Positions 1 to 44,729 of a stretch of DNA of 44,729 nucleotides are shown here, one piece after another. The notes beneath the pieces were generated by a model. That model was not told the DNA's origin. It ran no database searches and was given only the letters and a program-made list of their open reading frames with translations. The stretch comes from a virus: the IMG/VR virus record IMGVR_UViG_3300034082_002813, positions 1 through 44,729 of that record; one strand, written 5' to 3'. How positions within the stretch are numbered: the stretch's first letter is position 1; every line of letters starts with the position of its first letter. The translations under genes and the position numbers were made by a program.

Positions 1-30
1 AAGTTATGTTCTACTACTTATAATAGTAAT

Positions 31-139
31 TGGTGTGGTCGGTAGGATTCGAACCTACAAAGCGATGTCTAAGACGTTGCCCTTGCCCAAATGCGTTTCA
101 CAACGGACCGGAGGTATGCCATGTTCCACTCACGACCAC
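31..139 (-). tRNA. long tRNA or tRNA-like gene, anticodon unresolved
   Basis: A perfect T arm (42-58, 5-bp stem, TTCGAAT loop) is followed by a 7-nt acceptor strand (35-41), a discriminator and an encoded CCA (31-33). The acceptor strand pairs 7 of 7 with 133-139. The gene is about 106 nt without CCA, longer than usual class II tRNAs. A 5-bp hairpin (ACGTC/GACAT around TTA) just before the T arm fits a class II variable arm. Between the D region and that hairpin I could not fold one convincing 17-nt anticodon arm. A CGTT-GTGA-AACG hairpin with a GNRA loop and a CGTTG/CAACG stem compete there. It may hold an insertion or be a decayed tRNA. The tRNA character is clear; the isotype is unknown. 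Confidence 0.7.
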
Positions 140-185
140 TCATACAGTATATAACCGCAAACGCAAAAGGTCAAGACTTTTGTAG

Positions 186-192
186 TTAAATA
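186..192 (+). promoter_or_regulatory. T4-type late promoter (TTAAATA)
   Basis: A TTAAATA box lies 10 nt before the ATG at 203. In T4, late transcription starts about six bases after this box, so the leader would be only a few bases long. The same box type recurs before many genes in this window. Confidence 0.55.
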
Positions 193-202
193 CTGTCAGA
201 TT

Positions 203-1183
203 ATGACGCAAGACTTCACAAAGATACCATTCCGGGATATCGTACGTTTTGGACAACGTACAATGTTGAGCCGTCCACTGTTTTCTATCAGTTGGATTTT
301 GGGCCGCTTTTGTAATTATAACTGTTCATACTGTTGGCCATATGCTCGCAGCGACCGAATTGATCATCAACCGCTGGAAGTGTATAAGAATACCATAGAT
401 GAAATCAAACGACAGGCTCGTGAAAATGGGTTCAATGAATTCCATTGGAGTTTCAGTGGCGGCGAACCAACAGCATATAAACAATTACCAGAATTGGTAA
501 AACATCTAGACGAGCTCGAAAGTACTTACCAAAGTATTCATATGACTACCAATTTGTCGCCGGGAAGCAAATGGTGGAACACTTGGTGTGCCAATACAGC
601 ATTGTTGCAACGCAGAAGTATCACTGCCAGTTTTCATGATGAGTTTGCCAAGGAGCAAGAGTTCGGCGACAAGTGTTTACAGTTACAATATGAACTAGTA
701 CACGTTACTATCAATCAAGTAATGGTGCCAGAAAAGTTTGATGAGTTGTATGCTCGTATGGAACGTTTTCATGCTCGCGGAATCAATGTAACACTAAAGC
801 CTCAAAGCAATCCCACGGCGAGTGCGGTTGTGGACGGTTATACAGAAGATATGATACACAAGATGCAGACAGGATTTCCACAACGTGCAAATGGTGAAGA
901 CACTTATCAAATAGCCTTGTATGATGTAGATGGAAAGGAGTATCTATTTGATCAAGCAGAACGATTTAATGCATTTGGTTTTAATAAATTTAAAGATTGG
1001 AATTGCAATGCCGGTTATCAAAGTGTTATAATAAGAGGTAATGAAGTTAAGAGGAGTTATAGTTGTCATGATGCACCATTAGGCACCTTAACCGAGGGTT
1101 TTAAATTATTTTCTCAATCTCGATCGTGTATTACAGAAAGTTGTGTAAGTTCAGCAGATAGCAAAATACCTAAATGCAAATAA
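203..1183 (+). CDS. radical SAM protein with C-terminal SPASM/twitch-like cysteines
   Basis: The radical SAM CxxxCxxC motif (C37, C41, C44) would bind the 4Fe-4S cluster that cleaves S-adenosylmethionine. SGGEPT at 85-90 is the SAM-binding GGEP motif. Cysteines at about 268, 288, 309, 314 and 325 suggest a C-terminal auxiliary-cluster (SPASM or twitch) domain, which in known families is common in enzymes acting on peptides or other large substrates. The protein resembles the rSAM genes at 19746 and 20722 in layout, including the WNCNAG/WSC motif. A late promoter precedes it with almost no leader. It overlaps the next methyltransferase-like gene by 10 nt, so the two are probably co-expressed. 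The substrate is unknown. Confidence 0.88.
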   Translation: MTQDFTKIPFRDIVRFGQRTMLSRPLFSISWILGRFCNYNCSYCWPYARSDRIDHQPLEVYKNTIDEIKRQARENGFNEFHWSFSGGEPTAYKQLPELVKHLDELESTYQSIHMTTNLSPGSKWWNTWCANTALLQRRSITASFHDEFAKEQEFGDKCLQLQYELVHVTINQVMVPEKFDELYARMERFHARGINVTLKPQSNPTASAVVDGYTEDMIHKMQTGFPQRANGEDTYQIALYDVDGKEYLFDQAERFNAFGFNKFKDWNCNAGYQSVIIRGNEVKRSYSCHDAPLGTLTEGFKLFSQSRSCITESCVSSADSKIPKCK

Positions 1184-1773
1184 ACACTGAACATTTACAT
1201 CATTGGATGCAGGCTATCCGTCAAAGTCCAGATCCCATGCGGACCATGGATGCATTCTGGTCAGGCCAGCTTAAAAGTAAAGAGTGGTTGATTACAAATC
1301 TTCGTACCCATGTAAAGAAATTTGTTACAGTGGACATTCACGGTGGGTGGGTAGGTGTGTTAGCCAGTATGCTATTTCAAAGCGATGTTCCGATACTTAA
1401 CATTCGTAGCATTGACATTGATCCTATCTGCAAACCTATTGCCATTAACATGAACAAGATTGAAGAAATGGTAGGAAAGTTTCATGCAGTTACCGCAGAC
1501 ATGTGTGAAATACGCAGCGATGCCGACGTTGTTATCAATACCAGCTGTGAACATATCACACAAGACCAATACGATCTATGGTTAAGTGGTATGCCTTATA
1601 GTAGTTTATTGATACTACAAAGCAACAACTATGATATTCCGGAACACGTTCGTACTGCCAACACTCTAGAACAGTTTAAAGAACAATGTCATTTAGAAGA
1701 AATATATTGGGCAGGTGAACTTGAATTACCTTTGTATACTCGATTTATGATAATCGGCAAGCAATTAAAGTAG
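1174..1773 (+). CDS. SAM-dependent methyltransferase-like protein
   Basis: The 199-residue protein has a Rossmann pattern typical of class I methyltransferases. A degenerate glycine motif (DIHGGWVGVLAS, about 54-65) is followed by an acidic strand (SIDIDP), a TADM strand end and a motif IV-like VINTSCEHI. It starts inside the end of the preceding rSAM gene and meets the opposite-strand rSAM gene tail to tail at 1765. I recognise the general type from marine phages, where it is annotated as a methyltransferase, but the methyl acceptor is unknown. The fold call is moderate to good; catalytic activity is inferred. Confidence 0.7.
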   Translation: MQINTEHLHHWMQAIRQSPDPMRTMDAFWSGQLKSKEWLITNLRTHVKKFVTVDIHGGWVGVLASMLFQSDVPILNIRSIDIDPICKPIAINMNKIEEMVGKFHAVTADMCEIRSDADVVINTSCEHITQDQYDLWLSGMPYSSLLILQSNNYDIPEHVRTANTLEQFKEQCHLEEIYWAGELELPLYTRFMIIGKQLK

Positions 1774-2934
1774 ATTAAGAAGATCCAGAGGATCTTTTGT
1801 AGGGTGTCTGGCTAACAAGTATCGCTGAGGCGGCGCATCGGGTAATGGTATGCTTTTGTTTTTCCATATGTCTCGGCGGATAACCTGATGTAGAAAATTT
1901 GTAATGCCGTCAGGTACAAAGTTGCACCACGGACCACTACGCAATTCTTCCATGTCGATGTTGGTTTCATCACACCAGTTGATCAAACGCAAACATTTAT
2001 CTCCCATCTCGACCATCACATGATATATGTTGTTGTCTGCTTCGATGATTCTATTAAAAGGTATTTCTCGAACGTGGCACCATTGCTCAACGGCATTGTA
2101 TAAATCACTGACTGTGGAGACTTCAGTGGTAGCATTTCTACCAATCTCGGCTCCTAGTCTGATTCTGAAAGTCTTAGGAGTCCAATCATTGGTCCAAATT
2201 TCATTTAGTATGTAATCTAGTTCGTGGAATCCTACCATGGTGTATCCGATATATCCTATAGAAACATCTTCCTTCATCATGTTTTCTATGGCAGTGATTT
2301 GTTTTCTTCTCACAGTTTCATTGTTGATATAGTCAGGATGATTTAGTCCTATGTTGGCAGCATGCAGTCCGGCTTCTACACTACGTCTACAGAAATCGCT
2401 GTCGTTGAATCTAATGCCGTTGGTTAGTACACTAACATGAATATCTGGGTGAAGCCCTCGTATAGCAGCCACAGTTTCTGGAAAATCTCGTCTGAGAGTA
2501 CTCTCTGCCCCAGCAAGTATGATACGATGTACACCGTCCGGATCACCCAATGGCATAGTTAGCACTTGTCTAATCAATTCTTCAATAGACGGATCTTTGA
2601 CTTCATTGTCTGGCAAATGATAACAGTGAGGACATTCTAGATTGCATCTATCGCTGCCTTCTATAAGCACTCCGCCATTCATATTGTATTTGGGATTATC
2701 TTGTGTATAGTACAGCCCCGAGTAGAACTCATAATCATTTTCGATCAGGTGATGGCTAATGCCGTGAATAGCACAACTCTTTACCATGTAGACTTTGTTG
2801 TTTTTTTCATATCGCCATGCTGGAATATGCCTGTGACAATGATGACACAAGGACACAGTAGGCAGCAGATGTTTTCCTGCAATAGAGTCTAACATTCTGT
2901 TTATGTTAGAATTATTAAAACCAATTAAGTTCAT
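1765..2934 (-). CDS. radical SAM protein with N-terminal zinc-ribbon-like cysteines (MJ0619-like)
   Basis: The radical SAM motif is RCNLECPHC (C97, C101, C104). An N-terminal block with CHHC (C30, C33), a VYM strand and KSCAIHG (C54) resembles the zinc-binding leader of MJ0619-type radical SAM enzymes, which methylate pterin precursors in archaea. That comparison is from memory and says nothing about the substrate here. The canonical GGEP is replaced by AGAEST at about 141. The gene overlaps the upstream B12-type rSAM gene by 4 nt (ATGA), so the two are translationally coupled and likely act in one pathway. Confidence 0.85.
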   Translation of the reverse strand: MNLIGFNNSNINRMLDSIAGKHLLPTVSLCHHCHRHIPAWRYEKNNKVYMVKSCAIHGISHHLIENDYEFYSGLYYTQDNPKYNMNGGVLIEGSDRCNLECPHCYHLPDNEVKDPSIEELIRQVLTMPLGDPDGVHRIILAGAESTLRRDFPETVAAIRGLHPDIHVSVLTNGIRFNDSDFCRRSVEAGLHAANIGLNHPDYINNETVRRKQITAIENMMKEDVSIGYIGYTMVGFHELDYILNEIWTNDWTPKTFRIRLGAEIGRNATTEVSTVSDLYNAVEQWCHVREIPFNRIIEADNNIYHVMVEMGDKCLRLINWCDETNIDMEELRSGPWCNFVPDGITNFLHQVIRRDIWKNKSIPLPDAPPQRYLLARHPTKDPLDLLNLL

Positions 2935-4856
2935 AAAATTCTTCCGTCTGCTGTTGTGCTGACAATAGGGATAATAGGAATAGTTGCGTGTGCAGCAATT
3001 TTGTTCCCATCATACGTATCTTCAACGTCTTGGTGTTGGTATGGATTGTTAATATTAACAATATCAGTTTTCATAAGAAATTTAGTATACATTTGATCAT
3101 GCATGTGACTCACTGGGTCGTGTTTGTGTATCTCATATTCACTGAATTCATAAACCCATCTATCAACATCTATAATAGAATAGATCTTGTGAGGATAAGT
3201 TTGACTATCGTCTTTCATTAATGCTGTCTGTAAGTCTACAATACTCTGTTCTATTTCTCTAAAACTTTCTCCTACAGTAAAACCTAAGCCAATAAAATGT
3301 TTCTTGTTCTCTATGATATAGTTTAATTTGTATGTTTCGGGCAGAGTTAATGCAACCACATTATGATATTTCTCTTGATTAGGAACTTCACCATGTGTAA
3401 AATAATTTGTCAAGATTTCTTCAACAGAATCTATCAATGCTTTGCCTAGGGTATCTTGTTTGAGATATTGATATAGTCGGTCATAAAAATCTCTATATTC
3501 TATGTTATGCATGTGATATAGATATTTAGAAGTTAACTGGGTAATACCAGAATAATGAAACTGTGCCAACATCCAATGATAGGCTAATGTATCTGCCATG
3601 TCTTGACTGCTCATGGTATTTGTAGCACTAACCATAGCGATGTCTTCCCAGCTGTGATCTTCATCGTCCCATATTCTTTCTTCTTTAGATCTGTACATGT
3701 CTCGTGGGTGTATTAACTTTATCCCGTAACGGGTTTGATATTCTTCACTGGCCATTTCTGAATTGGGAATAACCGTGCATGGGTAGGTTTTTACAGAATC
3801 ATGTTGCCCTAGTTTCATGATAGTGAAAAGCCCGTTGATAAATGTTTCTTTGGTTTCCAAAGGAAGACCTAATACCAGTTCGGTATAGTATCTTATACCG
3901 TGCTTTTGACACAGGGCATAGGCACGTTCTAGATTATTCATTCCCATGTTATTTCTTTTGCTGGCTTCTAGAGTAGGCACGTTCATACTTTGCACAGCCA
4001 TTTCCAATCCATAGGTCCATTTTTGTATTATTTTTTCTATTTCAAAACAAGCTTCATTGAGATTCTTGGCATGATTAAATGTGACTCTACGAATTTTACT
4101 CACAGGATCCTCAATAGCACGTCTAGCCATCCATGCGATCTCAACGTCACGTTCTTTTAATATGCCTGCGTTCGGATCAATAACAAACAACCAATGAATG
4201 TTGTTAGTCACTGCCCAATCCATTTCTTCCTTGGTTCTTTCTAGGTTAAACGTTTTTAATTTATTAAGATAATCTGCACCCCATCCGCAGAATGTGCAGT
4301 GATAAGGACACCCTCGATTGGTTTCGATCATCATATACCAGCTGACATCTGGATTTTCTTTTATAATTTTGTCAAAAAATCCTGCAGTATACGGACTAGG
4401 AAATTCTGCTATATCCTGTTGTCTAGGATTATTCCAATAGCGGTCGATTGGTTCCTTGTTGATATACTTTCTTAAAAGGTCTGCCCATGCCATTTCACCT
4501 TCGCCGAACATAGCAACGTCTATAAAATCATGTATCAGCCAACTTTCATTAATACTAGGGCCTCCGAACACTATCAAACAATCAGGCCATCGTTGTTTGA
4601 TTTTTTTAGCTAACGTGAGATTCCAATTGTGATTCCAAACATAGGTACTAAAGCCTATTACGTCAGGATCTTTTATTTTATCCAAAACATCTTGCTGTCC
4701 TTCACGTTTCCAAATCACATCCGCTAACATAAAATTGTTTTGAATATCACTGAACTGATTAGCGTAGGCCCATATACAGCCTACTGAAAACGGCAGATAG
4801 TGTTCATTGGACGGGCCAGAAGTAATCTCTGCCTGTATTAAATAGACTTTTTTCAT
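2931..4856 (-). CDS. B12-binding-domain-type radical SAM protein
   Basis: The 641-residue protein has an N-terminal Rossmann-like domain with VIGFSTYVWN and VFGGPS, as in the cobalamin-binding domain of B12-dependent radical SAM enzymes, followed by EGE and then RGCPYHCTFCGWG with C183, C187 and C190. I do not see a DxHxxG histidine loop, so if cobalamin binds it would be base-off without that ligand. Such enzymes usually methylate unactivated carbons or rearrange substrates. The C-terminal 250 residues are unassigned. A paralogue lies at 40080-41735. A GATAAATA late box is 6 nt before the ATG, and the gene is coupled to the downstream rSAM gene. Confidence 0.87.
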   Translation of the reverse strand: MKKVYLIQAEITSGPSNEHYLPFSVGCIWAYANQFSDIQNNFMLADVIWKREGQQDVLDKIKDPDVIGFSTYVWNHNWNLTLAKKIKQRWPDCLIVFGGPSINESWLIHDFIDVAMFGEGEMAWADLLRKYINKEPIDRYWNNPRQQDIAEFPSPYTAGFFDKIIKENPDVSWYMMIETNRGCPYHCTFCGWGADYLNKLKTFNLERTKEEMDWAVTNNIHWLFVIDPNAGILKERDVEIAWMARRAIEDPVSKIRRVTFNHAKNLNEACFEIEKIIQKWTYGLEMAVQSMNVPTLEASKRNNMGMNNLERAYALCQKHGIRYYTELVLGLPLETKETFINGLFTIMKLGQHDSVKTYPCTVIPNSEMASEEYQTRYGIKLIHPRDMYRSKEERIWDDEDHSWEDIAMVSATNTMSSQDMADTLAYHWMLAQFHYSGITQLTSKYLYHMHNIEYRDFYDRLYQYLKQDTLGKALIDSVEEILTNYFTHGEVPNQEKYHNVVALTLPETYKLNYIIENKKHFIGLGFTVGESFREIEQSIVDLQTALMKDDSQTYPHKIYSIIDVDRWVYEFSEYEIHKHDPVSHMHDQMYTKFLMKTDIVNINNPYQHQDVEDTYDGNKIAAHATIPIIPIVSTTADGRIL

Positions 4857-4862
4857 TTACGA

Positions 4863-4870
4863 TATTTATC
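4863..4870 (-). promoter_or_regulatory. T4-type late promoter (GATAAATA), leaderless spacing
   Basis: GATAAATA on the minus strand ends 6 nt before the ATG at 4856, so the predicted start of transcription is at or next to the start codon. It forms a divergent pair with the plus-strand box at 4876. Confidence 0.65.
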
Positions 4871-4875
4871 GATAG

Positions 4876-4882
4876 CTAAATA
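4876..4882 (+). promoter_or_regulatory. T4-type late promoter (CTAAATA)
   Basis: A CTAAATA box lies 20 nt before the ATG at 4903. It is divergent with the box at 4863-4870 in a 46-nt intergenic gap. Confidence 0.5.
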
Positions 4883-4902
4883 CCCTGCAAATTAAAATTC
4901 CT

Positions 4903-6099
4903 ATGAACACTCAAAACTTGAAATTACTTTTCCCATTTAACGAAAATAAAGATCATTCTCAAACCAGAAAAATACAAAGATACACCAGATTTGGTTTTAT
5001 AGAAAATGATAAAGAAATCATCGACCTAAGCCTAGGCAACGGCGGCGCCTTTTTGCTGGGGTTTGATAGACACGATATCATTGAATACGTGCATGAGAAG
5101 ATGCTAGAGAATCCTTTCGTCAGCGGTGAATACATGACAACCAACGAAGCTGTAATTAATCTCACAGAAAAGTTATTTGTTCTGAGTGGCGGATACCGAT
5201 CAGTATTTGCATTGTCGGGCAGTGATGCCGTAGAAGGTGCTATCAAGGTTGCTATGTTATATCATAAGTGTAAGAATCAAACACGTAACGATATATTAGG
5301 GATTCAAAACTCATACCATGGTAGTACGCATCTTACTGCCAGTATTGGAAATTTAAGCTTCATGGCGAAAAGTATGACTCCTCATCCTTTTTGCAAGCAG
5401 ATTACAAGAGAACAATCCGAACAACAGATGCTTGAAGAGATCGAATCTTATAAAAATACAGCTGCCTGCATGGTCATCGAGCCATGCAGTTGGTCTAATC
5501 ATCTAAAAAAATACAGTGAAAATTTTTGGGATGAATTAAAATCAATTTGCAAACGACACGATATATTATTAATATATGATGACATTGCCACAGGTGGAGG
5601 TAAAACTGGTGAATTTTTTGGTTTTAAAAAAACCCATGCGCCGGATATTTTTACAAGTGGAAAATCTTTTTCAGGAGGATACTTTCCGCTGAGCGCCTGT
5701 TTCGTTTCTGAACATGTCAACGAAGTTGTAAAGCATGGGTTTCTAAGTTATGGATTCACTTATAGTTTTTCGTTGAGTGGAATATATTGCACAACGAAAT
5801 ACATTGAAGTGTTAGAAAAAGAAAACTTGTTAGCAAATTTCAATGATACACTAAGTTCAACTGTCAAGGTAATGGAATATTTAAAAAATCATAATTTTAT
5901 ATACGATTATACAAATTATGGATTGTTATTCGATCTCAACACTCCCGACACCGCTGAGAAAACATATTATGCCAACGGATTGAACCCGGGGTTGTGGACC
6001 CCATCACTTGATCATTTGTTATTGATCATTCCGTTAAATGCTGATCAAGAATATTTTCAAATGCTACAGGATAGACTTGTTAACTCTTTGCGACGATAG
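4903..6099 (+). CDS. class III PLP-dependent aminotransferase
   Basis: The class III (ornithine/BioA-type) fold signature is clear: SGSDAVEGAIK (105-115) for phosphate binding, YHG at 138-140 stacking on the cofactor, IYDDIATGGGKTGEFFG with the acidic pair at 226-227, and TSGKSFSGGYFP with the Schiff-base lysine K254. Its 398 residues are near the usual length (about 420-450). Family members transfer amino groups between an amine or amino acid and a keto acid or aldehyde; the substrate cannot be read here. It converges on the amidinotransferase gene with a 20-nt overlap. Making an amine and then converting it to a guanidine is a sensible pair of steps, but this is inference. Confidence 0.9.
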   Translation: MNTQNLKLLFPFNENKDHSQTRKIQRYTRFGFIENDKEIIDLSLGNGGAFLLGFDRHDIIEYVHEKMLENPFVSGEYMTTNEAVINLTEKLFVLSGGYRSVFALSGSDAVEGAIKVAMLYHKCKNQTRNDILGIQNSYHGSTHLTASIGNLSFMAKSMTPHPFCKQITREQSEQQMLEEIESYKNTAACMVIEPCSWSNHLKKYSENFWDELKSICKRHDILLIYDDIATGGGKTGEFFGFKKTHAPDIFTSGKSFSGGYFPLSACFVSEHVNEVVKHGFLSYGFTYSFSLSGIYCTTKYIEVLEKENLLANFNDTLSSTVKVMEYLKNHNFIYDYTNYGLLFDLNTPDTAEKTYYANGLNPGLWTPSLDHLLLIIPLNADQEYFQMLQDRLVNSLRR

Positions 6100-7162
6100 A
6101 TCGATTATCACCTTTACGTTTCAAGTCAAGAGTCAAACAATGTATGCCTGCTTCCCAAAATAGTCCGTGTCTAATCGGAGCCACGTGACAGGTTACACCA
6201 AATGTATTGAGTAGTTCGAATACTTCTGGCTGTACAGCCGAGCAAATGATATTTTGCGGATCTACAACCAACACATTAGTTTCAAAAGCAACGTCTTGAG
6301 CGTATCCCTTCCATTCTTGCAACCAAGTATCTAACCATTCAAGAGACATATGATTTTTATTTTTAACGTTACTGGTCTGTTTTAAAAAATCTTGATAAGG
6401 AAACTTATCAAACTTTCCTTCGAGATTGATTATTTTTTTATTTTTTAGACATTGAGGAATCCAGGTCTCGCTCATACAAACCACAGTTTCATCGTTGATC
6501 ATGTAGAAGCCGTGATCTATATGACCCCAATTGTTTACTATGGTTCCGGAATTGTTGACGAAGTTAGTATCAATATTTCGCTTCATCCATTCCAATCCTG
6601 CCTGAGACCCAGGGCCTGCGTTATTGGTTATTAATGTATCACCGCACTTATACATGGTAGCAGCATGCCACAACACCTTGTCTTTGTAATCCTCTCCATA
6701 GATTGTTGGTCCGTCAACAAACCATTTCTTACCTTCAAAGTTATTAATCATCGGAGGCGGTTGGCTGATCCAATTGTATCCTTGATCGTACATGGATTTA
6801 AATATTTCATAATAATTAAATGAATCAAAATATCTATCAGGCATACTGGTATACGTTTGATAGATAGTATTTCCATAGGCTAGATATTGATCTCTCGGAA
6901 CGATGGGATTAGTAGCATAGAACACGCTAAATGTCGGTAGTTCTATTTTCTCTGGAAATTGATGCGGTATAGGTCTATGAACTTTCACTCCTAGTCCTTG
7001 TAAGATTTTCGCTAAATTATCTAAATCTTCTTTGGTTTCTTGTAATATTCGATTTATTAAAGGACGTGCTTCCGATTCAATATTCCAACCTAATGGTATT
7101 TCAGTATTGCAGTTGCCTACGATGACTTCTTCTAACGGATCCCAATTTGTATAGATACTCAT
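6080..7162 (-). CDS. glycine/inosamine-type amidinotransferase
   Basis: The family moves an amidino group, usually from arginine, to an amine and makes guanidino compounds. The catalytic triad of human AGAT is matched: CGD at about 174-176, HID in NWGHIDHGFYM at about 214, and the nucleophilic cysteine C342 in FWEAGIHCLTLDLKR. The spacing and the 360-residue length fit the family. The start is supported by an AAGGG ribosome-binding site before the ATG. A TTAAATA late box lies 30 nt upstream. The acceptor amine is unknown; the convergent aminotransferase gene is a plausible partner. Confidence 0.92.
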   Translation of the reverse strand: MSIYTNWDPLEEVIVGNCNTEIPLGWNIESEARPLINRILQETKEDLDNLAKILQGLGVKVHRPIPHQFPEKIELPTFSVFYATNPIVPRDQYLAYGNTIYQTYTSMPDRYFDSFNYYEIFKSMYDQGYNWISQPPPMINNFEGKKWFVDGPTIYGEDYKDKVLWHAATMYKCGDTLITNNAGPGSQAGLEWMKRNIDTNFVNNSGTIVNNWGHIDHGFYMINDETVVCMSETWIPQCLKNKKIINLEGKFDKFPYQDFLKQTSNVKNKNHMSLEWLDTWLQEWKGYAQDVAFETNVLVVDPQNIICSAVQPEVFELLNTFGVTCHVAPIRHGLFWEAGIHCLTLDLKRKGDNRSIVAKS

Positions 7163-7172
7163 AATGCCCTTG

Positions 7173-7179
7173 TTAAATA
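7173..7179 (+). promoter_or_regulatory. T4-type late promoter (TTAAATA)
   Basis: A TTAAATA box lies 19 nt upstream of the ATG at 7199, in the divergent gap between two genes. Confidence 0.4.
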
Positions 7180-7192
7180 ATGTTTTGCGAAA

Positions 7193-7199
7193 TATTTAA
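7193..7199 (-). promoter_or_regulatory. T4-type late promoter (TTAAATA)
   Basis: A minus-strand TTAAATA box overlaps the start codon of the divergent gene at 7199. It would serve the amidinotransferase gene starting at 7162 with a leader of about 25 nt that contains its AAGGG site. Confidence 0.4.
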
Positions 7200-7702
7200 T
7201 GAAAACAGTAGCTATCACTGCTCATCTTGGCCCAGTCGGTCGAGCCATGTCTGCCGCATATTCTAATTTAGGTTATTCGGTAATGGGCATCTCACGTGCC
7301 ACGGGGTTTGACCTTTCTGATTCAGAGCAAAGAAAGAACGCAGTAAAGACAATAATTGACTGTGACATATTTGTAAATACATCGTTCGATCAAATTAATT
7401 TGCTCAATGATGTTTGGAATATTTGGGAAGGTACACCCAACAAACGTATAGTGAACATTAGTTCCATTAACACAGTGTTCTTAGATAAAACATCAGTAAA
7501 TCTTGATAATAAAAGAAAATTAGAAACTGCTCATTGGCAATGTCTTATGCGACATCAATATCCTGCATTGACATTACTTAAAACTGGTGTTCATGAAAAT
7601 GATGATCAAACTTTTTTTAAATGGGCCGAGTTTGCTGTCAGCACAATAGAGAATTCTCAAGAGTATACAGTGTTAGAACTGTCCTGTTTGAAATTAGATT
7701 AA
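7199..7702 (+). CDS. short-chain dehydrogenase-like Rossmann protein
   Basis: The N-terminus (VAITAHLGPVGRAMSAAYSNLGY) matches the glycine-rich NAD(P) motif of short-chain dehydrogenases, followed by an acidic/polar second strand, DIFVNTS, and RIVNISSINTVF, equivalent to the catalytic-serine strand. The usual YxxxK is not clear; K-R-K at about 107-109 is the nearest candidate. At 167 residues it is short for the family (about 240). It may be a degenerate or minimal reductase, or a sugar-nucleotide epimerase-like protein. It ends against the opposite-strand gene at 7699. Confidence 0.65.
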   Translation: MKTVAITAHLGPVGRAMSAAYSNLGYSVMGISRATGFDLSDSEQRKNAVKTIIDCDIFVNTSFDQINLLNDVWNIWEGTPNKRIVNISSINTVFLDKTSVNLDNKRKLETAHWQCLMRHQYPALTLLKTGVHENDDQTFFKWAEFAVSTIENSQEYTVLELSCLKLD

Positions 7703-8124
7703 TGATCTAATATTTCTTTAAGGTAGTCTTCAGTCCAATAGCTATAGTAATTGCTTTTTTTCAATTTGTCTCTAGCTATTTTTAATCGTGATCGCAATTG
7801 ACACAGTAAAAGATTGTGTTTGCCATTGTTGGTTTGTACCCCATTAATAAAAGTCTTTCTATCTTTATGGTCAGGCAGAAAAATAATATCGGGGTATTGT
7901 TGATTATATTTTTCAGATAGATGATTTATTTGATCTACTGTGATATCTTCTGGTAACATATACACAACAAGTTCAAAATCTTCACTAGGCGGTACGATAT
8001 CTTCGCCGGAGGATTGAATTATGTCAAAGTCGACTCCCTTGGCAAAAGGGCAGACTGGTAAGTTTCCTAGTTCTGTTCTTGGTTTGATTAATTCATCAAT
8101 CCAAAATTTTAAATCTTTAGACAT
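7699..8124 (-). CDS. small protein of unknown function with PVCPFAK motif
   Basis: A 141-residue acidic protein with a conserved-looking LPVCPFAKG near residue 23-31 and a FxxVVYMLPED strand. I recognise this layout from uncharacterised marine phage and bacterial proteins but know no function. It overlaps the end of the upstream dioxygenase-like gene (8117) by 8 nt, so the two form one operon. A role accessory to that enzyme is only a guess. Confidence 0.7.
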   Translation of the reverse strand: MSKDLKFWIDELIKPRTELGNLPVCPFAKGVDFDIIQSSGEDIVPPSEDFELVVYMLPEDITVDQINHLSEKYNQQYPDIIFLPDHKDRKTFINGVQTNNGKHNLLLCQLRSRLKIARDKLKKSNYYSYWTEDYLKEILDH

Positions 8125-8722
8125 TTATTAGCAACCCCACAATCATTAAGTACCTATCTCTGTTTGTTCTATTGTATCCCTCATGCCAAGTATCATGATC
8201 ATTAATATGTAGTACACCTTGCCCGAAGTTATTGGAAATTCTTAACGCATCTGTCTTGGATTTGTCGGTGTAATAGAATGTAGACCAGTCGACATCATCG
8301 GTGTCATTGAAATATATTAGGCCAGTTGCCACTTGTAATCTGGTGTCTAGATGTGTTTCTAAATAAAAACCTGGATTGTCTTTTAAAAATTGTCCGCCCC
8401 AAACAGTATGAGTGTTCATTTGATCCTGAGACCATCCCTCCCATAACGAACTAATATGAGGAAAGTCTTGATACAGTTGTGCAATTATTTGTCTTTTAAC
8501 TGCATCTGAACTGATAAAAGCCAGAAGATCTTTCAACACAGGGCTTTGCGGTTGTGGTAATACTGATCTATTATCATGCCCGTTGTTGGCTTTGATCTTG
8601 GATTCTTTATGTTCAATCCAATTTTCTTTTTCAAGTTGCTCTATCACAATACTTTTTGGGCTGTTTAAAGTCAATTGAAGGCTTGATAGATTGTTACGTA
8701 TTGGTGAAATGTCTAGTCGCAT
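8117..8722 (-). CDS. 2OG-Fe(II) dioxygenase-fold protein (prolyl-hydroxylase-like)
   Basis: The facial triad is readable: H124 and D126 in ETHLDTRLQVATGLIYFND, H180 in DTWHEGYN, and R190 for the 2-oxoglutarate carboxylate in RDRYLMIVG. The order and spacing fit the double-stranded beta-helix oxygenases related to prolyl 4-hydroxylase. Its 201 residues are typical. The substrate is unknown; family members hydroxylate peptides, lipids or small molecules. It is translated together with the 141-residue gene downstream. Confidence 0.82.
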   Translation of the reverse strand: MRLDISPIRNNLSSLQLTLNSPKSIVIEQLEKENWIEHKESKIKANNGHDNRSVLPQPQSPVLKDLLAFISSDAVKRQIIAQLYQDFPHISSLWEGWSQDQMNTHTVWGGQFLKDNPGFYLETHLDTRLQVATGLIYFNDTDDVDWSTFYYTDKSKTDALRISNNFGQGVLHINDHDTWHEGYNRTNRDRYLMIVGLLINV

Positions 8723-8746
8723 TGTCTTATTAATAGATTATTATTG

Positions 8747-8754
8747 TATAAGTA
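8747..8754 (+). promoter_or_regulatory. late-promoter-like box (TATAAGTA)
   Basis: TATAAGTA differs from the T4 late consensus at one base. It lies upstream of the structural-type gene whose reading frame opens near 8780-8807. Confidence 0.35.
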
Positions 8755-8806
8755 GTTATTCATATCCCCGGAGTATACAATTATTTCTCAGAATCAAATT
8801 TTAGGA

Positions 8807-9853
8807 GTGAATAATGAACAAATTGAAATCACAATCAAAGGTGATAGTTCTGCCACTCCTTTAACAATACAAGGTGTTACTAACGGTCTTTTTGGTAAGC
8901 AACCTTCCCTGCGATTAGCTGCTAGTCGAGGCAGTATTGAGAATCCCAAAGTCGTTCATAACAAAGACAGCCTAGGAGTAATAAAGTTTAATGCGTACAC
9001 AAATGGTAAAGTAGATCCTTTTGTAAATGCAGCTTTCATTGGAGCTTATGTTGATGACAAGTCGGCTCTAGAGGGAAAAGATTTAGTTGCAGCTTCGTTG
9101 GTGTTAGGGTCTTGTTCAGGAATATCCAAGGAGCAGTTTGTAACCATAGCACCAGACGGCACTATTATTGCTCCTCAATACAAATCATTCGATCCACAAG
9201 AAAAAAATTTATTAACTATCAAAGACGGCAGCATTATTATAGACTACGGCTCTAACCACACACCTGAATGGAAAGGAACAAATCAAAGTTTTCTTGATGG
9301 CACTGGCGGCGGATGCCGATATGATTACGATTTTCCATTAACTATAAACACAAAGAGTACTGCTGTAAAGATACAGCATCAAGGAAATTTCAAACAGCCA
9401 AGTTTAAGAATAGACAGCTTTGACGACAACAGCACACAGGCATCCTGGATGGCGTTTACTAGATGGAGAGGAACTCCTGCTGATCCTAAACCTTGTAAAC
9501 AAGGAGATTTTATATTTGCGTTTGACTGGTTGGCAAAGCCCTGCGAATCTCAAGATTGGGAATGGGGTATGGCACAGACCGCAATCATCGACGGAGTTCC
9601 TGAAAACGGGTTTGTTCCTGTGAGTATGAATTGGGTCACAAGAGACAAACCCTTTGGTCCTCCTACCTGTAGGGTAAAGATATCTAATGATGGGCAGTTG
9701 TATGCCTACCATGGCCTAGAAGTAAATCAAGAATTAAATTTAAATTTAGATACTGTAGATAATGCTGTGTTAGATTTTAACAAGATTAGATACGTAAAAA
9801 TTAACCTAAACGGAGAGGAGTATGCAATACCTGCATACGCTTTAAAAAAATGA
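8807..9853 (+). CDS. tail-fibre-related structural protein
   Basis: A 348-residue protein whose block at residues 34-70 (SLRLAASRGSIENPK followed by LGVIKFNAYT) matches a block in the tail-fibre-like protein at 34763 (SLTLASGRGTLSAPT followed by IGLIGFNAWT). The two share a domain and this one is probably a virion fibre or its cell-binding part. The start is uncertain. GTG at 8807 has its AGGA directly against it, while the ATG at 8814 is out of frame. A GGAG at 8770-8773 stands 6 nt before an in-frame ATT at 8780, which would add nine residues. It overlaps the next gene by ATGA. Confidence 0.75.
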   Translation: MNNEQIEITIKGDSSATPLTIQGVTNGLFGKQPSLRLAASRGSIENPKVVHNKDSLGVIKFNAYTNGKVDPFVNAAFIGAYVDDKSALEGKDLVAASLVLGSCSGISKEQFVTIAPDGTIIAPQYKSFDPQEKNLLTIKDGSIIIDYGSNHTPEWKGTNQSFLDGTGGGCRYDYDFPLTINTKSTAVKIQHQGNFKQPSLRIDSFDDNSTQASWMAFTRWRGTPADPKPCKQGDFIFAFDWLAKPCESQDWEWGMAQTAIIDGVPENGFVPVSMNWVTRDKPFGPPTCRVKISNDGQLYAYHGLEVNQELNLNLDTVDNAVLDFNKIRYVKINLNGEEYAIPAYALKK

Positions 9854-10455
9854 TAGTTGATCTTTTTCCTGTTAAAATTTATAAAACACAATATCAAGGC
9901 GACCTTGATTCTATAGTTGACAATCTCTATAATATTATCGACTTCGAATCTGTGAAATCAAACAATCAGGGATCCATGCGTGGAGAGGGAGTTTGTACCT
10001 ATGTGGATCGAAGAGATCTGCATACACTGCCAGAATTCGAAGAAATAAAATTGTTCATAGAACATCATGCTGCAATATATTGGAAAGACATAGGATATGA
10101 TGCTTATTTCAAACCTAAGGTAATTGAAATGTGGTGCAACATCTACAAATCCGATTCGTTTATTGATCTTCATAATCATGCACCCAGAGTCATGACCTCT
10201 AGTTTTTATCTTTGTAAAAAATCCGGAATAGGAAATATAGTTTACGAAAATCCGCTATCTACATTATTGAAACATCAACCTTATCACATAGACAAAAACA
10301 CTTACCATACGTTATTTGAACAACAGATAGATGGAGAGAGTGGGGATTTAATAATATTCCCAGGCTGGTTGAATCATAAAACTTTGCCTAACCAGGGGCA
10401 AGACAGAGTTATGATAGGAACAAATATATGCGCAGAACCATCGAACCAGAATTAA
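9850..10455 (+). CDS. 2OG-Fe(II) oxygenase, TIGR02466/2OG-FeII_Oxy_5 type
   Basis: The pattern is that of the short phage and bacterial family often annotated as putative 2OG-Fe(II) oxygenase: FP-x-x-I near the N-terminus, WCNIYKSDSFIDLHNHAPRVMTSSFYL with H108/H110, and GDLIIFPGWLNHKTLP with H176, then R186 in DRVMIGTNI. Its 201 residues match the family. It is coupled to the structural gene upstream (ATGA overlap), which raises the possibility that it modifies a virion protein. A relative is at 39406. Confidence 0.85.
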   Translation: MIVDLFPVKIYKTQYQGDLDSIVDNLYNIIDFESVKSNNQGSMRGEGVCTYVDRRDLHTLPEFEEIKLFIEHHAAIYWKDIGYDAYFKPKVIEMWCNIYKSDSFIDLHNHAPRVMTSSFYLCKKSGIGNIVYENPLSTLLKHQPYHIDKNTYHTLFEQQIDGESGDLIIFPGWLNHKTLPNQGQDRVMIGTNICAEPSNQN

Positions 10456-11093
10456 TGAGTTCCTTGCAGCAGGTAGAAGCATTCCAGCAAGGAGATAAGT
10501 CATACAGCATCAAGGCGTTTTTGAAACAATGGGAAGAATATGTATCGATCACCACTGGGTCAGTGATAGATCTCGGTTGCGGCCCAGCGGAATACATCTC
10601 AGCACTCAGTGAAGTTTACCCCAATTTAGCTATTACCGGGTATGATGGTAGTCAACCTATGATCGATCTTGCTCGACAACGTGTTATAGATCAGCCTATT
10701 CAACTGTTTTGTTCTCAATTTGAAAACATACGTAACGCTGCTGATGTTGTTATTTCTACTAATACACTGCATCACCAACACGACCCTGAAGAGTTTTGGA
10801 AAATTGTTTGTAGACTAGGAAGCAACGTTCTAGTGACAGATATGTTGCGACCAGAATCAGAATCGAAGGCTCGTCTGATTGTAGAGCAGTATGCAGGGAA
10901 TGACTCTGAAAGTTTCAAACAAGATTTTTACAACAGTCTTTTAGCAGCGTTCACAGAAGAAGAAGTAAAACAACAGGTCAGTGATTATAATTTAAGTGTA
11001 GAGATCATAGTGGGCAGATTCAACACATTAAAAAATGTCATTGTTCACGGTCGTCTGGGGCTTCCGGATGCACACCTACCTCTAAAATTTTAA
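10428..11093 (+). CDS. class I SAM-dependent methyltransferase
   Basis: VIDLGCGPAEY (46-56) is a textbook motif I, followed by ITGYDGSQPMIDLA (motif II acidic residue) and VVISTNTLHH (motif IV). The protein resembles small-molecule methyltransferases of the UbiE/TAM type. The first ATG at 10428 overlaps the previous gene by 28 nt. A second in-frame ATG at 10455 forms a TAATG junction with the previous stop and may be the real start. The substrate is unknown. Confidence 0.88.
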   Translation: MRRTIEPELMSSLQQVEAFQQGDKSYSIKAFLKQWEEYVSITTGSVIDLGCGPAEYISALSEVYPNLAITGYDGSQPMIDLARQRVIDQPIQLFCSQFENIRNAADVVISTNTLHHQHDPEEFWKIVCRLGSNVLVTDMLRPESESKARLIVEQYAGNDSESFKQDFYNSLLAAFTEEEVKQQVSDYNLSVEIIVGRFNTLKNVIVHGRLGLPDAHLPLKF

Positions 11094-11253
11094 TGGTATG
11101 GGAATTCCATTCCCATGTGGTAAAGTCGTAGTACAGCTCAGTACCTGTACCTTGGGCCTCTCTAAAAATATAAAAATTAGTTTCAAGAGAAATCACAGCT
11201 TCGTCATTTTGCCAATGCTTGATAACACTGTTTAATTCTTTAATTTTTGACAT
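11038..11253 (-). CDS. small protein of unknown function
   Basis: A 71-residue reading frame, antisense to the end of the methyltransferase gene for 56 nt and overlapping the start region of the next minus-strand gene by 22 nt. The amino acid pattern (amphipathic start, VISLETNFYIFREAQGTG strand) looks protein-like, and the overlaps are normal for this genome. No motif is recognised. Confidence 0.5.
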   Translation of the reverse strand: MSKIKELNSVIKHWQNDEAVISLETNFYIFREAQGTGTELYYDFTTWEWNSHTIKILEVGVHPEAPDDREQ

Positions 11254-12026
11254 TTTGTATAAGAATAATCGATTAAGTTATCAATTGCTTGATATATTTC
11301 TTTAACAGTTTCCTCGGAAGCATCATCTCTCGATCTATAGGCACTAATTATTCCCTGTGCTCTTCTAAACCCGTCAAGGGTGGTCATCCAACTGTGTGCT
11401 ATCATTTCAATTTCCTGTCTGTTTTCTGATGTGAAATAAAATAACGTATCTTTGAAATAAATTTCGTCTTGGTATAAAAAATGATTTACCAGAACATGAT
11501 GATTTTCGTAGAAAGGTAAATCTAATTTTAAACACAGTTCCACTAACCAATAGTGAGCATCAATTATTTTTACTAGATACGCTGTAAACTCTTCTGAGAC
11601 ATTTTGACTTTTAGTCATGATCTCGATCAGATTATAAGCCGGCGGATATCCTAAACAGTTTTGCGGACTGGAAAATTCTGTGTAAAGAAGATCGCCGTCG
11701 ATGATTTTTTTGTGATTTAATATCGGTAAATGATTTTTATCTGCTGCTTGATATATTGTTTGATAGTTTTCTAGAGATGTTCTTTTACTTGCCACATCGG
11801 ATTGTAAGCAAAACATTTTTCCAGATTCGTCTAAACAATGCACGTATTGATAACTTATGGTCCAGATATTTTCGTCATTGATCATCCATGTGCAGTAGTC
11901 TTGATGATGTCGATACTGCCACAATTTTTCTTCTGGGTCTCTGGGATTGTTGCCTACGAATTTATCAAAATGGTCAACCCACTGTCTCCAGTCTAATATT
12001 AATTCAGTTTTTAATTTATCTAGCAT
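11232..12026 (-). CDS. protein of unknown function (264 aa)
   Basis: A soluble, aromatic- and acidic-rich protein without a motif I recognise. It contains FSSPQNCLGYPP, and a histidine-rich stretch (ENHHVLVNHFLYQDEIYFKD) in the second half. It lies directly downstream of the 12020 dioxygenase-like gene (7-nt overlap), so it belongs to the tandem oxygenase operon. Helical content appears high and I see no membrane segments. Confidence 0.7.
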   Translation of the reverse strand: MLDKLKTELILDWRQWVDHFDKFVGNNPRDPEEKLWQYRHHQDYCTWMINDENIWTISYQYVHCLDESGKMFCLQSDVASKRTSLENYQTIYQAADKNHLPILNHKKIIDGDLLYTEFSSPQNCLGYPPAYNLIEIMTKSQNVSEEFTAYLVKIIDAHYWLVELCLKLDLPFYENHHVLVNHFLYQDEIYFKDTLFYFTSENRQEIEMIAHSWMTTLDGFRRAQGIISAYRSRDDASEETVKEIYQAIDNLIDYSYTKCQKLKN

Positions 12027-12586
12027 GTGATCACGTGTTCGCTAATTTGCATTATTATTCTTGGAGTTAGCCCAATATTAACCGATCCATGCAGATCGTC
12101 GTCTTGATTATATTGAAAAAGGTCCCCTGCACTGTAATTATCTATGAATTTTCCCTGATGTAGAAAAACATGACCGGGCTCGTGATCGATCCATGGAAAC
12201 CAGAATCTATGATTGTTCTTTACTGGTTTAGCTGTGTCTCTATGGATAGGCATGAATTGTCCAGGCATCTGCTTAATGATCCACCAATCACCTTTGAGAA
12301 ATCTATTCAGTTCTCCGAGTTCTAGATCAAACGGCAAGTTATCTGCGGTAAACATTTCGGCCATGATTAAATTACTGTTATAGACTCCAGACAGAAACAG
12401 GTTCTGTTGTTCTTGATTTTTAGCATCGACTCTTTCTGGAATATATCGTTGTTCCAAAAGGGCAGCTGCTAATGCTGGATCGTCTACGTAGTCGTGAAAC
12501 GGAGTAATCAATGTACCTTTGCTTTCAAGTATTGATTGTATCCACTGAGGCTTAATGAGATGTTTATAGTTGCCGCAATATTTCAT
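12020..12586 (-). CDS. tandem-array dioxygenase-like protein A (MKYxGN family)
   Basis: A member of a local family starting MKYCGN...IKPQWI. H115 and D117 (PIHRD), H166 (LHGSVNIG) and R176 (LTPRIIMQI) reproduce the iron and 2-oxoglutarate site of the 2OG-Fe(II) fold. PGHVFLH and NYSAGDLFQY are the strands common to all family copies. I chose the ATG at 12586 because the four other array members (13336, 14277, 14777, 15292) start at this point; an ATG at 12601 adds five residues. It overlaps the upstream SGNH-like gene by 23 nt. The substrate is unknown. Confidence 0.8.
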   Translation of the reverse strand: MKYCGNYKHLIKPQWIQSILESKGTLITPFHDYVDDPALAAALLEQRYIPERVDAKNQEQQNLFLSGVYNSNLIMAEMFTADNLPFDLELGELNRFLKGDWWIIKQMPGQFMPIHRDTAKPVKNNHRFWFPWIDHEPGHVFLHQGKFIDNYSAGDLFQYNQDDDLHGSVNIGLTPRIIMQISEHVITC

Positions 12587-13346
12587 AACAGTGTTCGGCA
12601 TATGCAGAGTGTGCAGATTTGTCAGGATGCCCCCACGGCATTCTGGTTACTATAAAATCATCAAGATTTTTATCAGTAATACACAATGTTTTTTCTAACT
12701 CATCATATAGGTCTGGCAGCACTGGATAGTTGTAATTTTTTAATTCAAATGTTTTTCGAGACATTGCAGGAATCACAAAAAGATTTAAAGACGTTTGTAG
12801 GTAGCCTAACATTGAAAGATTTTTTATCTGATCCCATATTACACGGTCATCATTAAACCATTTTAGAATAGCCTTGTCTTCTTCTTTACCAACAACATAG
12901 TCTAAATTACCGTTGGCTCCGACGCCAAGTAATCGATCTTTTACAGGCCAGACCAAACCAGGTAATTGAAATGATTTAGCAGTGTCACTGAAGTACATAG
13001 ATCTATAAGGATTGGTTAAGGCAACGATTATCATATCATTGCTATTAAATTCTGTAATAGAAATTTGATAAAGCATCTTATCGAGACTGTTACCACTTTC
13101 TGCTAGATTTATACAATCTATATTCATCATACCAGCCAACAGATTTGGCCAAGATAATATTTTTTGTTTGTCTATCAGTGATTGGTATTGTCTAGACAGT
13201 TCCGCGTCTTTTTCAAGTGCATGAAAAAAGATCCTGGGGTCGTGTGCAGTATCCAGCCTCAGCTGATTTAGTTGTTGTATTTCATCTAAGAGAAGTTCTT
13301 CTCCTGTACTGTAACTGCAACCAAAGATATAAAGTTTAGGCTTCAT
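12564..13346 (-). CDS. SGNH-hydrolase-like protein
   Basis: Block I is FGCSYS (candidate nucleophile S11), NLAESGNSLD resembles the oxyanion-hole GxS/N blocks, and WGHPDKSAHSAYAEH near the C-terminus gives the D-x-x-H type pair. SGNH proteins are esterases, lipases or sugar O-acyl transferases and deacylases. The ATG at 13346 is preferred over a TTG at 13349. It sits inside the array of MKYxGN dioxygenase-like genes and overlaps both neighbours. Similar genes are at 33221 and 38718. Confidence 0.75.
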   Translation of the reverse strand: MKPKLYIFGCSYSTGEELLLDEIQQLNQLRLDTAHDPRIFFHALEKDAELSRQYQSLIDKQKILSWPNLLAGMMNIDCINLAESGNSLDKMLYQISITEFNSNDMIIVALTNPYRSMYFSDTAKSFQLPGLVWPVKDRLLGVGANGNLDYVVGKEEDKAILKWFNDDRVIWDQIKNLSMLGYLQTSLNLFVIPAMSRKTFELKNYNYPVLPDLYDELEKTLCITDKNLDDFIVTRMPWGHPDKSAHSAYAEHCYEILRQL

Positions 13347-13887
13347 CAAACACAGTAATCTGAAAAGTGATCCTTGTAGTGAGACCTATATTTGCAGCGC
13401 CGTGAACTCCAAACGGATCAGGAAATATAAAAGTATCACCCGCCTTGTAGTCAGCCACCATTGTATTTTCATACACTAATATATGTCCGTCCTGCCAGTC
13501 TAACCAACTCATCCAATATCTAACACAATTTTTTTCGAATTTAGGAATTCTATCACTGTGAATAGGCAATAGATGGCCGGGCTTGTATTTGAAAAGATTC
13601 CAATATGCTCCTTGGTTGGGTTTTAAATCTACAAATGGTGGTAATGTTAATTCAAAAGGAAAGTTATCCTGTTCAAACACATAGTACAACAACGAGTCAT
13701 GTCGGTATCCCACTTCTTCATATTTTTTTTGAAATTCGCAAAACTCAGCACGTTCACCTCGTGCTATTGCATCAAGGATTCCGTTTTCTTGGAATTCCCA
13801 TTTCGGCATTTCTTTGCCATCGTTTTCAAGAACGTATTTGATCCATTCAGGTTTGAGCCAGTTGCTGTAATTTCCTATAAATTTCAT
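13336..13887 (-). CDS. tandem-array dioxygenase-like protein B (MKYxGN family)
   Basis: The family start MKFIGNYSNWLKPEWI is followed by a charged variable region, then GHLLPIHSD (H110, D112), DGHILVYEN, DYKAGDTFIF, VHGAANIG (H162) and R172. All metal and co-substrate ligands expected for a 2OG-Fe(II) enzyme are present. Its 183 residues match its paralogues. The differences from them lie mainly in residues 22-95, the part likely to contact the substrate. It overlaps the SGNH-like gene downstream by 11 nt. Confidence 0.82.
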   Translation of the reverse strand: MKFIGNYSNWLKPEWIKYVLENDGKEMPKWEFQENGILDAIARGERAEFCEFQKKYEEVGYRHDSLLYYVFEQDNFPFELTLPPFVDLKPNQGAYWNLFKYKPGHLLPIHSDRIPKFEKNCVRYWMSWLDWQDGHILVYENTMVADYKAGDTFIFPDPFGVHGAANIGLTTRITFQITVFDEA

Positions 13888-13888
13888 G

Positions 13889-14284
13889 TTATCCTAAAAT
13901 TAAACATTTGACTTTAACGTTATCTAGTGGTATTTTATTATCGAGACACAACGATAGTATGCGTAAAAATCTGTGGCGGCCGTTCACAACCTTATGAATA
14001 TTTTCTGAATCTATCATAATTTCAAGAGATTCATAATTTTGTGTCAAACAGTCTTCGAGTGTAATAGTTTCTACTGATTTAAAATAATTATCAGAAAATT
14101 CAGGAAGCACAACATGATCAGAATATACCTTGAAACTATAACAAACATCTTTAAATATTCCATACTGACGAATAAAGTCATCAGTGTGTACAATCGGATC
14201 ATATCTCGATCTGAAATGTATGGTGTGATAATTTAAAGATCGACGTTCTATATCTAAAAAATTTTTTATATTAATTTCAATCAT
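13889..14284 (-). CDS. small protein with ParB/sulfiredoxin-like GRHR motif
   Basis: A 131-residue protein with VVNGRHRFLRILSL near the C-terminus, which resembles the nucleotide-binding GxHR motif of ParB/sulfiredoxin-like domains. The remainder has no recognised motif and the domain would be small, so function is open. It lies between two array dioxygenase-like genes, 1 nt from the next gene and overlapping the previous one by 8 nt. Confidence 0.65.
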   Translation of the reverse strand: MIEINIKNFLDIERRSLNYHTIHFRSRYDPIVHTDDFIRQYGIFKDVCYSFKVYSDHVVLPEFSDNYFKSVETITLEDCLTQNYESLEIMIDSENIHKVVNGRHRFLRILSLCLDNKIPLDNVKVKCLILG

Positions 14285-14780
14285 GAGTAGTAAATTGAAG
14301 CACCAATCTTGGTGTCAACCCTATGTTGGCAGCTCCGTGCAACGCCTGTGAGTTTTCATACTCATATACATCGCCGGCTCTGTAATTTACTATGACCTCA
14401 TCCTCATAAGCAAAAATATGTCCCTGTTGCCAATCTTGTAAAGGCATCCAGTATCTTTTACAATTTAGTTGATACATAGTATGAGGATCTTTATGCATCG
14501 GCATAAAATCTCCAGGCATCATTTTCGTTATCCACCAATGAAAATTTGACGGATTCCCGCAAGGGGGAATCACTTCAAAAGATACATTGGTTTTATCAAA
14601 CATTTGAAAATATGTTCCTTGATCATCGTAGCCTGCTTTTCTAGCTATACTATATTCCTCTTCCATTTCGGAAGAATCTGGTTGTTTACCATCTCTGGGT
14701 CGGAACATCCCGTCCTTAGATAACAGTTCTTCTATCCATTTAGGCTCCACTATATTTATGAAATTTCCCACATATTTCAT
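14277..14780 (-). CDS. tandem-array dioxygenase-like protein C (MKYxGN family)
   Basis: Starts MKYVGNFINIVEPKWI. H96 and D98 (PMHKD), QGHIFAYED, NYRAGDVYEY, LHGAANIGLTPR with H148 and R158. It is the shortest array member (167 aa), with a short variable region. The ligand set is complete, so it is probably an active 2OG-Fe(II)-type enzyme. It is coupled to the upstream copy by an ATGA overlap (14777-14780). Confidence 0.82.
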   Translation of the reverse strand: MKYVGNFINIVEPKWIEELLSKDGMFRPRDGKQPDSSEMEEEYSIARKAGYDDQGTYFQMFDKTNVSFEVIPPCGNPSNFHWWITKMMPGDFMPMHKDPHTMYQLNCKRYWMPLQDWQQGHIFAYEDEVIVNYRAGDVYEYENSQALHGAANIGLTPRLVLQFTTHD

Positions 14781-15295
14781 ACTGTTTCTCCGGTTGTGCT
14801 TACTTGTAAAATTAATCTAGGACTATGCCCGATATTTATAGCACCATGTATAGCCAGCGGATCTTCGTATTCCCATAGGTCGCCTGCGATATATTTTGTG
14901 ATACTGATATTCTCATACATAAAAATGTGACCCGGTTGCCAATCTTGCAAAGGCATCCAATATCGTTTACCTTTGAGATGTTTTGGACCGTCGCGGTGTA
15001 CGGGAATAAACTGTCCAGGATACATCTTCGTAACCCACCAATCAAACCTTTCATTTAACCATGGCGGTTGTATATCAAAATCTAGACACTTGCTTTCTAA
15101 TAGATAGAAAAAAATCTTGTCTGTGCCGTACACCTTGTACACCTTTCTTTCTGATTCGTGCATAGTAGATCGTTGACCAAGAGCGATTTCTTTATCTATA
15201 TTAAACTCTTTAGGAGCGCCAAATCCCTGTATAGATAAAATATCATCTATCCAAGATGTTTGAATCCAGTCTTGATAATTTCCTAGGTATTTCAT
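14777..15295 (-). CDS. tandem-array dioxygenase-like protein D (MKYxGN family)
   Basis: Starts MKYLGNYQDWIQTSWI. H100 and D102 (PVHRD), RYWMPLQDWQPGHIFMYEN, KYIAGDLWEY, IHGAINIGHSPR with H150 and R160. RYWMPLQDWQ is shared nearly identically with copy C, so C and D are the closest pair and probably arose by a recent tandem duplication. The start overlaps the stop of copy E by ATGA (15292-15295). Confidence 0.82.
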   Translation of the reverse strand: MKYLGNYQDWIQTSWIDDILSIQGFGAPKEFNIDKEIALGQRSTMHESERKVYKVYGTDKIFFYLLESKCLDFDIQPPWLNERFDWWVTKMYPGQFIPVHRDGPKHLKGKRYWMPLQDWQPGHIFMYENISITKYIAGDLWEYEDPLAIHGAINIGHSPRLILQVSTTGETV

Positions 15296-15987
15296 ACAAT
15301 GTCTAAGTTTCTTGAAATTTTGTAATCAGTTATCTGTAGTATTGCTCGAGGACTATGACCTATGTTTACTGCACCATGCCATGCTCCGGGATTTTCAAAC
15401 ATAAAAACATCCCCAGCTCGATAATCAGTAATAACACGATCTTCGACCATAAAAATATGTCCTTTTTCGTAGTTAGTCCAAGGCATCCAATACTTGTGAA
15501 TTTTTATATTGGGATCTGCTTTGTCTATATGCATGGGCATGATATGACCAGGATCCATTTTGCTAAACCACCATGTAATATGTTTATCCTTCCAATCTAA
15601 GAAAGGAGGAGGATCTTCTAGGATATCAAAGCTGACATCAAATTTTTCCATCAATCTAAAATGATCGGCCCAAACATCGTAGCCTGCATCATGATACATG
15701 CCGTATTCTTCGTCTAATTTTCTCTTGGGATCGAGATAGTTGGAATGAATCCTGGCATGCCTTACAACATTATCATTGGAATCCATAGCATCGAGCTCGG
15801 TGATAAGTTGATCGTATTCTTGTTGGGATAGTACTCTATCTACATCCTTGATGTATGATTTAAGTATTGGATTGAATCGTGCTTCGTTGCGTAAACTATG
15901 CTTGGGCATCTCAAACCCGGGATGAGTAATGACTTCATTTAACCATTCAGGTTTGATCCAATTAAAAAAATTACCGATGTATTTCAT
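15292..15987 (-). CDS. tandem-array dioxygenase-like protein E (MKYxGN family)
   Basis: The first gene of the array operon and the longest copy (231 aa). Starts MKYIGNFFNWIKPEWL. It carries an insertion of about 50 residues (about 35-90), then MPMHIDK (H153, D155), KGHIFMVED, DYRAGDVFMF, WHGAVNIGHSPR (H204, R214). A GATAAATA late promoter is 5 nt before the ATG, so the mRNA should be leaderless and should run on through copies D, C, B and A. Confidence 0.83.
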   Translation of the reverse strand: MKYIGNFFNWIKPEWLNEVITHPGFEMPKHSLRNEARFNPILKSYIKDVDRVLSQQEYDQLITELDAMDSNDNVVRHARIHSNYLDPKRKLDEEYGMYHDAGYDVWADHFRLMEKFDVSFDILEDPPPFLDWKDKHITWWFSKMDPGHIMPMHIDKADPNIKIHKYWMPWTNYEKGHIFMVEDRVITDYRAGDVFMFENPGAWHGAVNIGHSPRAILQITDYKISRNLDIV

Positions 15988-15992
15988 AGAAA

Positions 15993-16000
15993 TATTTATC
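15993..16000 (-). promoter_or_regulatory. T4-type late promoter (GATAAATA) for the dioxygenase array
   Basis: GATAAATA is followed by TTTCT and then the ATG at 15987. The expected start of transcription falls on or beside the start codon. Confidence 0.7.
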
Positions 16001-16019
16001 GAGTAAAATTTTTGGATGG

Positions 16020-16613
16020 TTATATTATGAGATCAGGAGTAAATCTCACAGCTAATAACATACGAACCTTATTACTGCTGTTGATAACTTGGTGTGGAAT
16101 GTCTACTTTGACTATGGTTGGTTCATCGACTACCACCCGATCTATTAGATGTTTGTCCCCGTGCCATGTTAGTTGTAAAGAATTTAATTTTTTAACGTCG
16201 GTGCGAGTTTCTGGTTTAAATCCGTTATCGTAATCAGGTGCATTAGATATAGTAGAAACATCAAATTTTCCACCCCACCATACCATTTCGCCCTTCTCAC
16301 AGTTTTTAATAGGGATATTCAAGGACCATATTATAGCATCGGGTTTTGGCGGCCAGAAACCATCGACATGTTCTATAGGATGGCTATTTGGTCCTTGACC
16401 GAATATTACGGCTCTGTGAAACTGATGTTTCCTACCTGTATATTTTTCTACATCGGGTAAGATATTGTCGATGATCCATTGAGATTCGACACTGTCTTTT
16501 CTAAATTCTATTATTTCTGTAACACCTGTTTCAACCTCAGGCATTAAATTTTTATATCGATCTTTAATCTTTCTAAGATTTCTTAGAGAGATTCCTTGAT
16601 AATAGACCTTCAT
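16020..16613 (-). CDS. 2OG-Fe(II) dioxygenase-fold protein
   Basis: HPIEHVDGFWPPK supplies H82 and D84. VKVDIPHQVINSSNKVRMLLAVR supplies H174 and R184. The strands between (IIWSLNIPI, GEMVWWGGKF) fit the beta-helix. It is not a member of the MKYxGN family. It follows the nitroreductase gene directly, with start and stop abutting at 16613/16614, so the two share a transcript. The substrate is unknown. Confidence 0.77.
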   Translation of the reverse strand: MKVYYQGISLRNLRKIKDRYKNLMPEVETGVTEIIEFRKDSVESQWIIDNILPDVEKYTGRKHQFHRAVIFGQGPNSHPIEHVDGFWPPKPDAIIWSLNIPIKNCEKGEMVWWGGKFDVSTISNAPDYDNGFKPETRTDVKKLNSLQLTWHGDKHLIDRVVVDEPTIVKVDIPHQVINSSNKVRMLLAVRFTPDLII

Positions 16614-17285
16614 TTAATATTCTACAACAGGTATTTCTTGTCTCGGATTAGTTGGATATTTTATTTCAGGTGTTGTGTGATGCAATCTACGACTAACACC
16701 TTGTTGTTTAAATCCAACTCCCATTACCAACAACGGTTTCCCTTGCATGTCTAGAGTTTTTTTCAATTCGTCGTGTTTCATAGAGATACAACACCCTGTC
16801 TCATAACCTAAAAGGTTAGCAGTGAGGTTAAGATAACCAGAAGCAATGCCCACTGCTACATGTTTATCGAAGTCTTTAGGCTTATCTTCTATGCGTTTTT
16901 CTTTAAAATACTCTTCTACATTGTAGTATTCTTCAAATACTACTACAAGATTTGCCAACACCTGCGACTGAGTAGTATCTCCCATGTCGTACAAATGATC
17001 ATCTTCTTTGGGATTAGGGTCGACTAATATTCCTTTTTCGGTTTTTCTATACGGAGCACCGTGAGTACAACCGTGTACTTTTTCTATGATTTCTCGGTCT
17101 TGTATCCAATGTATTTTATAAAAAGCAACATTCTGTAAACTAGGAGCTTGTGTGATAGAAGTCTTGAGTATTTCAAGATGCTCTTGGGGTATATCTTTAG
17201 AGAGATCCCAGTTCCGTTGGCAATGCTGGCTTTTTATAATGGCTTTTTTAATGTCTTTAGAGTCGAACGTATTTTCTGTAATCAT
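16614..17285 (-). CDS. nitroreductase-family flavoprotein
   Basis: KSQHCQRNWDLSKDIP (18-33) is the FMN-binding start of the nitroreductase fold, APSLQN follows, and VAVGIASGYLNLTANLLGYETG plus a C-terminal VMGVGF complete the typical pattern. Such proteins reduce nitro groups, quinones, enones or flavins with NAD(P)H. Similar genes are known to me in marine phages. The start is supported by CAGGAG before the ATG, and a GATAAATA box lies about 27 nt upstream. Confidence 0.87.
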   Translation of the reverse strand: MITENTFDSKDIKKAIIKSQHCQRNWDLSKDIPQEHLEILKTSITQAPSLQNVAFYKIHWIQDREIIEKVHGCTHGAPYRKTEKGILVDPNPKEDDHLYDMGDTTQSQVLANLVVVFEEYYNVEEYFKEKRIEDKPKDFDKHVAVGIASGYLNLTANLLGYETGCCISMKHDELKKTLDMQGKPLLVMGVGFKQQGVSRRLHHTTPEIKYPTNPRQEIPVVEY

Positions 17286-17311
17286 TGTAATGCTCCTGCA
17301 GGTCGGTCAAG

Positions 17312-17319
17312 TATTTATC
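17312..17319 (-). promoter_or_regulatory. T4-type late promoter (GATAAATA)
   Basis: A minus-strand GATAAATA box about 26 nt before the nitroreductase start, with a conventional ribosome-binding site (CAGGAG) in the leader. Confidence 0.6.
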
Positions 17320-17361
17320 AAAAGCCAAAGCCACGACTAAAAATGTGCTAATATAATTGTG

Positions 17362-17368
17362 TTAAATA
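17362..17368 (+). promoter_or_regulatory. T4-type late promoter (TTAAATA), near-leaderless
   Basis: A TTAAATA box ends 7 nt before the ATG at 17376. No ribosome-binding site fits in the gap. Confidence 0.55.
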
Positions 17369-17375
17369 CCGTAAG

Positions 17376-18458
17376 ATGTTTAAATTTTCAGATCTCCGTC
17401 AAATACACCTAGAAATATCCAATAATTGTCAAGCCAGTTGTCCTATGTGTTCACGCAACATTCACGGTGGTTTAGATAATCCGTTAATCAAAATCAAGGA
17501 TTGGACTCTAGAAGAATTCAAGACCGTGATGTCCCCGGAGGTGCTACGCCAGTTATACGGGTTTTATTTTTGTGGTACATTTGGTGATCCTATTATGAAT
17601 AACAACGTTATTCAAATGTGCGAATACGCCAAGGGGATCAACAGTCAAATACAGATTCATATACACACCAATGGAGGCATGCGCAAACCGCAATGGTGGA
17701 AAGACCTAGCTCTCGCATTACCGGATAATCATTTGGTGGTGTTTGGCATAGATGGATTGGAAGACACCAACCATCTATATAGAGTAGGAGTCAACTACCA
17801 GAATGTTATTGCAAATGCCAAGGCTTTTATAGATGCCGGAGGTAAAGCTCAATGGGCATTTATCAGATTCAAACACAATCAGCATCAAATAGAACAGGCT
17901 AGATTGCTAAGTCAACAGTTGGGATTTGAAAGTTTTCATCATAAAGAAAGTAGCAGATTTATACTAGAACCTGCAGTAAAGGTGGTTGATAAAAAAGGCA
18001 GTATCATGCATTTCGTAGAGCCGCCAACAGACACTCCTATGAAATTCATAGATAGAAAAACCATAGAGAATTATGAAAAAATAGTTGCAGATTCACAAAT
18101 AAAATGTCAAGTACTGGAAACCAAAGAAATTTATATAGATGCTCATGGTGATCTATTTGCATGTTGTTGGTTGGCAAACACTCCATACACACATATATCC
18201 GACGATGCTGCATTTGCTGTTAGGAAAAAAATACAACAACAGCATCAACAAATGGTCGATATTTTAGGAGAAGTAAACACGTTCAAAAGATCAATAAAAA
18301 ACATAGTTGACAGTGATGCTTACCAAACTATATGGAACGATATGTGGTCAGGACAAAACAAAAATATCATATGTTCTAGATCATGTGGCGTTCATCAGGA
18401 AGTAGAGATAAGTCGATGCACGGATCAATTCTTAGAAGTTACAAAATTTGATGTCTAA
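17376..18458 (+). CDS. radical SAM/SPASM-type protein
   Basis: HLEISNNCQASCPMC gives C18, C22 and C25. The GGEP position is CGTFGDP, as in a phage and bacterial radical SAM group. TNGG and FGIDGLEDTNHLYR are typical barrel strands. The C-terminal third has FACCWLAN and IICSRSCGVHQEVEISRC, which supply cysteines for an auxiliary cluster. It is the first of three plus-strand rSAM genes that overlap each other, so three radical SAM enzymes come from one late transcript. Confidence 0.9.
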   Translation: MFKFSDLRQIHLEISNNCQASCPMCSRNIHGGLDNPLIKIKDWTLEEFKTVMSPEVLRQLYGFYFCGTFGDPIMNNNVIQMCEYAKGINSQIQIHIHTNGGMRKPQWWKDLALALPDNHLVVFGIDGLEDTNHLYRVGVNYQNVIANAKAFIDAGGKAQWAFIRFKHNQHQIEQARLLSQQLGFESFHHKESSRFILEPAVKVVDKKGSIMHFVEPPTDTPMKFIDRKTIENYEKIVADSQIKCQVLETKEIYIDAHGDLFACCWLANTPYTHISDDAAFAVRKKIQQQHQQMVDILGEVNTFKRSIKNIVDSDAYQTIWNDMWSGQNKNIICSRSCGVHQEVEISRCTDQFLEVTKFDV

Positions 18459-19749
18459 TACAATCTGTGCCCTTCCTTGGATACATTTAGCAACTAGGCC
18501 TAATGGCGATGTAAGGTTATGTTGTACAGCCAATGCATCCGGTGCTGGTGATGTTGATGAAAAAGTTATAGGACTTGTTAAGAAAAATGGCATTTCTCTA
18601 AATCTTAGAAATAATTCTCTAGAAGAAATATGGAACAGTGATCAAATGAAACAGACTAGACTGACCATGCTTAGAGGAGAAATACCCGATAGTTGTAAAA
18701 AATGTTTTGTCGAGGAAGCCAACGGAATAGTAAGCAAGCGACAATGGGAAACTGAAGTATGGAAGGAAAGGTTAGATTTATCATCTATAATAAAAACCAC
18801 AGATACCGATGGTAGTTTACCTGTAAACATTCCGTATTTTGATCTTAGACTAGGGAACATGTGTCAACTGAAATGTGTAATGTGCTCTCCGCATGATAGT
18901 AGTGCATGGATCAAAGACTGGAAAATACAATATCCCACATATAAAAATATCGAACTACAAACTGATCAAAGATGGGATAGCAGTTATGACTACACTTGGT
19001 ATCAGAAGGGTAGTTTCTTAGACACGATGAAAGATCAAGCCAGCAACATCAAAGAATTATATTTTGCAGGAGGCGAGCCACTGCTTATTCCTGAACACTA
19101 TAAGATTTTAGAGTTTATGGTTGACAGCGGTAATGCAAAAAATTGCATATTGAGGTACAACAGCAACGGACTTGAATTACCTTCTAAATTATTTGATTTG
19201 TGGCGACATTTTAAATCTGTTAAATTTAATTTTAGTATCGATAATCTATTCGAAAAAAATGATTATATAAGATATCCTAGTAAGTGGAATGATGTATTAC
19301 ACCATCTTCAAATATTAGATAACACTGATGAAAATGTCACTGTGAATATTGCCTGTGCAGTGCAGTTATTAAATGTTCTAGATTTAGTTGAGTTTGTTGA
19401 ATGGAAGCATCGGCAGAAATTTAAAAAAATAAATGTGTCTAACGGTGCAGGTATGATAGGTTTACATTTGGTGTATTTTCCTAGTTATCTAAATGTGAGA
19501 TGTTTGCCTAAATCAATCAAAGACATAGCTGCAAATAGAATAATAAAGTTTGTCGAGTCACAAAATAACAACCAAGGATTTCTCAACGATCCGATGGGGC
19601 AAAATCGTTGGCTAGGTCTAGTCAAGTATATGCAACAGGAAGACTGGTCTCATAAAATTCCCATGCTTCAAGAGTACCTTGCCAGATGTGATATCACTCG
19701 TGGTACAGATTATAGAACAACATTTCCGGAATTAAAAGATTTATTATGA
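18451..19749 (+). CDS. twitch-type radical SAM protein (copy 1)
   Basis: The N-terminus ICALPWIHLATRPNGDVRLCC and CKKC (about 82-85) form the twitch/SPASM-like cysteine set placed before the barrel. RLGNMCQLKCVMC gives the SAM cluster (C138, C142, C145), and FAGGEPLL follows at about 206. The C-terminal tail TTFPELKDLL recurs in the copies at 22787 and 28626. In known systems this domain order is typical of rSAM enzymes that modify peptides or carrier-bound substrates. The ATG at 18451 is chosen over a TTG at 18448; it overlaps the upstream gene by 8 nt. Confidence 0.9.
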   Translation: MSNTICALPWIHLATRPNGDVRLCCTANASGAGDVDEKVIGLVKKNGISLNLRNNSLEEIWNSDQMKQTRLTMLRGEIPDSCKKCFVEEANGIVSKRQWETEVWKERLDLSSIIKTTDTDGSLPVNIPYFDLRLGNMCQLKCVMCSPHDSSAWIKDWKIQYPTYKNIELQTDQRWDSSYDYTWYQKGSFLDTMKDQASNIKELYFAGGEPLLIPEHYKILEFMVDSGNAKNCILRYNSNGLELPSKLFDLWRHFKSVKFNFSIDNLFEKNDYIRYPSKWNDVLHHLQILDNTDENVTVNIACAVQLLNVLDLVEFVEWKHRQKFKKINVSNGAGMIGLHLVYFPSYLNVRCLPKSIKDIAANRIIKFVESQNNNQGFLNDPMGQNRWLGLVKYMQQEDWSHKIPMLQEYLARCDITRGTDYRTTFPELKDLL

Positions 19750-20738
19750 TACCTATTAAAATTATCTCAACTCAAGAATCCGATACACTTCACGTCAGAT
19801 TCTTTCCAACTGACATATGCAATTTTAATTGCAGTTATTGTTTCCCCGAATCACACAATGAAAAATATCGGTATCCTAAGAATATAGATACAGTTGTTAA
19901 GAACTTTAGAATTTTGTTCGATCTGTACAAAGACAAATTAAACAAAACTAAATTTCATTTGATGCTGGCCGGCGGCGGTGAACCTACTATGTGGCCACAT
20001 ATAGAACAGTTTTGTAAAGAAATCAAAGAACACCACAATGTCTATACTACAATTATCACTAACGGAAGTCGAACAGTACGTTGGTGGAAAGATAATATGT
20101 CTTATTTTGATGATGTGGTACTAAGCACACACAGTGAATTCGTTGACATAGATCATCAATGTGCTGTAGGCGATTTACTATACGAAGCAGGAGTTAAGGT
20201 AACAGGACTTATGCTAATGGATGCTAAGAAATGGGATACCTGTGTCGGCATGGTTGAGAGAATGAAGCAAAGTAAACAGCCATGGTTCATCGAAACAAAG
20301 GCTGTAATTGATGCTCCCGGTCATGGTATAGATGTCTATACAGAAGATCAGATCGAATATCTTAAAGTTGGAATTAAGAGACTACCGAACAGTGAATGGC
20401 TGTTAACAAGATTGTCAGATATGCGAATGCACGAAAGTGTGGTATTATTTGATGACGGCACTGCCAAGGTGGCCAAGCCTCACGATATCATCGTGAACAA
20501 ATGGAACTACTTTAAGGGTTGGAGTTGTGATGTTGCACTAGAAACTTTATTAATTCTGCCAAGCGGGTCTGTAACTGGAAGTTGTCAAGCCCCTATATTT
20601 GCCGGCGAACCTATAAATTTATTTTCAGAAACATTTGAACAAGAGTTTAAAGCTAACGTATATTTTAAATCGGTAATATGCCCGATGAATAGATGCGGAT
20701 GCCAACCAGAAACACACGTATCTAAGTCGCTATCTTAG
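19746..20738 (+). CDS. radical SAM protein with C-terminal cysteines
   Basis: FPTDICNFNCSYCFPES is the CxxxCxxC site. LAGGGEPTMW is the GGEP motif. TNGSRTVRWW and FKGWSCDVALE recur in the 20722 and 203 relatives, and the C-terminal CPMNRCGCQPE could hold an auxiliary cluster. It is coupled by ATGA to the twitch rSAM gene before it. Its last 17 nt overlap the convergent rSAM gene. Confidence 0.9.
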   Translation: MIPIKIISTQESDTLHVRFFPTDICNFNCSYCFPESHNEKYRYPKNIDTVVKNFRILFDLYKDKLNKTKFHLMLAGGGEPTMWPHIEQFCKEIKEHHNVYTTIITNGSRTVRWWKDNMSYFDDVVLSTHSEFVDIDHQCAVGDLLYEAGVKVTGLMLMDAKKWDTCVGMVERMKQSKQPWFIETKAVIDAPGHGIDVYTEDQIEYLKVGIKRLPNSEWLLTRLSDMRMHESVVLFDDGTAKVAKPHDIIVNKWNYFKGWSCDVALETLLILPSGSVTGSCQAPIFAGEPINLFSETFEQEFKANVYFKSVICPMNRCGCQPETHVSKSLS

Positions 20739-21615
20739 TAATAGGAATATCAGCTGCACAGGTACACCAATCTCTAGTACACACGATCGGTTCAGCGGGC
20801 ACCGTAAAACTACCTGTGTAGATATTTCCTAAACTGCCGCCAACCCTGCAGGTAGCACGATGTACTTCTCCATCCCAATTTATCATAAGGCTTTCTAGTC
20901 CGGCATTACAAGACCAACCTTTAAATTGATTTAGATGCTGTTTGATCACATCATTGGCATGCATAATTTGAGAATCGTCTATCCTACAATTAGGCTTCAC
21001 AGTAGCATCGTGACTTAAAATCCATTGTAGATCTTTTCCATCATATTTTAGATCATCAAACACATTGTGGTCACCTTCGGTCCAGCGAATTCTACGAATA
21101 GCATATTTGATTCCAACCTCATCAAACTTTTTAACTACGAGTTTCACATTGTGCATATATTTGTGATGAGCCATTATGTTAACAAAAAACTCTCGTTCAG
21201 TACTGTCGTAGAATTTTAAAATCGTATCAAATATACGTGTCCAATCTTGTTCAAAATGCAGACTAAACACAAGATGATTGAAGAATATTTCATTTTCAAG
21301 ATACCACCGATATCCCCTGGTCCCGTTTGTAGTCAAGTTAACCCAGAATATATCTTTGCGTTTGAAGTATTCTAATAAATCTTCTATATCAGGATGTACG
21401 CAAGGTTCGCCTCCAGTTAGGCTAATGCGTAACGGTTTTCCTAGTTCACACAATTTATCAACAGTTGATTCTAGAATATTAATATCTGTATGCGGACTAA
21501 AATTATCGTGTATTTCCGAGGGACAATATGTACAATCATAGTTACAGCGTTTACCAAGGTTCCATTCTACTTTGATTTGATCCTGATGCGGCCATACGCT
21601 GGTTATTTTATTCAT
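20722..21615 (-). CDS. radical SAM protein with C-terminal cysteines
   Basis: EWNLGKRCNYDCTYCPSEIHD carries the cluster cysteines. ISLTGGEPCVHPD is the GGEP motif. FKGWSCNAGLESLMINWDGEVHRATC, then CTRDWCTC, match the auxiliary-cluster region of the 203 and 19746 proteins. It is the last gene of a minus-strand operon that runs from the QueC-like gene through a twitch rSAM and two hydroxylase-like genes. It overlaps the upstream hydroxylase gene by 8 nt. Confidence 0.9.
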   Translation of the reverse strand: MNKITSVWPHQDQIKVEWNLGKRCNYDCTYCPSEIHDNFSPHTDINILESTVDKLCELGKPLRISLTGGEPCVHPDIEDLLEYFKRKDIFWVNLTTNGTRGYRWYLENEIFFNHLVFSLHFEQDWTRIFDTILKFYDSTEREFFVNIMAHHKYMHNVKLVVKKFDEVGIKYAIRRIRWTEGDHNVFDDLKYDGKDLQWILSHDATVKPNCRIDDSQIMHANDVIKQHLNQFKGWSCNAGLESLMINWDGEVHRATCRVGGSLGNIYTGSFTVPAEPIVCTRDWCTCAADIPITKIAT

Positions 21616-22240
21616 CTATAGAACTTTTTAATACATCAATGAACAGTGATACTCTTGTAAAATCTGTTCTGTTCCATCCTTGATGATCGTAAGCACCATC
21701 AAATGCTAATGCTTCGTCGGTCTTCCAAGTTTTAAAACCGTGTCCGGGAAATTCTAATCCTATTTCATCATTGTCAAAAGGCGGGATCCAAAGACCTATC
21801 ATTATTTGATATGTAGGGGCAACAACACCATTGGCCATAACGCCACCGACATAGTCTTGCCCAGAGCCGTTGTAGGTCTTACTGTCGCTGTGTAAGGGAG
21901 TTATTGATTGGGGTCCGATATAGTTTATAACTGCTTGCGTAACAGTTTCTATTTTTTCAAATTCGTTTTTGAGTAAGATATATCTTTGATCTATTTTATC
22001 AGCAATAAACTGAAAGTCGGGCAACCGTTGATATACTGTTATGGCATTCCATTTGATGGGATTTTCTGGTCGGTCTTTTCTTAGATAAAAACCTTTATAT
22101 TGATCGTTGATTTTTTCTATGTTTATAGGATAGCCGTCATCGCCGACCACAATCTTTTTAGCCATCGAGACCAATGGCCACAGTTTATCGTAGTCTTTGT
22201 ATTTTGTTGGATCTTTCCAAACAGATGTCATAGGCTCCAT
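21608..22240 (-). CDS. aspartyl/asparaginyl hydroxylase-like 2OG-Fe(II) protein
   Basis: The C-terminal half matches the Asp/Asn beta-hydroxylase pattern: SITPLHSDSKTY (H-x-D), IMIGLWIPP, GLEFPGHGFKTWKTDEALAFDGAYDHQGWNRTDFTRVSLFIDV, which contains the distal histidine and the arginine. Its 210 residues suggest a single catalytic domain. It is adjacent to and overlaps a sister gene at 22228 by 13 nt, so the pair may hydroxylate related substrates. An alternative ATG at 22231 follows a GGAG. Confidence 0.82.
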   Translation of the reverse strand: MEPMTSVWKDPTKYKDYDKLWPLVSMAKKIVVGDDGYPINIEKINDQYKGFYLRKDRPENPIKWNAITVYQRLPDFQFIADKIDQRYILLKNEFEKIETVTQAVINYIGPQSITPLHSDSKTYNGSGQDYVGGVMANGVVAPTYQIMIGLWIPPFDNDEIGLEFPGHGFKTWKTDEALAFDGAYDHQGWNRTDFTRVSLFIDVLKSSIDE

Positions 22241-22797
22241 TCTTCTTGTTTAATATCCATATTTATAGTATAGCGCCATTGGTCAGTAAAATTCCACGAG
22301 CCGTGTGTAATGCCTCCATCAAATGCAACAATATCATTTGTACTAAATTTTATTTTTTCATTACCTAACTGAAACCCGCATTTGTCTACGGGAACATCTG
22401 GAATGTTGACTCCGATTAATATAACATATACCTTGTTTGATTTAGATAGATCAGTGCGCATGTCATAGTCATAGTCACTGTGAAAGGGAGCTTCGCCTCC
22501 TGGTGCGATGGCATTTACGCTGAAATTAACTATTCCCGGCAAGGACTTTGCCTTTTGTGTCAGCTGTGGTAGTAAACTACTCCACTCAGTTTCTTGACTC
22601 GCACGTAGATTAGGAACTGCATACCAATTCCACACCTTTGGACCCATTGGATGACCATATTGTTTTTCAAACCATTTGTAGTCAGCCATATCATACGGAG
22701 TCTTGTTAGCTAGAAATACTGTTAATTCTTGTTGCGCTAGAATTAATATTTCGTCAATTAATGGCCAATGTTGATATTTTTTATAATCAAGGAACAT
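22228..22797 (-). CDS. aspartyl/asparaginyl hydroxylase-like 2OG-Fe(II) protein
   Basis: APFHSDYDYDMR provides H-x-D. VILIGVNIPDVP, CGFQLGNEKIKFSTNDIVAFDGGITHGSWNFTDQWRYTINMDI completes the Asp/Asn hydroxylase pattern with the second histidine and an arginine. I chose the ATG at 22797, which has GGAG ten bases upstream and overlaps the twitch rSAM gene by 11 nt. A TTG at 22827 would extend it by ten residues. It is a sister of the 21608 gene. Confidence 0.82.
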   Translation of the reverse strand: MFLDYKKYQHWPLIDEILILAQQELTVFLANKTPYDMADYKWFEKQYGHPMGPKVWNWYAVPNLRASQETEWSSLLPQLTQKAKSLPGIVNFSVNAIAPGGEAPFHSDYDYDMRTDLSKSNKVYVILIGVNIPDVPVDKCGFQLGNEKIKFSTNDIVAFDGGITHGSWNFTDQWRYTINMDIKQEEWSL

Positions 22798-24100
22798 ATC
22801 TTTTAAACTCCGGTGTGTTAGATACAAAACTTTGTTGTCTGGTAGAATCTAATTTTTTATTAAAATCTATGCACTCTTCCCATAACTCGCTTTGATCGTT
22901 GGCTTCTAAAAAATTAATTACACCAGTGATCTGTCCAAGAGTAATATCTAATAAAATAGGATTTTCTTTAACGTATTTAAAATCTGGTACACGTTGCATT
23001 ACATTCTGTAATCTTTCTATAGCTAATATTTTTAGATATTTAGGTAACACCTGCGGTGACAACACTTTAGGGTAATTTACCATATTGGTATAAAAAACAA
23101 TCCCTAAATCGTCTAAAAAATATTCTATCATTTTATCTAAAATTAAAATATTGCTGACCTGCACAGCAACAGCCCCTACGATTCGACTTACATTGGGAAT
23201 TGTTTGTATCTGTTTTATATTGTTGATTAGTTCCGCCCATGATGCATTTCCTCGAATATATTCATAACTACTTCCTATACCATCTATGCTTACATTGACA
23301 GCAACACTTTTAAATTTAGGCCAATACTGCCACACAGTTCTATCGCTCTTGCCTAGCATAGTCAAGTTAGTAGCATACTTGATTTCGATGTTGTCTCCGT
23401 ACGGAGCAAGCATATCTAAAATTTTATAATGTGTAGGATCCATCAATGGTTCACCGCCGGCAAATTCTACACGTCTAAAGTAAGGCAATAGTTTTTCAAA
23501 ACTTTCCCACCAATTAGGGGTATCTACAAAACTGTCTAAGAACGGCTTGTTCTTGAGATTTAAGTCTATGATCTTTTTTACTAAAAAATTATCTTCTTTT
23601 TCGTAATGTGATTCTACTTCTTGCCAATCATTCCAGCTGGTCGAATCCATGGGATTACACATACGACATTTTAAATTGCATAGATTGTTTAATTTAATTT
23701 CCATTGTAGGAAAGTTAAAAGGCATGGTCATTTCTGGATGTAACTCGGCCAACGCTTTGGGGTAGAGGTTGATTCGAGCTTCGGGTATAACACCGTTAAC
23801 GTGTCGTTGACGCAGACTTTCAACTCCCTGATCTTCTAATGCAAAACAGGGCGCACACTCGGGTGGCCGCTTTCCGGACAATACCTGACTGCGAATTCTT
23901 CGCATGGTATCATTGTTCCAAATTTGTTCAAGCGTGTTTTTTTGAATAAAGCCGATAGGATGGCTTCGACAGCAGACTTTAACAGCGCCGTCTTCGCGTG
24001 TTGCTAATCCTGTAAAAGGATGCATACAAAATGTTTTACTATTGATCAATGGCCCACTCTCTTTCTTTGCACCAAAAACATTCTCCGCAAACCGGAACAT
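22787..24100 (-). CDS. twitch-type radical SAM protein (copy 2)
   Basis: FCMHPFTGLATREDGAVKVCCRSHP and CAPC are the N-terminal twitch cysteines. NNLCNLKCRMCNPMDS is the SAM cluster and FAGGEPLMDP the GGEP motif. NVSIDGIGSSYEYIRG and the tail NTPEFKRYVP align with the 18451 and 28626 copies. The start is uncertain. The ATG at 24100 overlaps the conserved cysteine end of the previous gene by 62 nt, whereas a TTG at 24049 would begin seven residues before the first twitch cysteine, as in copy 1. It may act on the same substrate as the two hydroxylase-like genes it overlaps. Confidence 0.88.
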   Translation of the reverse strand: MFRFAENVFGAKKESGPLINSKTFCMHPFTGLATREDGAVKVCCRSHPIGFIQKNTLEQIWNNDTMRRIRSQVLSGKRPPECAPCFALEDQGVESLRQRHVNGVIPEARINLYPKALAELHPEMTMPFNFPTMEIKLNNLCNLKCRMCNPMDSTSWNDWQEVESHYEKEDNFLVKKIIDLNLKNKPFLDSFVDTPNWWESFEKLLPYFRRVEFAGGEPLMDPTHYKILDMLAPYGDNIEIKYATNLTMLGKSDRTVWQYWPKFKSVAVNVSIDGIGSSYEYIRGNASWAELINNIKQIQTIPNVSRIVGAVAVQVSNILILDKMIEYFLDDLGIVFYTNMVNYPKVLSPQVLPKYLKILAIERLQNVMQRVPDFKYVKENPILLDITLGQITGVINFLEANDQSELWEECIDFNKKLDSTRQQSFVSNTPEFKRYVP

Positions 24101-24764
24101 ATTGTCCTTTGGTATAATTTGTAAAATCTATTTCTTCAAACGTGCCTTCACAGCTTCTAGTGAGTTCTAAAAGGTCTGTAATTTCCAGTCTTTTATATTG
24201 TGAGATAACCCAACTTTTATCTACAAATCTAAAAGGATGAATGGCCCATCGATCCATATGTTTCATGATCTTAAGATGTTGATTACTATCATTGGCATCG
24301 ACGTTTCTTTCTTCCATACCTCCGAGATCAACTGATATTGGGTTTCTAGTGACTGCATTGTAGTATGCATTGATATTATGTTTGTGACAAACGAATTCTG
24401 CATATGCACGTTGTTGTATGTTATCACCGCTGACCTTTTTACCGTATTCGTCTGTTAGAATAGGCCCAACATCACCGTATTCTAATTCAGGTGCTATAAA
24501 GTTTGTATGCCGAACAAACTTGGTGTGATAAAATCTTTGGAACAGCCAATTATATACATCATTGGCGTTATCTTGTTGCCAAGGCTTTGTCTTCCAACAA
24601 CGTACATGATTAATAATGTGCATGGTAACGTTGTGATCTTTGGCTAGGTCGCAAATTAGATAGGCCAACAGCGCACTGTCAGCACCTCCACTTACGCTGA
24701 TGGCTATATTTTCCCATGAGTGATCAAAGGGTACAAGACAGTTATCTATATTATAATGGTTCAT
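24039..24764 (-). CDS. QueC-like PP-loop ATP pyrophosphatase
   Basis: ISVSGGADSALLAY (SGGADS at 25-30) is the PP-loop of N-type ATP pyrophosphatases. The C-terminus has TRSCEG then VPVCGECFWCKERE, the cysteine pattern that binds zinc in QueC (7-cyano-7-deazaguanine synthase). No QueD, QueE or QueF gene is visible in this window, so it may amidate or thiolate another carboxylate. I chose the ATG at 24764, which forms an ATGA junction with the gene before it; an ATG at 24785 is in frame. Confidence 0.8.
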   Translation of the reverse strand: MNHYNIDNCLVPFDHSWENIAISVSGGADSALLAYLICDLAKDHNVTMHIINHVRCWKTKPWQQDNANDVYNWLFQRFYHTKFVRHTNFIAPELEYGDVGPILTDEYGKKVSGDNIQQRAYAEFVCHKHNINAYYNAVTRNPISVDLGGMEERNVDANDSNQHLKIMKHMDRWAIHPFRFVDKSWVISQYKRLEITDLLELTRSCEGTFEEIDFTNYTKGQYVPVCGECFWCKEREWAIDQ

Positions 24765-25969
24765 AGCCAGTCTCTGCAGTGCCATGTGGGCTTGGTGAGA
24801 TTGTTGATATCTGTTACAGCAATATTGTGATATAAATCACCATCTACGAATCCAGTAGATGCCCGCAATGAAAAATTAATAGTTGCAGATGAAAAGTAAT
24901 TTTTAATAGTCGTGATCATTGCATTTTCTTTGAACAATCTCTGCTCCAGACTGTATAAAATACTGGTAGCTTCGTAGGCATAGATGTTTGACAAATTTAT
25001 CAAGGTAGGTAATTCTTTATCAAAGTGATCGAACTCATATATATCTGTGAGTAGATCTATTTTCAAAAACACATAAGTGACATTAGAGATGTTCGGTTTA
25101 TGAATTTCCCAGTAGTCTAAGGCCTTTTGATTATAGTCGTAGATCACTACAGTAACAGGCTTTGATTTATCAATCATGGATTGCCACCACGATCCGCTGG
25201 CCGGTACAAAAAATTGTTCAAACACTTGATCTTGAAAGTTAACATTTTCGGTATGATCAGTATGCACAAACTCTGTTAAACAATAATTGAATCTTTGATA
25301 TGCCCATTGTATATGATTTATAAATTCTTGTTGGTTTTCTGGGTAATAATGTTTTTTATGTTGACGTATATTATTGTCAAATACTACCACAGGAATATCA
25401 CAATCGAATGCTACACTTAATATATTATGTCCATGCATCTTGTGGTTGTAGTCTGTTTCATCTTCACCACCAGATATCCGCATTGGGGTATAATCATCGT
25501 GTATATTATCATTGCTGCGCCAGGGTTTTGTTTTGCGGTGTTTAACCCCTAGCTGTTGTTTTCCTATCCGAGGGCTTCCTAGTTGTTGATATATGTCTAG
25601 GTTGATGTAGTAGCATTGATGGTGCAGTTCATAATATGCATCTGCTCGATCTAATATGTGGCCTGCAATAAACACTTTTTCTTTATGTAGTTTTTCTATC
25701 TCATTATAGAAACTATCACCGTTGATAAATTCTGTACCTGTAGAGAATATCACAGCAGCTTGATATTGTTGATCACAGGCCATCTGTAACAATATATCCT
25801 CGTCTTGTCCTTGTAATATATCGTATCCTTTTGAAAATGTATTCGAGATAGTGAAGTCGGATATATTTTTAATCAGTTCTTTTGACCATTCACTGGTATA
25901 GATATGTGTATTATCAACTATACAAAATACTATAGGTTTCTTAAAATTCTGAAATTTAATTACGTTCAT
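24761..25969 (-). CDS. protein of unknown function with possible C-terminal Rossmann fold
   Basis: A 402-residue protein. The N-terminal half has FCIVDNTHIY, AAVIFSTGTEF and FIAGHILDRADAYYELHHQCYYINL, a pattern I have seen only in uncharacterised phage proteins. The C-terminal half has VTVVIYDYNQKALDYW and LINLSNIYAYEATSI, which look like motif II and a post-motif strand of methyltransferase-type Rossmann domains, though no glycine motif is clear. The ATG at 25969 is chosen over a TTG at 25993. It is coupled to the QueC-like gene by ATGA, so the two probably form a functional pair. Confidence 0.75.
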   Translation of the reverse strand: MNVIKFQNFKKPIVFCIVDNTHIYTSEWSKELIKNISDFTISNTFSKGYDILQGQDEDILLQMACDQQYQAAVIFSTGTEFINGDSFYNEIEKLHKEKVFIAGHILDRADAYYELHHQCYYINLDIYQQLGSPRIGKQQLGVKHRKTKPWRSNDNIHDDYTPMRISGGEDETDYNHKMHGHNILSVAFDCDIPVVVFDNNIRQHKKHYYPENQQEFINHIQWAYQRFNYCLTEFVHTDHTENVNFQDQVFEQFFVPASGSWWQSMIDKSKPVTVVIYDYNQKALDYWEIHKPNISNVTYVFLKIDLLTDIYEFDHFDKELPTLINLSNIYAYEATSILYSLEQRLFKENAMITTIKNYFSSATINFSLRASTGFVDGDLYHNIAVTDINNLTKPTWHCRDWL

Positions 25970-26615
25970 TTTGTTTATTATAACTTCGAACAACTAATTC
26001 TGCAAATTCTTTTTTCTTGTCACCTATAACACAATGAGCAATCATATGCATTCTAGGTTGATCACTGTGATTTATGACTGAATGTGTATTTGTGATATTA
26101 ACAATGAATGCTTTCCCTTTAGAGAAAGGCACAGTACCGTATCCCTCTAACTGCATATTGCAATCTTTGGGATGTGTTATCGCTACGTTGATCGGAATCA
26201 TGTGATCCATCATGTCGAATTCTGTGTTCTTTACTCCCCCTGGGGAATCGTTGTGAGCCGCTATATGACCACCTGCTGCTAACTCCATGAATCGCAATCT
26301 GGCAAATCTTTCAGTGGGAAACGCTTTCCAAAACTCAGTGATACAAGGAGTGAGATGTGACACCTTGGTCCATCGATAAATTAAATCTGATTCAACATTG
26401 TCATACCGAGACCAATGACCAGTTTTATCCCAATCTATACCGTGAAGACAACAGCTACGCCAACCTTCGTGACCGTCACCTTCTCGGTGTTCTACCAAAA
26501 ATGGTTCAGCTTGTGCTGCTTCTTGCTGCCATACATCCAGATCGAACTCGATGTCGAGCTCTATCCAACCGATGGGTTTTCTAAGTATTTCTGTTGCTTG
26601 ATCTATAATGTCCAT
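25956..26615 (-). CDS. aspartyl/asparaginyl hydroxylase-like 2OG-Fe(II) protein
   Basis: RFMELAAGGHIAAHNDSPGG gives H-x-D, INVAITHPKDCNMQLEGYGTVPF and GKAFIVNITNTHSVINHSDQPRMHMIAHCVIG give the second histidine and arginine of the Asp/Asn hydroxylase pattern. Its 219 residues fit. It is the first gene of the operon that continues with the 402-aa protein, QueC-like protein, twitch rSAM, two further hydroxylases and an rSAM. A TATAAATA late box lies only 4 nt before the ATG, so the transcript should be leaderless. Confidence 0.83.
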   Translation of the reverse strand: MDIIDQATEILRKPIGWIELDIEFDLDVWQQEAAQAEPFLVEHREGDGHEGWRSCCLHGIDWDKTGHWSRYDNVESDLIYRWTKVSHLTPCITEFWKAFPTERFARLRFMELAAGGHIAAHNDSPGGVKNTEFDMMDHMIPINVAITHPKDCNMQLEGYGTVPFSKGKAFIVNITNTHSVINHSDQPRMHMIAHCVIGDKKKEFAELVVRSYNKQNERN

Positions 26616-26619
26616 GAAA

Positions 26620-26627
26620 TATTTATA
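26620..26627 (-). promoter_or_regulatory. T4-type late promoter (TATAAATA), leaderless spacing
   Basis: A perfect TATAAATA box on the minus strand, 4 nt from the ATG at 26615. Divergent with the plus-strand box at 26643. Confidence 0.72.
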
Positions 26628-26642
26628 TGCATGGTTTATAGG

Positions 26643-26649
26643 GTAAATA
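26643..26649 (+). promoter_or_regulatory. T4-type late promoter (GTAAATA), leaderless spacing
   Basis: A GTAAATA box is followed by TTTCC and the ATG at 26655. This spacing also argues that 26655 is the true start rather than upstream in-frame codons. Confidence 0.55.
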
Positions 26650-26654
26650 TTTCC

Positions 26655-27320
26655 ATGCTATCCAAAACAAGTTATACCGTTGATACATCGTTATTTCGAG
26701 AGGCTTGTCTTCAATTGCCTAACGAAGGAATGAAAACAACCATTAATCAACCCACGGGCAATTTCTTTTACGATCCATGGATTTTAAAAGATGAGTATAA
26801 AGGCACAGTTTGGGAAACTTTATATAATTCACTGCCTATTGACAAAGGCGAAGCAAGGATTATTATTTTGGATTCAGCTCATTGTTATCAAACTCATGCA
26901 GACATCGACGATCGATATCATCTTAATATATTAGGTGAAGCATGCTATCTTATAGATTTAGTTAAAGAGCAGATGCACGGGTTAGAACAAGACGGTGTTT
27001 GGTATGACATGGATGCAGGACTACTGCATACTGCTACTAATTTTGGTAGACGTGCTAGAGTACAATTGGTAGTTAGACATTTACTAAAAAAGAATGAACT
27101 ATTAGATCCGGTAGAGATAGTGCTATCTTCAACGGTATCTAACACCGATGATACTAGGTTTATATTTGACAACACATTGAGCCCGTGGCTTAACCAAGCA
27201 AATAAGTTGGGCTATATAAACAATTTTTCATATTCTCCAATCACAGTAAAATTTAATATAGAAAAAAATAAATTAGATCTGTTTAAAAGTATTTTGCCAG
27301 CGGAGTTTTCACTATTATGA
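26655..27320 (+). CDS. 2OG-Fe(II) dioxygenase-fold protein
   Basis: The reading frame is open upstream to 26415, but that part lies antisense to the 25956 gene. The ATG at 26655 sits 5 nt after a late box and begins MLSKTSYTVD. SAHCYQTHADIDDRYHLNI provides H-x-D and AGLLHTATNFGRRARVQLVVR provides the second histidine and arginine, so a 2OG-Fe(II)-type site is likely. The last 80 residues are a separate tail of unknown function. It is coupled to the next gene by ATGA. Confidence 0.75.
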   Translation: MLSKTSYTVDTSLFREACLQLPNEGMKTTINQPTGNFFYDPWILKDEYKGTVWETLYNSLPIDKGEARIIILDSAHCYQTHADIDDRYHLNILGEACYLIDLVKEQMHGLEQDGVWYDMDAGLLHTATNFGRRARVQLVVRHLLKKNELLDPVEIVLSSTVSNTDDTRFIFDNTLSPWLNQANKLGYINNFSYSPITVKFNIEKNKLDLFKSILPAEFSLL

Positions 27321-27862
27321 AACTTCATGTATCTACACTTACTGAACAGCTGTGTGAAAGTTTAATTACAGAGATCAGCACTCACACAGTTGAACCTAGT
27401 CATGGCCACATGGAACTACCTAAAGATAATCCATACTACAACGAATACCTTAATCAAACTGAAATGTTAAAATCTGTAGGTTACGATGAGCATACTGTAG
27501 AGTATCGCCACTATCAATCCGGAGTACACTTTCACAAAAACTATGAACTTGTCATAAGTATGGCAGTTAACGCTAAACCGTTGATGTGTTGGGTCAGTGA
27601 AATACGGCCAGGCAAATGCACACCTTGGCATTGGGATATTAATCCTTGGGAAAAAGAACACGAACAACTAGGCACACTTGTAAGATATTTTTGTTTCTTA
27701 AGTAAACCATCGGCAGGACATGTATTTGTCACAGCCGACGATGCATACTATATGGAACAACAAGGTAGCATATATCAATACGCTGATTTACATTCCTGGC
27801 ATGCAGGTTCTAATGTAGGATTGGCTCCTAAGTTTTTATTGACCTTTACTGGCTACAAGTAA
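27317..27862 (+). CDS. distant member of the MKYxGN dioxygenase-like family
   Basis: CTPWHWDINP (H-x-D), AGHVFVTADDAYY, SIYQYADLHSWHAGSNVGLAPKFLLTFTGY follows the same order as the tandem array at 12020-15987 (GHIF-x-YE, Y-x-AGD, HGAxNIG-x-xPR). It differs in three ways: it starts MKLHVSTL, AGD is replaced by ADL, and the 2OG-binding arginine is replaced by a lysine (PKFLLTF). That substitution may alter the co-substrate or make the protein non-catalytic. It converges on the 27836 gene with a 27-nt overlap. Confidence 0.72.
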   Translation: MKLHVSTLTEQLCESLITEISTHTVEPSHGHMELPKDNPYYNEYLNQTEMLKSVGYDEHTVEYRHYQSGVHFHKNYELVISMAVNAKPLMCWVSEIRPGKCTPWHWDINPWEKEHEQLGTLVRYFCFLSKPSAGHVFVTADDAYYMEQQGSIYQYADLHSWHAGSNVGLAPKFLLTFTGYK

Positions 27863-28633
27863 TTTAAATTTTTCTGTAAATTTACCATCAATACGTAACC
27901 CGTAGCTCTGTTCCATAGTAGCATTACCGCCGTGCCAATCTTGATCATTCCACCACGCAGCACGACTATTGATGTAGGTATGATTCCTAGTTTCTGGATC
28001 CCACAAATAAAAAGGTTTCTTTGTATTCGGACGTATGTGTATGAACTCGTTTACATTATCAGTGTATCCTTGTTGCAATCCTTTTTCGCCATCTAGGTCT
28101 CTATGCTCAAAAGGAACGCCTCCCGCTTCACAATGAAAGAATATCACTCGTCCGATATTTTCAAATATCCCTGCGGTGATTAAGTTTTCTACCCACGCAA
28201 CTGTTTCTGGAAAGTGTGCGGCTTCGGGGGTGAGTTTTCTAGTAGCACTTCGATCATCCCAACTACCCTGTTCCCATAAGAAGTAATAAATGTAAGGATC
28301 GTATGCTCCCATGGCCATTTTAATGTATCGGGTAAATCTATTGCGTACTGTAAAATCTTGAAAGTCTCTGTATAGATCAATGCCGCCTTGTTTGATAGGA
28401 TTATCATCGGGCAAGGCTAAAAATTCTTCTATTGCTTTATAGATAGGTTTCCAATTTGGAATATAGCTCATGTCTTCTATTTTAAAAGCAGGCTTCATCC
28501 ATGTGCCCTCTTTGGCAAATTCTCGAGCATCTGCAAAACCTCGAAGTATTTCGGGTTGTAAGTGATCAAACGTATCCATGTCAAGGTATGGAGTCATATC
28601 AATGTATGGCTGATTGTTAATACCTTTAATCAT
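27836..28633 (-). CDS. 2OG-Fe(II) dioxygenase-fold protein
   Basis: A 265-residue protein: VIFFHCEAGGVPFEHRDLDGE gives H-x-D, FIHIRPNTKKPFYLWDPE is a beta-helix strand pair, and AAWWNDQDWHGGNATMEQSYGLRIDGKF gives the second histidine and the arginine. The N-terminal 100 residues are an extra helical segment. It is coupled to the twitch rSAM gene upstream by an 8-nt overlap, which repeats the rSAM-plus-hydroxylase arrangement at 22-24 kb. Confidence 0.77.
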   Translation of the reverse strand: MIKGINNQPYIDMTPYLDMDTFDHLQPEILRGFADAREFAKEGTWMKPAFKIEDMSYIPNWKPIYKAIEEFLALPDDNPIKQGGIDLYRDFQDFTVRNRFTRYIKMAMGAYDPYIYYFLWEQGSWDDRSATRKLTPEAAHFPETVAWVENLITAGIFENIGRVIFFHCEAGGVPFEHRDLDGEKGLQQGYTDNVNEFIHIRPNTKKPFYLWDPETRNHTYINSRAAWWNDQDWHGGNATMEQSYGLRIDGKFTEKFKLLVASKGQ

Positions 28634-29861
28634 ATAATTCCTTAAATTCTGGGAAGGTCGTTAACAACGATTCGTTTCTAATTTTATCTCTCTCTTCTAT
28701 GGTTGTTAAAAATTCAGTAATCTCATTCGAATTATCGTTGGCCCACATCATTCTTAAAAATCCATCCACTTCAGTATTTGATTTGTATCTCTCCCAATGC
28801 TGCTTGACCCGTTCTTTGTAACTATTAGGTAGAGCACATAAACTCATACAAGACGGATGTTTAAGAAATACAAATCTATGTTCAAGATTGTTGTTGTTGC
28901 ACCAATCGTGCAACTTGCTGGCAGCAAAACAGTTTAGTATTTGTATAGTCGTATATATACTCAAAGCTACGTGAGGACATTCTTTCCTTACCTGATCAAT
29001 ATTTTCAAGTATTTCTAACCAATTTGATGGATGTCTTATATAATAATTTTGTTCACTGACAGCATCTAAACTTACTTGTACAGTGACTGAATTAAATTCT
29101 TTCCAAAGATCTAAAATATTATAATGTTTAAATTTTAGACGGGTCATATTAGTATTATACTGTAACCTAATATCAGTTTTATTTTTTTCTATCAGTAATT
29201 CTAATATTCGAAAATGTTGTTCCATCATCATAGGCTCACCGCCTTCGAATTTAATTTCTTCTATAAATTCAACATGTTGATCGAAGAATTTATAGAAAAG
29301 ATCGATGTCTCGGAATGATTCAATTAGTATTTCATTGGGATCACCTTTAAGATTGTGTTTGTCTAAGAATGCCTGCTGCATCGGGGAAATAGATTTAGTA
29401 CCGATTCCATTAGCTACTTCTTCCTCTCGTGTACGCGAGCTGAGGTAACTAGGGCACATTCTACATTTTAGATTGCATAGATTACTGTAGCCAACTCCGT
29501 CCCATAGGTAAAATTTATTTTCTTTTAAATCACCTATATCATTGAATTCTAGTTTATCAAATGTGTGTGACCATTTTTGATTAGAAGATTGTCGCAAGCT
29601 AGTAACATTAGATCGTTCGCAATCACTACACCTCGAACAGCTGTCGGGTAATGTTGGGCCATTTAATAGTTGTTTACGAAAACTTGTTAATTTTGTATTG
29701 TTATTTGAATAAATTTCATCTAGAGATTGCTGGGTACTAACACCAAATATTTCGTCATGATTGATACAGCACGGCACCACTAGGCTATGCCAAACACGAG
29801 AACTGATAAAAGGTAAGATGCAGAAGTGTTTAGACTCTAACAATTCGTTTTTATTAATCAT
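28626..29861 (-). CDS. twitch-type radical SAM protein (copy 3)
   Basis: HFCILPFISSRVWHSLVVPCC and CSRCSDCE are the N-terminal twitch cysteines. YSNLCNLKCRMCPSYLS is the SAM cluster. KFEGGEPMMMEQHF is the GGEP motif. VSLDAVSEQNYYIRHPSNW and the tail TTFPEFKELY align with copies 1 and 2. It overlaps the kinase-like gene before it by 8 nt and the dioxygenase-like gene after it by 8 nt. Confidence 0.9.
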   Translation of the reverse strand: MINKNELLESKHFCILPFISSRVWHSLVVPCCINHDEIFGVSTQQSLDEIYSNNNTKLTSFRKQLLNGPTLPDSCSRCSDCERSNVTSLRQSSNQKWSHTFDKLEFNDIGDLKENKFYLWDGVGYSNLCNLKCRMCPSYLSSRTREEEVANGIGTKSISPMQQAFLDKHNLKGDPNEILIESFRDIDLFYKFFDQHVEFIEEIKFEGGEPMMMEQHFRILELLIEKNKTDIRLQYNTNMTRLKFKHYNILDLWKEFNSVTVQVSLDAVSEQNYYIRHPSNWLEILENIDQVRKECPHVALSIYTTIQILNCFAASKLHDWCNNNNLEHRFVFLKHPSCMSLCALPNSYKERVKQHWERYKSNTEVDGFLRMMWANDNSNEITEFLTTIEERDKIRNESLLTTFPEFKELYD

Positions 29862-30543
29862 AAATTTTCTTAGCCTTGTTTATAAATTCATCTGGGTAAT
29901 TTGTTCTAAAACTCTCAAAGCACAGCATCTGTAGTGTCTTTAATGATTCTGGTTTATCCCAACTTAATCCCATCTGTTCTATTTGTGTACGCATTATGTC
30001 CTGTCTAGTGCTGTAGATATGGCTGGCGTGGTCTGCGATGCTAATAGGACCTTCATGATGCGCATATGTAAAAAAATAGTTGATACTTTTTAATTTGCCA
30101 TCTACTATAAAATAACTGCTAGGATGCATACTAAACTTATATAACCCTAGTGACTTATGCGCTTGAATTATGTTTAACATTTGATCTTGCCAGTCTGGCA
30201 ATACTTTATCATAGTTGTCAATACTACATCCTGCTCTGTTCCAGAAATCTACACCATCAACTTCTAAATAAAGTTTTTTCGCATCTAATTCTATTAGAAT
30301 GATTTTAGGAATTAACTCAGGATAACGGTTACGCATCTGCGTTAGGTAGTTAACTTCTCGCAACCATTTTTCTTCCATCTTGCTAGGATCGATTACTTCA
30401 TTCTGCCCCTTGTGATATTCGGGATCGTTATAATACCATTGGACAAACGTCTTGTTGTCATCAGACATCAAACTGGTATAAATTAAATTATTTCTACATA
30501 ATCCTATACCCGGCACATTATTCCAGTAGTAGTTTAATTTCAT
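29854..30543 (-). CDS. degenerate kinase-fold (APH-like) protein
   Basis: KEEKWLREVNYL-type helix, an IPKIILIELD strand, LYLEVDGVDFW hinge, then KFSMHPSSYFIVDGKLKSINYFFTY (136-160) follow the order of aminoglycoside-phosphotransferase-like kinases, whose loop reads HxDLHxxN followed by ID. Here the expected Asp and Asn are missing (MHPSSY) and the metal-binding Asp appears as N155. If the fold call is right, this is a pseudokinase or an unusual enzyme, perhaps a substrate-binding partner of the twitch rSAM protein it precedes. The call is tentative. Confidence 0.5.
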   Translation of the reverse strand: MKLNYYWNNVPGIGLCRNNLIYTSLMSDDNKTFVQWYYNDPEYHKGQNEVIDPSKMEEKWLREVNYLTQMRNRYPELIPKIILIELDAKKLYLEVDGVDFWNRAGCSIDNYDKVLPDWQDQMLNIIQAHKSLGLYKFSMHPSSYFIVDGKLKSINYFFTYAHHEGPISIADHASHIYSTRQDIMRTQIEQMGLSWDKPESLKTLQMLCFESFRTNYPDEFINKAKKIYD

Positions 30544-31178
30544 ATCCGTATAACTTTATCTGTAAACTTTTCTATACTACGCTGTAGTAATGCTTCGTGT
30601 TTTTCTTTATTCATTATACCAACTGTGCTTAACAATATCTTGGTCCTGTTAGTAGGATCAGCAGCGTGTTCCACATCAGTGTTGTTAAACGCAAAGCAAC
30701 GATACTTAGGATCTATCTTCGGCCAGATCTTTTTACCGTTATGCACAAAATGAAATGTATTATATGCAGGATCAGTGACATATATCACATATCTACGAGG
30801 TTCAGTGATATCATAAAATGCATCTTTGTGAGGGGGGATAGTTCCTATCTGCATGATAAACCCGCTGGTACCAATTTGATCAAACGGTAATTCACGCACA
30901 CATTTAGCTAAACCAGGAAATGATTCTTCGAACCCAGGATGAAAAAATAATCCCGAATCCTCTATGGGTTCTCGCTTTTCAGCCCAATCCAACCATGCTT
31001 GATATGATTGCCAGTTGTCGGGCTGTTTACGCAATGCCACGTAACACCATTCATGTCTCCCTTCTTGGTATTCCCAATAATCGTTATCTGTAATTTTATG
31101 TTTATGAAACCATTCTATAACTTTGTTTTCGTCGGGTATTTCAAATTCAATATCTACAGGGGTATAGATCACTGTCAT
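30540..31178 (-). CDS. aspartyl/asparaginyl hydroxylase-like 2OG-Fe(II) protein
   Basis: IMQIGTIPPHKDAFYDITEPRRYVIYVTD gives H-x-D, FHFVHNGKKIWPKIDPKYRCFAFNNTDVEHAADPTNRTKILLSTVG gives the second histidine and arginine in the Asp/Asn hydroxylase order. Its 212 residues are typical. Junctions on both sides are ATGA overlaps, so it is tightly coupled to the kinase-like protein and to another dioxygenase-like gene. Confidence 0.8.
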   Translation of the reverse strand: MTVIYTPVDIEFEIPDENKVIEWFHKHKITDNDYWEYQEGRHEWCYVALRKQPDNWQSYQAWLDWAEKREPIEDSGLFFHPGFEESFPGLAKCVRELPFDQIGTSGFIMQIGTIPPHKDAFYDITEPRRYVIYVTDPAYNTFHFVHNGKKIWPKIDPKYRCFAFNNTDVEHAADPTNRTKILLSTVGIMNKEKHEALLQRSIEKFTDKVIRI

Positions 31179-31804
31179 GATATTTGACCTTGCAGTTTTA
31201 ATAACTCAGGTAGCATATCTCTTTTAAATCTAAAAACTAGACCCACCCTGTCATCAGTGTCGTAGTTTTCTGTCTCGTGTTCTATTATGGTATCTACCAA
31301 ATAAACACCGCCATCAGCTGCCATAGTGAAATCTTTTCTATTATCCTCTGCATCCCAGAATTTGAACACTGATTTTTTTGCTTCGTATATTGGAATATGA
31401 CCAGTATACTCATCTCCTTGATCTACGTGTCTCGAAACCTTGCCACCAGTGGGTTGTACAACTAGGCTCCATCGATATGTATAGGGCATCAACGTCTGAA
31501 GTTTGGTTACTAATCCAAAAGCCAGTTCAGTGTTACGATATTCACACCTAGGATGTGTGCTGATGTTGTAAGGAGGACAAGGAATTGTCGGATCAACCAA
31601 ATTACTTTGTATGGCCCAACCGTAAGGCAGCAGTGTGCTCTGATCCAGCATCATACGTTCTCGCCATTCTTGCGTGATTTCGTTTCCGTGTCTATCCCAG
31701 CACCATTTCAACTGATCGTACTTGTTGACTAACGTGTGATAATATTCTCTTAAAGAATCCAGTTTCACGGAAAAATTTAATCTAGTTACGGCATTAGCCA
31801 GCAT
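31175..31804 (-). CDS. 2OG-Fe(II) dioxygenase-fold protein
   Basis: SLVVQPTGGKVSRHVDQGDEYTGHIPI gives H-x-D. VFKFWDAEDNRKDFTMAADGGVYLVDTIIEHETENYDTDDRVGLVFRFKRD gives the second histidine and arginine. It is the first gene of the operon that continues through the hydroxylase, kinase-like, twitch rSAM and 27836 genes. AGGA precedes the ATG and a TTAAATA late box is 17 nt upstream. Confidence 0.8.
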   Translation of the reverse strand: MLANAVTRLNFSVKLDSLREYYHTLVNKYDQLKWCWDRHGNEITQEWRERMMLDQSTLLPYGWAIQSNLVDPTIPCPPYNISTHPRCEYRNTELAFGLVTKLQTLMPYTYRWSLVVQPTGGKVSRHVDQGDEYTGHIPIYEAKKSVFKFWDAEDNRKDFTMAADGGVYLVDTIIEHETENYDTDDRVGLVFRFKRDMLPELLKLQGQIS

Positions 31805-31821
31805 GTACTCGTCCTTTGAAA

Positions 31822-31828
31822 TATTTAA
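31822..31828 (-). promoter_or_regulatory. T4-type late promoter (TTAAATA)
   Basis: A minus-strand TTAAATA box 17 nt before the ATG at 31804, overlapping the divergent plus-strand box region at 31829. Confidence 0.5.
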
Positions 31829-31835
31829 GTAAATA
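31829..31835 (+). promoter_or_regulatory. T4-type late promoter (GTAAATA), near-leaderless
   Basis: A GTAAATA box 7 nt before the ATG at 31843, with no ribosome-binding site between. Confidence 0.5.
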
Positions 31836-31842
31836 ATTTTCT

Positions 31843-32457
31843 ATGCACAGCAGATACGATTTAAAAGACACGCACATAGTTGTGTACTATCAATCTAACA
31901 ATGAGTTTGAACAGGTTAGAAAACAATGCCTTGAGGAAAATAATTGGCTCAGGCACAATTATACCCAGGACAATTTAAGAATAGAAGATCACCACGGGTA
32001 TGGTGTGGTGTATCAAGTTAGTACAGGAAAGCCCATGGTTATGGGTGGAGTTTTCAATGATGAAAGATATCCGTCCAATGTGGCTAAAATGATCAATCGT
32101 CTGTATACTTTTCCCGAGTTTCGCATGACACATACTGATATGACTGATGGGTTTAGAGTAACCTGTAGTTTGATTGATAGACTCATCGCAGATAACAGCT
32201 TCGAATGTTATTTGATAACCATGCAGAACAGGCCAAGAGGTGGAAAACGTTGGTGGGATATATGGAAGCAGCACATGGACACGGCCAGTGATAATCAATG
32301 GCAGCACGGACTTGGATATATACAAACCTGTCCATGGCCTGTGCAAAAATGTTGGCAAAATTTTGTCTATAGAAATATCAGTGAACGTGCTTTTGAAAAT
32401 TGGAATCCTACTGTTATCAATGATCAAGAATGGAATATGCTGCCGGAGGGCAAATGA
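31843..32457 (+). CDS. protein of unknown function (204 aa)
   Basis: A soluble protein with a strand-rich N-terminal half (HIVVYYQSNNEFEQVR, YGVVYQVSTGKPMVMGGVFND) that vaguely recalls an acyltransferase-type fold, and a tryptophan-rich C-terminal half (RWWDIW, CPWPVQKCWQNF). I do not recognise the family. Its stop codon overlaps the start of the desaturase gene (ATGA), so a role in the same lipid step is possible. Confidence 0.65.
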   Translation: MHSRYDLKDTHIVVYYQSNNEFEQVRKQCLEENNWLRHNYTQDNLRIEDHHGYGVVYQVSTGKPMVMGGVFNDERYPSNVAKMINRLYTFPEFRMTHTDMTDGFRVTCSLIDRLIADNSFECYLITMQNRPRGGKRWWDIWKQHMDTASDNQWQHGLGYIQTCPWPVQKCWQNFVYRNISERAFENWNPTVINDQEWNMLPEGK

Positions 32458-33224
32458 ATTTAGATTCAAAAATTAGACTGTTACAAACTTTTAATCATAT
32501 TGTGGCCTTGCCATCTATTGTGTATGCTGTGGCTACTCAACAGTATTGGTTACTGATGATAGCAGCAAGTGCATGGTTAGTTATCGGTCCTATCAGTTCC
32601 GTGATTACACTGCATAGACTTCTGACCCATAGAAGTTTCAAGACATATGAATGGTTAGAAACAACTCTGAGTTACATTTCAGTGATATCCACAGTAGGGC
32701 CTACTATCAGTTGGGTAGCATTGCATCGTCAGCATCACGCAGCATCGGACAAAGACGGAGATCCACACAGTCCTTATATCAACGGTAAATGGAATTGGAC
32801 TCAGGCTCTAAAAGTATGGTGGGGATATGATTGGAACATACCACATATACCTGTGGCCTATGTCAAAGACCTCATGCGAAGTCCTACACATAAATTTATT
32901 TTCAAACATTATTTTAAAATAATTTTTGTGTTTTCTTTGATTTTATTTGTAATAGATCCACTGCTTTGGTTATTTGTATATGTGGTTCCAGCCAGTATGA
33001 CTGTGCATCTAATAGGAGTAGTGAACGTGTTGGGACACGGTCACGGATATAGAAATCACGAAACCAATGATCGAAGTACCAACAGTTGGATAGCGAATAT
33101 TGTCAGCCTCGGTGACGGGTGGCACAATAATCATCATGCACACGGTGTTCGTTGGCACTCCGGAGAGAAGTGGTGGGAGTGGGATCTAATGGCGCAGCTT
33201 ATTAAAATGATCAAGATACAATGA
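32454..33224 (+). CDS. membrane fatty acid desaturase (acyl-CoA/acyl-lipid delta-9 type)
   Basis: The three histidine boxes of the di-iron desaturases are intact: HRLLTH (54-59), HRQHH (91-95) and HNNHH (224-228). Hydrophobic segments at about 15-50, 72-90 and 150-190 would anchor it in the host inner membrane. The enzyme would introduce a double bond in host acyl chains using reduced electron carriers. The ATG at 32454 is preferred to one at 32430 because it has GGAGG upstream and forms an ATGA junction. Desaturases are known in marine phages. It is the only clear membrane protein in the block. Confidence 0.92.
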   Translation: MNLDSKIRLLQTFNHIVALPSIVYAVATQQYWLLMIAASAWLVIGPISSVITLHRLLTHRSFKTYEWLETTLSYISVISTVGPTISWVALHRQHHAASDKDGDPHSPYINGKWNWTQALKVWWGYDWNIPHIPVAYVKDLMRSPTHKFIFKHYFKIIFVFSLILFVIDPLLWLFVYVVPASMTVHLIGVVNVLGHGHGYRNHETNDRSTNSWIANIVSLGDGWHNNHHAHGVRWHSGEKWWEWDLMAQLIKMIKIQ

Positions 33225-34030
33225 AAATAGGGTTTTATGGGCACAGTCTTTGCCAATGGCATAGACAACAAGAGTTATCTTGGATAACCAAGATCCAAAA
33301 TCATTATTGCGCAGAAATTGTACATAGCGGGTGTGCCCTGTGTTCCGAGGAAAGAATTTTGTTTGATCTTAAAAAAACTAAAAATCTTGACCTAGCTGTA
33401 ATCTTACATTCAAAACCTAAATATCTTTTCGTGCCATCTTGGAATAGAGATATAAGAACCATTAGTCCTACAGAAGTATTGAAAAAGATCGAACATAGTT
33501 TATTCAAACGCCTAGGTGAAGATAACCCCTATGTTTCAAAAATTAATCTTAGAAATCTCATAGGTATCACGTTAGGTAATGAGGGTGGATTAACCAACAC
33601 GGTATTATTAAGTGACTCAGATGCTATACGATCTAGACTAGAAGAAGATCTCGGAAGTCTAAAAGATCAGATTAAAAAAGATGTAGGAATAGATTATCAA
33701 GAATTCATAGATGCATTGATTTATTTTAAAAAATATCTGTATCACCCGGATCTACAGATGCAGAGATTTTACGGAGCCTTGATACAGATAGATCAATATC
33801 TATTGGCAAAAAAAATTCCGGTAATACATTGTCTTGGAAAAAACAGTGACTATCCTAAATGGTTTAAATTCCAGAGCGGCGAAACTGATAATGGATTCGT
33901 ACAGAAATTTGCCGACGAATCAAAATATGCGGTTAGCAGAGACGTATCTGATAATGTTATTGATGATGAAGGAAATACAATACTGTATTTGCATGTTGTA
34001 AAATTAATCGACAAACTGCTGTCGCTATAA
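33221..34030 (+). CDS. SGNH-hydrolase-like protein
   Basis: IGFYGHSLCQWH provides a block I-like GHS (S9), and VIHSGCALCSEERIL follows where the second block is expected. The C-terminal catalytic pair is not clear, so activity is uncertain. Its 269 residues are similar to the 12564 protein. It overlaps the desaturase gene by ATGA. A role in removing or moving acyl groups on lipids or glycans fits the neighbour, but this is inference. The stop codon lies inside the late box at 34026. Confidence 0.6.
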   Translation: MKIGFYGHSLCQWHRQQELSWITKIQNHYCAEIVHSGCALCSEERILFDLKKTKNLDLAVILHSKPKYLFVPSWNRDIRTISPTEVLKKIEHSLFKRLGEDNPYVSKINLRNLIGITLGNEGGLTNTVLLSDSDAIRSRLEEDLGSLKDQIKKDVGIDYQEFIDALIYFKKYLYHPDLQMQRFYGALIQIDQYLLAKKIPVIHCLGKNSDYPKWFKFQSGETDNGFVQKFADESKYAVSRDVSDNVIDDEGNTILYLHVVKLIDKLLSL

Positions 34031-34033
34031 ATA
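34026..34033 (+). promoter_or_regulatory. T4-type late promoter (perfect TATAAATA)
   Basis: Perfect consensus on the plus strand. It contains the stop codon of the upstream gene and precedes tRNA-Leu and the sulfotransferase-like gene. Confidence 0.65.
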
Positions 34034-34038
34034 TTACG

Positions 34039-34068
34039 CCGATCTTGGAGGCAACTGCCCCGGATCGG
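34039..34068 (+). other. nested hairpin directly 5' of tRNA-Leu
   Basis: CCGATC (34039-34044) pairs with GATCGG (34063-34068), and GGC/GCC pair inside. The stem ends one base before the mature 5' end of tRNA-Leu, so it may guide 5' processing. Confidence 0.55.
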
Positions 34069-34069
34069 A

Positions 34070-34154
34070 GGAGATGTGGCGAAATAGGTAGACGCACTAG
34101 ATTTAGGTTCTAGCGTAGCAATACGTGAAGGTTCAACTCCTTTCATCTCCACCA
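34070..34154 (+). tRNA. tRNA-Leu (anticodon TAG)
   Basis: Acceptor GGAGATG pairs 7 of 7 with CATCTCC (34144-34150). The anticodon arm CTAGA-TTTAGGT-TCTAG gives TAG, the variable arm is long as in leucine tRNAs, the D loop has AGGTAGACGC, and CCA is encoded (34152-34154). Confidence 0.95.
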
Positions 34155-34162
34155 GAATAATT

Positions 34163-34780
34163 ATGGGTACTTTTTATATCAGCCGTCCTTCGTTAGCATA
34201 CGTGCATGTTCCTCGCACAGGCATGGCCATGAAGAAAATTATTTCAGACTGGCTTAAACCTAATTTCGATGTTAGTGATGCCGACTCTTGGATGATCGAT
34301 CATCCCCATCTAGGTATAGTGAAAGAATACTATCCGTATGCTAAAACTATGAGTGTTGTTCGTAATCCTTGGCAGCGCATATATAGTTTGTACCGCAAAG
34401 TAAGCACAGAAGGATATTGGTTAGATTGGAACAATCAAACTGTATTAGATTTGAAGCCTATCAACGAATGGGTTGCAGACTATTGCAATCCAGAGGTAGA
34501 ATTTAATTTTCCTCGATGGTTCACTCGATTTACTAATCAAGTAGATTTTATTCACGTAAACGATGAGAATGTTAACTTTGTTTGTAAAGCTGAGAACTTA
34601 GCAGAGGACTTTGTGATAGTCAAGGAATATCTATCTTGTGATATTCCTTTGCCTGATATCAGTGGCTACGACCATTGGGAATTTTTAAATTATTTTAATA
34701 ATGAAAGTATACAATTAATTTCTAAAATGCACGAAAGAGACATAGATACTTTCAAATATTCTTTAAGAGTTAGAACTTAA
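34163..34780 (+). CDS. sulfotransferase-like protein
   Basis: AYVHVPRTGMAMKKII (12-27) corresponds to the 5'-phosphosulfate binding loop, and MSVVRNPWQRIYSLYRK (63-79) to the 3'-phosphate site of PAPS-dependent sulfotransferases (Sulfotransfer_2-type). The usual catalytic histidine is not obvious. Its 205 residues make it a minimal version. These enzymes sulfate glycans, proteins or small molecules. It follows tRNA-Leu on the same strand and converges on the tail-fibre-like gene with an 18-nt overlap. Confidence 0.85.
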   Translation: MGTFYISRPSLAYVHVPRTGMAMKKIISDWLKPNFDVSDADSWMIDHPHLGIVKEYYPYAKTMSVVRNPWQRIYSLYRKVSTEGYWLDWNNQTVLDLKPINEWVADYCNPEVEFNFPRWFTRFTNQVDFIHVNDENVNFVCKAENLAEDFVIVKEYLSCDIPLPDISGYDHWEFLNYFNNESIQLISKMHERDIDTFKYSLRVRT

Positions 34781-36151
34781 AAACACTGTGTACTTTAAAA
34801 CAATCGCTTCACTTAAACTGCCACTAGTTAGATTTCTCACATGAAGCGTGGCGTTACCTGCTGACGTTACAATGCCGCCTACTCCATATGCACCTAGTGT
34901 TCCACCGCTGACATGTGTGACCAACAAATGAGCCTCAGCTCCTATTTTACTATTAACAAAAGGAAACGTCACGGTTGTGTTTGCCGCTAGAAGCGCAGCA
35001 TTCATAGTAATTTCTCCACAGATTTTATTCAATGTGACTGACGTTGATTTATCGGTGCCTTGAGTAATAGTTCCTCCAAACCCTGGTCGATACCCAATAC
35101 CGCTGGCTGACAACAATCCACCTTTGAATATAAAAACCAAATCGTCAGTGGCTGCATCAGATCTGCAACCTATGGCTATAGTAGCGTCGACTACAGCGTC
35201 TCCTGGGGTGATCGATGCATCTTCAACTGTGACAGCAATAAATGCAGCAGGTGCATGACCACTAGGAGAAGCGCCGGTGCCGGTCCATGCATTGAAACCA
35301 ATAAGACCTATTGAATCTCCGGTCTGTACAATTGTAGGAGCAGACAATGTACCTCTTCCCGATGCTAATGTAAGAGAGGTTTGATTGGCGTTCGCTCCGG
35401 TAGTAACGCCTTTTAAAAATAAACCTGTTTGTGCAGTATCTAAATTTAATATTATTGATGTTGGATCTGTGGTGGTACCTATAAGTAGATCATTGACGTT
35501 GCCTTGTATGGTATGGCTGTTGGCTCCACCGAGACTATCTGTAATAATTAAATTATTAACGAAAACCCGTCGATCGACTGCGTCAATTAATAATGAGGAA
35601 TCATCGCCAAAAATCGAACCTTTTACATCACCAGTATGAAATCCATTGGAATTTCCTGTTAGTGTTCCAATTAATGTTGAACCGGCTGTGCCGGTAATGA
35701 CTCCATTGACATTACCTGTAACGTTACCTACAACGTTACCAGTTAAATTGCCTGTAACATTACCTGTAACATTGGATACCACAGGTCCTACAATGGTACC
35801 TGAAATGCCGTCTACCAACAAAGTAGAATCGTCAGCTACAATAGATCCCTTGAAAGAAGTTGCACCAATAGTGCCTTGATAATTAGCTAAATCGACCACA
35901 GCTGATATACTGGCTGCTACGTCATTGTATGTAAAGGCAATTCCAGTGTGTGCGCCATTGCTGAAAAGCAGGGCTGCGGCATCTTGTGCATCTTCATTAG
36001 TATATCCGGTAATCTGGACACCACCCAGTGTAGTTCCGTTTCCGATGTATAATCTTTGATCATCGGTTACATACAGCAGTTCTCCCTGAGCCAAGGGCTG
36101 GGTCATTGCTGTTCTTTGTGTGTTGGTGCCTCTGCGAATCTGTAAGGGCAT
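34763..36151 (-). CDS. tail-fibre-like structural protein with NVTG repeats
   Basis: Starting at the ATG at 36151 the protein begins MPLQIRRGTNTQRTAM followed by GELLYVTDDQRLYIGNGTTLGG, a start typical of phage fibre and tropism-determinant proteins. A run of NVTG/NLTG/NVVG repeats (about 125-160) predicts a trimeric beta fibre. A block SLTLASGRGTLSAPT with GLIGFNAWT matches the protein at 8807. The C-terminus is beta-rich. In-frame codons up to 36217 are not used: an ATAAATA late box at 36184-36190 and CAGGAG support 36151. Confidence 0.88.
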   Translation of the reverse strand: MPLQIRRGTNTQRTAMTQPLAQGELLYVTDDQRLYIGNGTTLGGVQITGYTNEDAQDAAALLFSNGAHTGIAFTYNDVAASISAVVDLANYQGTIGATSFKGSIVADDSTLLVDGISGTIVGPVVSNVTGNVTGNLTGNVVGNVTGNVNGVITGTAGSTLIGTLTGNSNGFHTGDVKGSIFGDDSSLLIDAVDRRVFVNNLIITDSLGGANSHTIQGNVNDLLIGTTTDPTSIILNLDTAQTGLFLKGVTTGANANQTSLTLASGRGTLSAPTIVQTGDSIGLIGFNAWTGTGASPSGHAPAAFIAVTVEDASITPGDAVVDATIAIGCRSDAATDDLVFIFKGGLLSASGIGYRPGFGGTITQGTDKSTSVTLNKICGEITMNAALLAANTTVTFPFVNSKIGAEAHLLVTHVSGGTLGAYGVGGIVTSAGNATLHVRNLTSGSLSEAIVLKYTVFLSSNS

Positions 36152-36183
36152 ATCTATAACTCCTGGAATTGTTCTACCACATA

Positions 36184-36190
36184 TATTTAT
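36184..36190 (-). promoter_or_regulatory. T4-type late promoter (ATAAATA) for the tail-fibre-like gene
   Basis: A minus-strand ATAAATA box with a leader of about 27 nt containing CAGGAG before the ATG at 36151. Confidence 0.65.
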
Positions 36191-36213
36191 GCCGCTGATA
36201 TCAGAACACAGAG

Positions 36214-36244
36214 TCAAAAAAATAGCACCCGAAGGTGCTATTTT
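36214..36244 (-). terminator. rho-independent terminator with C(TTCG)G loop
   Basis: On the minus strand an 11-bp stem (AAAATAGCACC/GGTGCTATTTT) with a TTCG loop is followed by T7. It ends the 36294-38604 operon before the tail-fibre gene. On the plus strand the T run is shorter, but the stem could also act there. Confidence 0.85.
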
Positions 36245-36257
36245 GCCCTCATTTATA

Positions 36258-36297
36258 AGCGCCTTGGGGCCGGCGCTAAAATAGGACTACGTCCTAA
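36258..36297 (-). other. two further hairpins in tandem with the terminator
   Basis: AGCGCC/GGCGCT (36258-36277) and TAGGAC-GTA-GTCCTA (36278-36292). The second contains the stop codon of the metallophosphoesterase gene and is followed by TTTT, so it is a possible first terminator. With the stem at 36214 this makes three hairpins in about 80 bases. Confidence 0.6.
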
Positions 36298-36884
36298 TCT
36301 GCTATAGAACCGTTGCCGTTTTTAAACCCTATGCTACCACCTTCTTCTTCGATGCGTTTAATGACATCTTCAAACAAAATAGGAGCAAAGTCCGGAGTTT
36401 GTTCTACACAAACGCAGTGATACCGGGTATCTATTATATCGGTGATCTTACCACCAAATCCGGGTAACATAACACGATTGGCATGTGTATGCCCGTGTAT
36501 GTTAGTACCAAAACGACCCAACGATTCCGGGTGCAAAGGAATATGACTCAAGATCATTCCGTTCATAACGTGATATGCCCGTAATTCTCTAAAGTGTTCA
36601 CGATATTCACTGTCTCTAAAGATGTCGTGATTACCGCGGATCAACACCTTGTCACCGTTTAACCTACGCATAATGCCCAAGGCCTTGCGGTTGATCACAA
36701 CGTCACCTAAATGGTAGACCTTGTCAGTGGGTTTTACCCGTTCGTTCCAGGCCTTGACCATTGCTTCGTCCATTTCCTCGGCGGAGTCCCATGGACGAAG
36801 TTTTGTAACACCATCGTTACGTGTGAAGCGGCAAACACCGGTGTGTCCAAAGTGCGTATCGCTTACTAAAAATACACTAGGCAT
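36294..36884 (-). CDS. calcineurin-like metallophosphoesterase
   Basis: All metal-site motifs are present: SDTHFGH (8-14), YHLGDV (57-62), RGNHD (83-87), LSHIPLH and HGHTH (129-133). Enzymes of this type cleave phosphomonoesters or diesters, including nucleotides; the exact substrate is open. AAGGAGG stands before the ATG. It is the last gene of the early-type operon and is followed by stacked terminators. Confidence 0.92.
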   Translation of the reverse strand: MPSVFLVSDTHFGHTGVCRFTRNDGVTKLRPWDSAEEMDEAMVKAWNERVKPTDKVYHLGDVVINRKALGIMRRLNGDKVLIRGNHDIFRDSEYREHFRELRAYHVMNGMILSHIPLHPESLGRFGTNIHGHTHANRVMLPGFGGKITDIIDTRYHCVCVEQTPDFAPILFEDVIKRIEEEGGSIGFKNGNGSIAD

Positions 36885-36899
36885 AATGCCCTCCTTTCT

Positions 36900-37100
36900 T
36901 TAAATTCTACGTTTTCTCCAGGTGTAGTCAACACCGTCTGGGCACTTGCCGTCGACAATGCTGTCTGCTCCAAATCGTCCTACTATTTCCATTCCGTTGA
37001 CTGTGATGGTAACAAACTCATCTACAGTCTTAGCCCAGTTCATTGCTAGGGCCAATGTTTCAAATTCTTTGATTTTTGTTTTGCTTTTTACTTCTATCAT
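36900..37100 (-). CDS. small protein of unknown function (66 aa)
   Basis: MIEVKSKTKIKEFETLALAM then VTITVNGMEIVGRFGADSIVDGKCPDGVDYTWRKRR. It looks like a compact beta-rich phage protein. I chose the ATG at 37100. The frame is open to a TTG at 37145, but that lies inside a terminator stem. A promoter-like TTGACG-17-TACAAT ends 6 nt before this ATG, so the transcript may be leaderless. Confidence 0.65.
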   Translation of the reverse strand: MIEVKSKTKIKEFETLALAMNWAKTVDEFVTITVNGMEIVGRFGADSIVDGKCPDGVDYTWRKRRI

Positions 37101-37106
37101 TGTTCT

Positions 37107-37135
37107 ATTGTAGCACCAAAAAGAAACCCCGTCAA
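37107..37135 (-). promoter_or_regulatory. sigma70-like promoter (TTGACG-17-TACAAT)
   Basis: On the minus strand TTGACG (37130-37135) and TACAAT (37107-37112) are 17 bp apart. The start of transcription would fall at about 37100, on the ATG of the 66-aa gene. It overlaps the terminator of the upstream gene. Confidence 0.55.
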
Positions 37136-37151
37136 CCAAAATCAACGGGGT
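37117..37151 (-). terminator. rho-independent terminator
   Basis: ACCCCGT (37145-37151 as read on the minus strand) pairs with ACGGGGT (37126-37132), followed by TTCTTTTT. It stops the transcript after the 37170 gene. Confidence 0.7.
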
Positions 37152-37169
37152 GTTGTAGAAAAGCCACAG

Positions 37170-37370
37170 TTACCAATTCTCCACACCCGACACTTCTATT
37201 TCAAACGAGCCGTTATGTCCGTTGATATTTTGTGCAAATGTTACATAGGTAACTGAGCCAATACCGCTAGAAGTTTCTTGTGTTAGTTCAAACGCTTCGA
37301 CATCGGGGAACTTAGCCAAAATATCAGAAATTCTTTCAATGTCACTACGATGTAAAACTACTGTTTTCAT
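37170..37370 (-). CDS. small protein of unknown function (66 aa)
   Basis: MKTVVLHRSDIERISDILAKFPDVEAFELTQE then a glycine/strand-rich end. AAGGTGAT precedes the ATG, and the start overlaps the phosphatase stop by ATGA, so it is translated with it. No motif is recognised. Confidence 0.72.
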   Translation of the reverse strand: MKTVVLHRSDIERISDILAKFPDVEAFELTQETSSGIGSVTYVTFAQNINGHNGSFEIEVSGVENW

Positions 37371-37927
37371 ATATCACCTTCTCTTTCTCTACGTGCTTTG
37401 CGTTCTGCGGCTAAGACAAAAACTTTTTCGTTGTCATTGGCCCACTCTATTTCCTTGGGGAGAATGATGCCGAACTCGGTTGTTACACCATTGATGCTGT
37501 GAGGCTCATCCGGATCGTAGGTCCAACCCAGGGCCTTCATCATACGATGTTTGACCAGCAGATTAGGACTGCGAAATACTTCAGTGTCACCGAAGCCCAG
37601 CATTACACCAAGTTCGCAAACAGCACCGCTGCGGCAAACGCCAGCATGACAATGAACTATGACATTCATTCTCTGCTCTAATGCGTGTTGCAACAATCTA
37701 ACAAGCTCGTTGGCCTGCTCTTGACTACACCGCATCTCTTCATCTAAGCATTCGTCCTTGGCTTCGATGTCCAAGAACTGGAATTGATGAACTTCTTTGA
37801 ATTGATGCTTAGGGGTAGGAAAATCACCGGGTGGATCGCAGATTTGGATCAGCATGGAGTTGACGCCCGCATCGATGTGCTGGCCTTTGCGGATGTCACT
37901 GAGTGCTACGTTTTGAATCCATGGCAT
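37367..37927 (-). CDS. dual-specificity (cysteine-based) protein phosphatase
   Basis: VIVHCHAGVCRSGAV (89-103) is the HCx5R(S/T) P-loop, with nucleophile C93 and R99. The spacing from the start and the FLDIEAKDE general-acid region (about 51-59) fit small dual-specificity or tyrosine phosphatases. It could reverse host protein phosphorylation or act on phosphorylated nucleotides or RNA. The last 45 residues are an unassigned basic tail. AAGGAG precedes the ATG. It lies in the early-type operon after IF-1. Confidence 0.88.
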   Translation of the reverse strand: MPWIQNVALSDIRKGQHIDAGVNSMLIQICDPPGDFPTPKHQFKEVHQFQFLDIEAKDECLDEEMRCSQEQANELVRLLQHALEQRMNVIVHCHAGVCRSGAVCELGVMLGFGDTEVFRSPNLLVKHRMMKALGWTYDPDEPHSINGVTTEFGIILPKEIEWANDNEKVFVLAAERKARREREGDI

Positions 37928-37937
37928 GATATACTCC

Positions 37938-38156
37938 TTACAATCTATATGTCACACGACCTTTGGTAAGATCGTATGGGCTGACTTCAATTTTAACACG
38001 ATCGCCTAAGATAATTTTTATCTTGTGCTGTTTTAATTTACCGCTGGTATAGCAGGTAAGAATGTTGGGCAGATTATCTACCTTGACCCTGAACATGTTG
38101 CCAGGCAATACTTCTTCAACTGCACCAGTTAATTCTATAAGATCACTTTTTGGCAT
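37938..38156 (-). CDS. infA: translation initiation factor IF-1
   Basis: A 72-residue protein, exactly the normal IF-1 length, aligning end to end with bacterial IF-1: [23 protein letters not shown], then [35 protein letters not shown]. The OB-fold landmarks MFRV, SGK, GD-V and PYDLxKGR are all present. IF-1 binds the ribosomal A site and helps IF-2 and IF-3 select the initiator tRNA. It overlaps the SprT-like gene by 14 nt and is expressed from the sigma70 promoter at 38628. A phage copy together with an initiator-type tRNA (42105) suggests control of host translation initiation. Confidence 0.95.
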
Positions 38157-38604
38157 TTTTCTTTGATGTTACTTTGGCATCTGCCTTGTCTATGATTTGA
38201 AACACCTTGTTGGCTAACACTCGTTCTTTGCTAAAGGCTTCTACTTCCCAGGGCAGATCATAATAGTGTCCTCGGAATTTTTTGCCCATCCAAAACTTGC
38301 TATTTAGATTCTTTCCATGTGTGATCTGTCCTCGAGCATACTGTTTGACATGCACCATTTCATGTGCTAGAGCAATAATCAATCTTTCGGTGTCAAGCGC
38401 AGTGTCTATGCTCATACCTATAACAGTTGGCCCTAATTTAAACACACTGCCTCGAATGCCGTCTTTAACACTCATTCCTCTTTCAGGAACAACTATTAGT
38501 GAATATCGACTGTTCTGTAATTTCAATTCATTTCGAAACAACTGTAGACAATTTTCAACCAGCACTTTGCTGATACTGTTTCTTGCCATAACTTGAATAT
38601 CCAT
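38143..38604 (-). CDS. SprT-like zinc metallopeptidase
   Basis: [17 protein letters not shown] has the HExxH zinc site (H81-H85). WEVEAFSKE about 40 residues later supplies the third acidic ligand typical of this group. The basic lysine-rich C-terminus may bind nucleic acid, as in SprT/Spartan proteins that degrade DNA-crosslinked proteins. AAGGAG precedes the ATG at 38604. It is the first gene of an early-type operon that continues with IF-1 and the phosphatase. Confidence 0.82.
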
Positions 38605-38627
38605 AAGAGCTCCTTGTGTATTACTTA

Positions 38628-38656
38628 ATTATACAGTCTTATTTGATGTTTGTCAA
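38628..38656 (-). promoter_or_regulatory. consensus sigma70 promoter (TTGACA-17-TATAAT)
   Basis: On the minus strand TTGACA (38651-38656) and TATAAT (38628-38633) are separated by exactly 17 bp. It drives the SprT-like, IF-1 and phosphatase genes. The -35 box ends one base from the CCA of tRNA-Thr. A full match indicates transcription by unmodified host RNA polymerase, hence early expression. Confidence 0.9.
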
Positions 38657-38657
38657 G

Positions 38658-38731
38658 TGGTGCTCCAACCAAGAATCGAACTTGAAATACATCCTTACCA
38701 AGGATGCGTTATGCCATTTAACTATAGGAGC
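38658..38731 (-). tRNA. tRNA-Thr (anticodon GGT)
   Basis: Acceptor GCTCCTA pairs with TTGGAGC with one G-U. The anticodon arm CATCC-TTGGTAA-GGATG gives GGT, the T arm has TTCGATT, and CCA is encoded at 38658-38660. Its 5' end overlaps the last 14 nt of the SGNH-like gene. Confidence 0.93.
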
Positions 38732-39413
38732 CAATAATTTTTTCTAACCATACACACAATTCTGCATGGGGCCGCCGACCGGGGTGACATCGATCCGGAA
38801 AGTCGGAGGATTCGGACATTGCATCTAAAATAATTTTATGTTGATCTAGCAGCTTCAATTTGTCTTCTATGCTGTCTGTACAATACGGACTGTCTAGCAG
38901 ATCAAGAGTGCATATTGAATGTACTATGGGAAATTCACGATTTAAAATCTCTCCGCGCCAATCTCGCTTAACATAGTCTGCTGAGGTGTACTTGTAAAAG
39001 CTATCCAATACCGGAGCCTGCCCACCGATTACAATAGATCTAGCACCGCTGATTTGTTTTAGTTCTTGAAATTTTTTATATATTATTTCAGAAATTGATT
39101 CTTGTAATTCACTGATTGTATAGTGGGTTTTGTTTAACCCATTTAGATAAGAATCACGTAGCATTTCAGTGTGGAACCAAACTATCCAATCCACCGGATT
39201 TGATTGCACGTATTCAATGCCTTTTAGGATACTGGGTAAATTTCCCTTGGCATTAATTGAACAATTGACTACTGTGTGTCCAAGACTTCGAAGTAAAAAT
39301 TCAGTGTGTATTTCGGGAGGATCACCGATGTGAACACGGTTGAAATCTCCGTAATGTGCTGGCGGGTAATTTGGAACTCCCCAGCTGTCTCCGATTATCA
39401 AAACATTAGACAT
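38718..39413 (-). CDS. SGNH-hydrolase-like protein
   Basis: LIIGDSWGVPNYPP (S10 in GDSWG) is block I, VVNCSINAKGNLPS resembles the oxyanion block, VIGGQAPV a later strand, and DRCHPGRRPHAELC the D-x-x-H-like pair. This is the most canonical of the three SGNH-like genes here. Its 3' end runs into the tRNA-Thr gene. It overlaps the upstream oxygenase gene by 8 nt. Possible activities are deacetylation or acyl transfer on a glycan, which the sequence does not settle. Confidence 0.8.
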   Translation of the reverse strand: MSNVLIIGDSWGVPNYPPAHYGDFNRVHIGDPPEIHTEFLLRSLGHTVVNCSINAKGNLPSILKGIEYVQSNPVDWIVWFHTEMLRDSYLNGLNKTHYTISELQESISEIIYKKFQELKQISGARSIVIGGQAPVLDSFYKYTSADYVKRDWRGEILNREFPIVHSICTLDLLDSPYCTDSIEDKLKLLDQHKIILDAMSESSDFPDRCHPGRRPHAELCVWLEKIIGSYS

Positions 39414-39981
39414 TCACTTCTATATCTGCTGCTAAAACAAAACGATATTGAGTGCTCTGCACTATGCCCGGACGGTGCCAAGTATCACTGGGATATATAA
39501 TCCAATGACCTGTTGTGGGAGTGATGAAATACTTGCCATCTTGTTCTGCACCGTTGGGTGCTATCTCTGTGCCGCAGTAATCTCTGTCTTTGACATCATT
39601 GGGAATATGCAGGTAATATACTCCACTGAACATTTTACTATTGGGATTTTTTGGATGCCAATGATTGTGCCACAGGTTTTCACGATTTTCGGCACCCTGG
39701 AGATTGGTCATAAAACTCCAGGCCATCATCTCTGATACTTTGACTTCACGACCGAGATACATGAACAGGCTGAACATAAAGCTCATGCGATATTTCAACC
39801 ATATGGGTTCTGGTCTGGCAAAGATATTTTCTTTGGTTTGAAACTTGGGACTGTTGGTGAAGTAATTGCCGTCGGCAATGATGCCCTTGATAATGTTGCA
39901 GGCCACAGCATCATCTTCAGCAGTAATTACACTGCTAAAATTGAATTTGCGAACAAGCTGTGTTTGATCTACTACCTGCAT
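39406..39981 (-). CDS. 2OG-Fe(II) oxygenase, TIGR02466-like
   Basis: AWSFMTNLQGAENRENLWHNHWHPKNPNSKMFSGVYYLHIPND has the H-x-H and SGVYYL strand of this family. GHWIIYPSDTWHRPGIVQSTQYRFVLAADIEV has the distal histidine and arginine. It is related in layout to the 9850 protein. The gene lies between tRNA-Gly and the SGNH-like gene, so its transcript must be processed around tRNAs. Confidence 0.85.
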   Translation of the reverse strand: MQVVDQTQLVRKFNFSSVITAEDDAVACNIIKGIIADGNYFTNSPKFQTKENIFARPEPIWLKYRMSFMFSLFMYLGREVKVSEMMAWSFMTNLQGAENRENLWHNHWHPKNPNSKMFSGVYYLHIPNDVKDRDYCGTEIAPNGAEQDGKYFITPTTGHWIIYPSDTWHRPGIVQSTQYRFVLAADIEVNV

Positions 39982-39989
39982 GGTGTGTG

Positions 39990-40063
39990 TGGAGCGGGAT
40001 AAGAGAATCGAACTCTTGACCGAAGATTGGAAATCTGCTGTTTTACCATTAAACTAATCCCGC
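39990..40063 (-). tRNA. tRNA-Gly (anticodon TCC)
   Basis: Acceptor GCGGGAT pairs 7 of 7 with ATCCCGC. The anticodon loop TTTCCAA gives TCC, with one mismatch in the anticodon stem. The T arm is AAGAG-TTCGATT-CTCTT, and CCA is encoded at 39990-39992. Confidence 0.93.
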
Positions 40064-40079
40064 AATTAACCTGTGTGAT

Positions 40080-41735
40080 CTAATGTGTAGCAAAAAGAAG
40101 TTTGTCTTCAACTTGTGGAGCACTATAATCGTACGATAACAGTGTTCCCTCAAAAAACAATTCATGAAGATATTCTAAATTGTTTTTTACATATGGTTTA
40201 AAGTCATAGGCTTTACCGTCCTGTATAAGTTGTACGTTATTTGTTTTTAGAAAATGTTCATAACTTTCATCAATTACACTTTGAAATTTATGAAAATTCT
40301 TAAAAAAGATATCCTCTTTACCTATAATGTTTTTCCAATGAAATTTTTGAGTTATCGCTTTGTGTAGATAATAAGTAACGGTTCCGGTAAACCATTCCTT
40401 TTTGTCCATGGTGCTGTTGGAAACCACAGTGACAATCTCGTCGCCTTTGACAATAATTTTTTGTATTTCTAATTTGAAACGTTGTTTGTATTCATCTACT
40501 GCCGCAGGAGTAAGAGGTAAAATCTCAAACAAGAATGTATGAGCTCTGGCTCTTATGCTGCCACTTTCGATCATGTTACGTTTCATATTCTCAAAATTTT
40601 GTCCAGGTAAACCCCAGATAAAAAATATTTGTACTTCTGTGTCATGCACGTTCCATTTTTCATAGTATTTGCGTATTGCTTTTGCTAATAATGGTTTGTG
40701 TTCAGCCCAGGGCATCTCTGGACGCTCGATGTATTCTAGTACCTTGGTATCTAGATCTTGAAGGTCTACTTTAAATTCAGTAATTAATCCAGCTTCCATA
40801 AATTTTTCCATCAATTGATACACCTGATCTTTTTTACTCTTTGACCATTGTGGTTGTATAAGTCTCGGACAGTTTGGATTGCTTCTAAAGAGATTACACC
40901 AGTATTCGACAATTTCAGGATCCTGCGGAGTTAACCCAATGTTAGGATTAGTCCAAAATATCACTTCAAGTTCTTCTATGTCAGTGAACAAAGCTAATTC
41001 TTTTTTCCAATTAGCTTCCAATTCACCCTTACCCCATATCCTCACCTTATGATGCAGGCCAGAACTCCAATCACAAAAGGTACAGGTATAAGGACATCCT
41101 TTGGTAGTTTCCCAAACCATAAGAACGAGCCTAGATCCGTTGAGTTCTTTTTTCAAATTTTTACATAACAGTCTAATCTCATCTTGATATTCTAAATATG
41201 GACTCTTCTTTAGAACATTCTTGTCCATAAAAACCTGGTGAGGATGTATTGTGCCTCGTTTGTCTACTACATTAATAATATCGACATCGTAGCCGGCAAT
41301 ATGGTCTAACAGAAATGAAAATGCAATTTCACCTTCGCCGTACATTGCCCAATCGAGATATGGATGTTCTGGGAAAAAATTCTTATTAATATGAGCATCA
41401 ATGTCCGGTCCTCCCACTATAGTGATTATGTGCGGGTGTATTTTTTTTATTTTTTCAGCTAAGGTCATTAGCCTCTTGCGATTCCATACGTATACGCTGA
41501 AACAGAAAACATCAATTTTTTCTTTTTCTATGAGATCTAGTGCGTTCTGTAAATCGTTAGAATCATCTTCTAGCAGGCACCAAGGAGTTAACCACTTGTA
41601 ATCATTTTTAGATTGAGAATCTGTCTCGTGATTTAACCTAAGCATCCAAGATACCGGACTTATCATATAGGTTTCTATCATTTCATTGCCAACAGGTCTG
41701 AAACAAGGACAAATTAAGAATTTGATATTTCGCAT
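40080..41735 (-). CDS. B12-binding-domain-type radical SAM protein (second copy)
   Basis: A 551-residue paralogue of the 2931 gene. The N-terminal Rossmann-like domain has VFCFSVYVWNRKRL and TIVGGPDIDAH, the same motifs as VIGFSTYVWN and VFGGPS there. YGEGE follows, then TTKGCPYTCTFCDWSSG, the radical SAM site. FFIWGLPGQ is a barrel strand. Upstream in-frame codons to 41846 run through tRNA-Pro and are not used. The ATG at 41735 sits 5 nt from a perfect TATAAATA box, so the mRNA is predicted leaderless. Confidence 0.88.
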   Translation of the reverse strand: MRNIKFLICPCFRPVGNEMIETYMISPVSWMLRLNHETDSQSKNDYKWLTPWCLLEDDSNDLQNALDLIEKEKIDVFCFSVYVWNRKRLMTLAEKIKKIHPHIITIVGGPDIDAHINKNFFPEHPYLDWAMYGEGEIAFSFLLDHIAGYDVDIINVVDKRGTIHPHQVFMDKNVLKKSPYLEYQDEIRLLCKNLKKELNGSRLVLMVWETTKGCPYTCTFCDWSSGLHHKVRIWGKGELEANWKKELALFTDIEELEVIFWTNPNIGLTPQDPEIVEYWCNLFRSNPNCPRLIQPQWSKSKKDQVYQLMEKFMEAGLITEFKVDLQDLDTKVLEYIERPEMPWAEHKPLLAKAIRKYYEKWNVHDTEVQIFFIWGLPGQNFENMKRNMIESGSIRARAHTFLFEILPLTPAAVDEYKQRFKLEIQKIIVKGDEIVTVVSNSTMDKKEWFTGTVTYYLHKAITQKFHWKNIIGKEDIFFKNFHKFQSVIDESYEHFLKTNNVQLIQDGKAYDFKPYVKNNLEYLHELFFEGTLLSYDYSAPQVEDKLLFATH

Positions 41736-41740
41736 ACGAC

Positions 41741-41748
41741 TATTTATA
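41741..41748 (-). promoter_or_regulatory. T4-type late promoter (perfect TATAAATA), leaderless spacing
   Basis: TATAAATA is followed by GTCGT and the ATG at 41735. Confidence 0.75.
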
Positions 41749-41773
41749 CACGAAAAAACACAGCTGGAAAAAG

Positions 41774-41850
41774 TGGTCGGAGTACAAGGATTCGAACCTT
41801 GGACCCCCTGGTCCCAAACCAGGTGCGCTACCAGACTGCGCCACACTCCG
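41774..41850 (-). tRNA. tRNA-Pro (anticodon TGG)
   Basis: Acceptor CGGAGTG pairs with TACTCCG with one G-U. The anticodon arm CCTGG-TTTGGGA-CCAGG gives TGG. The T arm is CAAGG-TTCGAAT-CCTTG, and CCA is encoded. Confidence 0.95.
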
Positions 41851-41853
41851 AAT

Positions 41854-42081
41854 TTATTCTACTCTTCTAAGATACTCTCTACCTATCTTGCCTTCTTGTA
41901 CATCTAACAAGGCACTCACAGGAGCATTCATTTGAGTAGTATGACCTGCTGCCTTGTGTCTACGACTGAGTTCTCTAGCTCTTACTGTAGCGATTAACAC
42001 AAGATCAAATCTGTTGCCTCCTACTTGTTCTACACATTTTTGTGTATCTATGTTAGGACCACGGCTGTCAGTTAGTTTCAT
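41854..42081 (-). CDS. rpoZ: RNA polymerase omega subunit
   Basis: A 75-residue protein whose CVEQVGGNRFDLVLIATVRARELSRR matches the core of bacterial omega (NRFDLVLVAARRAR in E. coli), followed by an HTTQMNAPVSALLDVQEGKI stretch like the region around VIALREIEEGLI. Its length (75 versus about 90) is slightly short at the C-terminus. Omega clamps the beta-prime subunit and stabilises host RNA polymerase. A phage copy might replace host omega and alter promoter preference. AAAGG precedes the ATG. It sits between tRNA-Pro and the initiator-type tRNA. Confidence 0.9.
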   Translation of the reverse strand: MKLTDSRGPNIDTQKCVEQVGGNRFDLVLIATVRARELSRRHKAAGHTTQMNAPVSALLDVQEGKIGREYLRRVE

Positions 42082-42101
42082 TTTTTGCCTTTGTAAAAAA
42101 C

Positions 42102-42175
42102 TGGTTGCGGGACCTGGAATCGAACCAGGGACTGGAGCTTATGAGACTCCTGAGATGCCGCTTCTCCATCCCGCG
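42102..42175 (-). tRNA. initiator-type tRNA-Met (anticodon CAT)
   Basis: The gene starts CGCGGGATGGAG and ends CCCGCAACCA, as in E. coli tRNA-fMet. The first acceptor pair is a C1-A72 mismatch, the hallmark that allows formylation. The anticodon loop CTCATAA is identical to the fMet loop. The anticodon stem is GGAGT/GCTCC and lacks the three consecutive G-C pairs of bacterial initiators. CCA is encoded. Elongator Met or Ile2 (lysidine) is less likely given C1-A72. Confidence 0.88.
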
Positions 42176-42181
42176 ATAAAC

Positions 42182-42268
42182 TTAATAAAACACATTTTGC
42201 ACTTTTCACTACGGCGGTGTGCAGTCCTTACAACCTAAACTATGTTTAGGCAAAATGTGTTTTATTAA
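42182..42268 (-). ncRNA. stem-closed structured RNA element 1, 5' of initiator-type tRNA
   Basis: A perfect 19-bp inverted repeat (42182-42200 with 42250-42268) encloses 49 nt that contain a CTAAAC-ATA-GTTTAG hairpin and a TGCAC/GTGCA stem. The element ends 6 nt before the 5' end of the initiator-type tRNA on the minus strand. The strand is assumed from the flanking tRNA. It might be a stable small RNA like T4 RNA C and D, or a processing signal. Confidence 0.6.
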
Positions 42269-42405
42269 ACTAACCTTATAGGTGCTCTCTGCGGCGCTTG
42301 AATCCACGGTAGCCCTGCTCTTCATGGCCGGTCCTTGTACATGGTCGACATTGACAAGTATTTCGGTGTTCCACTGTAGCTACTACAGAAAGCATTTATA
42401 AAATA
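42269..42405. other. non-coding spacer with hairpins
   Basis: No convincing gene. CTGTAG-CTA-CTACAG (42374-42388) is a perfect hairpin, and a TATAAAT box on the minus strand (42394-42400) could be a late promoter reading toward the tRNAs. A short 38-codon frame on the minus strand (42209-42325) runs through element 1 and is not called. Confidence 0.5.
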
Positions 42406-42527
42406 ACTTTATTAAAATATACTTCCAACAAGTGTCTTATGCTTGTTGTACCGTGTGCTATGCACATTTCCTTTGCGAGGCTCCCCCGGGTTTGGGCAAT
42501 GTAGACGAAAGTATATTTTAATAAAGT
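42406..42527 (-). ncRNA. stem-closed structured RNA element 2
   Basis: A perfect 19-bp inverted repeat (42406-42424 with 42509-42527) encloses 84 nt with a 7-bp CAACAAG/CTTGTTG hairpin and a GTGC-ATA-GCAC hairpin. The whole 122-nt unit looks like a folded stable RNA. The strand is assumed from neighbours. I do not recognise the class. Confidence 0.6.
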
Positions 42528-42734
42528 GTCTAGCTACTCCCACCACAGGAGCCCTAGACTGAGCGGTTACTCTGTCCATAACATTTGTTCTTCTGGAAAA
42601 GGCGTTATACCAAACCCTAGGCAGTTTCCAGTATCCCTTAAATGGGGACTGTGAGGTCAGGTCCTAGTGTACCCCCTGGTCTATCGTTACAGGGACGCTA
42701 TTTCTTTAACGTAGAAATAGTAAGACGGGGTCTG
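42528..42734. other. non-coding stretch with hairpins
   Basis: No gene is visible. It contains an 8-bp perfect hairpin CTATTTCT/AGAAATAG (42700-42722) and a CAGTCCCC/GGGATACTG stem (about 42630-42654). It lies downstream of the 42735 gene and upstream of element 2 in the minus-strand direction, and may be part of a larger structured RNA. Confidence 0.5.
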
Positions 42735-43310
42735 TTATAGCAGGCCTTCTGCTTGCAGTGAAGCCACTACATCATCACTCAGAGGAATCTCTGTCTTGAT
42801 GTTCAACTCAAGCACTTCGTCGTTGAGCTGTTGTTTTTGCTTTTTCAGGTTAAGCACTTCTGCTTTGGCCTGTGCAATTTGTTCCTTGCCAAGAACACTG
42901 GTGCTTACTGTGTCGCTGTAGCCGTAGATGCTACGACGGCTGGTTTCGCCCTTGTCGTTCTTGATCTTTTCCAACTTGCCCTTGATCACTTCCAAAGAAG
43001 TGATTTCTGTGGCCTTGGCCAGTTCTTCTAGCTGACCGATGCGTTTGTCAATGAACGCTGCCTTGGCCAGGGCTGTGTTAATGCCACTGGCTGCGTTGGC
43101 TGTGCCAACCAATGCACGTATGTTGTACAGAGCCATGGTCAGCTTTTGTCTGCGACCATCGTTGGCAACCAATTCGGAGTTGGCCTTGGTGATGGCAGCT
43201 TCTACGTCTTGAAACTCATTGAGCTCCACGGTGAAATCTACTTTGATACCTTTGATGGTATCGTTGATGCTGTTCTGTACAGCATTTGCTTTTCTCAGTG
43301 TGATATTCAT
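42735..43310 (-). CDS. coiled-coil protein of unknown function
   Basis: A 191-residue protein, mostly helical: MNITLRKANAVQNSINDTIKG at the start, long charged heptad stretches (about 75-110 and 140-175) and a short ordered loop SRRSIYGYSDTVSTSVLG. It resembles uncharacterised proteins of large marine phages. AAAGGA precedes the ATG. It stands alone behind a consensus early promoter about 290 nt upstream, which suggests an early function. Confidence 0.75.
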   Translation of the reverse strand: MNITLRKANAVQNSINDTIKGIKVDFTVELNEFQDVEAAITKANSELVANDGRRQKLTMALYNIRALVGTANAASGINTALAKAAFIDKRIGQLEELAKATEITSLEVIKGKLEKIKNDKGETSRRSIYGYSDTVSTSVLGKEQIAQAKAEVLNLKKQKQQLNDEVLELNIKTEIPLSDDVVASLQAEGLL

Positions 43311-43600
43311 TTTCTTCCTTTATTCAAACAACAATGACGGGTCCATGAAAGGTCAAGTAATAGACCGGACAATTGACAAATAGGTAGCATAAACAGCATC
43401 CCTTTGACAATGTGCAATATACAATACACAGAGATCCATATATTTCCGATTAACAAATGACATTCTATTAGGGATCGGATCACATAAACACGGCCATTGT
43501 TCAGATGGTTGTAAGTTTGGAGTATGGCATGAAGCCTTACGCCTTTGTGTCTATTCTCATCTACCCTTCACTTCACCGGTTGAAACATTTCTGTCCCAAC
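43311..43600 (-). promoter_or_regulatory. long 5' leader of the coiled-coil gene
   Basis: About 290 nt lie between the expected transcription start of the sigma70 promoter at 43607 and the ATG at 43310. I see no gene here. The length allows a structured leader or attenuator, but I recognise no riboswitch motif. Confidence 0.4.
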
Positions 43601-43606
43601 AAAACT

Positions 43607-43635
43607 ATTATAACATATGACAACATGTCTGTCAA
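43607..43635 (-). promoter_or_regulatory. consensus sigma70 promoter (TTGACA-17-TATAAT)
   Basis: On the minus strand TTGACA (43630-43635) and TATAAT (43607-43612) are 17 bp apart, matching both consensus boxes fully. It reads toward the coiled-coil gene and the structured RNA/tRNA region beyond. Confidence 0.9.
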
Positions 43636-43641
43636 CATGTT
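43622..43641. promoter_or_regulatory. palindromic operator candidate over the -35 box
   Basis: AACATGT (43622-43628) and ACATGTT (43635-43641) form a perfect inverted repeat with a 6-bp spacer centred on the -35 box. This is a typical site for a dimeric repressor or activator. Confidence 0.55.
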
Positions 43642-43651
43642 TTGGCTATCT

Positions 43652-43725
43652 TGGTGCCCCGTGACAGAATCGAACTGCCAATACCTGATTACAAAACAGG
43701 TGTTATGCCACTTAACTAACAGGGC
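43652..43725 (-). tRNA. tRNA-Thr (anticodon TGT)
   Basis: Acceptor GCCCTGT pairs with ACGGGGC with one G-U. The anticodon loop TTTGTAA gives TGT. The T arm has TTCGATT with one mismatch, and CCA is encoded. Together with tRNA-Thr(GGT) it covers all threonine codons. Confidence 0.9.
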
Positions 43726-43741
43726 CTACTATTACTTATCT

Positions 43742-43817
43742 TGGTGGAGGATAACGGATTCGAACCGTTTGCTCCTGGTTGCAAACCAGGTGTGTTAGCC
43801 AAGTATACCAATCCCCC
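43742..43817 (-). tRNA. tRNA-Ala (anticodon TGC)
   Basis: Acceptor GGGGGAT pairs with ATCCTCC and contains the G3-U70 pair that defines alanine tRNAs. The anticodon arm CCTGG-TTTGCAA-CCAGG gives TGC. The T arm is AACGG-TTCGAAT-CCGTT, and CCA is encoded. Confidence 0.95.
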
Positions 43818-43821
43818 GAAT

Positions 43822-44028
43822 TTAATTCCTAGTTGATGCAGTGCCAGTTGGATTTTTTGCATATCCACCTGGACCAGCAGGTCTCTTTTCACGCTTGGGC
43901 TGGATAGCTGCACACAATTCTGCATCGATCATCATGCGTTTCCAACCGTTGCGTAGTTCTGGATCTTTGATCCCAGACAACATCGACTTTGTCATCGAAC
44001 TCATTCTATAATTTGGACCTGGTTTCAT
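43822..44028 (-). CDS. small basic protein of unknown function (68 aa)
   Basis: MKPGPNYRMSSMTKSMLSGIKDPELRNGWKRMMIDAE then a lysine, proline and glycine-rich tail. GAGGAAAT precedes the ATG. Its codon-regular pattern and its place between tRNA genes support a real gene. A basic disordered tail suggests nucleic acid binding, but this is inference. Confidence 0.72.
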   Translation of the reverse strand: MKPGPNYRMSSMTKSMLSGIKDPELRNGWKRMMIDAELCAAIQPKREKRPAGPGGYAKNPTGTASTRN

Positions 44029-44050
44029 ATATTTCCTCTTTTAAAAAACA

Positions 44051-44142
44051 TGGTGGAAGGTGAGGGATTCGAACCCTCGGGGCACCTTACGGCACCCCGC
44101 AGTTTAGCAAACTGCTGATTTAAGCCACTCATCCAACCTTCC
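44051..44142 (-). tRNA. tRNA-Ser (anticodon GCT)
   Basis: Acceptor GGAAGGT pairs 7 of 7 with ACCTTCC. The anticodon arm GCAGT-TTGCTAA-ACTGC gives GCT. A long variable arm (GGGGTGCC/GGTGCCCC type) and a T arm with TTCGAAT complete a class II serine tRNA. CCA is encoded. Confidence 0.95.
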
Positions 44143-44148
44143 TTGTAC

Positions 44149-44222
44149 TGGTACCTCGTGACAGGATCGAACTGCCGTCTCTGCTGTGTAAAAGCAGGGC
44201 CCTACCATTAGACGAACGAGGC
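44149..44222 (-). tRNA. tRNA-Val (anticodon TAC)
   Basis: Acceptor GCCTCGT pairs with ACGAGGT with a terminal G-U. The anticodon arm CTGCT-TTTACAC-AGCAG gives TAC. The T arm has TTCGATC, and CCA is encoded. Its 5' end lies 2 nt from structured element 3. Confidence 0.93.
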
Positions 44223-44224
44223 AT

Positions 44225-44308
44225 ACTATTCTGAAACACACTGGCTGTTGCTTGTCATTGTCTTTAACTACCTCTCGGTGGCGGTAGACCAATGTGTTTT
44301 AGAATAGT
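44225..44308 (-). ncRNA. stem-closed structured RNA element 3, 5' of tRNA-Val
   Basis: A 20-nt inverted repeat (44225-44244 with 44289-44308, 18 Watson-Crick pairs plus one G-U and one mismatch) encloses 44 nt with a CTACC/GGTAG hairpin. It shares the stem string AAAACACATT with element 1. The strand is assumed from tRNA-Val. Confidence 0.58.
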
Positions 44309-44642
44309 GGAGCACTGAGAATACATGCTTACCTAACAACACCTCGGACATTATTACGATCCTTGCGAGACCGCTTTCTTCCGACTTCCACTAGATCCAT
44401 ATTGCTATGTAACCTAGTCTGCTGCCAACATCGCCGTTTTTAAAGACAGGCATTAGTCTTGTCGCCATATGCTATTCTACGCTTTCTATCCCGTTGACCT
44501 TTAGAGCCATTCACTGTCGCTAAACAGTTACGAAACTTCTTGCATAAACAGATTTCACCTTGCGAGTTACGTCTGACTGTATTGTGTTGCCACTACAGTA
44601 TTAGATGCTTTTCACATATGACCGAGTCAGTCTTTGCTTTTT
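44309..44642. other. non-coding, hairpin-rich stretch
   Basis: No gene with a credible start is visible on either strand. Hairpins include ACTGT/ACAGT (about 44514-44531) and ACTGTA/TACAGT (about 44577-44600). Together with element 3 it may form one larger structured RNA in the tRNA cluster. Confidence 0.45.
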
Positions 44643-44714
44643 AAACGTTAGAAGGAGTTGAACCCTCAGCCGTCTCCTTAACAGGGAGATGCACTACCAT
44701 TGTGCTATAACTGA
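44643..44714 (-). tRNA. tRNA-Asn (anticodon GTT), odd acceptor stem
   Basis: The anticodon arm TCTCC-CTGTTAA-GGAGA gives GTT. The D arm GCAC/GTGC with AATGGTA and the T arm GAGGG-TTCAACT-CCTTC are good. Only about four of seven acceptor pairs form, and the 3' end is not followed by CCA, unlike every other tRNA here. It may need 3' trimming and CCA addition, or may be decaying. Confidence 0.65.
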
Positions 44715-44729
44715 ACCTACTGCGATGTG

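Follow-up and report, generated by a model that had tools for sequence, protein, structure and literature searches.

What do five neighboring, related oxygenase-like genes do in a single phage, and how did they come to stand together? We addressed these questions for a 44,729-nt stretch from an uncultured large aquatic phage (IMGVR_UViG_3300034082_002813; hereafter the window), in which an earlier note, made from the sequence alone, had described five paralogous dioxygenase-like genes with shared motifs and a full ligand set. The five open reading frames were confirmed at 12020–15987, all on the minus strand. We refer to them as A to E in transcription order (the copies named C and D in the earlier note are C and B here). 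They comprise A (15292–15987; 231 aa, with a long variable segment of 117 aa), B (14777–15295; 172 aa), the ATG of which forms a 4-nt overlap with the stop of A, C (14277–14780; 167 aa), D (13336–13887; 183 aa), which is the most widely kept copy, and E (12020–12586; 188 aa with the conserved start MKYCGNY, or 193 aa from an alternative longer ATG that extends the gene to 12601). The array is part of a ~10-gene operon of overlapping genes on the same strand, and this overlap suggests that the array genes are co-expressed from one translationally coupled operon.

The five proteins are true paralogs with 28–42% identity. All pairs are homologous far beyond chance, from the weakest (A–E, 28% identity, E ~1e-21) to the strongest (B–C, 42% identity, E 7e-41; E-values scaled to a database of 1e8 residues), and their alignment contains 30 invariant columns, including M1, K2, G5, N6, HxD, GH, Y-x-AGD, HG-x-x-NIG, and R. 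The ligand set HxD...H...R is complete in all five copies. Across the family, the metal triad (H96, D98, and H148) is invariant in 93 of 93 members, and the 2OG-binding R158, located ~10 residues past the distal His, is Arg in 90 members and Lys in three. The earlier impression of a variable central region beside a preserved catalytic part also held up, as the segment preceding the core (60–117 aa) shares 16–30% identity between paralogs, compared to 37–60% for the catalytic core, the length of which is near-constant. A sixth, divergent paralog that the earlier note did not include is encoded elsewhere in the window (27317–27862, plus strand, 181 aa; hhalign 100% against the array family). It reads HWD...H...K, with Lys replacing the 2OG-binding Arg.

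Structure prediction was successful for copy C, the sole copy that folded well, which was modeled as a double-stranded beta-helix (DSBH; pLDDT 94.7); the model of copy A was poor (pLDDT 65). After re-alignment to solved structures, the top matches of copy C were PiuC (Z 13.2, rmsd 3.0 over 148 residues), PHD2 (Z 11.9), SnoN (11.8), AlkB (11.7), and P4H (11.3), so that enzymes with protein, nucleic acid, and small-molecule substrates match this fold about equally. PiuC, PHD2, AlkB, and P4H share the DSBH across ~140–148 of the 167 residues of copy C (Z 11–13), but at 10–16% identity, and their substrates are not transferable to it. A cupin identity, favored by the Foldseek ranking of PDB entries (cupins first, E ~1e-5), was rejected because cupins lack the HxD...H...R set with the 2OG Arg, and because, after re-alignment, 2OG oxygenases take the top ranks and are covered over far greater lengths.

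At the sequence level, a PDB search returned weak matches to beta-hydroxylases and nothing else (best E 0.07), and the best sequence-family match of the array family is PF05118 (Asp_Arg_Hydrox). Copies A and B score 17.8 and 13.5 bits, respectively, both under the gathering cut-off of 22.6 bits, and Pfam gave no PF05118 match for C, D, and E. Homology is nevertheless apparent at the profile level, where hhalign links the array family to two Asp/Asn-hydroxylase-type 2OG oxygenases of the window, at 94% (22228–22827, minus strand, PF05118 31.2 bits) and 86% (21608–22240, minus strand, PF05118 35.7 bits), with lower values for the others. A further difference from this family is that the array copies have the carboxylate ligand of HxD, a ligand that is missing from AspH itself. 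Homology, ligands, and modeled fold together confirm the array products as predicted 2OG-Fe(II) dioxygenases. An uncharacterized protein from an uncultured Caudovirales phage (A0A6J5KYJ0; TM-score 0.87, 29% identity) probably belongs to the same family, although neither a function nor an array has been described for it. No relatives of the array family were found in cultured phages. A scan of bacterial genomes with the array family, and another with a radical-SAM neighbor, likewise found none; distant relatives may have escaped both scans because the queries were short back-translated patterns.

The earlier note had interpreted the array as a local duplication whose copies diversified in their substrate contacts. 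The tandem order fits a recent event of this kind, with diversification still under way, as does the lower identity between paralogs of the segment relative to the core. The segment also outpaces the core between distant orthologs of B, C, and E, and between D and its orthologs in L006 and L016. However, the array copies do not form one clade: a tree constrained in this way was rejected by the AU test (p-AU 2.5e-90). Instead, A to E each have their own clade of orthologs, to which each phage contributes a single gene, and the gene order is the same in four relatives (L001, L002, L006, and L016). Orthologs of copy A are present in L001, L002, L006, L011, and L016, and copy D is additionally found in the arrays of L012, L013, L017, and L070. 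Putative deletions were seen in L011. Among the clades, the C type has the shortest stem, and it clusters with genes that are present as single copies in related phages; T4-type portal and capsid were found in such single-copy phages. A recent duplication is ruled out by the 1:1 orthology in relatives and the AU test, and from the sequences we judge that duplication and divergence predate the split of these phages, each copy having been retained since. The stretch RYWMPLQDWQ is indeed common to B and C, as first observed, but RYWMPLQD is the family consensus; thus, the shared motif was retained from the ancestor and is no mark of recent duplication.

Ongoing diversification of the segment finds equally little support in the substitution patterns. 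Compared with the nearest relative, none of the 180 nonsynonymous sites in the variable segment of D and 6 of the 285 in that of A have changed, and dN/dS in this segment is 0.00–0.25 for all five copies. Its length is fixed per orthologous group (e.g., 117–118 for A and 60 for C). No positive selection was seen in the segment in the window–L001 pair, which is the informative one since synonymous sites are saturated in distant pairs (and several core windows even in this pair). Thus, the variable segment is under purifying selection and nearly fixed within orthologous groups, while differing between paralogs. Copy number does vary, ranging from 1 to about 7 across a wider set of phages; the closest relatives largely keep the same five genes, whereas distant relatives carry copies of other types. 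We consider the scenario of recent duplication with ongoing diversification extremely improbable.

An SGNH-like hydrolase/acyltransferase gene (12564–13346, minus strand, 260 aa) and a gene with a “GRHR” motif (13889–14284, minus strand, 131 aa) are embedded in the array, as previously noted. The SGNH-like gene comes after D in every array where D was seen. The Ser, Gly, Asn, and His blocks are conserved in its product, with FGCSY, GNS, and WGHP invariant in 8 orthologs; the product matches no family in Pfam or NCBIfam and has no meaningful match among PDB sequences. The “NGRHRF” motif of the second gene resembles ParB/sulfiredoxin by eye only; among the arrays seen, this gene is present in the window and L001 only, and Pfam, PHROG, and NCBIfam gave no family match of note. 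The last gene of the operon (11232–12026, minus strand) encodes a putative 264-aa protein of no assigned function that is conserved after E in five-copy arrays. Immediately upstream of A is a likely 2OG oxygenase (16020–16613, minus strand, 197 aa; HVD...H...R), for which hhalign gives 71% against an Asp/Asn-hydroxylase-type 2OG oxygenase (25956–26615, minus strand; PF05118 39.7 bits). The same-strand run begins with a nitroreductase-family flavoprotein (16614–17285, minus strand; PF00881 30.4 bits, cut-off 23.5).

The array sits in a ~40-kb island that is syntenic with a 265-kb phage contig. Based on Pfam and profile matches, the window encodes at least 10 firmly supported and about 17 likely 2OG oxygenases. 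The HxD...H...R motif alone was rejected as proof of such an enzyme, given its occurrence in 19% of shuffled proteins and in 6 of 34 other window proteins. Further examples are a 2OG-Fe(II) oxygenase (9850–10455, plus strand; PF13759 46.8 bits, phrog_81 E 3e-29) and a likely 2OG oxygenase of 265 aa (27836–28633, minus strand; HRD...H...R), a homolog of which is the commonest direct neighbor of the array family (20 adjacencies). A kinase-like protein (by eye; 29854–30543, minus strand, 229 aa) recurs with this enzyme and the array family. No relatives of the SGNH-like gene or of the 265-aa neighbor were found in cultured phages. Pfam also identified 10 radical-SAM genes in the window, two of them B12-binding and several SPASM (e.g., a radical-SAM/SPASM-twitch enzyme at 22787–24100, minus strand; PF04055 and PF13186). 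Many of these surrounding 2OG oxygenases and radical-SAM genes were absent from the earlier note. Methyltransferase, amidinotransferase-like, and aminotransferase genes were also noted, as was a nearby PP-loop ATPase with a weak TilS match, and the island borders a tRNA cluster. Facing the array operon is a conserved gene for a tail-fiber-like protein (8807–9853, plus strand), recognized by eye from LRLAASRG-type repeats and with no Pfam or PHROG match. A receptor-binding-type protein with an Mtd_N domain is encoded at 34763–36217 (minus strand; PF18454 36.5 bits, cut-off 26.3), and Mtd_N proteins are found in both the window and the 265-kb relative.

Our best, albeit tentative, reading is that the copies are paralog-specific hydroxylases that tailor a surface polymer or adhesin. 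Each of A to E would bind Fe(II) through HxD...H and 2OG through the Arg 10 residues on, and would use O2 to hydroxylate (or otherwise oxidize) one specific position, with specificity determined by the paralog-specific segment before the barrel core. A single C-type gene, whose counterparts in related T4-like large phages remain single-copy, may have duplicated before the array-bearing phages split, and the copies would then have taken separate roles, conserved ever since. Because the operon lies in an island of tailoring enzymes beside tail-fiber and Mtd-type genes, the likeliest substrate would be a surface polymer, either the glycan of the host envelope or adhesins of the phage itself; modifying it could change how receptors are recognized or affect superinfection. 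For copy D, the neighboring SGNH enzyme is the probable partner, and it would attach an acyl group to the hydroxyl that D creates, or take one off. A bolder and decidedly doubtful proposal is that T4-related uncultured large phages possess a modular island for “chemical tailoring.” In it, anciently duplicated and sub-specialized members of a phage-specific 2OG oxygenase family would act alongside radical-SAM, B12-radical-SAM, SGNH, and kinase-like enzymes, and in some cases a halogenase, to hypermodify the tail fibers of the phage itself (or a phage peptide), and so bring about post-translational diversification of receptor-binding proteins.

Alternatively, the oxygenases could act in a RiPP-style pathway in which radical-SAM/SPASM, B12-radical-SAM, methyltransferase, amidinotransferase-like, PP-loop, and aminotransferase proteins help to decorate a phage-encoded peptide or metabolite. 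Radical-SAM/SPASM and halogenase superfamilies are typical of peptide tailoring, and the ten radical-SAM genes of the window would suit such a pathway, as would a flavin halogenase in the corresponding island of one relative (PF04820 313.6 bits). We regard this as unlikely: neither a precursor peptide nor an enzyme that forms a scaffold was recognized, and the enzymes occur in different combinations from phage to phage, which is a poor fit to one fixed product. The halogenase was rejected as a regular partner, being carried by only 3 distinct phages in the fetched stretches. AlkB-like hydroxylation or demethylation of phage DNA or tRNA is in keeping with the rank of AlkB among the structural matches, the tRNA cluster, and the TilS-like PP-loop ATPase, but protein and small-molecule hydroxylases score equal or higher and five specialized copies beside fiber-type genes would be unexpected for repair, making this role improbable. 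It has also been proposed for cyanophage 2OG oxygenases (PMC3037559) that they exert metabolic control, here by drawing down 2-oxoglutarate and making succinate to steer host nitrogen and energy metabolism. One active copy would be enough for bulk turnover, however, and the presence of five copies that have diverged, are each conserved, and have segments specific to their group points to distinct substrates; we consider this explanation highly improbable.

If the substrate of these predicted hydroxylases is indeed an adhesin or envelope polymer, hydroxylation-based tailoring would join the means by which phages tune host recognition. The five conserved sub-types have defined orthologs, the single-copy genes serve as a clear outgroup, and one sub-type has a constant SGNH partner, so that function is testable by comparison and simple biochemistry.

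2OG oxygenases are very widespread among aquatic phages, yet no study has addressed their function specifically (PMC9602691). The T4-like cyanophage S-SCSM1 encodes 24 of them, in at least 13 clusters of pfam13640, pfam13661, pfam13759, and pfam05721 (PMC9602691), and other cyanophages encode 0–5 (PMC3037559). The window resembles these T4-like sets in having many 2OG-Fe(II) oxygenases of low mutual identity and without assigned function; unlike in S-SCSM1, five of them are members of one family, outside the four families above, in a single operon. A second parallel is provided by the host recognition clusters of pelagimyophages, which are large variable islands of T4-like phages with tail fibers and radical-SAM cassettes (PMC7029224). 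These clusters are marked by glycosyltransferases and lie between VrlC and gp14 (PMC7029224). The window island has tail-fiber and receptor-binding genes, but Pfam recognized no glycosyltransferase among the window proteins scanned, and a search for the T4 gp14 neck protein to place the island gave no match anywhere. A 410-aa protein (24761–25993) appears faintly GT-like by eye. Pelagimyophages also carry curli genes elsewhere in the genome (PMC7029224), as does the 265-kb relative of the window.

The window, an IMG/VR virus record of 44,729 bases, carries five paralogous dioxygenase-like genes on the minus strand at 12020-15987 (lettered A to E in the direction of transcription, opposite to the earlier note). 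They align over their full length with 30 invariant columns, and the least similar pair still matches at E ~1e-21 when scaled to a database of 1e8 residues; thus, the observation of five paralogues is real. The genes belong to a run of ten closely packed minus-strand genes, from 17285 down to 11232, in the order nitroreductase, a 197-aa likely 2OG oxygenase, A, B, C, a 131-aa gene with a GRHR motif, D, an SGNH-like gene, E and a 264-aa gene. Because neighbouring genes mostly overlap by a few bases, we infer that the run forms one operon.

A structure of C, modelled from an alignment of 93 family members, was predicted confidently (mean pLDDT 94.7). The solved structures that re-aligned best to it are 2OG-Fe(II) oxygenases (PiuC, HIF prolyl hydroxylase, SnoN, AlkB and P4H), with PiuC at Z 13.2 and rmsd 3.0 over 148 residues. 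In the model, H96-x-D98 sits at a strand end, and H148 and R158 at the starts of the last two strands; H96, D98 and H148 are kept in 93/93 members and R158 in 90/93. Pfam matches A and B to PF05118 below threshold; when profiles are compared, the family is tied to PF05118 proteins encoded in other parts of the window (86-94%). Based on fold, conserved ligands and these profile links, A-E are almost certainly 2OG-Fe(II) oxygenases, placed near, not inside, the Asp/Asn-hydroxylase family.

Scanning viral contigs yielded 77 loci. The same five genes, in identical order around the same SGNH gene, occur in L001, L002, L006 and L016 (L003-L005 are the same sequence as L002, L007-L010 the same as L006, and L052 is a close relative of L006). 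In trees, A, B, C, D and E form five separate clades with one member per phage, and a single clade of all array copies was ruled out (lnL -226, p-AU 2.5e-90). The shortest stem is that of C, which clusters with genes of phages having one main copy. Arrays of another kind, in L012, L013, L017 and L070, also have D; their remaining members mostly differ. Whole records of array phages hold one or two weak family matches besides five strong ones; 217-, 221- and 364-kb phages, which have T4-type portal and capsid genes, hold one strong match each. The per-copy clades, the rejected array clade, the grouping of C and the copy counts together point to old duplications, with C closest to the ancestral state. 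The array is very probably old, with each copy separately maintained, and a recent origin of the local duplication proposed in the earlier note is contradicted by one-to-one, collinear orthologues in relatives and by the tree test. Copy number varies across the wider family but is stable at five in the array's own lineage. Separately, L011 (8560-9400) lacks two stretches, of 165 and 228 nt, relative to L016, an otherwise ~99.9% identical phage. The two deletions, each divisible by 3 in length and free of microhomology, leave A, B and C truncated and reflect either gene decay or an assembly artefact.

The variable segment (residue 22 to the catalytic core) had been read as diversifying in its substrate contacts. 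Its paralogues in the window do differ strongly (16-30% identity, versus 37-60% in the core), but ongoing diversification does not hold up: lengths are nearly constant within orthologues (A 117-118, B 64-71, C 60, D 74-76, E 73-79), and nonsynonymous change relative to L001 is low (changes/sites: A 6/285, B 12.5/155, C 26/145, D 0/180, E 7/186; dN/dS 0.00-0.25). In more distant comparisons, the segment has changed faster than the core for B, C and E and, in L006 and L016, for D; for A it has not. The pattern is one of settled specialisation, not current diversification. Judging from the model, the segment would contact substrate. A-E probably differ in specificity.

As to role, modification of an envelope polymer or adhesin by A-E is a tentative reading; they may instead serve a peptide or small-molecule pathway, or act on nucleic acid. 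D and the SGNH enzyme may, somewhat less probably, act in sequence, as their linkage suggests. The array's setting resembles the pelagimyophage host recognition cluster, a large variable island of tail fibres and radical-SAM cassettes (PMC7029224); glycosyltransferases are typical of those clusters, whereas none was recognised by Pfam in the window, nor could the island be positioned with respect to T4 genes on its flanks. Large 2OG oxygenase sets are known in cyanophages (PMC9602691; PMC3037559), with up to 24 per genome whose functions were not specifically investigated (PMC9602691). No family member was found among the cultured phages searched. What is new is a phage-specific oxygenase family beyond curated Pfam thresholds, maintained as a putative ancient five-gene operon.

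The window encodes ten firm 2OG oxygenases: A-E, four with Pfam matches above cut-off (9850-10455, 21608-22240, 22228-22827 and 25956-26615) and a divergent sixth family member on the plus strand (27317-27862; HWD...H...K, Lys replacing the 2OG-binding Arg). In L026, homologues of the latter form runs of 2-3; in L012 they lie next to the array. Seven further likely 2OG oxygenases (at 8117, 16020, 26415, 27836, 30540, 31175 and 39406) have weaker profile matches plus the HxD...H...R motif, which by itself is weak evidence.

Ten radical-SAM genes (203-44000) lie within this one 45-kb phage fragment, two with B12-binding domains and one (1765-2934) with a pterin-methyltransferase-type zinc ribbon. 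The island also encodes a class-III aminotransferase, a methyltransferase, a nitroreductase, a PP-loop protein, a fatty-acid desaturase, and Mtd_N and fibre-like proteins; 9 tRNAs lie towards the window's right end. The product of 6080-7162 (minus strand), kept in several relatives, is amidinotransferase-like by eye (WDPLEEVIVG...), and no family match was found for it. In single-copy phages, the family gene most often adjoins homologues of 27836-28633 and 29854-30543, and is often near Mtd-type proteins.

A 265-kb phage contig (G002) matches 41 of the 51 window genes tested, in near-identical order, at 180-219 kb. Its island adjoins a cluster of about 27-28 tRNA genes and a tmRNA-like gene (L086 12470-19939; 172-180 kb) and encodes a flavin halogenase of the tryptophan-halogenase family (L088 9300-10865; 209 kb), also found in L013 and L057; the G002 halogenase gene is divergent from a fibre-like gene and overlaps it. 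Outside the island are a sugar epimerase and a CsgG/curlin operon (L086 449-2827; 160-165 kb), whose CsgG and curlin-repeat genes resemble the curli operon reported in pelagimyophages. About 30 kb from the island, 250226-263473 (L090-L091) encodes a giant protein of 4,416 aa that is probably a tail fibre.

Follow-up and report, generated by a model that had tools for sequence, protein, structure and literature searches.

Initiation factors IF1 and IF3 have already been reported in huge phages (Al-Shayeb 2020, PMC7162821). The phage-encoded IF1 of that paper occurs with tRNAs and S21 and is proposed to redirect host translation. IF-1 homologues were also present in the large Lak phages, Sinorhizobium phage Phosso, and Bacteroides phage DAC16; these fell outside the T4-like clade described here in the IF-1 tree, were 42% to 48% identical, and had other gene neighbourhoods. 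Within this clade, at least 293 IMG/VR stretches encoded an IF-1, the ones listed being 78% to 100% identical (76% to 100% with a second query). A phage IF-1 gene is by itself not new, and the statement in the original prediction that viral translation factors are rare was not supported, given the 2020 report and these numbers.

The window, that is, the whole 44,729-nt stretch of DNA analysed here, is an IMG/VR record and a fragment without a gp55-type sigma match of its own. As shown in the table, it contained an infA homologue, whose product matched the infA equivalog TIGR00008 over the entire model (1–69 of 69; 92.7 bits versus a cut-off of 61.15, E = 1e-26) and PF01176 with 66.6 bits. Solved IF-1 structures aligned to it across the full length, the best being 6c00 (E = 5e-20). 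On these alignments, chance resemblance to IF-1 is excluded. The coordinates agreed exactly with those first given, the minus strand being a detail absent from the original prediction. An AlphaFold2 model, built from an alignment containing phage and cellular IF-1 homologues, had a five-stranded OB fold (pLDDT 84, pTM 0.67), and the top matches in a PDB structure search with this model were all IF-1, with TM 0.91 and rmsd 1.1 Å for 30S-bound E. coli IF1 (9fco) and TM 0.91 for T. thermophilus IF1 in 1hr0.

Two arginines, R67 and R71 in phage numbering, were invariant in the 54 distinct clade sequences. They correspond to E. coli R66 and R70 (counted with Met; published as Arg64/65 and Arg69), and Arg64/65 and Arg69 are reported to contact the 30S subunit or to be required for binding (PMC4611024). 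The equivalent of E. coli R46, phage position 47, was K or R in 53 of the 54, and the G-K/R-L-K loop (G39, K/R40, L41, and K42) was retained. Thus, the predicted full-length IF-1 with ribosome-contacting residues was borne out by the whole-model score and by the alignment, in which no loss of these residues was observed. In 308 clade pairs with a usable synonymous distance, the median dN/dS was 0.069 and the maximum 0.22, values indicating strong purifying selection on the phage IF-1 clade. Likeness to bacterial IF-1 extends to the full length, the OB fold, and the basic contact residues, with 45% to 58% identity among the cellular matches listed. Unlike bacterial IF-1, the clade possesses a one-residue insertion in the loop between strands 2 and 3, K in place of Y44, a fixed C-Y for A-H before the loop, and a shortened C-terminus; it is also phage-encoded, with a presumably early sigma-70 promoter and an adjoining tRNA array.

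Gene order around IF-1 was common to the window and related contigs. One syntenic relative, 281,658 bp long, encoded a portal protein (phrog_213, E = 1.6e-109), a tail sheath, a gp55-type late sigma factor (phrog_234, E = 8e-26), and one copy of IF-1, and the window itself had tail-fibre and phage-type genes. The best cellular IF-1s were at most 58% identical to the clade among the matches listed by a short-pattern scan. In the IF-1 tree (72 columns, one inner branch alone being strongly supported), a branch with SH-aLRT 84 separated the 26 clade representatives from every cellular row. Bacterial contamination does occur among phage records: two "Acinetobacter phage" records contain infA in a chromosomal neighbourhood. 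That the window is likewise a bacterial fragment carrying an ordinary infA is hardly credible and was rejected on the synteny with phage records, their portal, sheath, and sigma genes, the tail-fibre and phage-type genes of the window, and the distinct IF-1 clade; phage origin, as first proposed, is thereby upheld. The infA records of Acinetobacter phage MD-2021a (L181, CAKLQH020000005.1 57666–67869), with truA, leuB-D, and fimV as neighbours, appear to be bacterial contaminants among the phage records.

No IF-1 was found in 13 fragments of portal-sampled relatives, among which the gene is either patchy or missed. Ribosomal protein S21 was found in 9 of 16 large records searched (G002, G003, G004, G007, G032, G033, G788, G789, and G790). 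Nt 1–34000 of the window formed a cassette dense in 2OG-Fe(II) oxygenase-like and radical SAM genes with few Shine-Dalgarno (SD) motifs, which also held a class-III aminotransferase and a fatty acid desaturase.

Features of the window, grouped by IF-1 operon, tRNA array, and late promoters
Feature	Position (nt)	Strand	Remarks
Sigma-70 promoter TTGACA-17-TATAAT	38656-38628	minus	Perfect, 12/12; upstream of IF-1 operon
Operon gene 1, putative HExxH metallopeptidase, 153 aa	38143..38604	minus	HEMVH motif read from sequence; AGGAG upstream
IF-1 (infA homologue), 72 aa	37938..38156	minus	ATG start; profile and structure matches
Operon gene 3, dual-specificity/tyrosine phosphatase-like, 186 aa	37367..37927	minus	AGGAG upstream
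Operon gene 4, 66 aa	37170..37370	minus	No family match in profile searches
Intrinsic-terminator-like hairpin	37151-37126	minus	11 pairs and T-run; fits operon end
tRNA-Thr(GGU)	38658..38731	minus	Last of array before IF-1 operon
tRNA-Gly(UCC)	39990..40063	minus
tRNA-Pro(UGG)	41774..41850	minus
Initiator tRNA (CAU)	42102..42175	minus	C1xA72; CUCAUAA loop; stem 29-31:39-41 AGU:GCU
Second sigma-70 promoter	43607..43635	minus	Perfect, 12/12; TG before -10; inside tRNA array, upstream of initiator tRNA
tRNA-Thr	43652-43725	minus
tRNA-Ala	43742-43817	minus
tRNA-Ser	44051-44142	minus
tRNA-Val	44149-44222	minus
Rfam tRNA match	44647-44711	minus
TAAATA, T4-type late promoter core	4863..4868	minus	Gene 2931-4856 (predicted leaderless): 6 nt from core to ATG
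TAAATA	15993..15998	minus	Gene 15292-15987 (predicted leaderless): 5 nt from core to ATG
TAAATA	17363..17368	plus	Gene 17376-18458: 7 nt from core to ATG
TATAAATA core	26620..26625	minus	Gene 25956-26615: 4 nt from core to ATG
TAAATA	31830..31835	plus	Gene 31843-32457: 7 nt from core to ATG

IF-1 was the second gene of its operon, overlapping the end of the metallopeptidase gene by 14 nt and lacking an SD sequence of its own. The consensus promoter initially noted for this operon withstood closer analysis: it matched at 12 of 12 positions, was located 24 nt upstream of the ATG of the first gene (38604), and was one of 2 perfect TTGACA-17-TATAAT sites in the window, compared with 0.05 per shuffled window. 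Of 91 related loci, 72 had a perfect promoter in the 1.5 kb preceding IF-1. Distances from promoter to IF-1 ranged from 34 to more than 1,000 nt, and since they shift as the intervening genes change, the promoter is retained but its surroundings are not. In loci L038, L064, and L195, the -10 box ended 5 to 6 nt upstream of the IF-1 ATG; thus, the IF-1 mRNA itself is predicted to be leaderless in these three.

A tRNA array, with up to 27 tRNAs (in L175), preceded IF-1. The initiator tRNA of the window, with the 3′ end CCCGCA-ACCA, had the bacterial initiator marks (C1xA72 mismatch, CAU anticodon, and CUCAUAA loop), while the three G-C pairs at 29-31:39-41 were absent, being replaced by AGU:GCU. 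Judged by these bases, the phage tRNA resembles an initiator tRNA in other features without the three G-C element. The stems of 66 clade initiator tRNAs were AGU:GCU (53), GGU:GCC (11), and AGG:CCU (2), with no GGG:CCC; U31-G39 was found in 64 of them (loci L002-L081 and L182-L208), and the G30-C40 pair, the central pair contacted by A1339 (PMC11497404), was kept in all. The U31 stem pattern was detected in none of 385 alphaproteobacterial and none of 369 gammaproteobacterial genomes (0/754 in total). An ordinary-stem control pattern was detected in 32 of 58 alphaproteobacterial genomes, all AGG:CCU, and in 52 of 56 gammaproteobacterial genomes, nearly all GGG:CCC; the sampled Alphaproteobacteria, with AGG:CCU, are likewise without the three G-C pairs. 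The A29-U41 pair and the nearest IF-1s give a hint of an alphaproteobacterial host; in the 72-column IF-1 tree, Clostridia rows adjoined the phage clade.

Among 47 loci with enough upstream sequence, the initiator tRNA was located within 8 kb of IF-1 in 34, and 13 had none nearby. The U31-G39 stem type was widespread in other viral contigs, including ones in which no IF-1 was seen; Phosso had a GGU:ACC variant; and a DNA similarity search with the initiator tRNA against cultured phages gave two partial matches only. A link between IF-1 and the unusual stem across phages was considered and rejected, as IF-1 was present in 3 of the first 4 large contigs with a U31-stem initiator tRNA and then in 1 of 11 more (4/15), versus 4 of 20 with the ordinary stem. 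Outside the clade, to judge from these contigs, the initiator tRNA shows no tie to IF-1. Near IF-1, two uncultured phages (L177 6558 and L180 8613; 595 and 484 kb) had a tRNA with a CUA anticodon, called Pyl, which is possibly an amber suppressor in a recoded genome.

In T4, the late promoter motif lies at about -13 to -6. T4 late transcription, which involves gp55 and TATAAATA, has its likeness here in the gp55-type sigma factor of the relatives and in the TAAATA core. However, T4 spacing between motif and ATG peaks at 27 to 28 nt, giving leadered mRNAs, whereas that of the phage clade peaks at 5 nt, the distance observed for late genes and LEADERLESSNESS in the window and the 280-kb relative. 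TAAATA was found within 45 nt of 11 of the 21 operon-first genes in the window, compared with 1.7% of random positions. The plain TATAAATA count in the window was not enriched (5 versus 7.3 in shuffles); position relative to gene starts alone is informative. In the window and the 280-kb relative, TAAATA was located 4 to 7 nt before 22 of 301 gene starts and before 19 of 11,682 other ATGs. With T4 promoter geometry, such spacing would set the mRNA 5′ end at the ATG, so that such late mRNAs of these phages are predicted to be leaderless, in line with what had been proposed for the window.

Spacing of 4 to 7 nt was shared by 41 of 613 genes in IF-1-bearing records, 2 of 441 in unrelated large records without IF-1, none of 45 in T4, and none of 21 in P-SSM2; only about 7% of genes show it. 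It was equally common (19/301) in portal-related fragments in which no IF-1 was seen. Leaderless-type spacing is therefore a trait of the phage family, and shared ancestry confounds any link between it and IF-1. In Phosso (PV764938.1, 222719–223072), the gp55-like sigma match fell in a frame of 602 codons interrupted by a single TAA.

Translation of leaderless mRNA in vitro is stimulated by IF1 and IF2 and inhibited by IF3 at higher levels, and extra initiator tRNA boosts leaderless translation strongly and canonical translation mildly (PMC9031893); the IF1 effect is one obtained in vitro with E. coli. IF3 was searched for in 11 records and none was found, an absence that may be only apparent because the records are fragments. 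The IF-1 operon, placed directly behind the phage tRNA array with its initiator tRNA, would be transcribed early by the host sigma-70 RNA polymerase, and the phage IF-1 would bind in the A site of host 30S subunits in the same way as host IF1. Acting with the additional initiator tRNA and with no phage IF3 present, it would raise initiation capacity, the net effect being to help translation of leaderless late mRNAs from T4-type promoters 4 to 7 nt before the ATG. Such aid is likely in so far as IF1 and initiator tRNA are both reported to favour leaderless mRNA in vitro. The explanation draws on homology, predicted fold, residue conservation, and purifying selection, as well as on the promoter, synteny, initiator tRNA, and promoter spacing; we infer early timing, 30S binding, leaderless transcripts, and a preference for phage mRNA. 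As a whole, namely that a large T4-like phage clade carries a working bacterial-type IF-1 gene that, with the initiator tRNA, raises initiation and probably favours the phage's leaderless late mRNAs, it is put forward tentatively, at somewhat below an even chance, with a mechanism that is plausible but unproven. The original idea that a phage IF-1 shifts start-site choice toward phage messages is plausible in that its direction fits the published in vitro data. A more specific version, in which early IF-1 and the U31-G39 initiator tRNA act as an initiation kit that retunes host ribosomes, away from SD-led mRNAs (those of the host and early ones) and towards the leaderless late mRNAs of the phage, appears rather unlikely.

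IF-1 may instead be a plain supplement, which only sustains initiation during the shutdown of host expression and has no preference for a class of mRNA. This possibility, nearly as likely as the preferred explanation, is consistent with the general translation supplements around IF-1, namely the many array tRNAs and S21, with the excess of SD-led over leaderless-type genes, and with other IF-1 phages (Lak and Bacteroides phages), which are without nearby tRNA arrays and the initiator pattern. On the other hand, IF1 and initiator tRNA without IF3 are the very set reported to favour leaderless mRNA (PMC9031893), and leaderless-type late starts are enriched in the phage family.

Evasion of host defence, in which phage initiation parts stand in for host parts attacked by toxins or nucleases, is improbable. 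An initiator tRNA with G39 would escape VapC-type cleavage, and the phage IF-1 would replace a targeted or depleted host factor. VapC cleaves tRNAfMet between A38 and C39 (PMC4105405), the phage base at position 39 is G, and the U31-G39 pair prevails in the clade initiator tRNAs but was absent from the proteobacterial genomes searched; that loop mutations let phage tRNAs evade anticodon nucleases is a published idea (PMC10264068). This argument, however, bears on the tRNA and not on IF-1. We know of no host defence aimed at IF1. Still less probable is a role off the ribosome, in which the protein would not be an initiation factor but would chaperone RNA or act in transcription antitermination. 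The fold of IF1 is the S1/cold-shock OB fold, and E. coli IF1 has RNA chaperone and transcription antiterminator activities, but the 30S-contact residues are kept under strong selection and the family matched, TIGR00008, is an equivalog.

In the accessible literature, neither a functional test nor a stated target mRNA was found for phage IF1, and no description was found in the open-access literature of a T4-like clade with an early promoter, a non-canonical initiator tRNA, and leaderless late genes, priority being uncertain. The clade offers a concrete and testable setting, with a conserved and presumably early IF-1, an unusual initiator tRNA, no IF3 found, and late promoters from which leaderless mRNAs are predicted. 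If the preferred mechanism is true, it would represent viral takeover of start-site choice via the very machinery of initiation, and would provide evidence from nature that the dosage of IF1 and initiator tRNA controls leaderless translation; even if IF-1 is a mere supplement, the initiator tRNA informs which parts of the conserved three G-C pairs matter. Whereas the huge-phage report (PMC7162821) gives IF1 as one of many listed factors, a single widespread T4-like clade is defined here, and so are its operon, its promoter, the neighbouring initiator tRNA, and the predicted leaderless late mRNAs.

Follow-up and report, generated by a model that had tools for sequence, protein, structure and literature searches.

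According to one review, the formylation determinants of initiator tRNA are an unpaired 1·72 position, G2-C71, C3-G70 and A11-U24 (PMC7949028). A second review holds that three G-C pairs in the anticodon stem are found in all initiator tRNAs (PMC4611024). In the cited passages, A1339 and G1338 of 16S rRNA reach pairs 30-40 and 29-41 through A-minor interactions, and pair 31-39 is not named there (PMC11497404, PMC4611024). A swap of the 30-40 pair carried a cost of about 20-fold in vivo (PMC11497404), and changes to the three pairs alter the fidelity of initiation in E. coli (PMC7949028, a review). Our literature search on exceptions to the G-C rule found no paper with the terms used.

Initiator tRNA is also cut by toxins. 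VapC of Shigella and Salmonella cleaves tRNA-fMet between A38 and C39, and other VapCs act on tRNA-fMet too, according to the cited text (PMC4105405). VapC1 of Bosea is described as destroying tRNA-fMet, with partial rescue by extra copies of metZWV. Phage tRNAs with changes in the anticodon loop have been proposed to evade anticodon nucleases in a 2023 eLife study, whose cited passages also describe tRNA-fMet genes as generally avoided by the phages of S. flexneri (PMC10264068). For phage Sf14, nuclease escape is excluded in the cited portion of its description on the ground that neither tRNA-Met of Sf14 is classed as tRNA-fMet (PMC12482277).

The window, that is, the whole stretch of DNA analysed here, is a 44.7-kb IMG/VR virus fragment (44,729 nucleotides). 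Rfam gives ten tRNA matches in it; the tenth, at 44647-44711 on the minus strand (54.8 bits, anticodon read as GTT), is not in the ARAGORN output. The features on which the following account draws are these:

37938-38156, minus strand: translation initiation factor IF-1, 72 aa (phmmer to 12 PDB IF-1 sequences, best E 5.3e-20; phrog_30201)
41774-41850, minus strand: tRNA-Pro(TGG), just 3' of omega on the same strand (ARAGORN and Rfam)
41854-42081, minus strand: RNA polymerase omega (Rpb6/RpoZ-like), 75 aa (Pfam PF01192; phmmer against PDB omega chains, E 1.7e-5)
42082-42101, minus strand: spacer of 20 nt from the tRNA 3' end to the omega start codon (17-21 nt in 24 relatives)
42102-42175, minus strand: initiator-type tRNA, anticodon CAT, CCA encoded, 74 nt (ARAGORN, Rfam RF00005, identity elements, conservation in relatives)
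42134-42150, minus strand: anticodon arm GGAGT-CTCATAA-GCTCC of this tRNA, with A29-U41, G30-C40 and U31·G39 (sequence)
42138-42146, minus strand: U31 (42146) to G39 (42138), the closing pair in place of G31-C39, at the A38/39 bond
42272-42401, minus strand: second structured RNA, about 130 nt (alignment of 22 sequences; 15 of its 28 pairs show compensatory changes)
42517-42734, minus strand: structured non-coding RNA, about 218 nt, directly after the stop codon of the ORF at 42735-43310

ARAGORN placed a Met-CAT tRNA at exactly 42102-42175 on the minus strand, and Rfam RF00005 matched the same span (53.1 bits, E 1e-8). The gene reads CGCGGGA-TG-GAGA-AGCGGCA-TCTC-A-GGAGT-CTCATAA-GCTCC and so on to CCCGCAACCA. 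An earlier, sequence-only reading had pointed to a C1·A72 mismatch, CGCGGG...CCCGCAACCA ends and a CTCATAA loop, all of which are present, and its assignment to the initiator type was borne out by C1·A72, G2-C71, C3-G70, A11-U24 and the CTCATAA loop. The acceptor and D-stem features listed above as formylation determinants are therefore all in place. Like E. coli tRNA-fMet (metZWV), the window tRNA combines these features with G30-C40 and a CCA end; unlike it (G29-C41, G31-C39), it has A29-U41 and U31·G39, and the two are identical at 53 of 77 aligned positions. Identity to E. coli metT or metU is 45 of 80.

Elongator tRNA-Met and tRNA-Ile2 are marked by a G1-C72 pair together with Y11-R24; the window tRNA has C1·A72 and A11-U24 at these places. 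A reading of it as elongator Met or Ile2, its acceptor having degenerated, is hardly credible. Phage genes of such a type are annotated as plain tRNA-Met, which would favour it, but C1·A72, G2-C71, C3-G70 and A11-U24 are conserved among relatives, and metZ is nearer than metT, with Ile2 judged by identity elements only. Separate elongator-type CAT tRNAs with G1-C72 are present in several relatives. Judged by its identity elements, the window tRNA is a genuine phage initiator tRNA of the tRNA-fMet type with a variant stem. Three consecutive G-C pairs at 29-41, 30-40 and 31-39 are not found in it, and that rule itself has cellular exceptions (described below); we therefore call it initiator-type, a variant.

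The anticodon stem is formed by G27-C43, G28-C42, A29-U41, G30-C40 and U31·G39, with G-C at 30-40 only among the pairs 29-41, 30-40 and 31-39. The sequence-only reading had held all three of these G-C pairs to be absent, which is correct for 29-41 (A-U) and 31-39 (U·G) but not for 30-40, where G-C is intact. Its description of the stem as relaxed does not hold in general, as the 30-40 pair read by A1339 is kept and only 31-39 is, specifically and heritably, U·G. A29-U41 is common in initiators of Pseudomonadota, and many of the matches listed read AGG-CTCATAA-CCT. The real departure of this stem is thus U31·G39, and A29-U41 is ordinary.

A search with the phage omega yielded 39 related viral loci. 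In 24 of them omega is preceded, at a distance of 17-21 nt, by an initiator tRNA, and all 24 have both C1·A72 and U31·G39. Of the other 15, four start too near the locus end for a tRNA to be visible (L015, L020, L025, L040) and 11 are without an adjacent tRNA; an initiator-type tRNA occurs anywhere in the locus in 31 of the 39. Among the 24, the outer stem pairs 27-43 and 28-42 vary with compensation (GG/CC, GA/TC, AG/CT, TC/GA, CG/CG). U31·G39 is fixed in this lineage and not a chance occurrence, as a tRNA of this kind, with an unchanged inner stem, adjoins omega in 24 of the 39 loci. A loose initiator filter retained 30 distinct tRNAs of relatives, in which G2-C71 and C3-G70 are invariant (30/30 each), position 1-72 is C·A in 26, A·A in three and A-T in one, A11-U24 is found in 20 (by linear index) and G30-C40 in 29, the remaining one having C30-G40. 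One tRNA passing this filter has a TTCATAC loop and is not an initiator. Of 80 IF-1 loci kept, 45 hold an initiator-type tRNA, which has U31·G39 in 43 and G31-C39 in two. Among 1434 distinct other viral tRNAs, U31·G39 was found in 98, mostly Leu; in viral tRNA-Leu it is frequent, with 39 of 59 distinct sequences for anticodon tag and 20 of 26 for caa. In INPHARED the window has no near DNA relatives except for a 40-base match to a tRNA-Leu.

The IF-1 gene reported earlier for this phage was confirmed at 37938-38156. As the ORF adjoining the tRNA, IF-1 was rejected, since the adjoining ORF is omega by Pfam and PDB omega chains; omega is thus the immediate gene partner, and IF-1 is encoded on that strand at a distance of 4 kb. 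The tRNA and the phage omega are probably transcribed together, to judge from their arrangement. A tblastn search with omega gave no match in 50,697 INPHARED phage records. IF3 domains were sought in 12 large viral contigs that are either relatives or carriers of U31·G39, and none turned up; two of the 12 encode a peptide deformylase. A literature search on phage-encoded initiators with IF1, judged by title and the start of the abstract, found no paper on the topic. Elsewhere in the window, many radical SAM, SPASM and B12-binding proteins are encoded at 203-4856, 17376-29861 and 40080-41723, with an aminotransferase gene at 4903-6099; so many enzymes of metabolism or modification are unusual in a phage. 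The protein at 34763-36217 (minus strand) has an Mtd N-terminal domain (major tropism determinant, PF18454).

Two structured RNAs with covariation and two hairpin elements that look like insertions lie in the 559 nt preceding the tRNA. The RNA at 42517-42734 has 23 distinct relatives, and its consensus fold contains 29 pairs, of which 17 show compensatory changes; it had no Rfam match in the window scan and none in INPHARED. The RNA at 42272-42401 has a terminal stem of the ACTTTATA/TATAAAGT type and a further stem of the GCTCTTTG/CAGAGAGC type, and several relatives have, before the 3' strand, a TTCGATT hairpin similar to the T arm of a tRNA. It likewise had no Rfam match, and none in INPHARED with a relative as query. 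Against Rfam at E up to 5, the upstream region gave a single chance-level miRNA match, far below the cut-off. Perfect AT-rich inverted repeats of 19 bp mark two elements, at 42182-42268 and 42406-42527, that are absent from the corresponding places in three related loci (L023, L027, L030), which suggests small hairpin insertions or modular RNAs.

Among viral contigs, at least 120 stretches carry the U31·G39 pattern. Of the 119 such loci read among the matches listed, 93 hold at least five tRNAs and 45 hold omega or IF-1; most therefore lie outside the window's clade, within the stretch fetched. A pattern with the stem left free, pooled with two other scans, gave at least 225 distinct viral sequences among the matches listed; one of the three pooled scans fixed C41 and was biased against A29-U41. 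In these 225 listed sequences C39 is lost in two ways, as U31·G39 in eight and as C31-G39 in 30. In tRNA-rich loci, the 62 distinct sequences among the matches listed have G-C at 31-39 in 45, C-G in ten, G·U in four and U·G in three. With U31·G39 in three of these 62 when the stem was left free, we rejected it as a general phage trait; a count of 97 in 100 was inflated by sequences drawn with the U31·G39 pattern itself. U31·G39 is a trait of some phage lineages.

Twenty-five phage stretches were read for tRNAs with a GCGGG acceptor, a GAG D stem and a 1-72 position that is mismatched or a weak A-U; they are a convenience sample, partly drawn with the U31·G39 query, and several acceptor ends are incomplete in the ARAGORN output. 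Initiator-like tRNAs with U31·G39 were found in Lak-A2, Vibrio phi-ST2 and Vibrio phi-Grn1, Klebsiella phi1_175008, S-PM2 and S-CRM01, and also in Shigella Sf14, O157 typing phage 12, Citrobacter Moogle and Vibrio PG07 (different D arm). C31-G39 was found in DSS3P8 and phiWae14, and G31-C39 in LR756504, cr60_1, VBv52, QDWS359, Lak-B1, Kaldavass, pf16, Myrna and Phendrix. The tRNAs read in RHph_TM30, RiverRider and Moby fall outside the initiator type, and the output for the SNUABM_44 stretch held no tRNA of initiator-like type.

The Sf14 tRNA-Met at 14399-14475 has a U1·C72 mismatch, G2-C71, C3-G70 and U31·G39, together with U73, U37 and an extra base before the D stem. Relatives of it matched in 611 phage records; in 256 of these a single place covers 80% of the query or more, and three were read. 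The 'tRNA-Met' of Felix O1/Moogle-type phages (Sf14, O157 typing phage 12, Moogle) is thus like the window tRNA in its 1·72 mismatch, G2-C71, C3-G70 and U31·G39, and differs in having U·C at 1·72, U73, U37 and the extra base; it was published as not being tRNA-fMet, as the cited text has it (PMC12482277). The Sf14 tRNA appears to have initiator features, but U73, U37 and the extra base weigh on its class, and the published statement may be worth re-examining.

Cellular genomes were examined for the same pair. A sample of 299 genomes represents one phylum, taken as Pseudomonadota from its Methylococcaceae seed genome. A CGCGG...CTCATAA...GCAACCA match was found in 192 of the 299, a few by chance (e.g. 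G291:C28), and the U31·G39 form in one, the seed; any form in which 31 is not G and 39 is not C was likewise confined to the seed. The seed genome and viral contig L331 have identical tRNAs, so that the copy in the seed may belong to a phage contig in a bin. The phage omega finds relatives in all six Pseudomonadota genomes tried and in none of ten others (six of them Patescibacteria or grouped with them); Pseudomonadota is therefore the likely host phylum. The phage IF-1 is closest to that of a Pseudomonadota genome.

Across the whole genome collection, the U31·G39 form matched 24 stretches, 11 of which have C1·A72. Of these 11, three are Patescibacteria by label, shared synteny or sequence (L248, L249, L258), six are in loci with 7-30 tRNAs (L251, L257, L263, L266, L268, L270), one (L265) is identical to the tRNA of L331, and one (L259) is single, in a genome that also has a G31-C39 initiator. 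The other 13 start with T or G, or have no matching C1·A72 CAT tRNA by ARAGORN. In 59 Patescibacteria genomes (the phylum of G003, Portnoybacteria), an initiator-like match occurred in 48 and U31·G39 in three, seed included. In L597 and L599 this tRNA is near genes for a class II tRNA synthetase, MreB and an amidase; it is therefore chromosomal in some Patescibacteria, and the pair is therefore compatible with a cell's own initiator function. The idea of U31·G39 as a purely viral variant was accordingly rejected. In L248, L597, L598 and L599, from genomes of Patescibacteria type, the U31·G39 initiator-type tRNA is the sole match to the general pattern, an exception to the rule of three G-C pairs. 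Like the window tRNA, these native initiators combine U31·G39 with G30-C40; they differ in being cellular, in having G29-C41 in three of the four, and in having T1 for C1 in L597 and L598. A literature search on initiators of Patescibacteria found no paper with the terms used.

We tentatively propose, with less than even confidence, that the phage tRNA is a cut-resistant substitute initiator that sustains the start of phage translation when host tRNA-fMet is depleted. What the data show are the sequence features, the conservation and the gene linkage; expression, charging, formylation, use by the ribosome and, most of all, escape from nucleases are inferred. Host MetRS would charge it, the host transformylase would formylate it via the 1·72 mismatch, G2-C71, C3-G70 and A11-U24, IF2 would carry it to the 30S P site, and 16S A1339 would grip the conserved G30-C40. 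The lineage would have swapped 31-39, the one of the three pairs outside the cited P-site contacts, and the swap would remove C39, the base 3' of the bond cut by VapC-type toxins in host initiators. U31·G39 would keep a pair and alter the cut site, so that the substitute would survive such toxins. As in the phage tRNAs proposed to evade anticodon nucleases, the change would lie beside a cut site of a host tRNase; unlike the anticodon loops of the cases given there (PMC10264068), what has changed is the closing pair of an initiator's anticodon stem. G39 stands in place of C39 beside the A38/39 bond that the cited text names for enteric VapC (PMC4105405).

Several observations count for the substitute-initiator proposal: the formylation determinants kept in relatives, the separate elongator-type CAT tRNAs that several of these carry, the constancy of U31·G39 in 24 of 24 loci while 27-43 and 28-42 turn over with compensation, its presence in 43 of the 45 IF-1 loci with an initiator-type tRNA against 98 of 1434 other viral tRNAs, its confinement to the seed among 299 genomes of which 192 have the general pattern, the 16S contacts at 30-40 and 29-41, the VapC cuts in tRNA-fMet, the two routes by which C39 is lost in the viral sample, and the native U31·G39 of some Patescibacteria, which marks it as a pair compatible with a working initiator. 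The same Patescibacteria count against nuclease escape, since the pair can exist without phage conflict, as does the retention of G31-C39 by 45 of the 62 viral sequences from tRNA-rich loci among the matches listed. The avoidance of tRNA-fMet stated for S. flexneri phages in the cited text (PMC10264068) also counts against it, although the Sf14 tRNA-Met shows features of an initiator. Nearly as likely is a plain supply role, in which the initiator, one of at least ten phage tRNAs, raises late initiator supply and U31·G39, a wobble that does no harm, became fixed through common descent and has no special role. The ten tRNAs of the window, the position of 31-39 outside the contacts named for A1339 and G1338 in the cited passages (PMC11497404), the canonical initiators carried by many phages and the tolerance of the variant in Patescibacteria all agree with this. 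Two observations do not: U·G persists at 31·39 across relatives whose outer pairs turn over, and both bases have to change, a combination missing from the other 298 genomes sampled in the likely host phylum.

It is unlikely that the tRNA was taken from, or matched to, a bacterium with a U31·G39 initiator, such as a Patescibacterium. The Portnoybacteria initiator L248 does have an identical inner stem and agrees with the window tRNA at 61 of 74 positions (E. coli metZ agrees in 53 of 77 aligned columns), and 3 of 59 Patescibacteria genomes, seed included, have the pair, but the relatives of omega (six of six Pseudomonadota, none of ten others) and of IF-1 point to Pseudomonadota, and related contigs reach 281 and 353 kb, large against genomes of 0.5-0.8 Mb. 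The modified initiation pathway suggested in the sequence-only reading, in which a relaxed initiator and the phage IF-1 would change start-codon or mRNA selection, or the tRNA would also serve in elongation, is less probable again. The IF-1 gene 4 kb away on the same strand is consistent with it, as are the effects of changes to the three G-C pairs on fidelity in E. coli (PMC7949028, as cited). Set against these are the retention in 29 of 30 relatives of G30-C40, the pair whose swap is costly in vivo in the cited text (PMC11497404), and the lack of IF3 in the 12 large contigs.

A wider form of the substitute-initiator proposal is less likely than not: several unrelated phage groups may carry cut-proof initiators without C39 (U31·G39 or C31-G39) against VapC-like toxins, with the features used by ribosome and transformylase kept, and these may include Felix O1-type enterobacterial phages described as lacking tRNA-fMet. 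In this phage lineage, in other phages and in a minority of Patescibacteria, the lower G-C pair is absent and the middle one is kept, and this loss of the one and retention of the other sets a requirement of the ribosome apart from a feature that is just common. Should the nuclease reading be true, isotype classifiers would be hiding phage initiators under 'tRNA-Met', and translation initiation would be a battleground between phages and tRNA-cutting defences.
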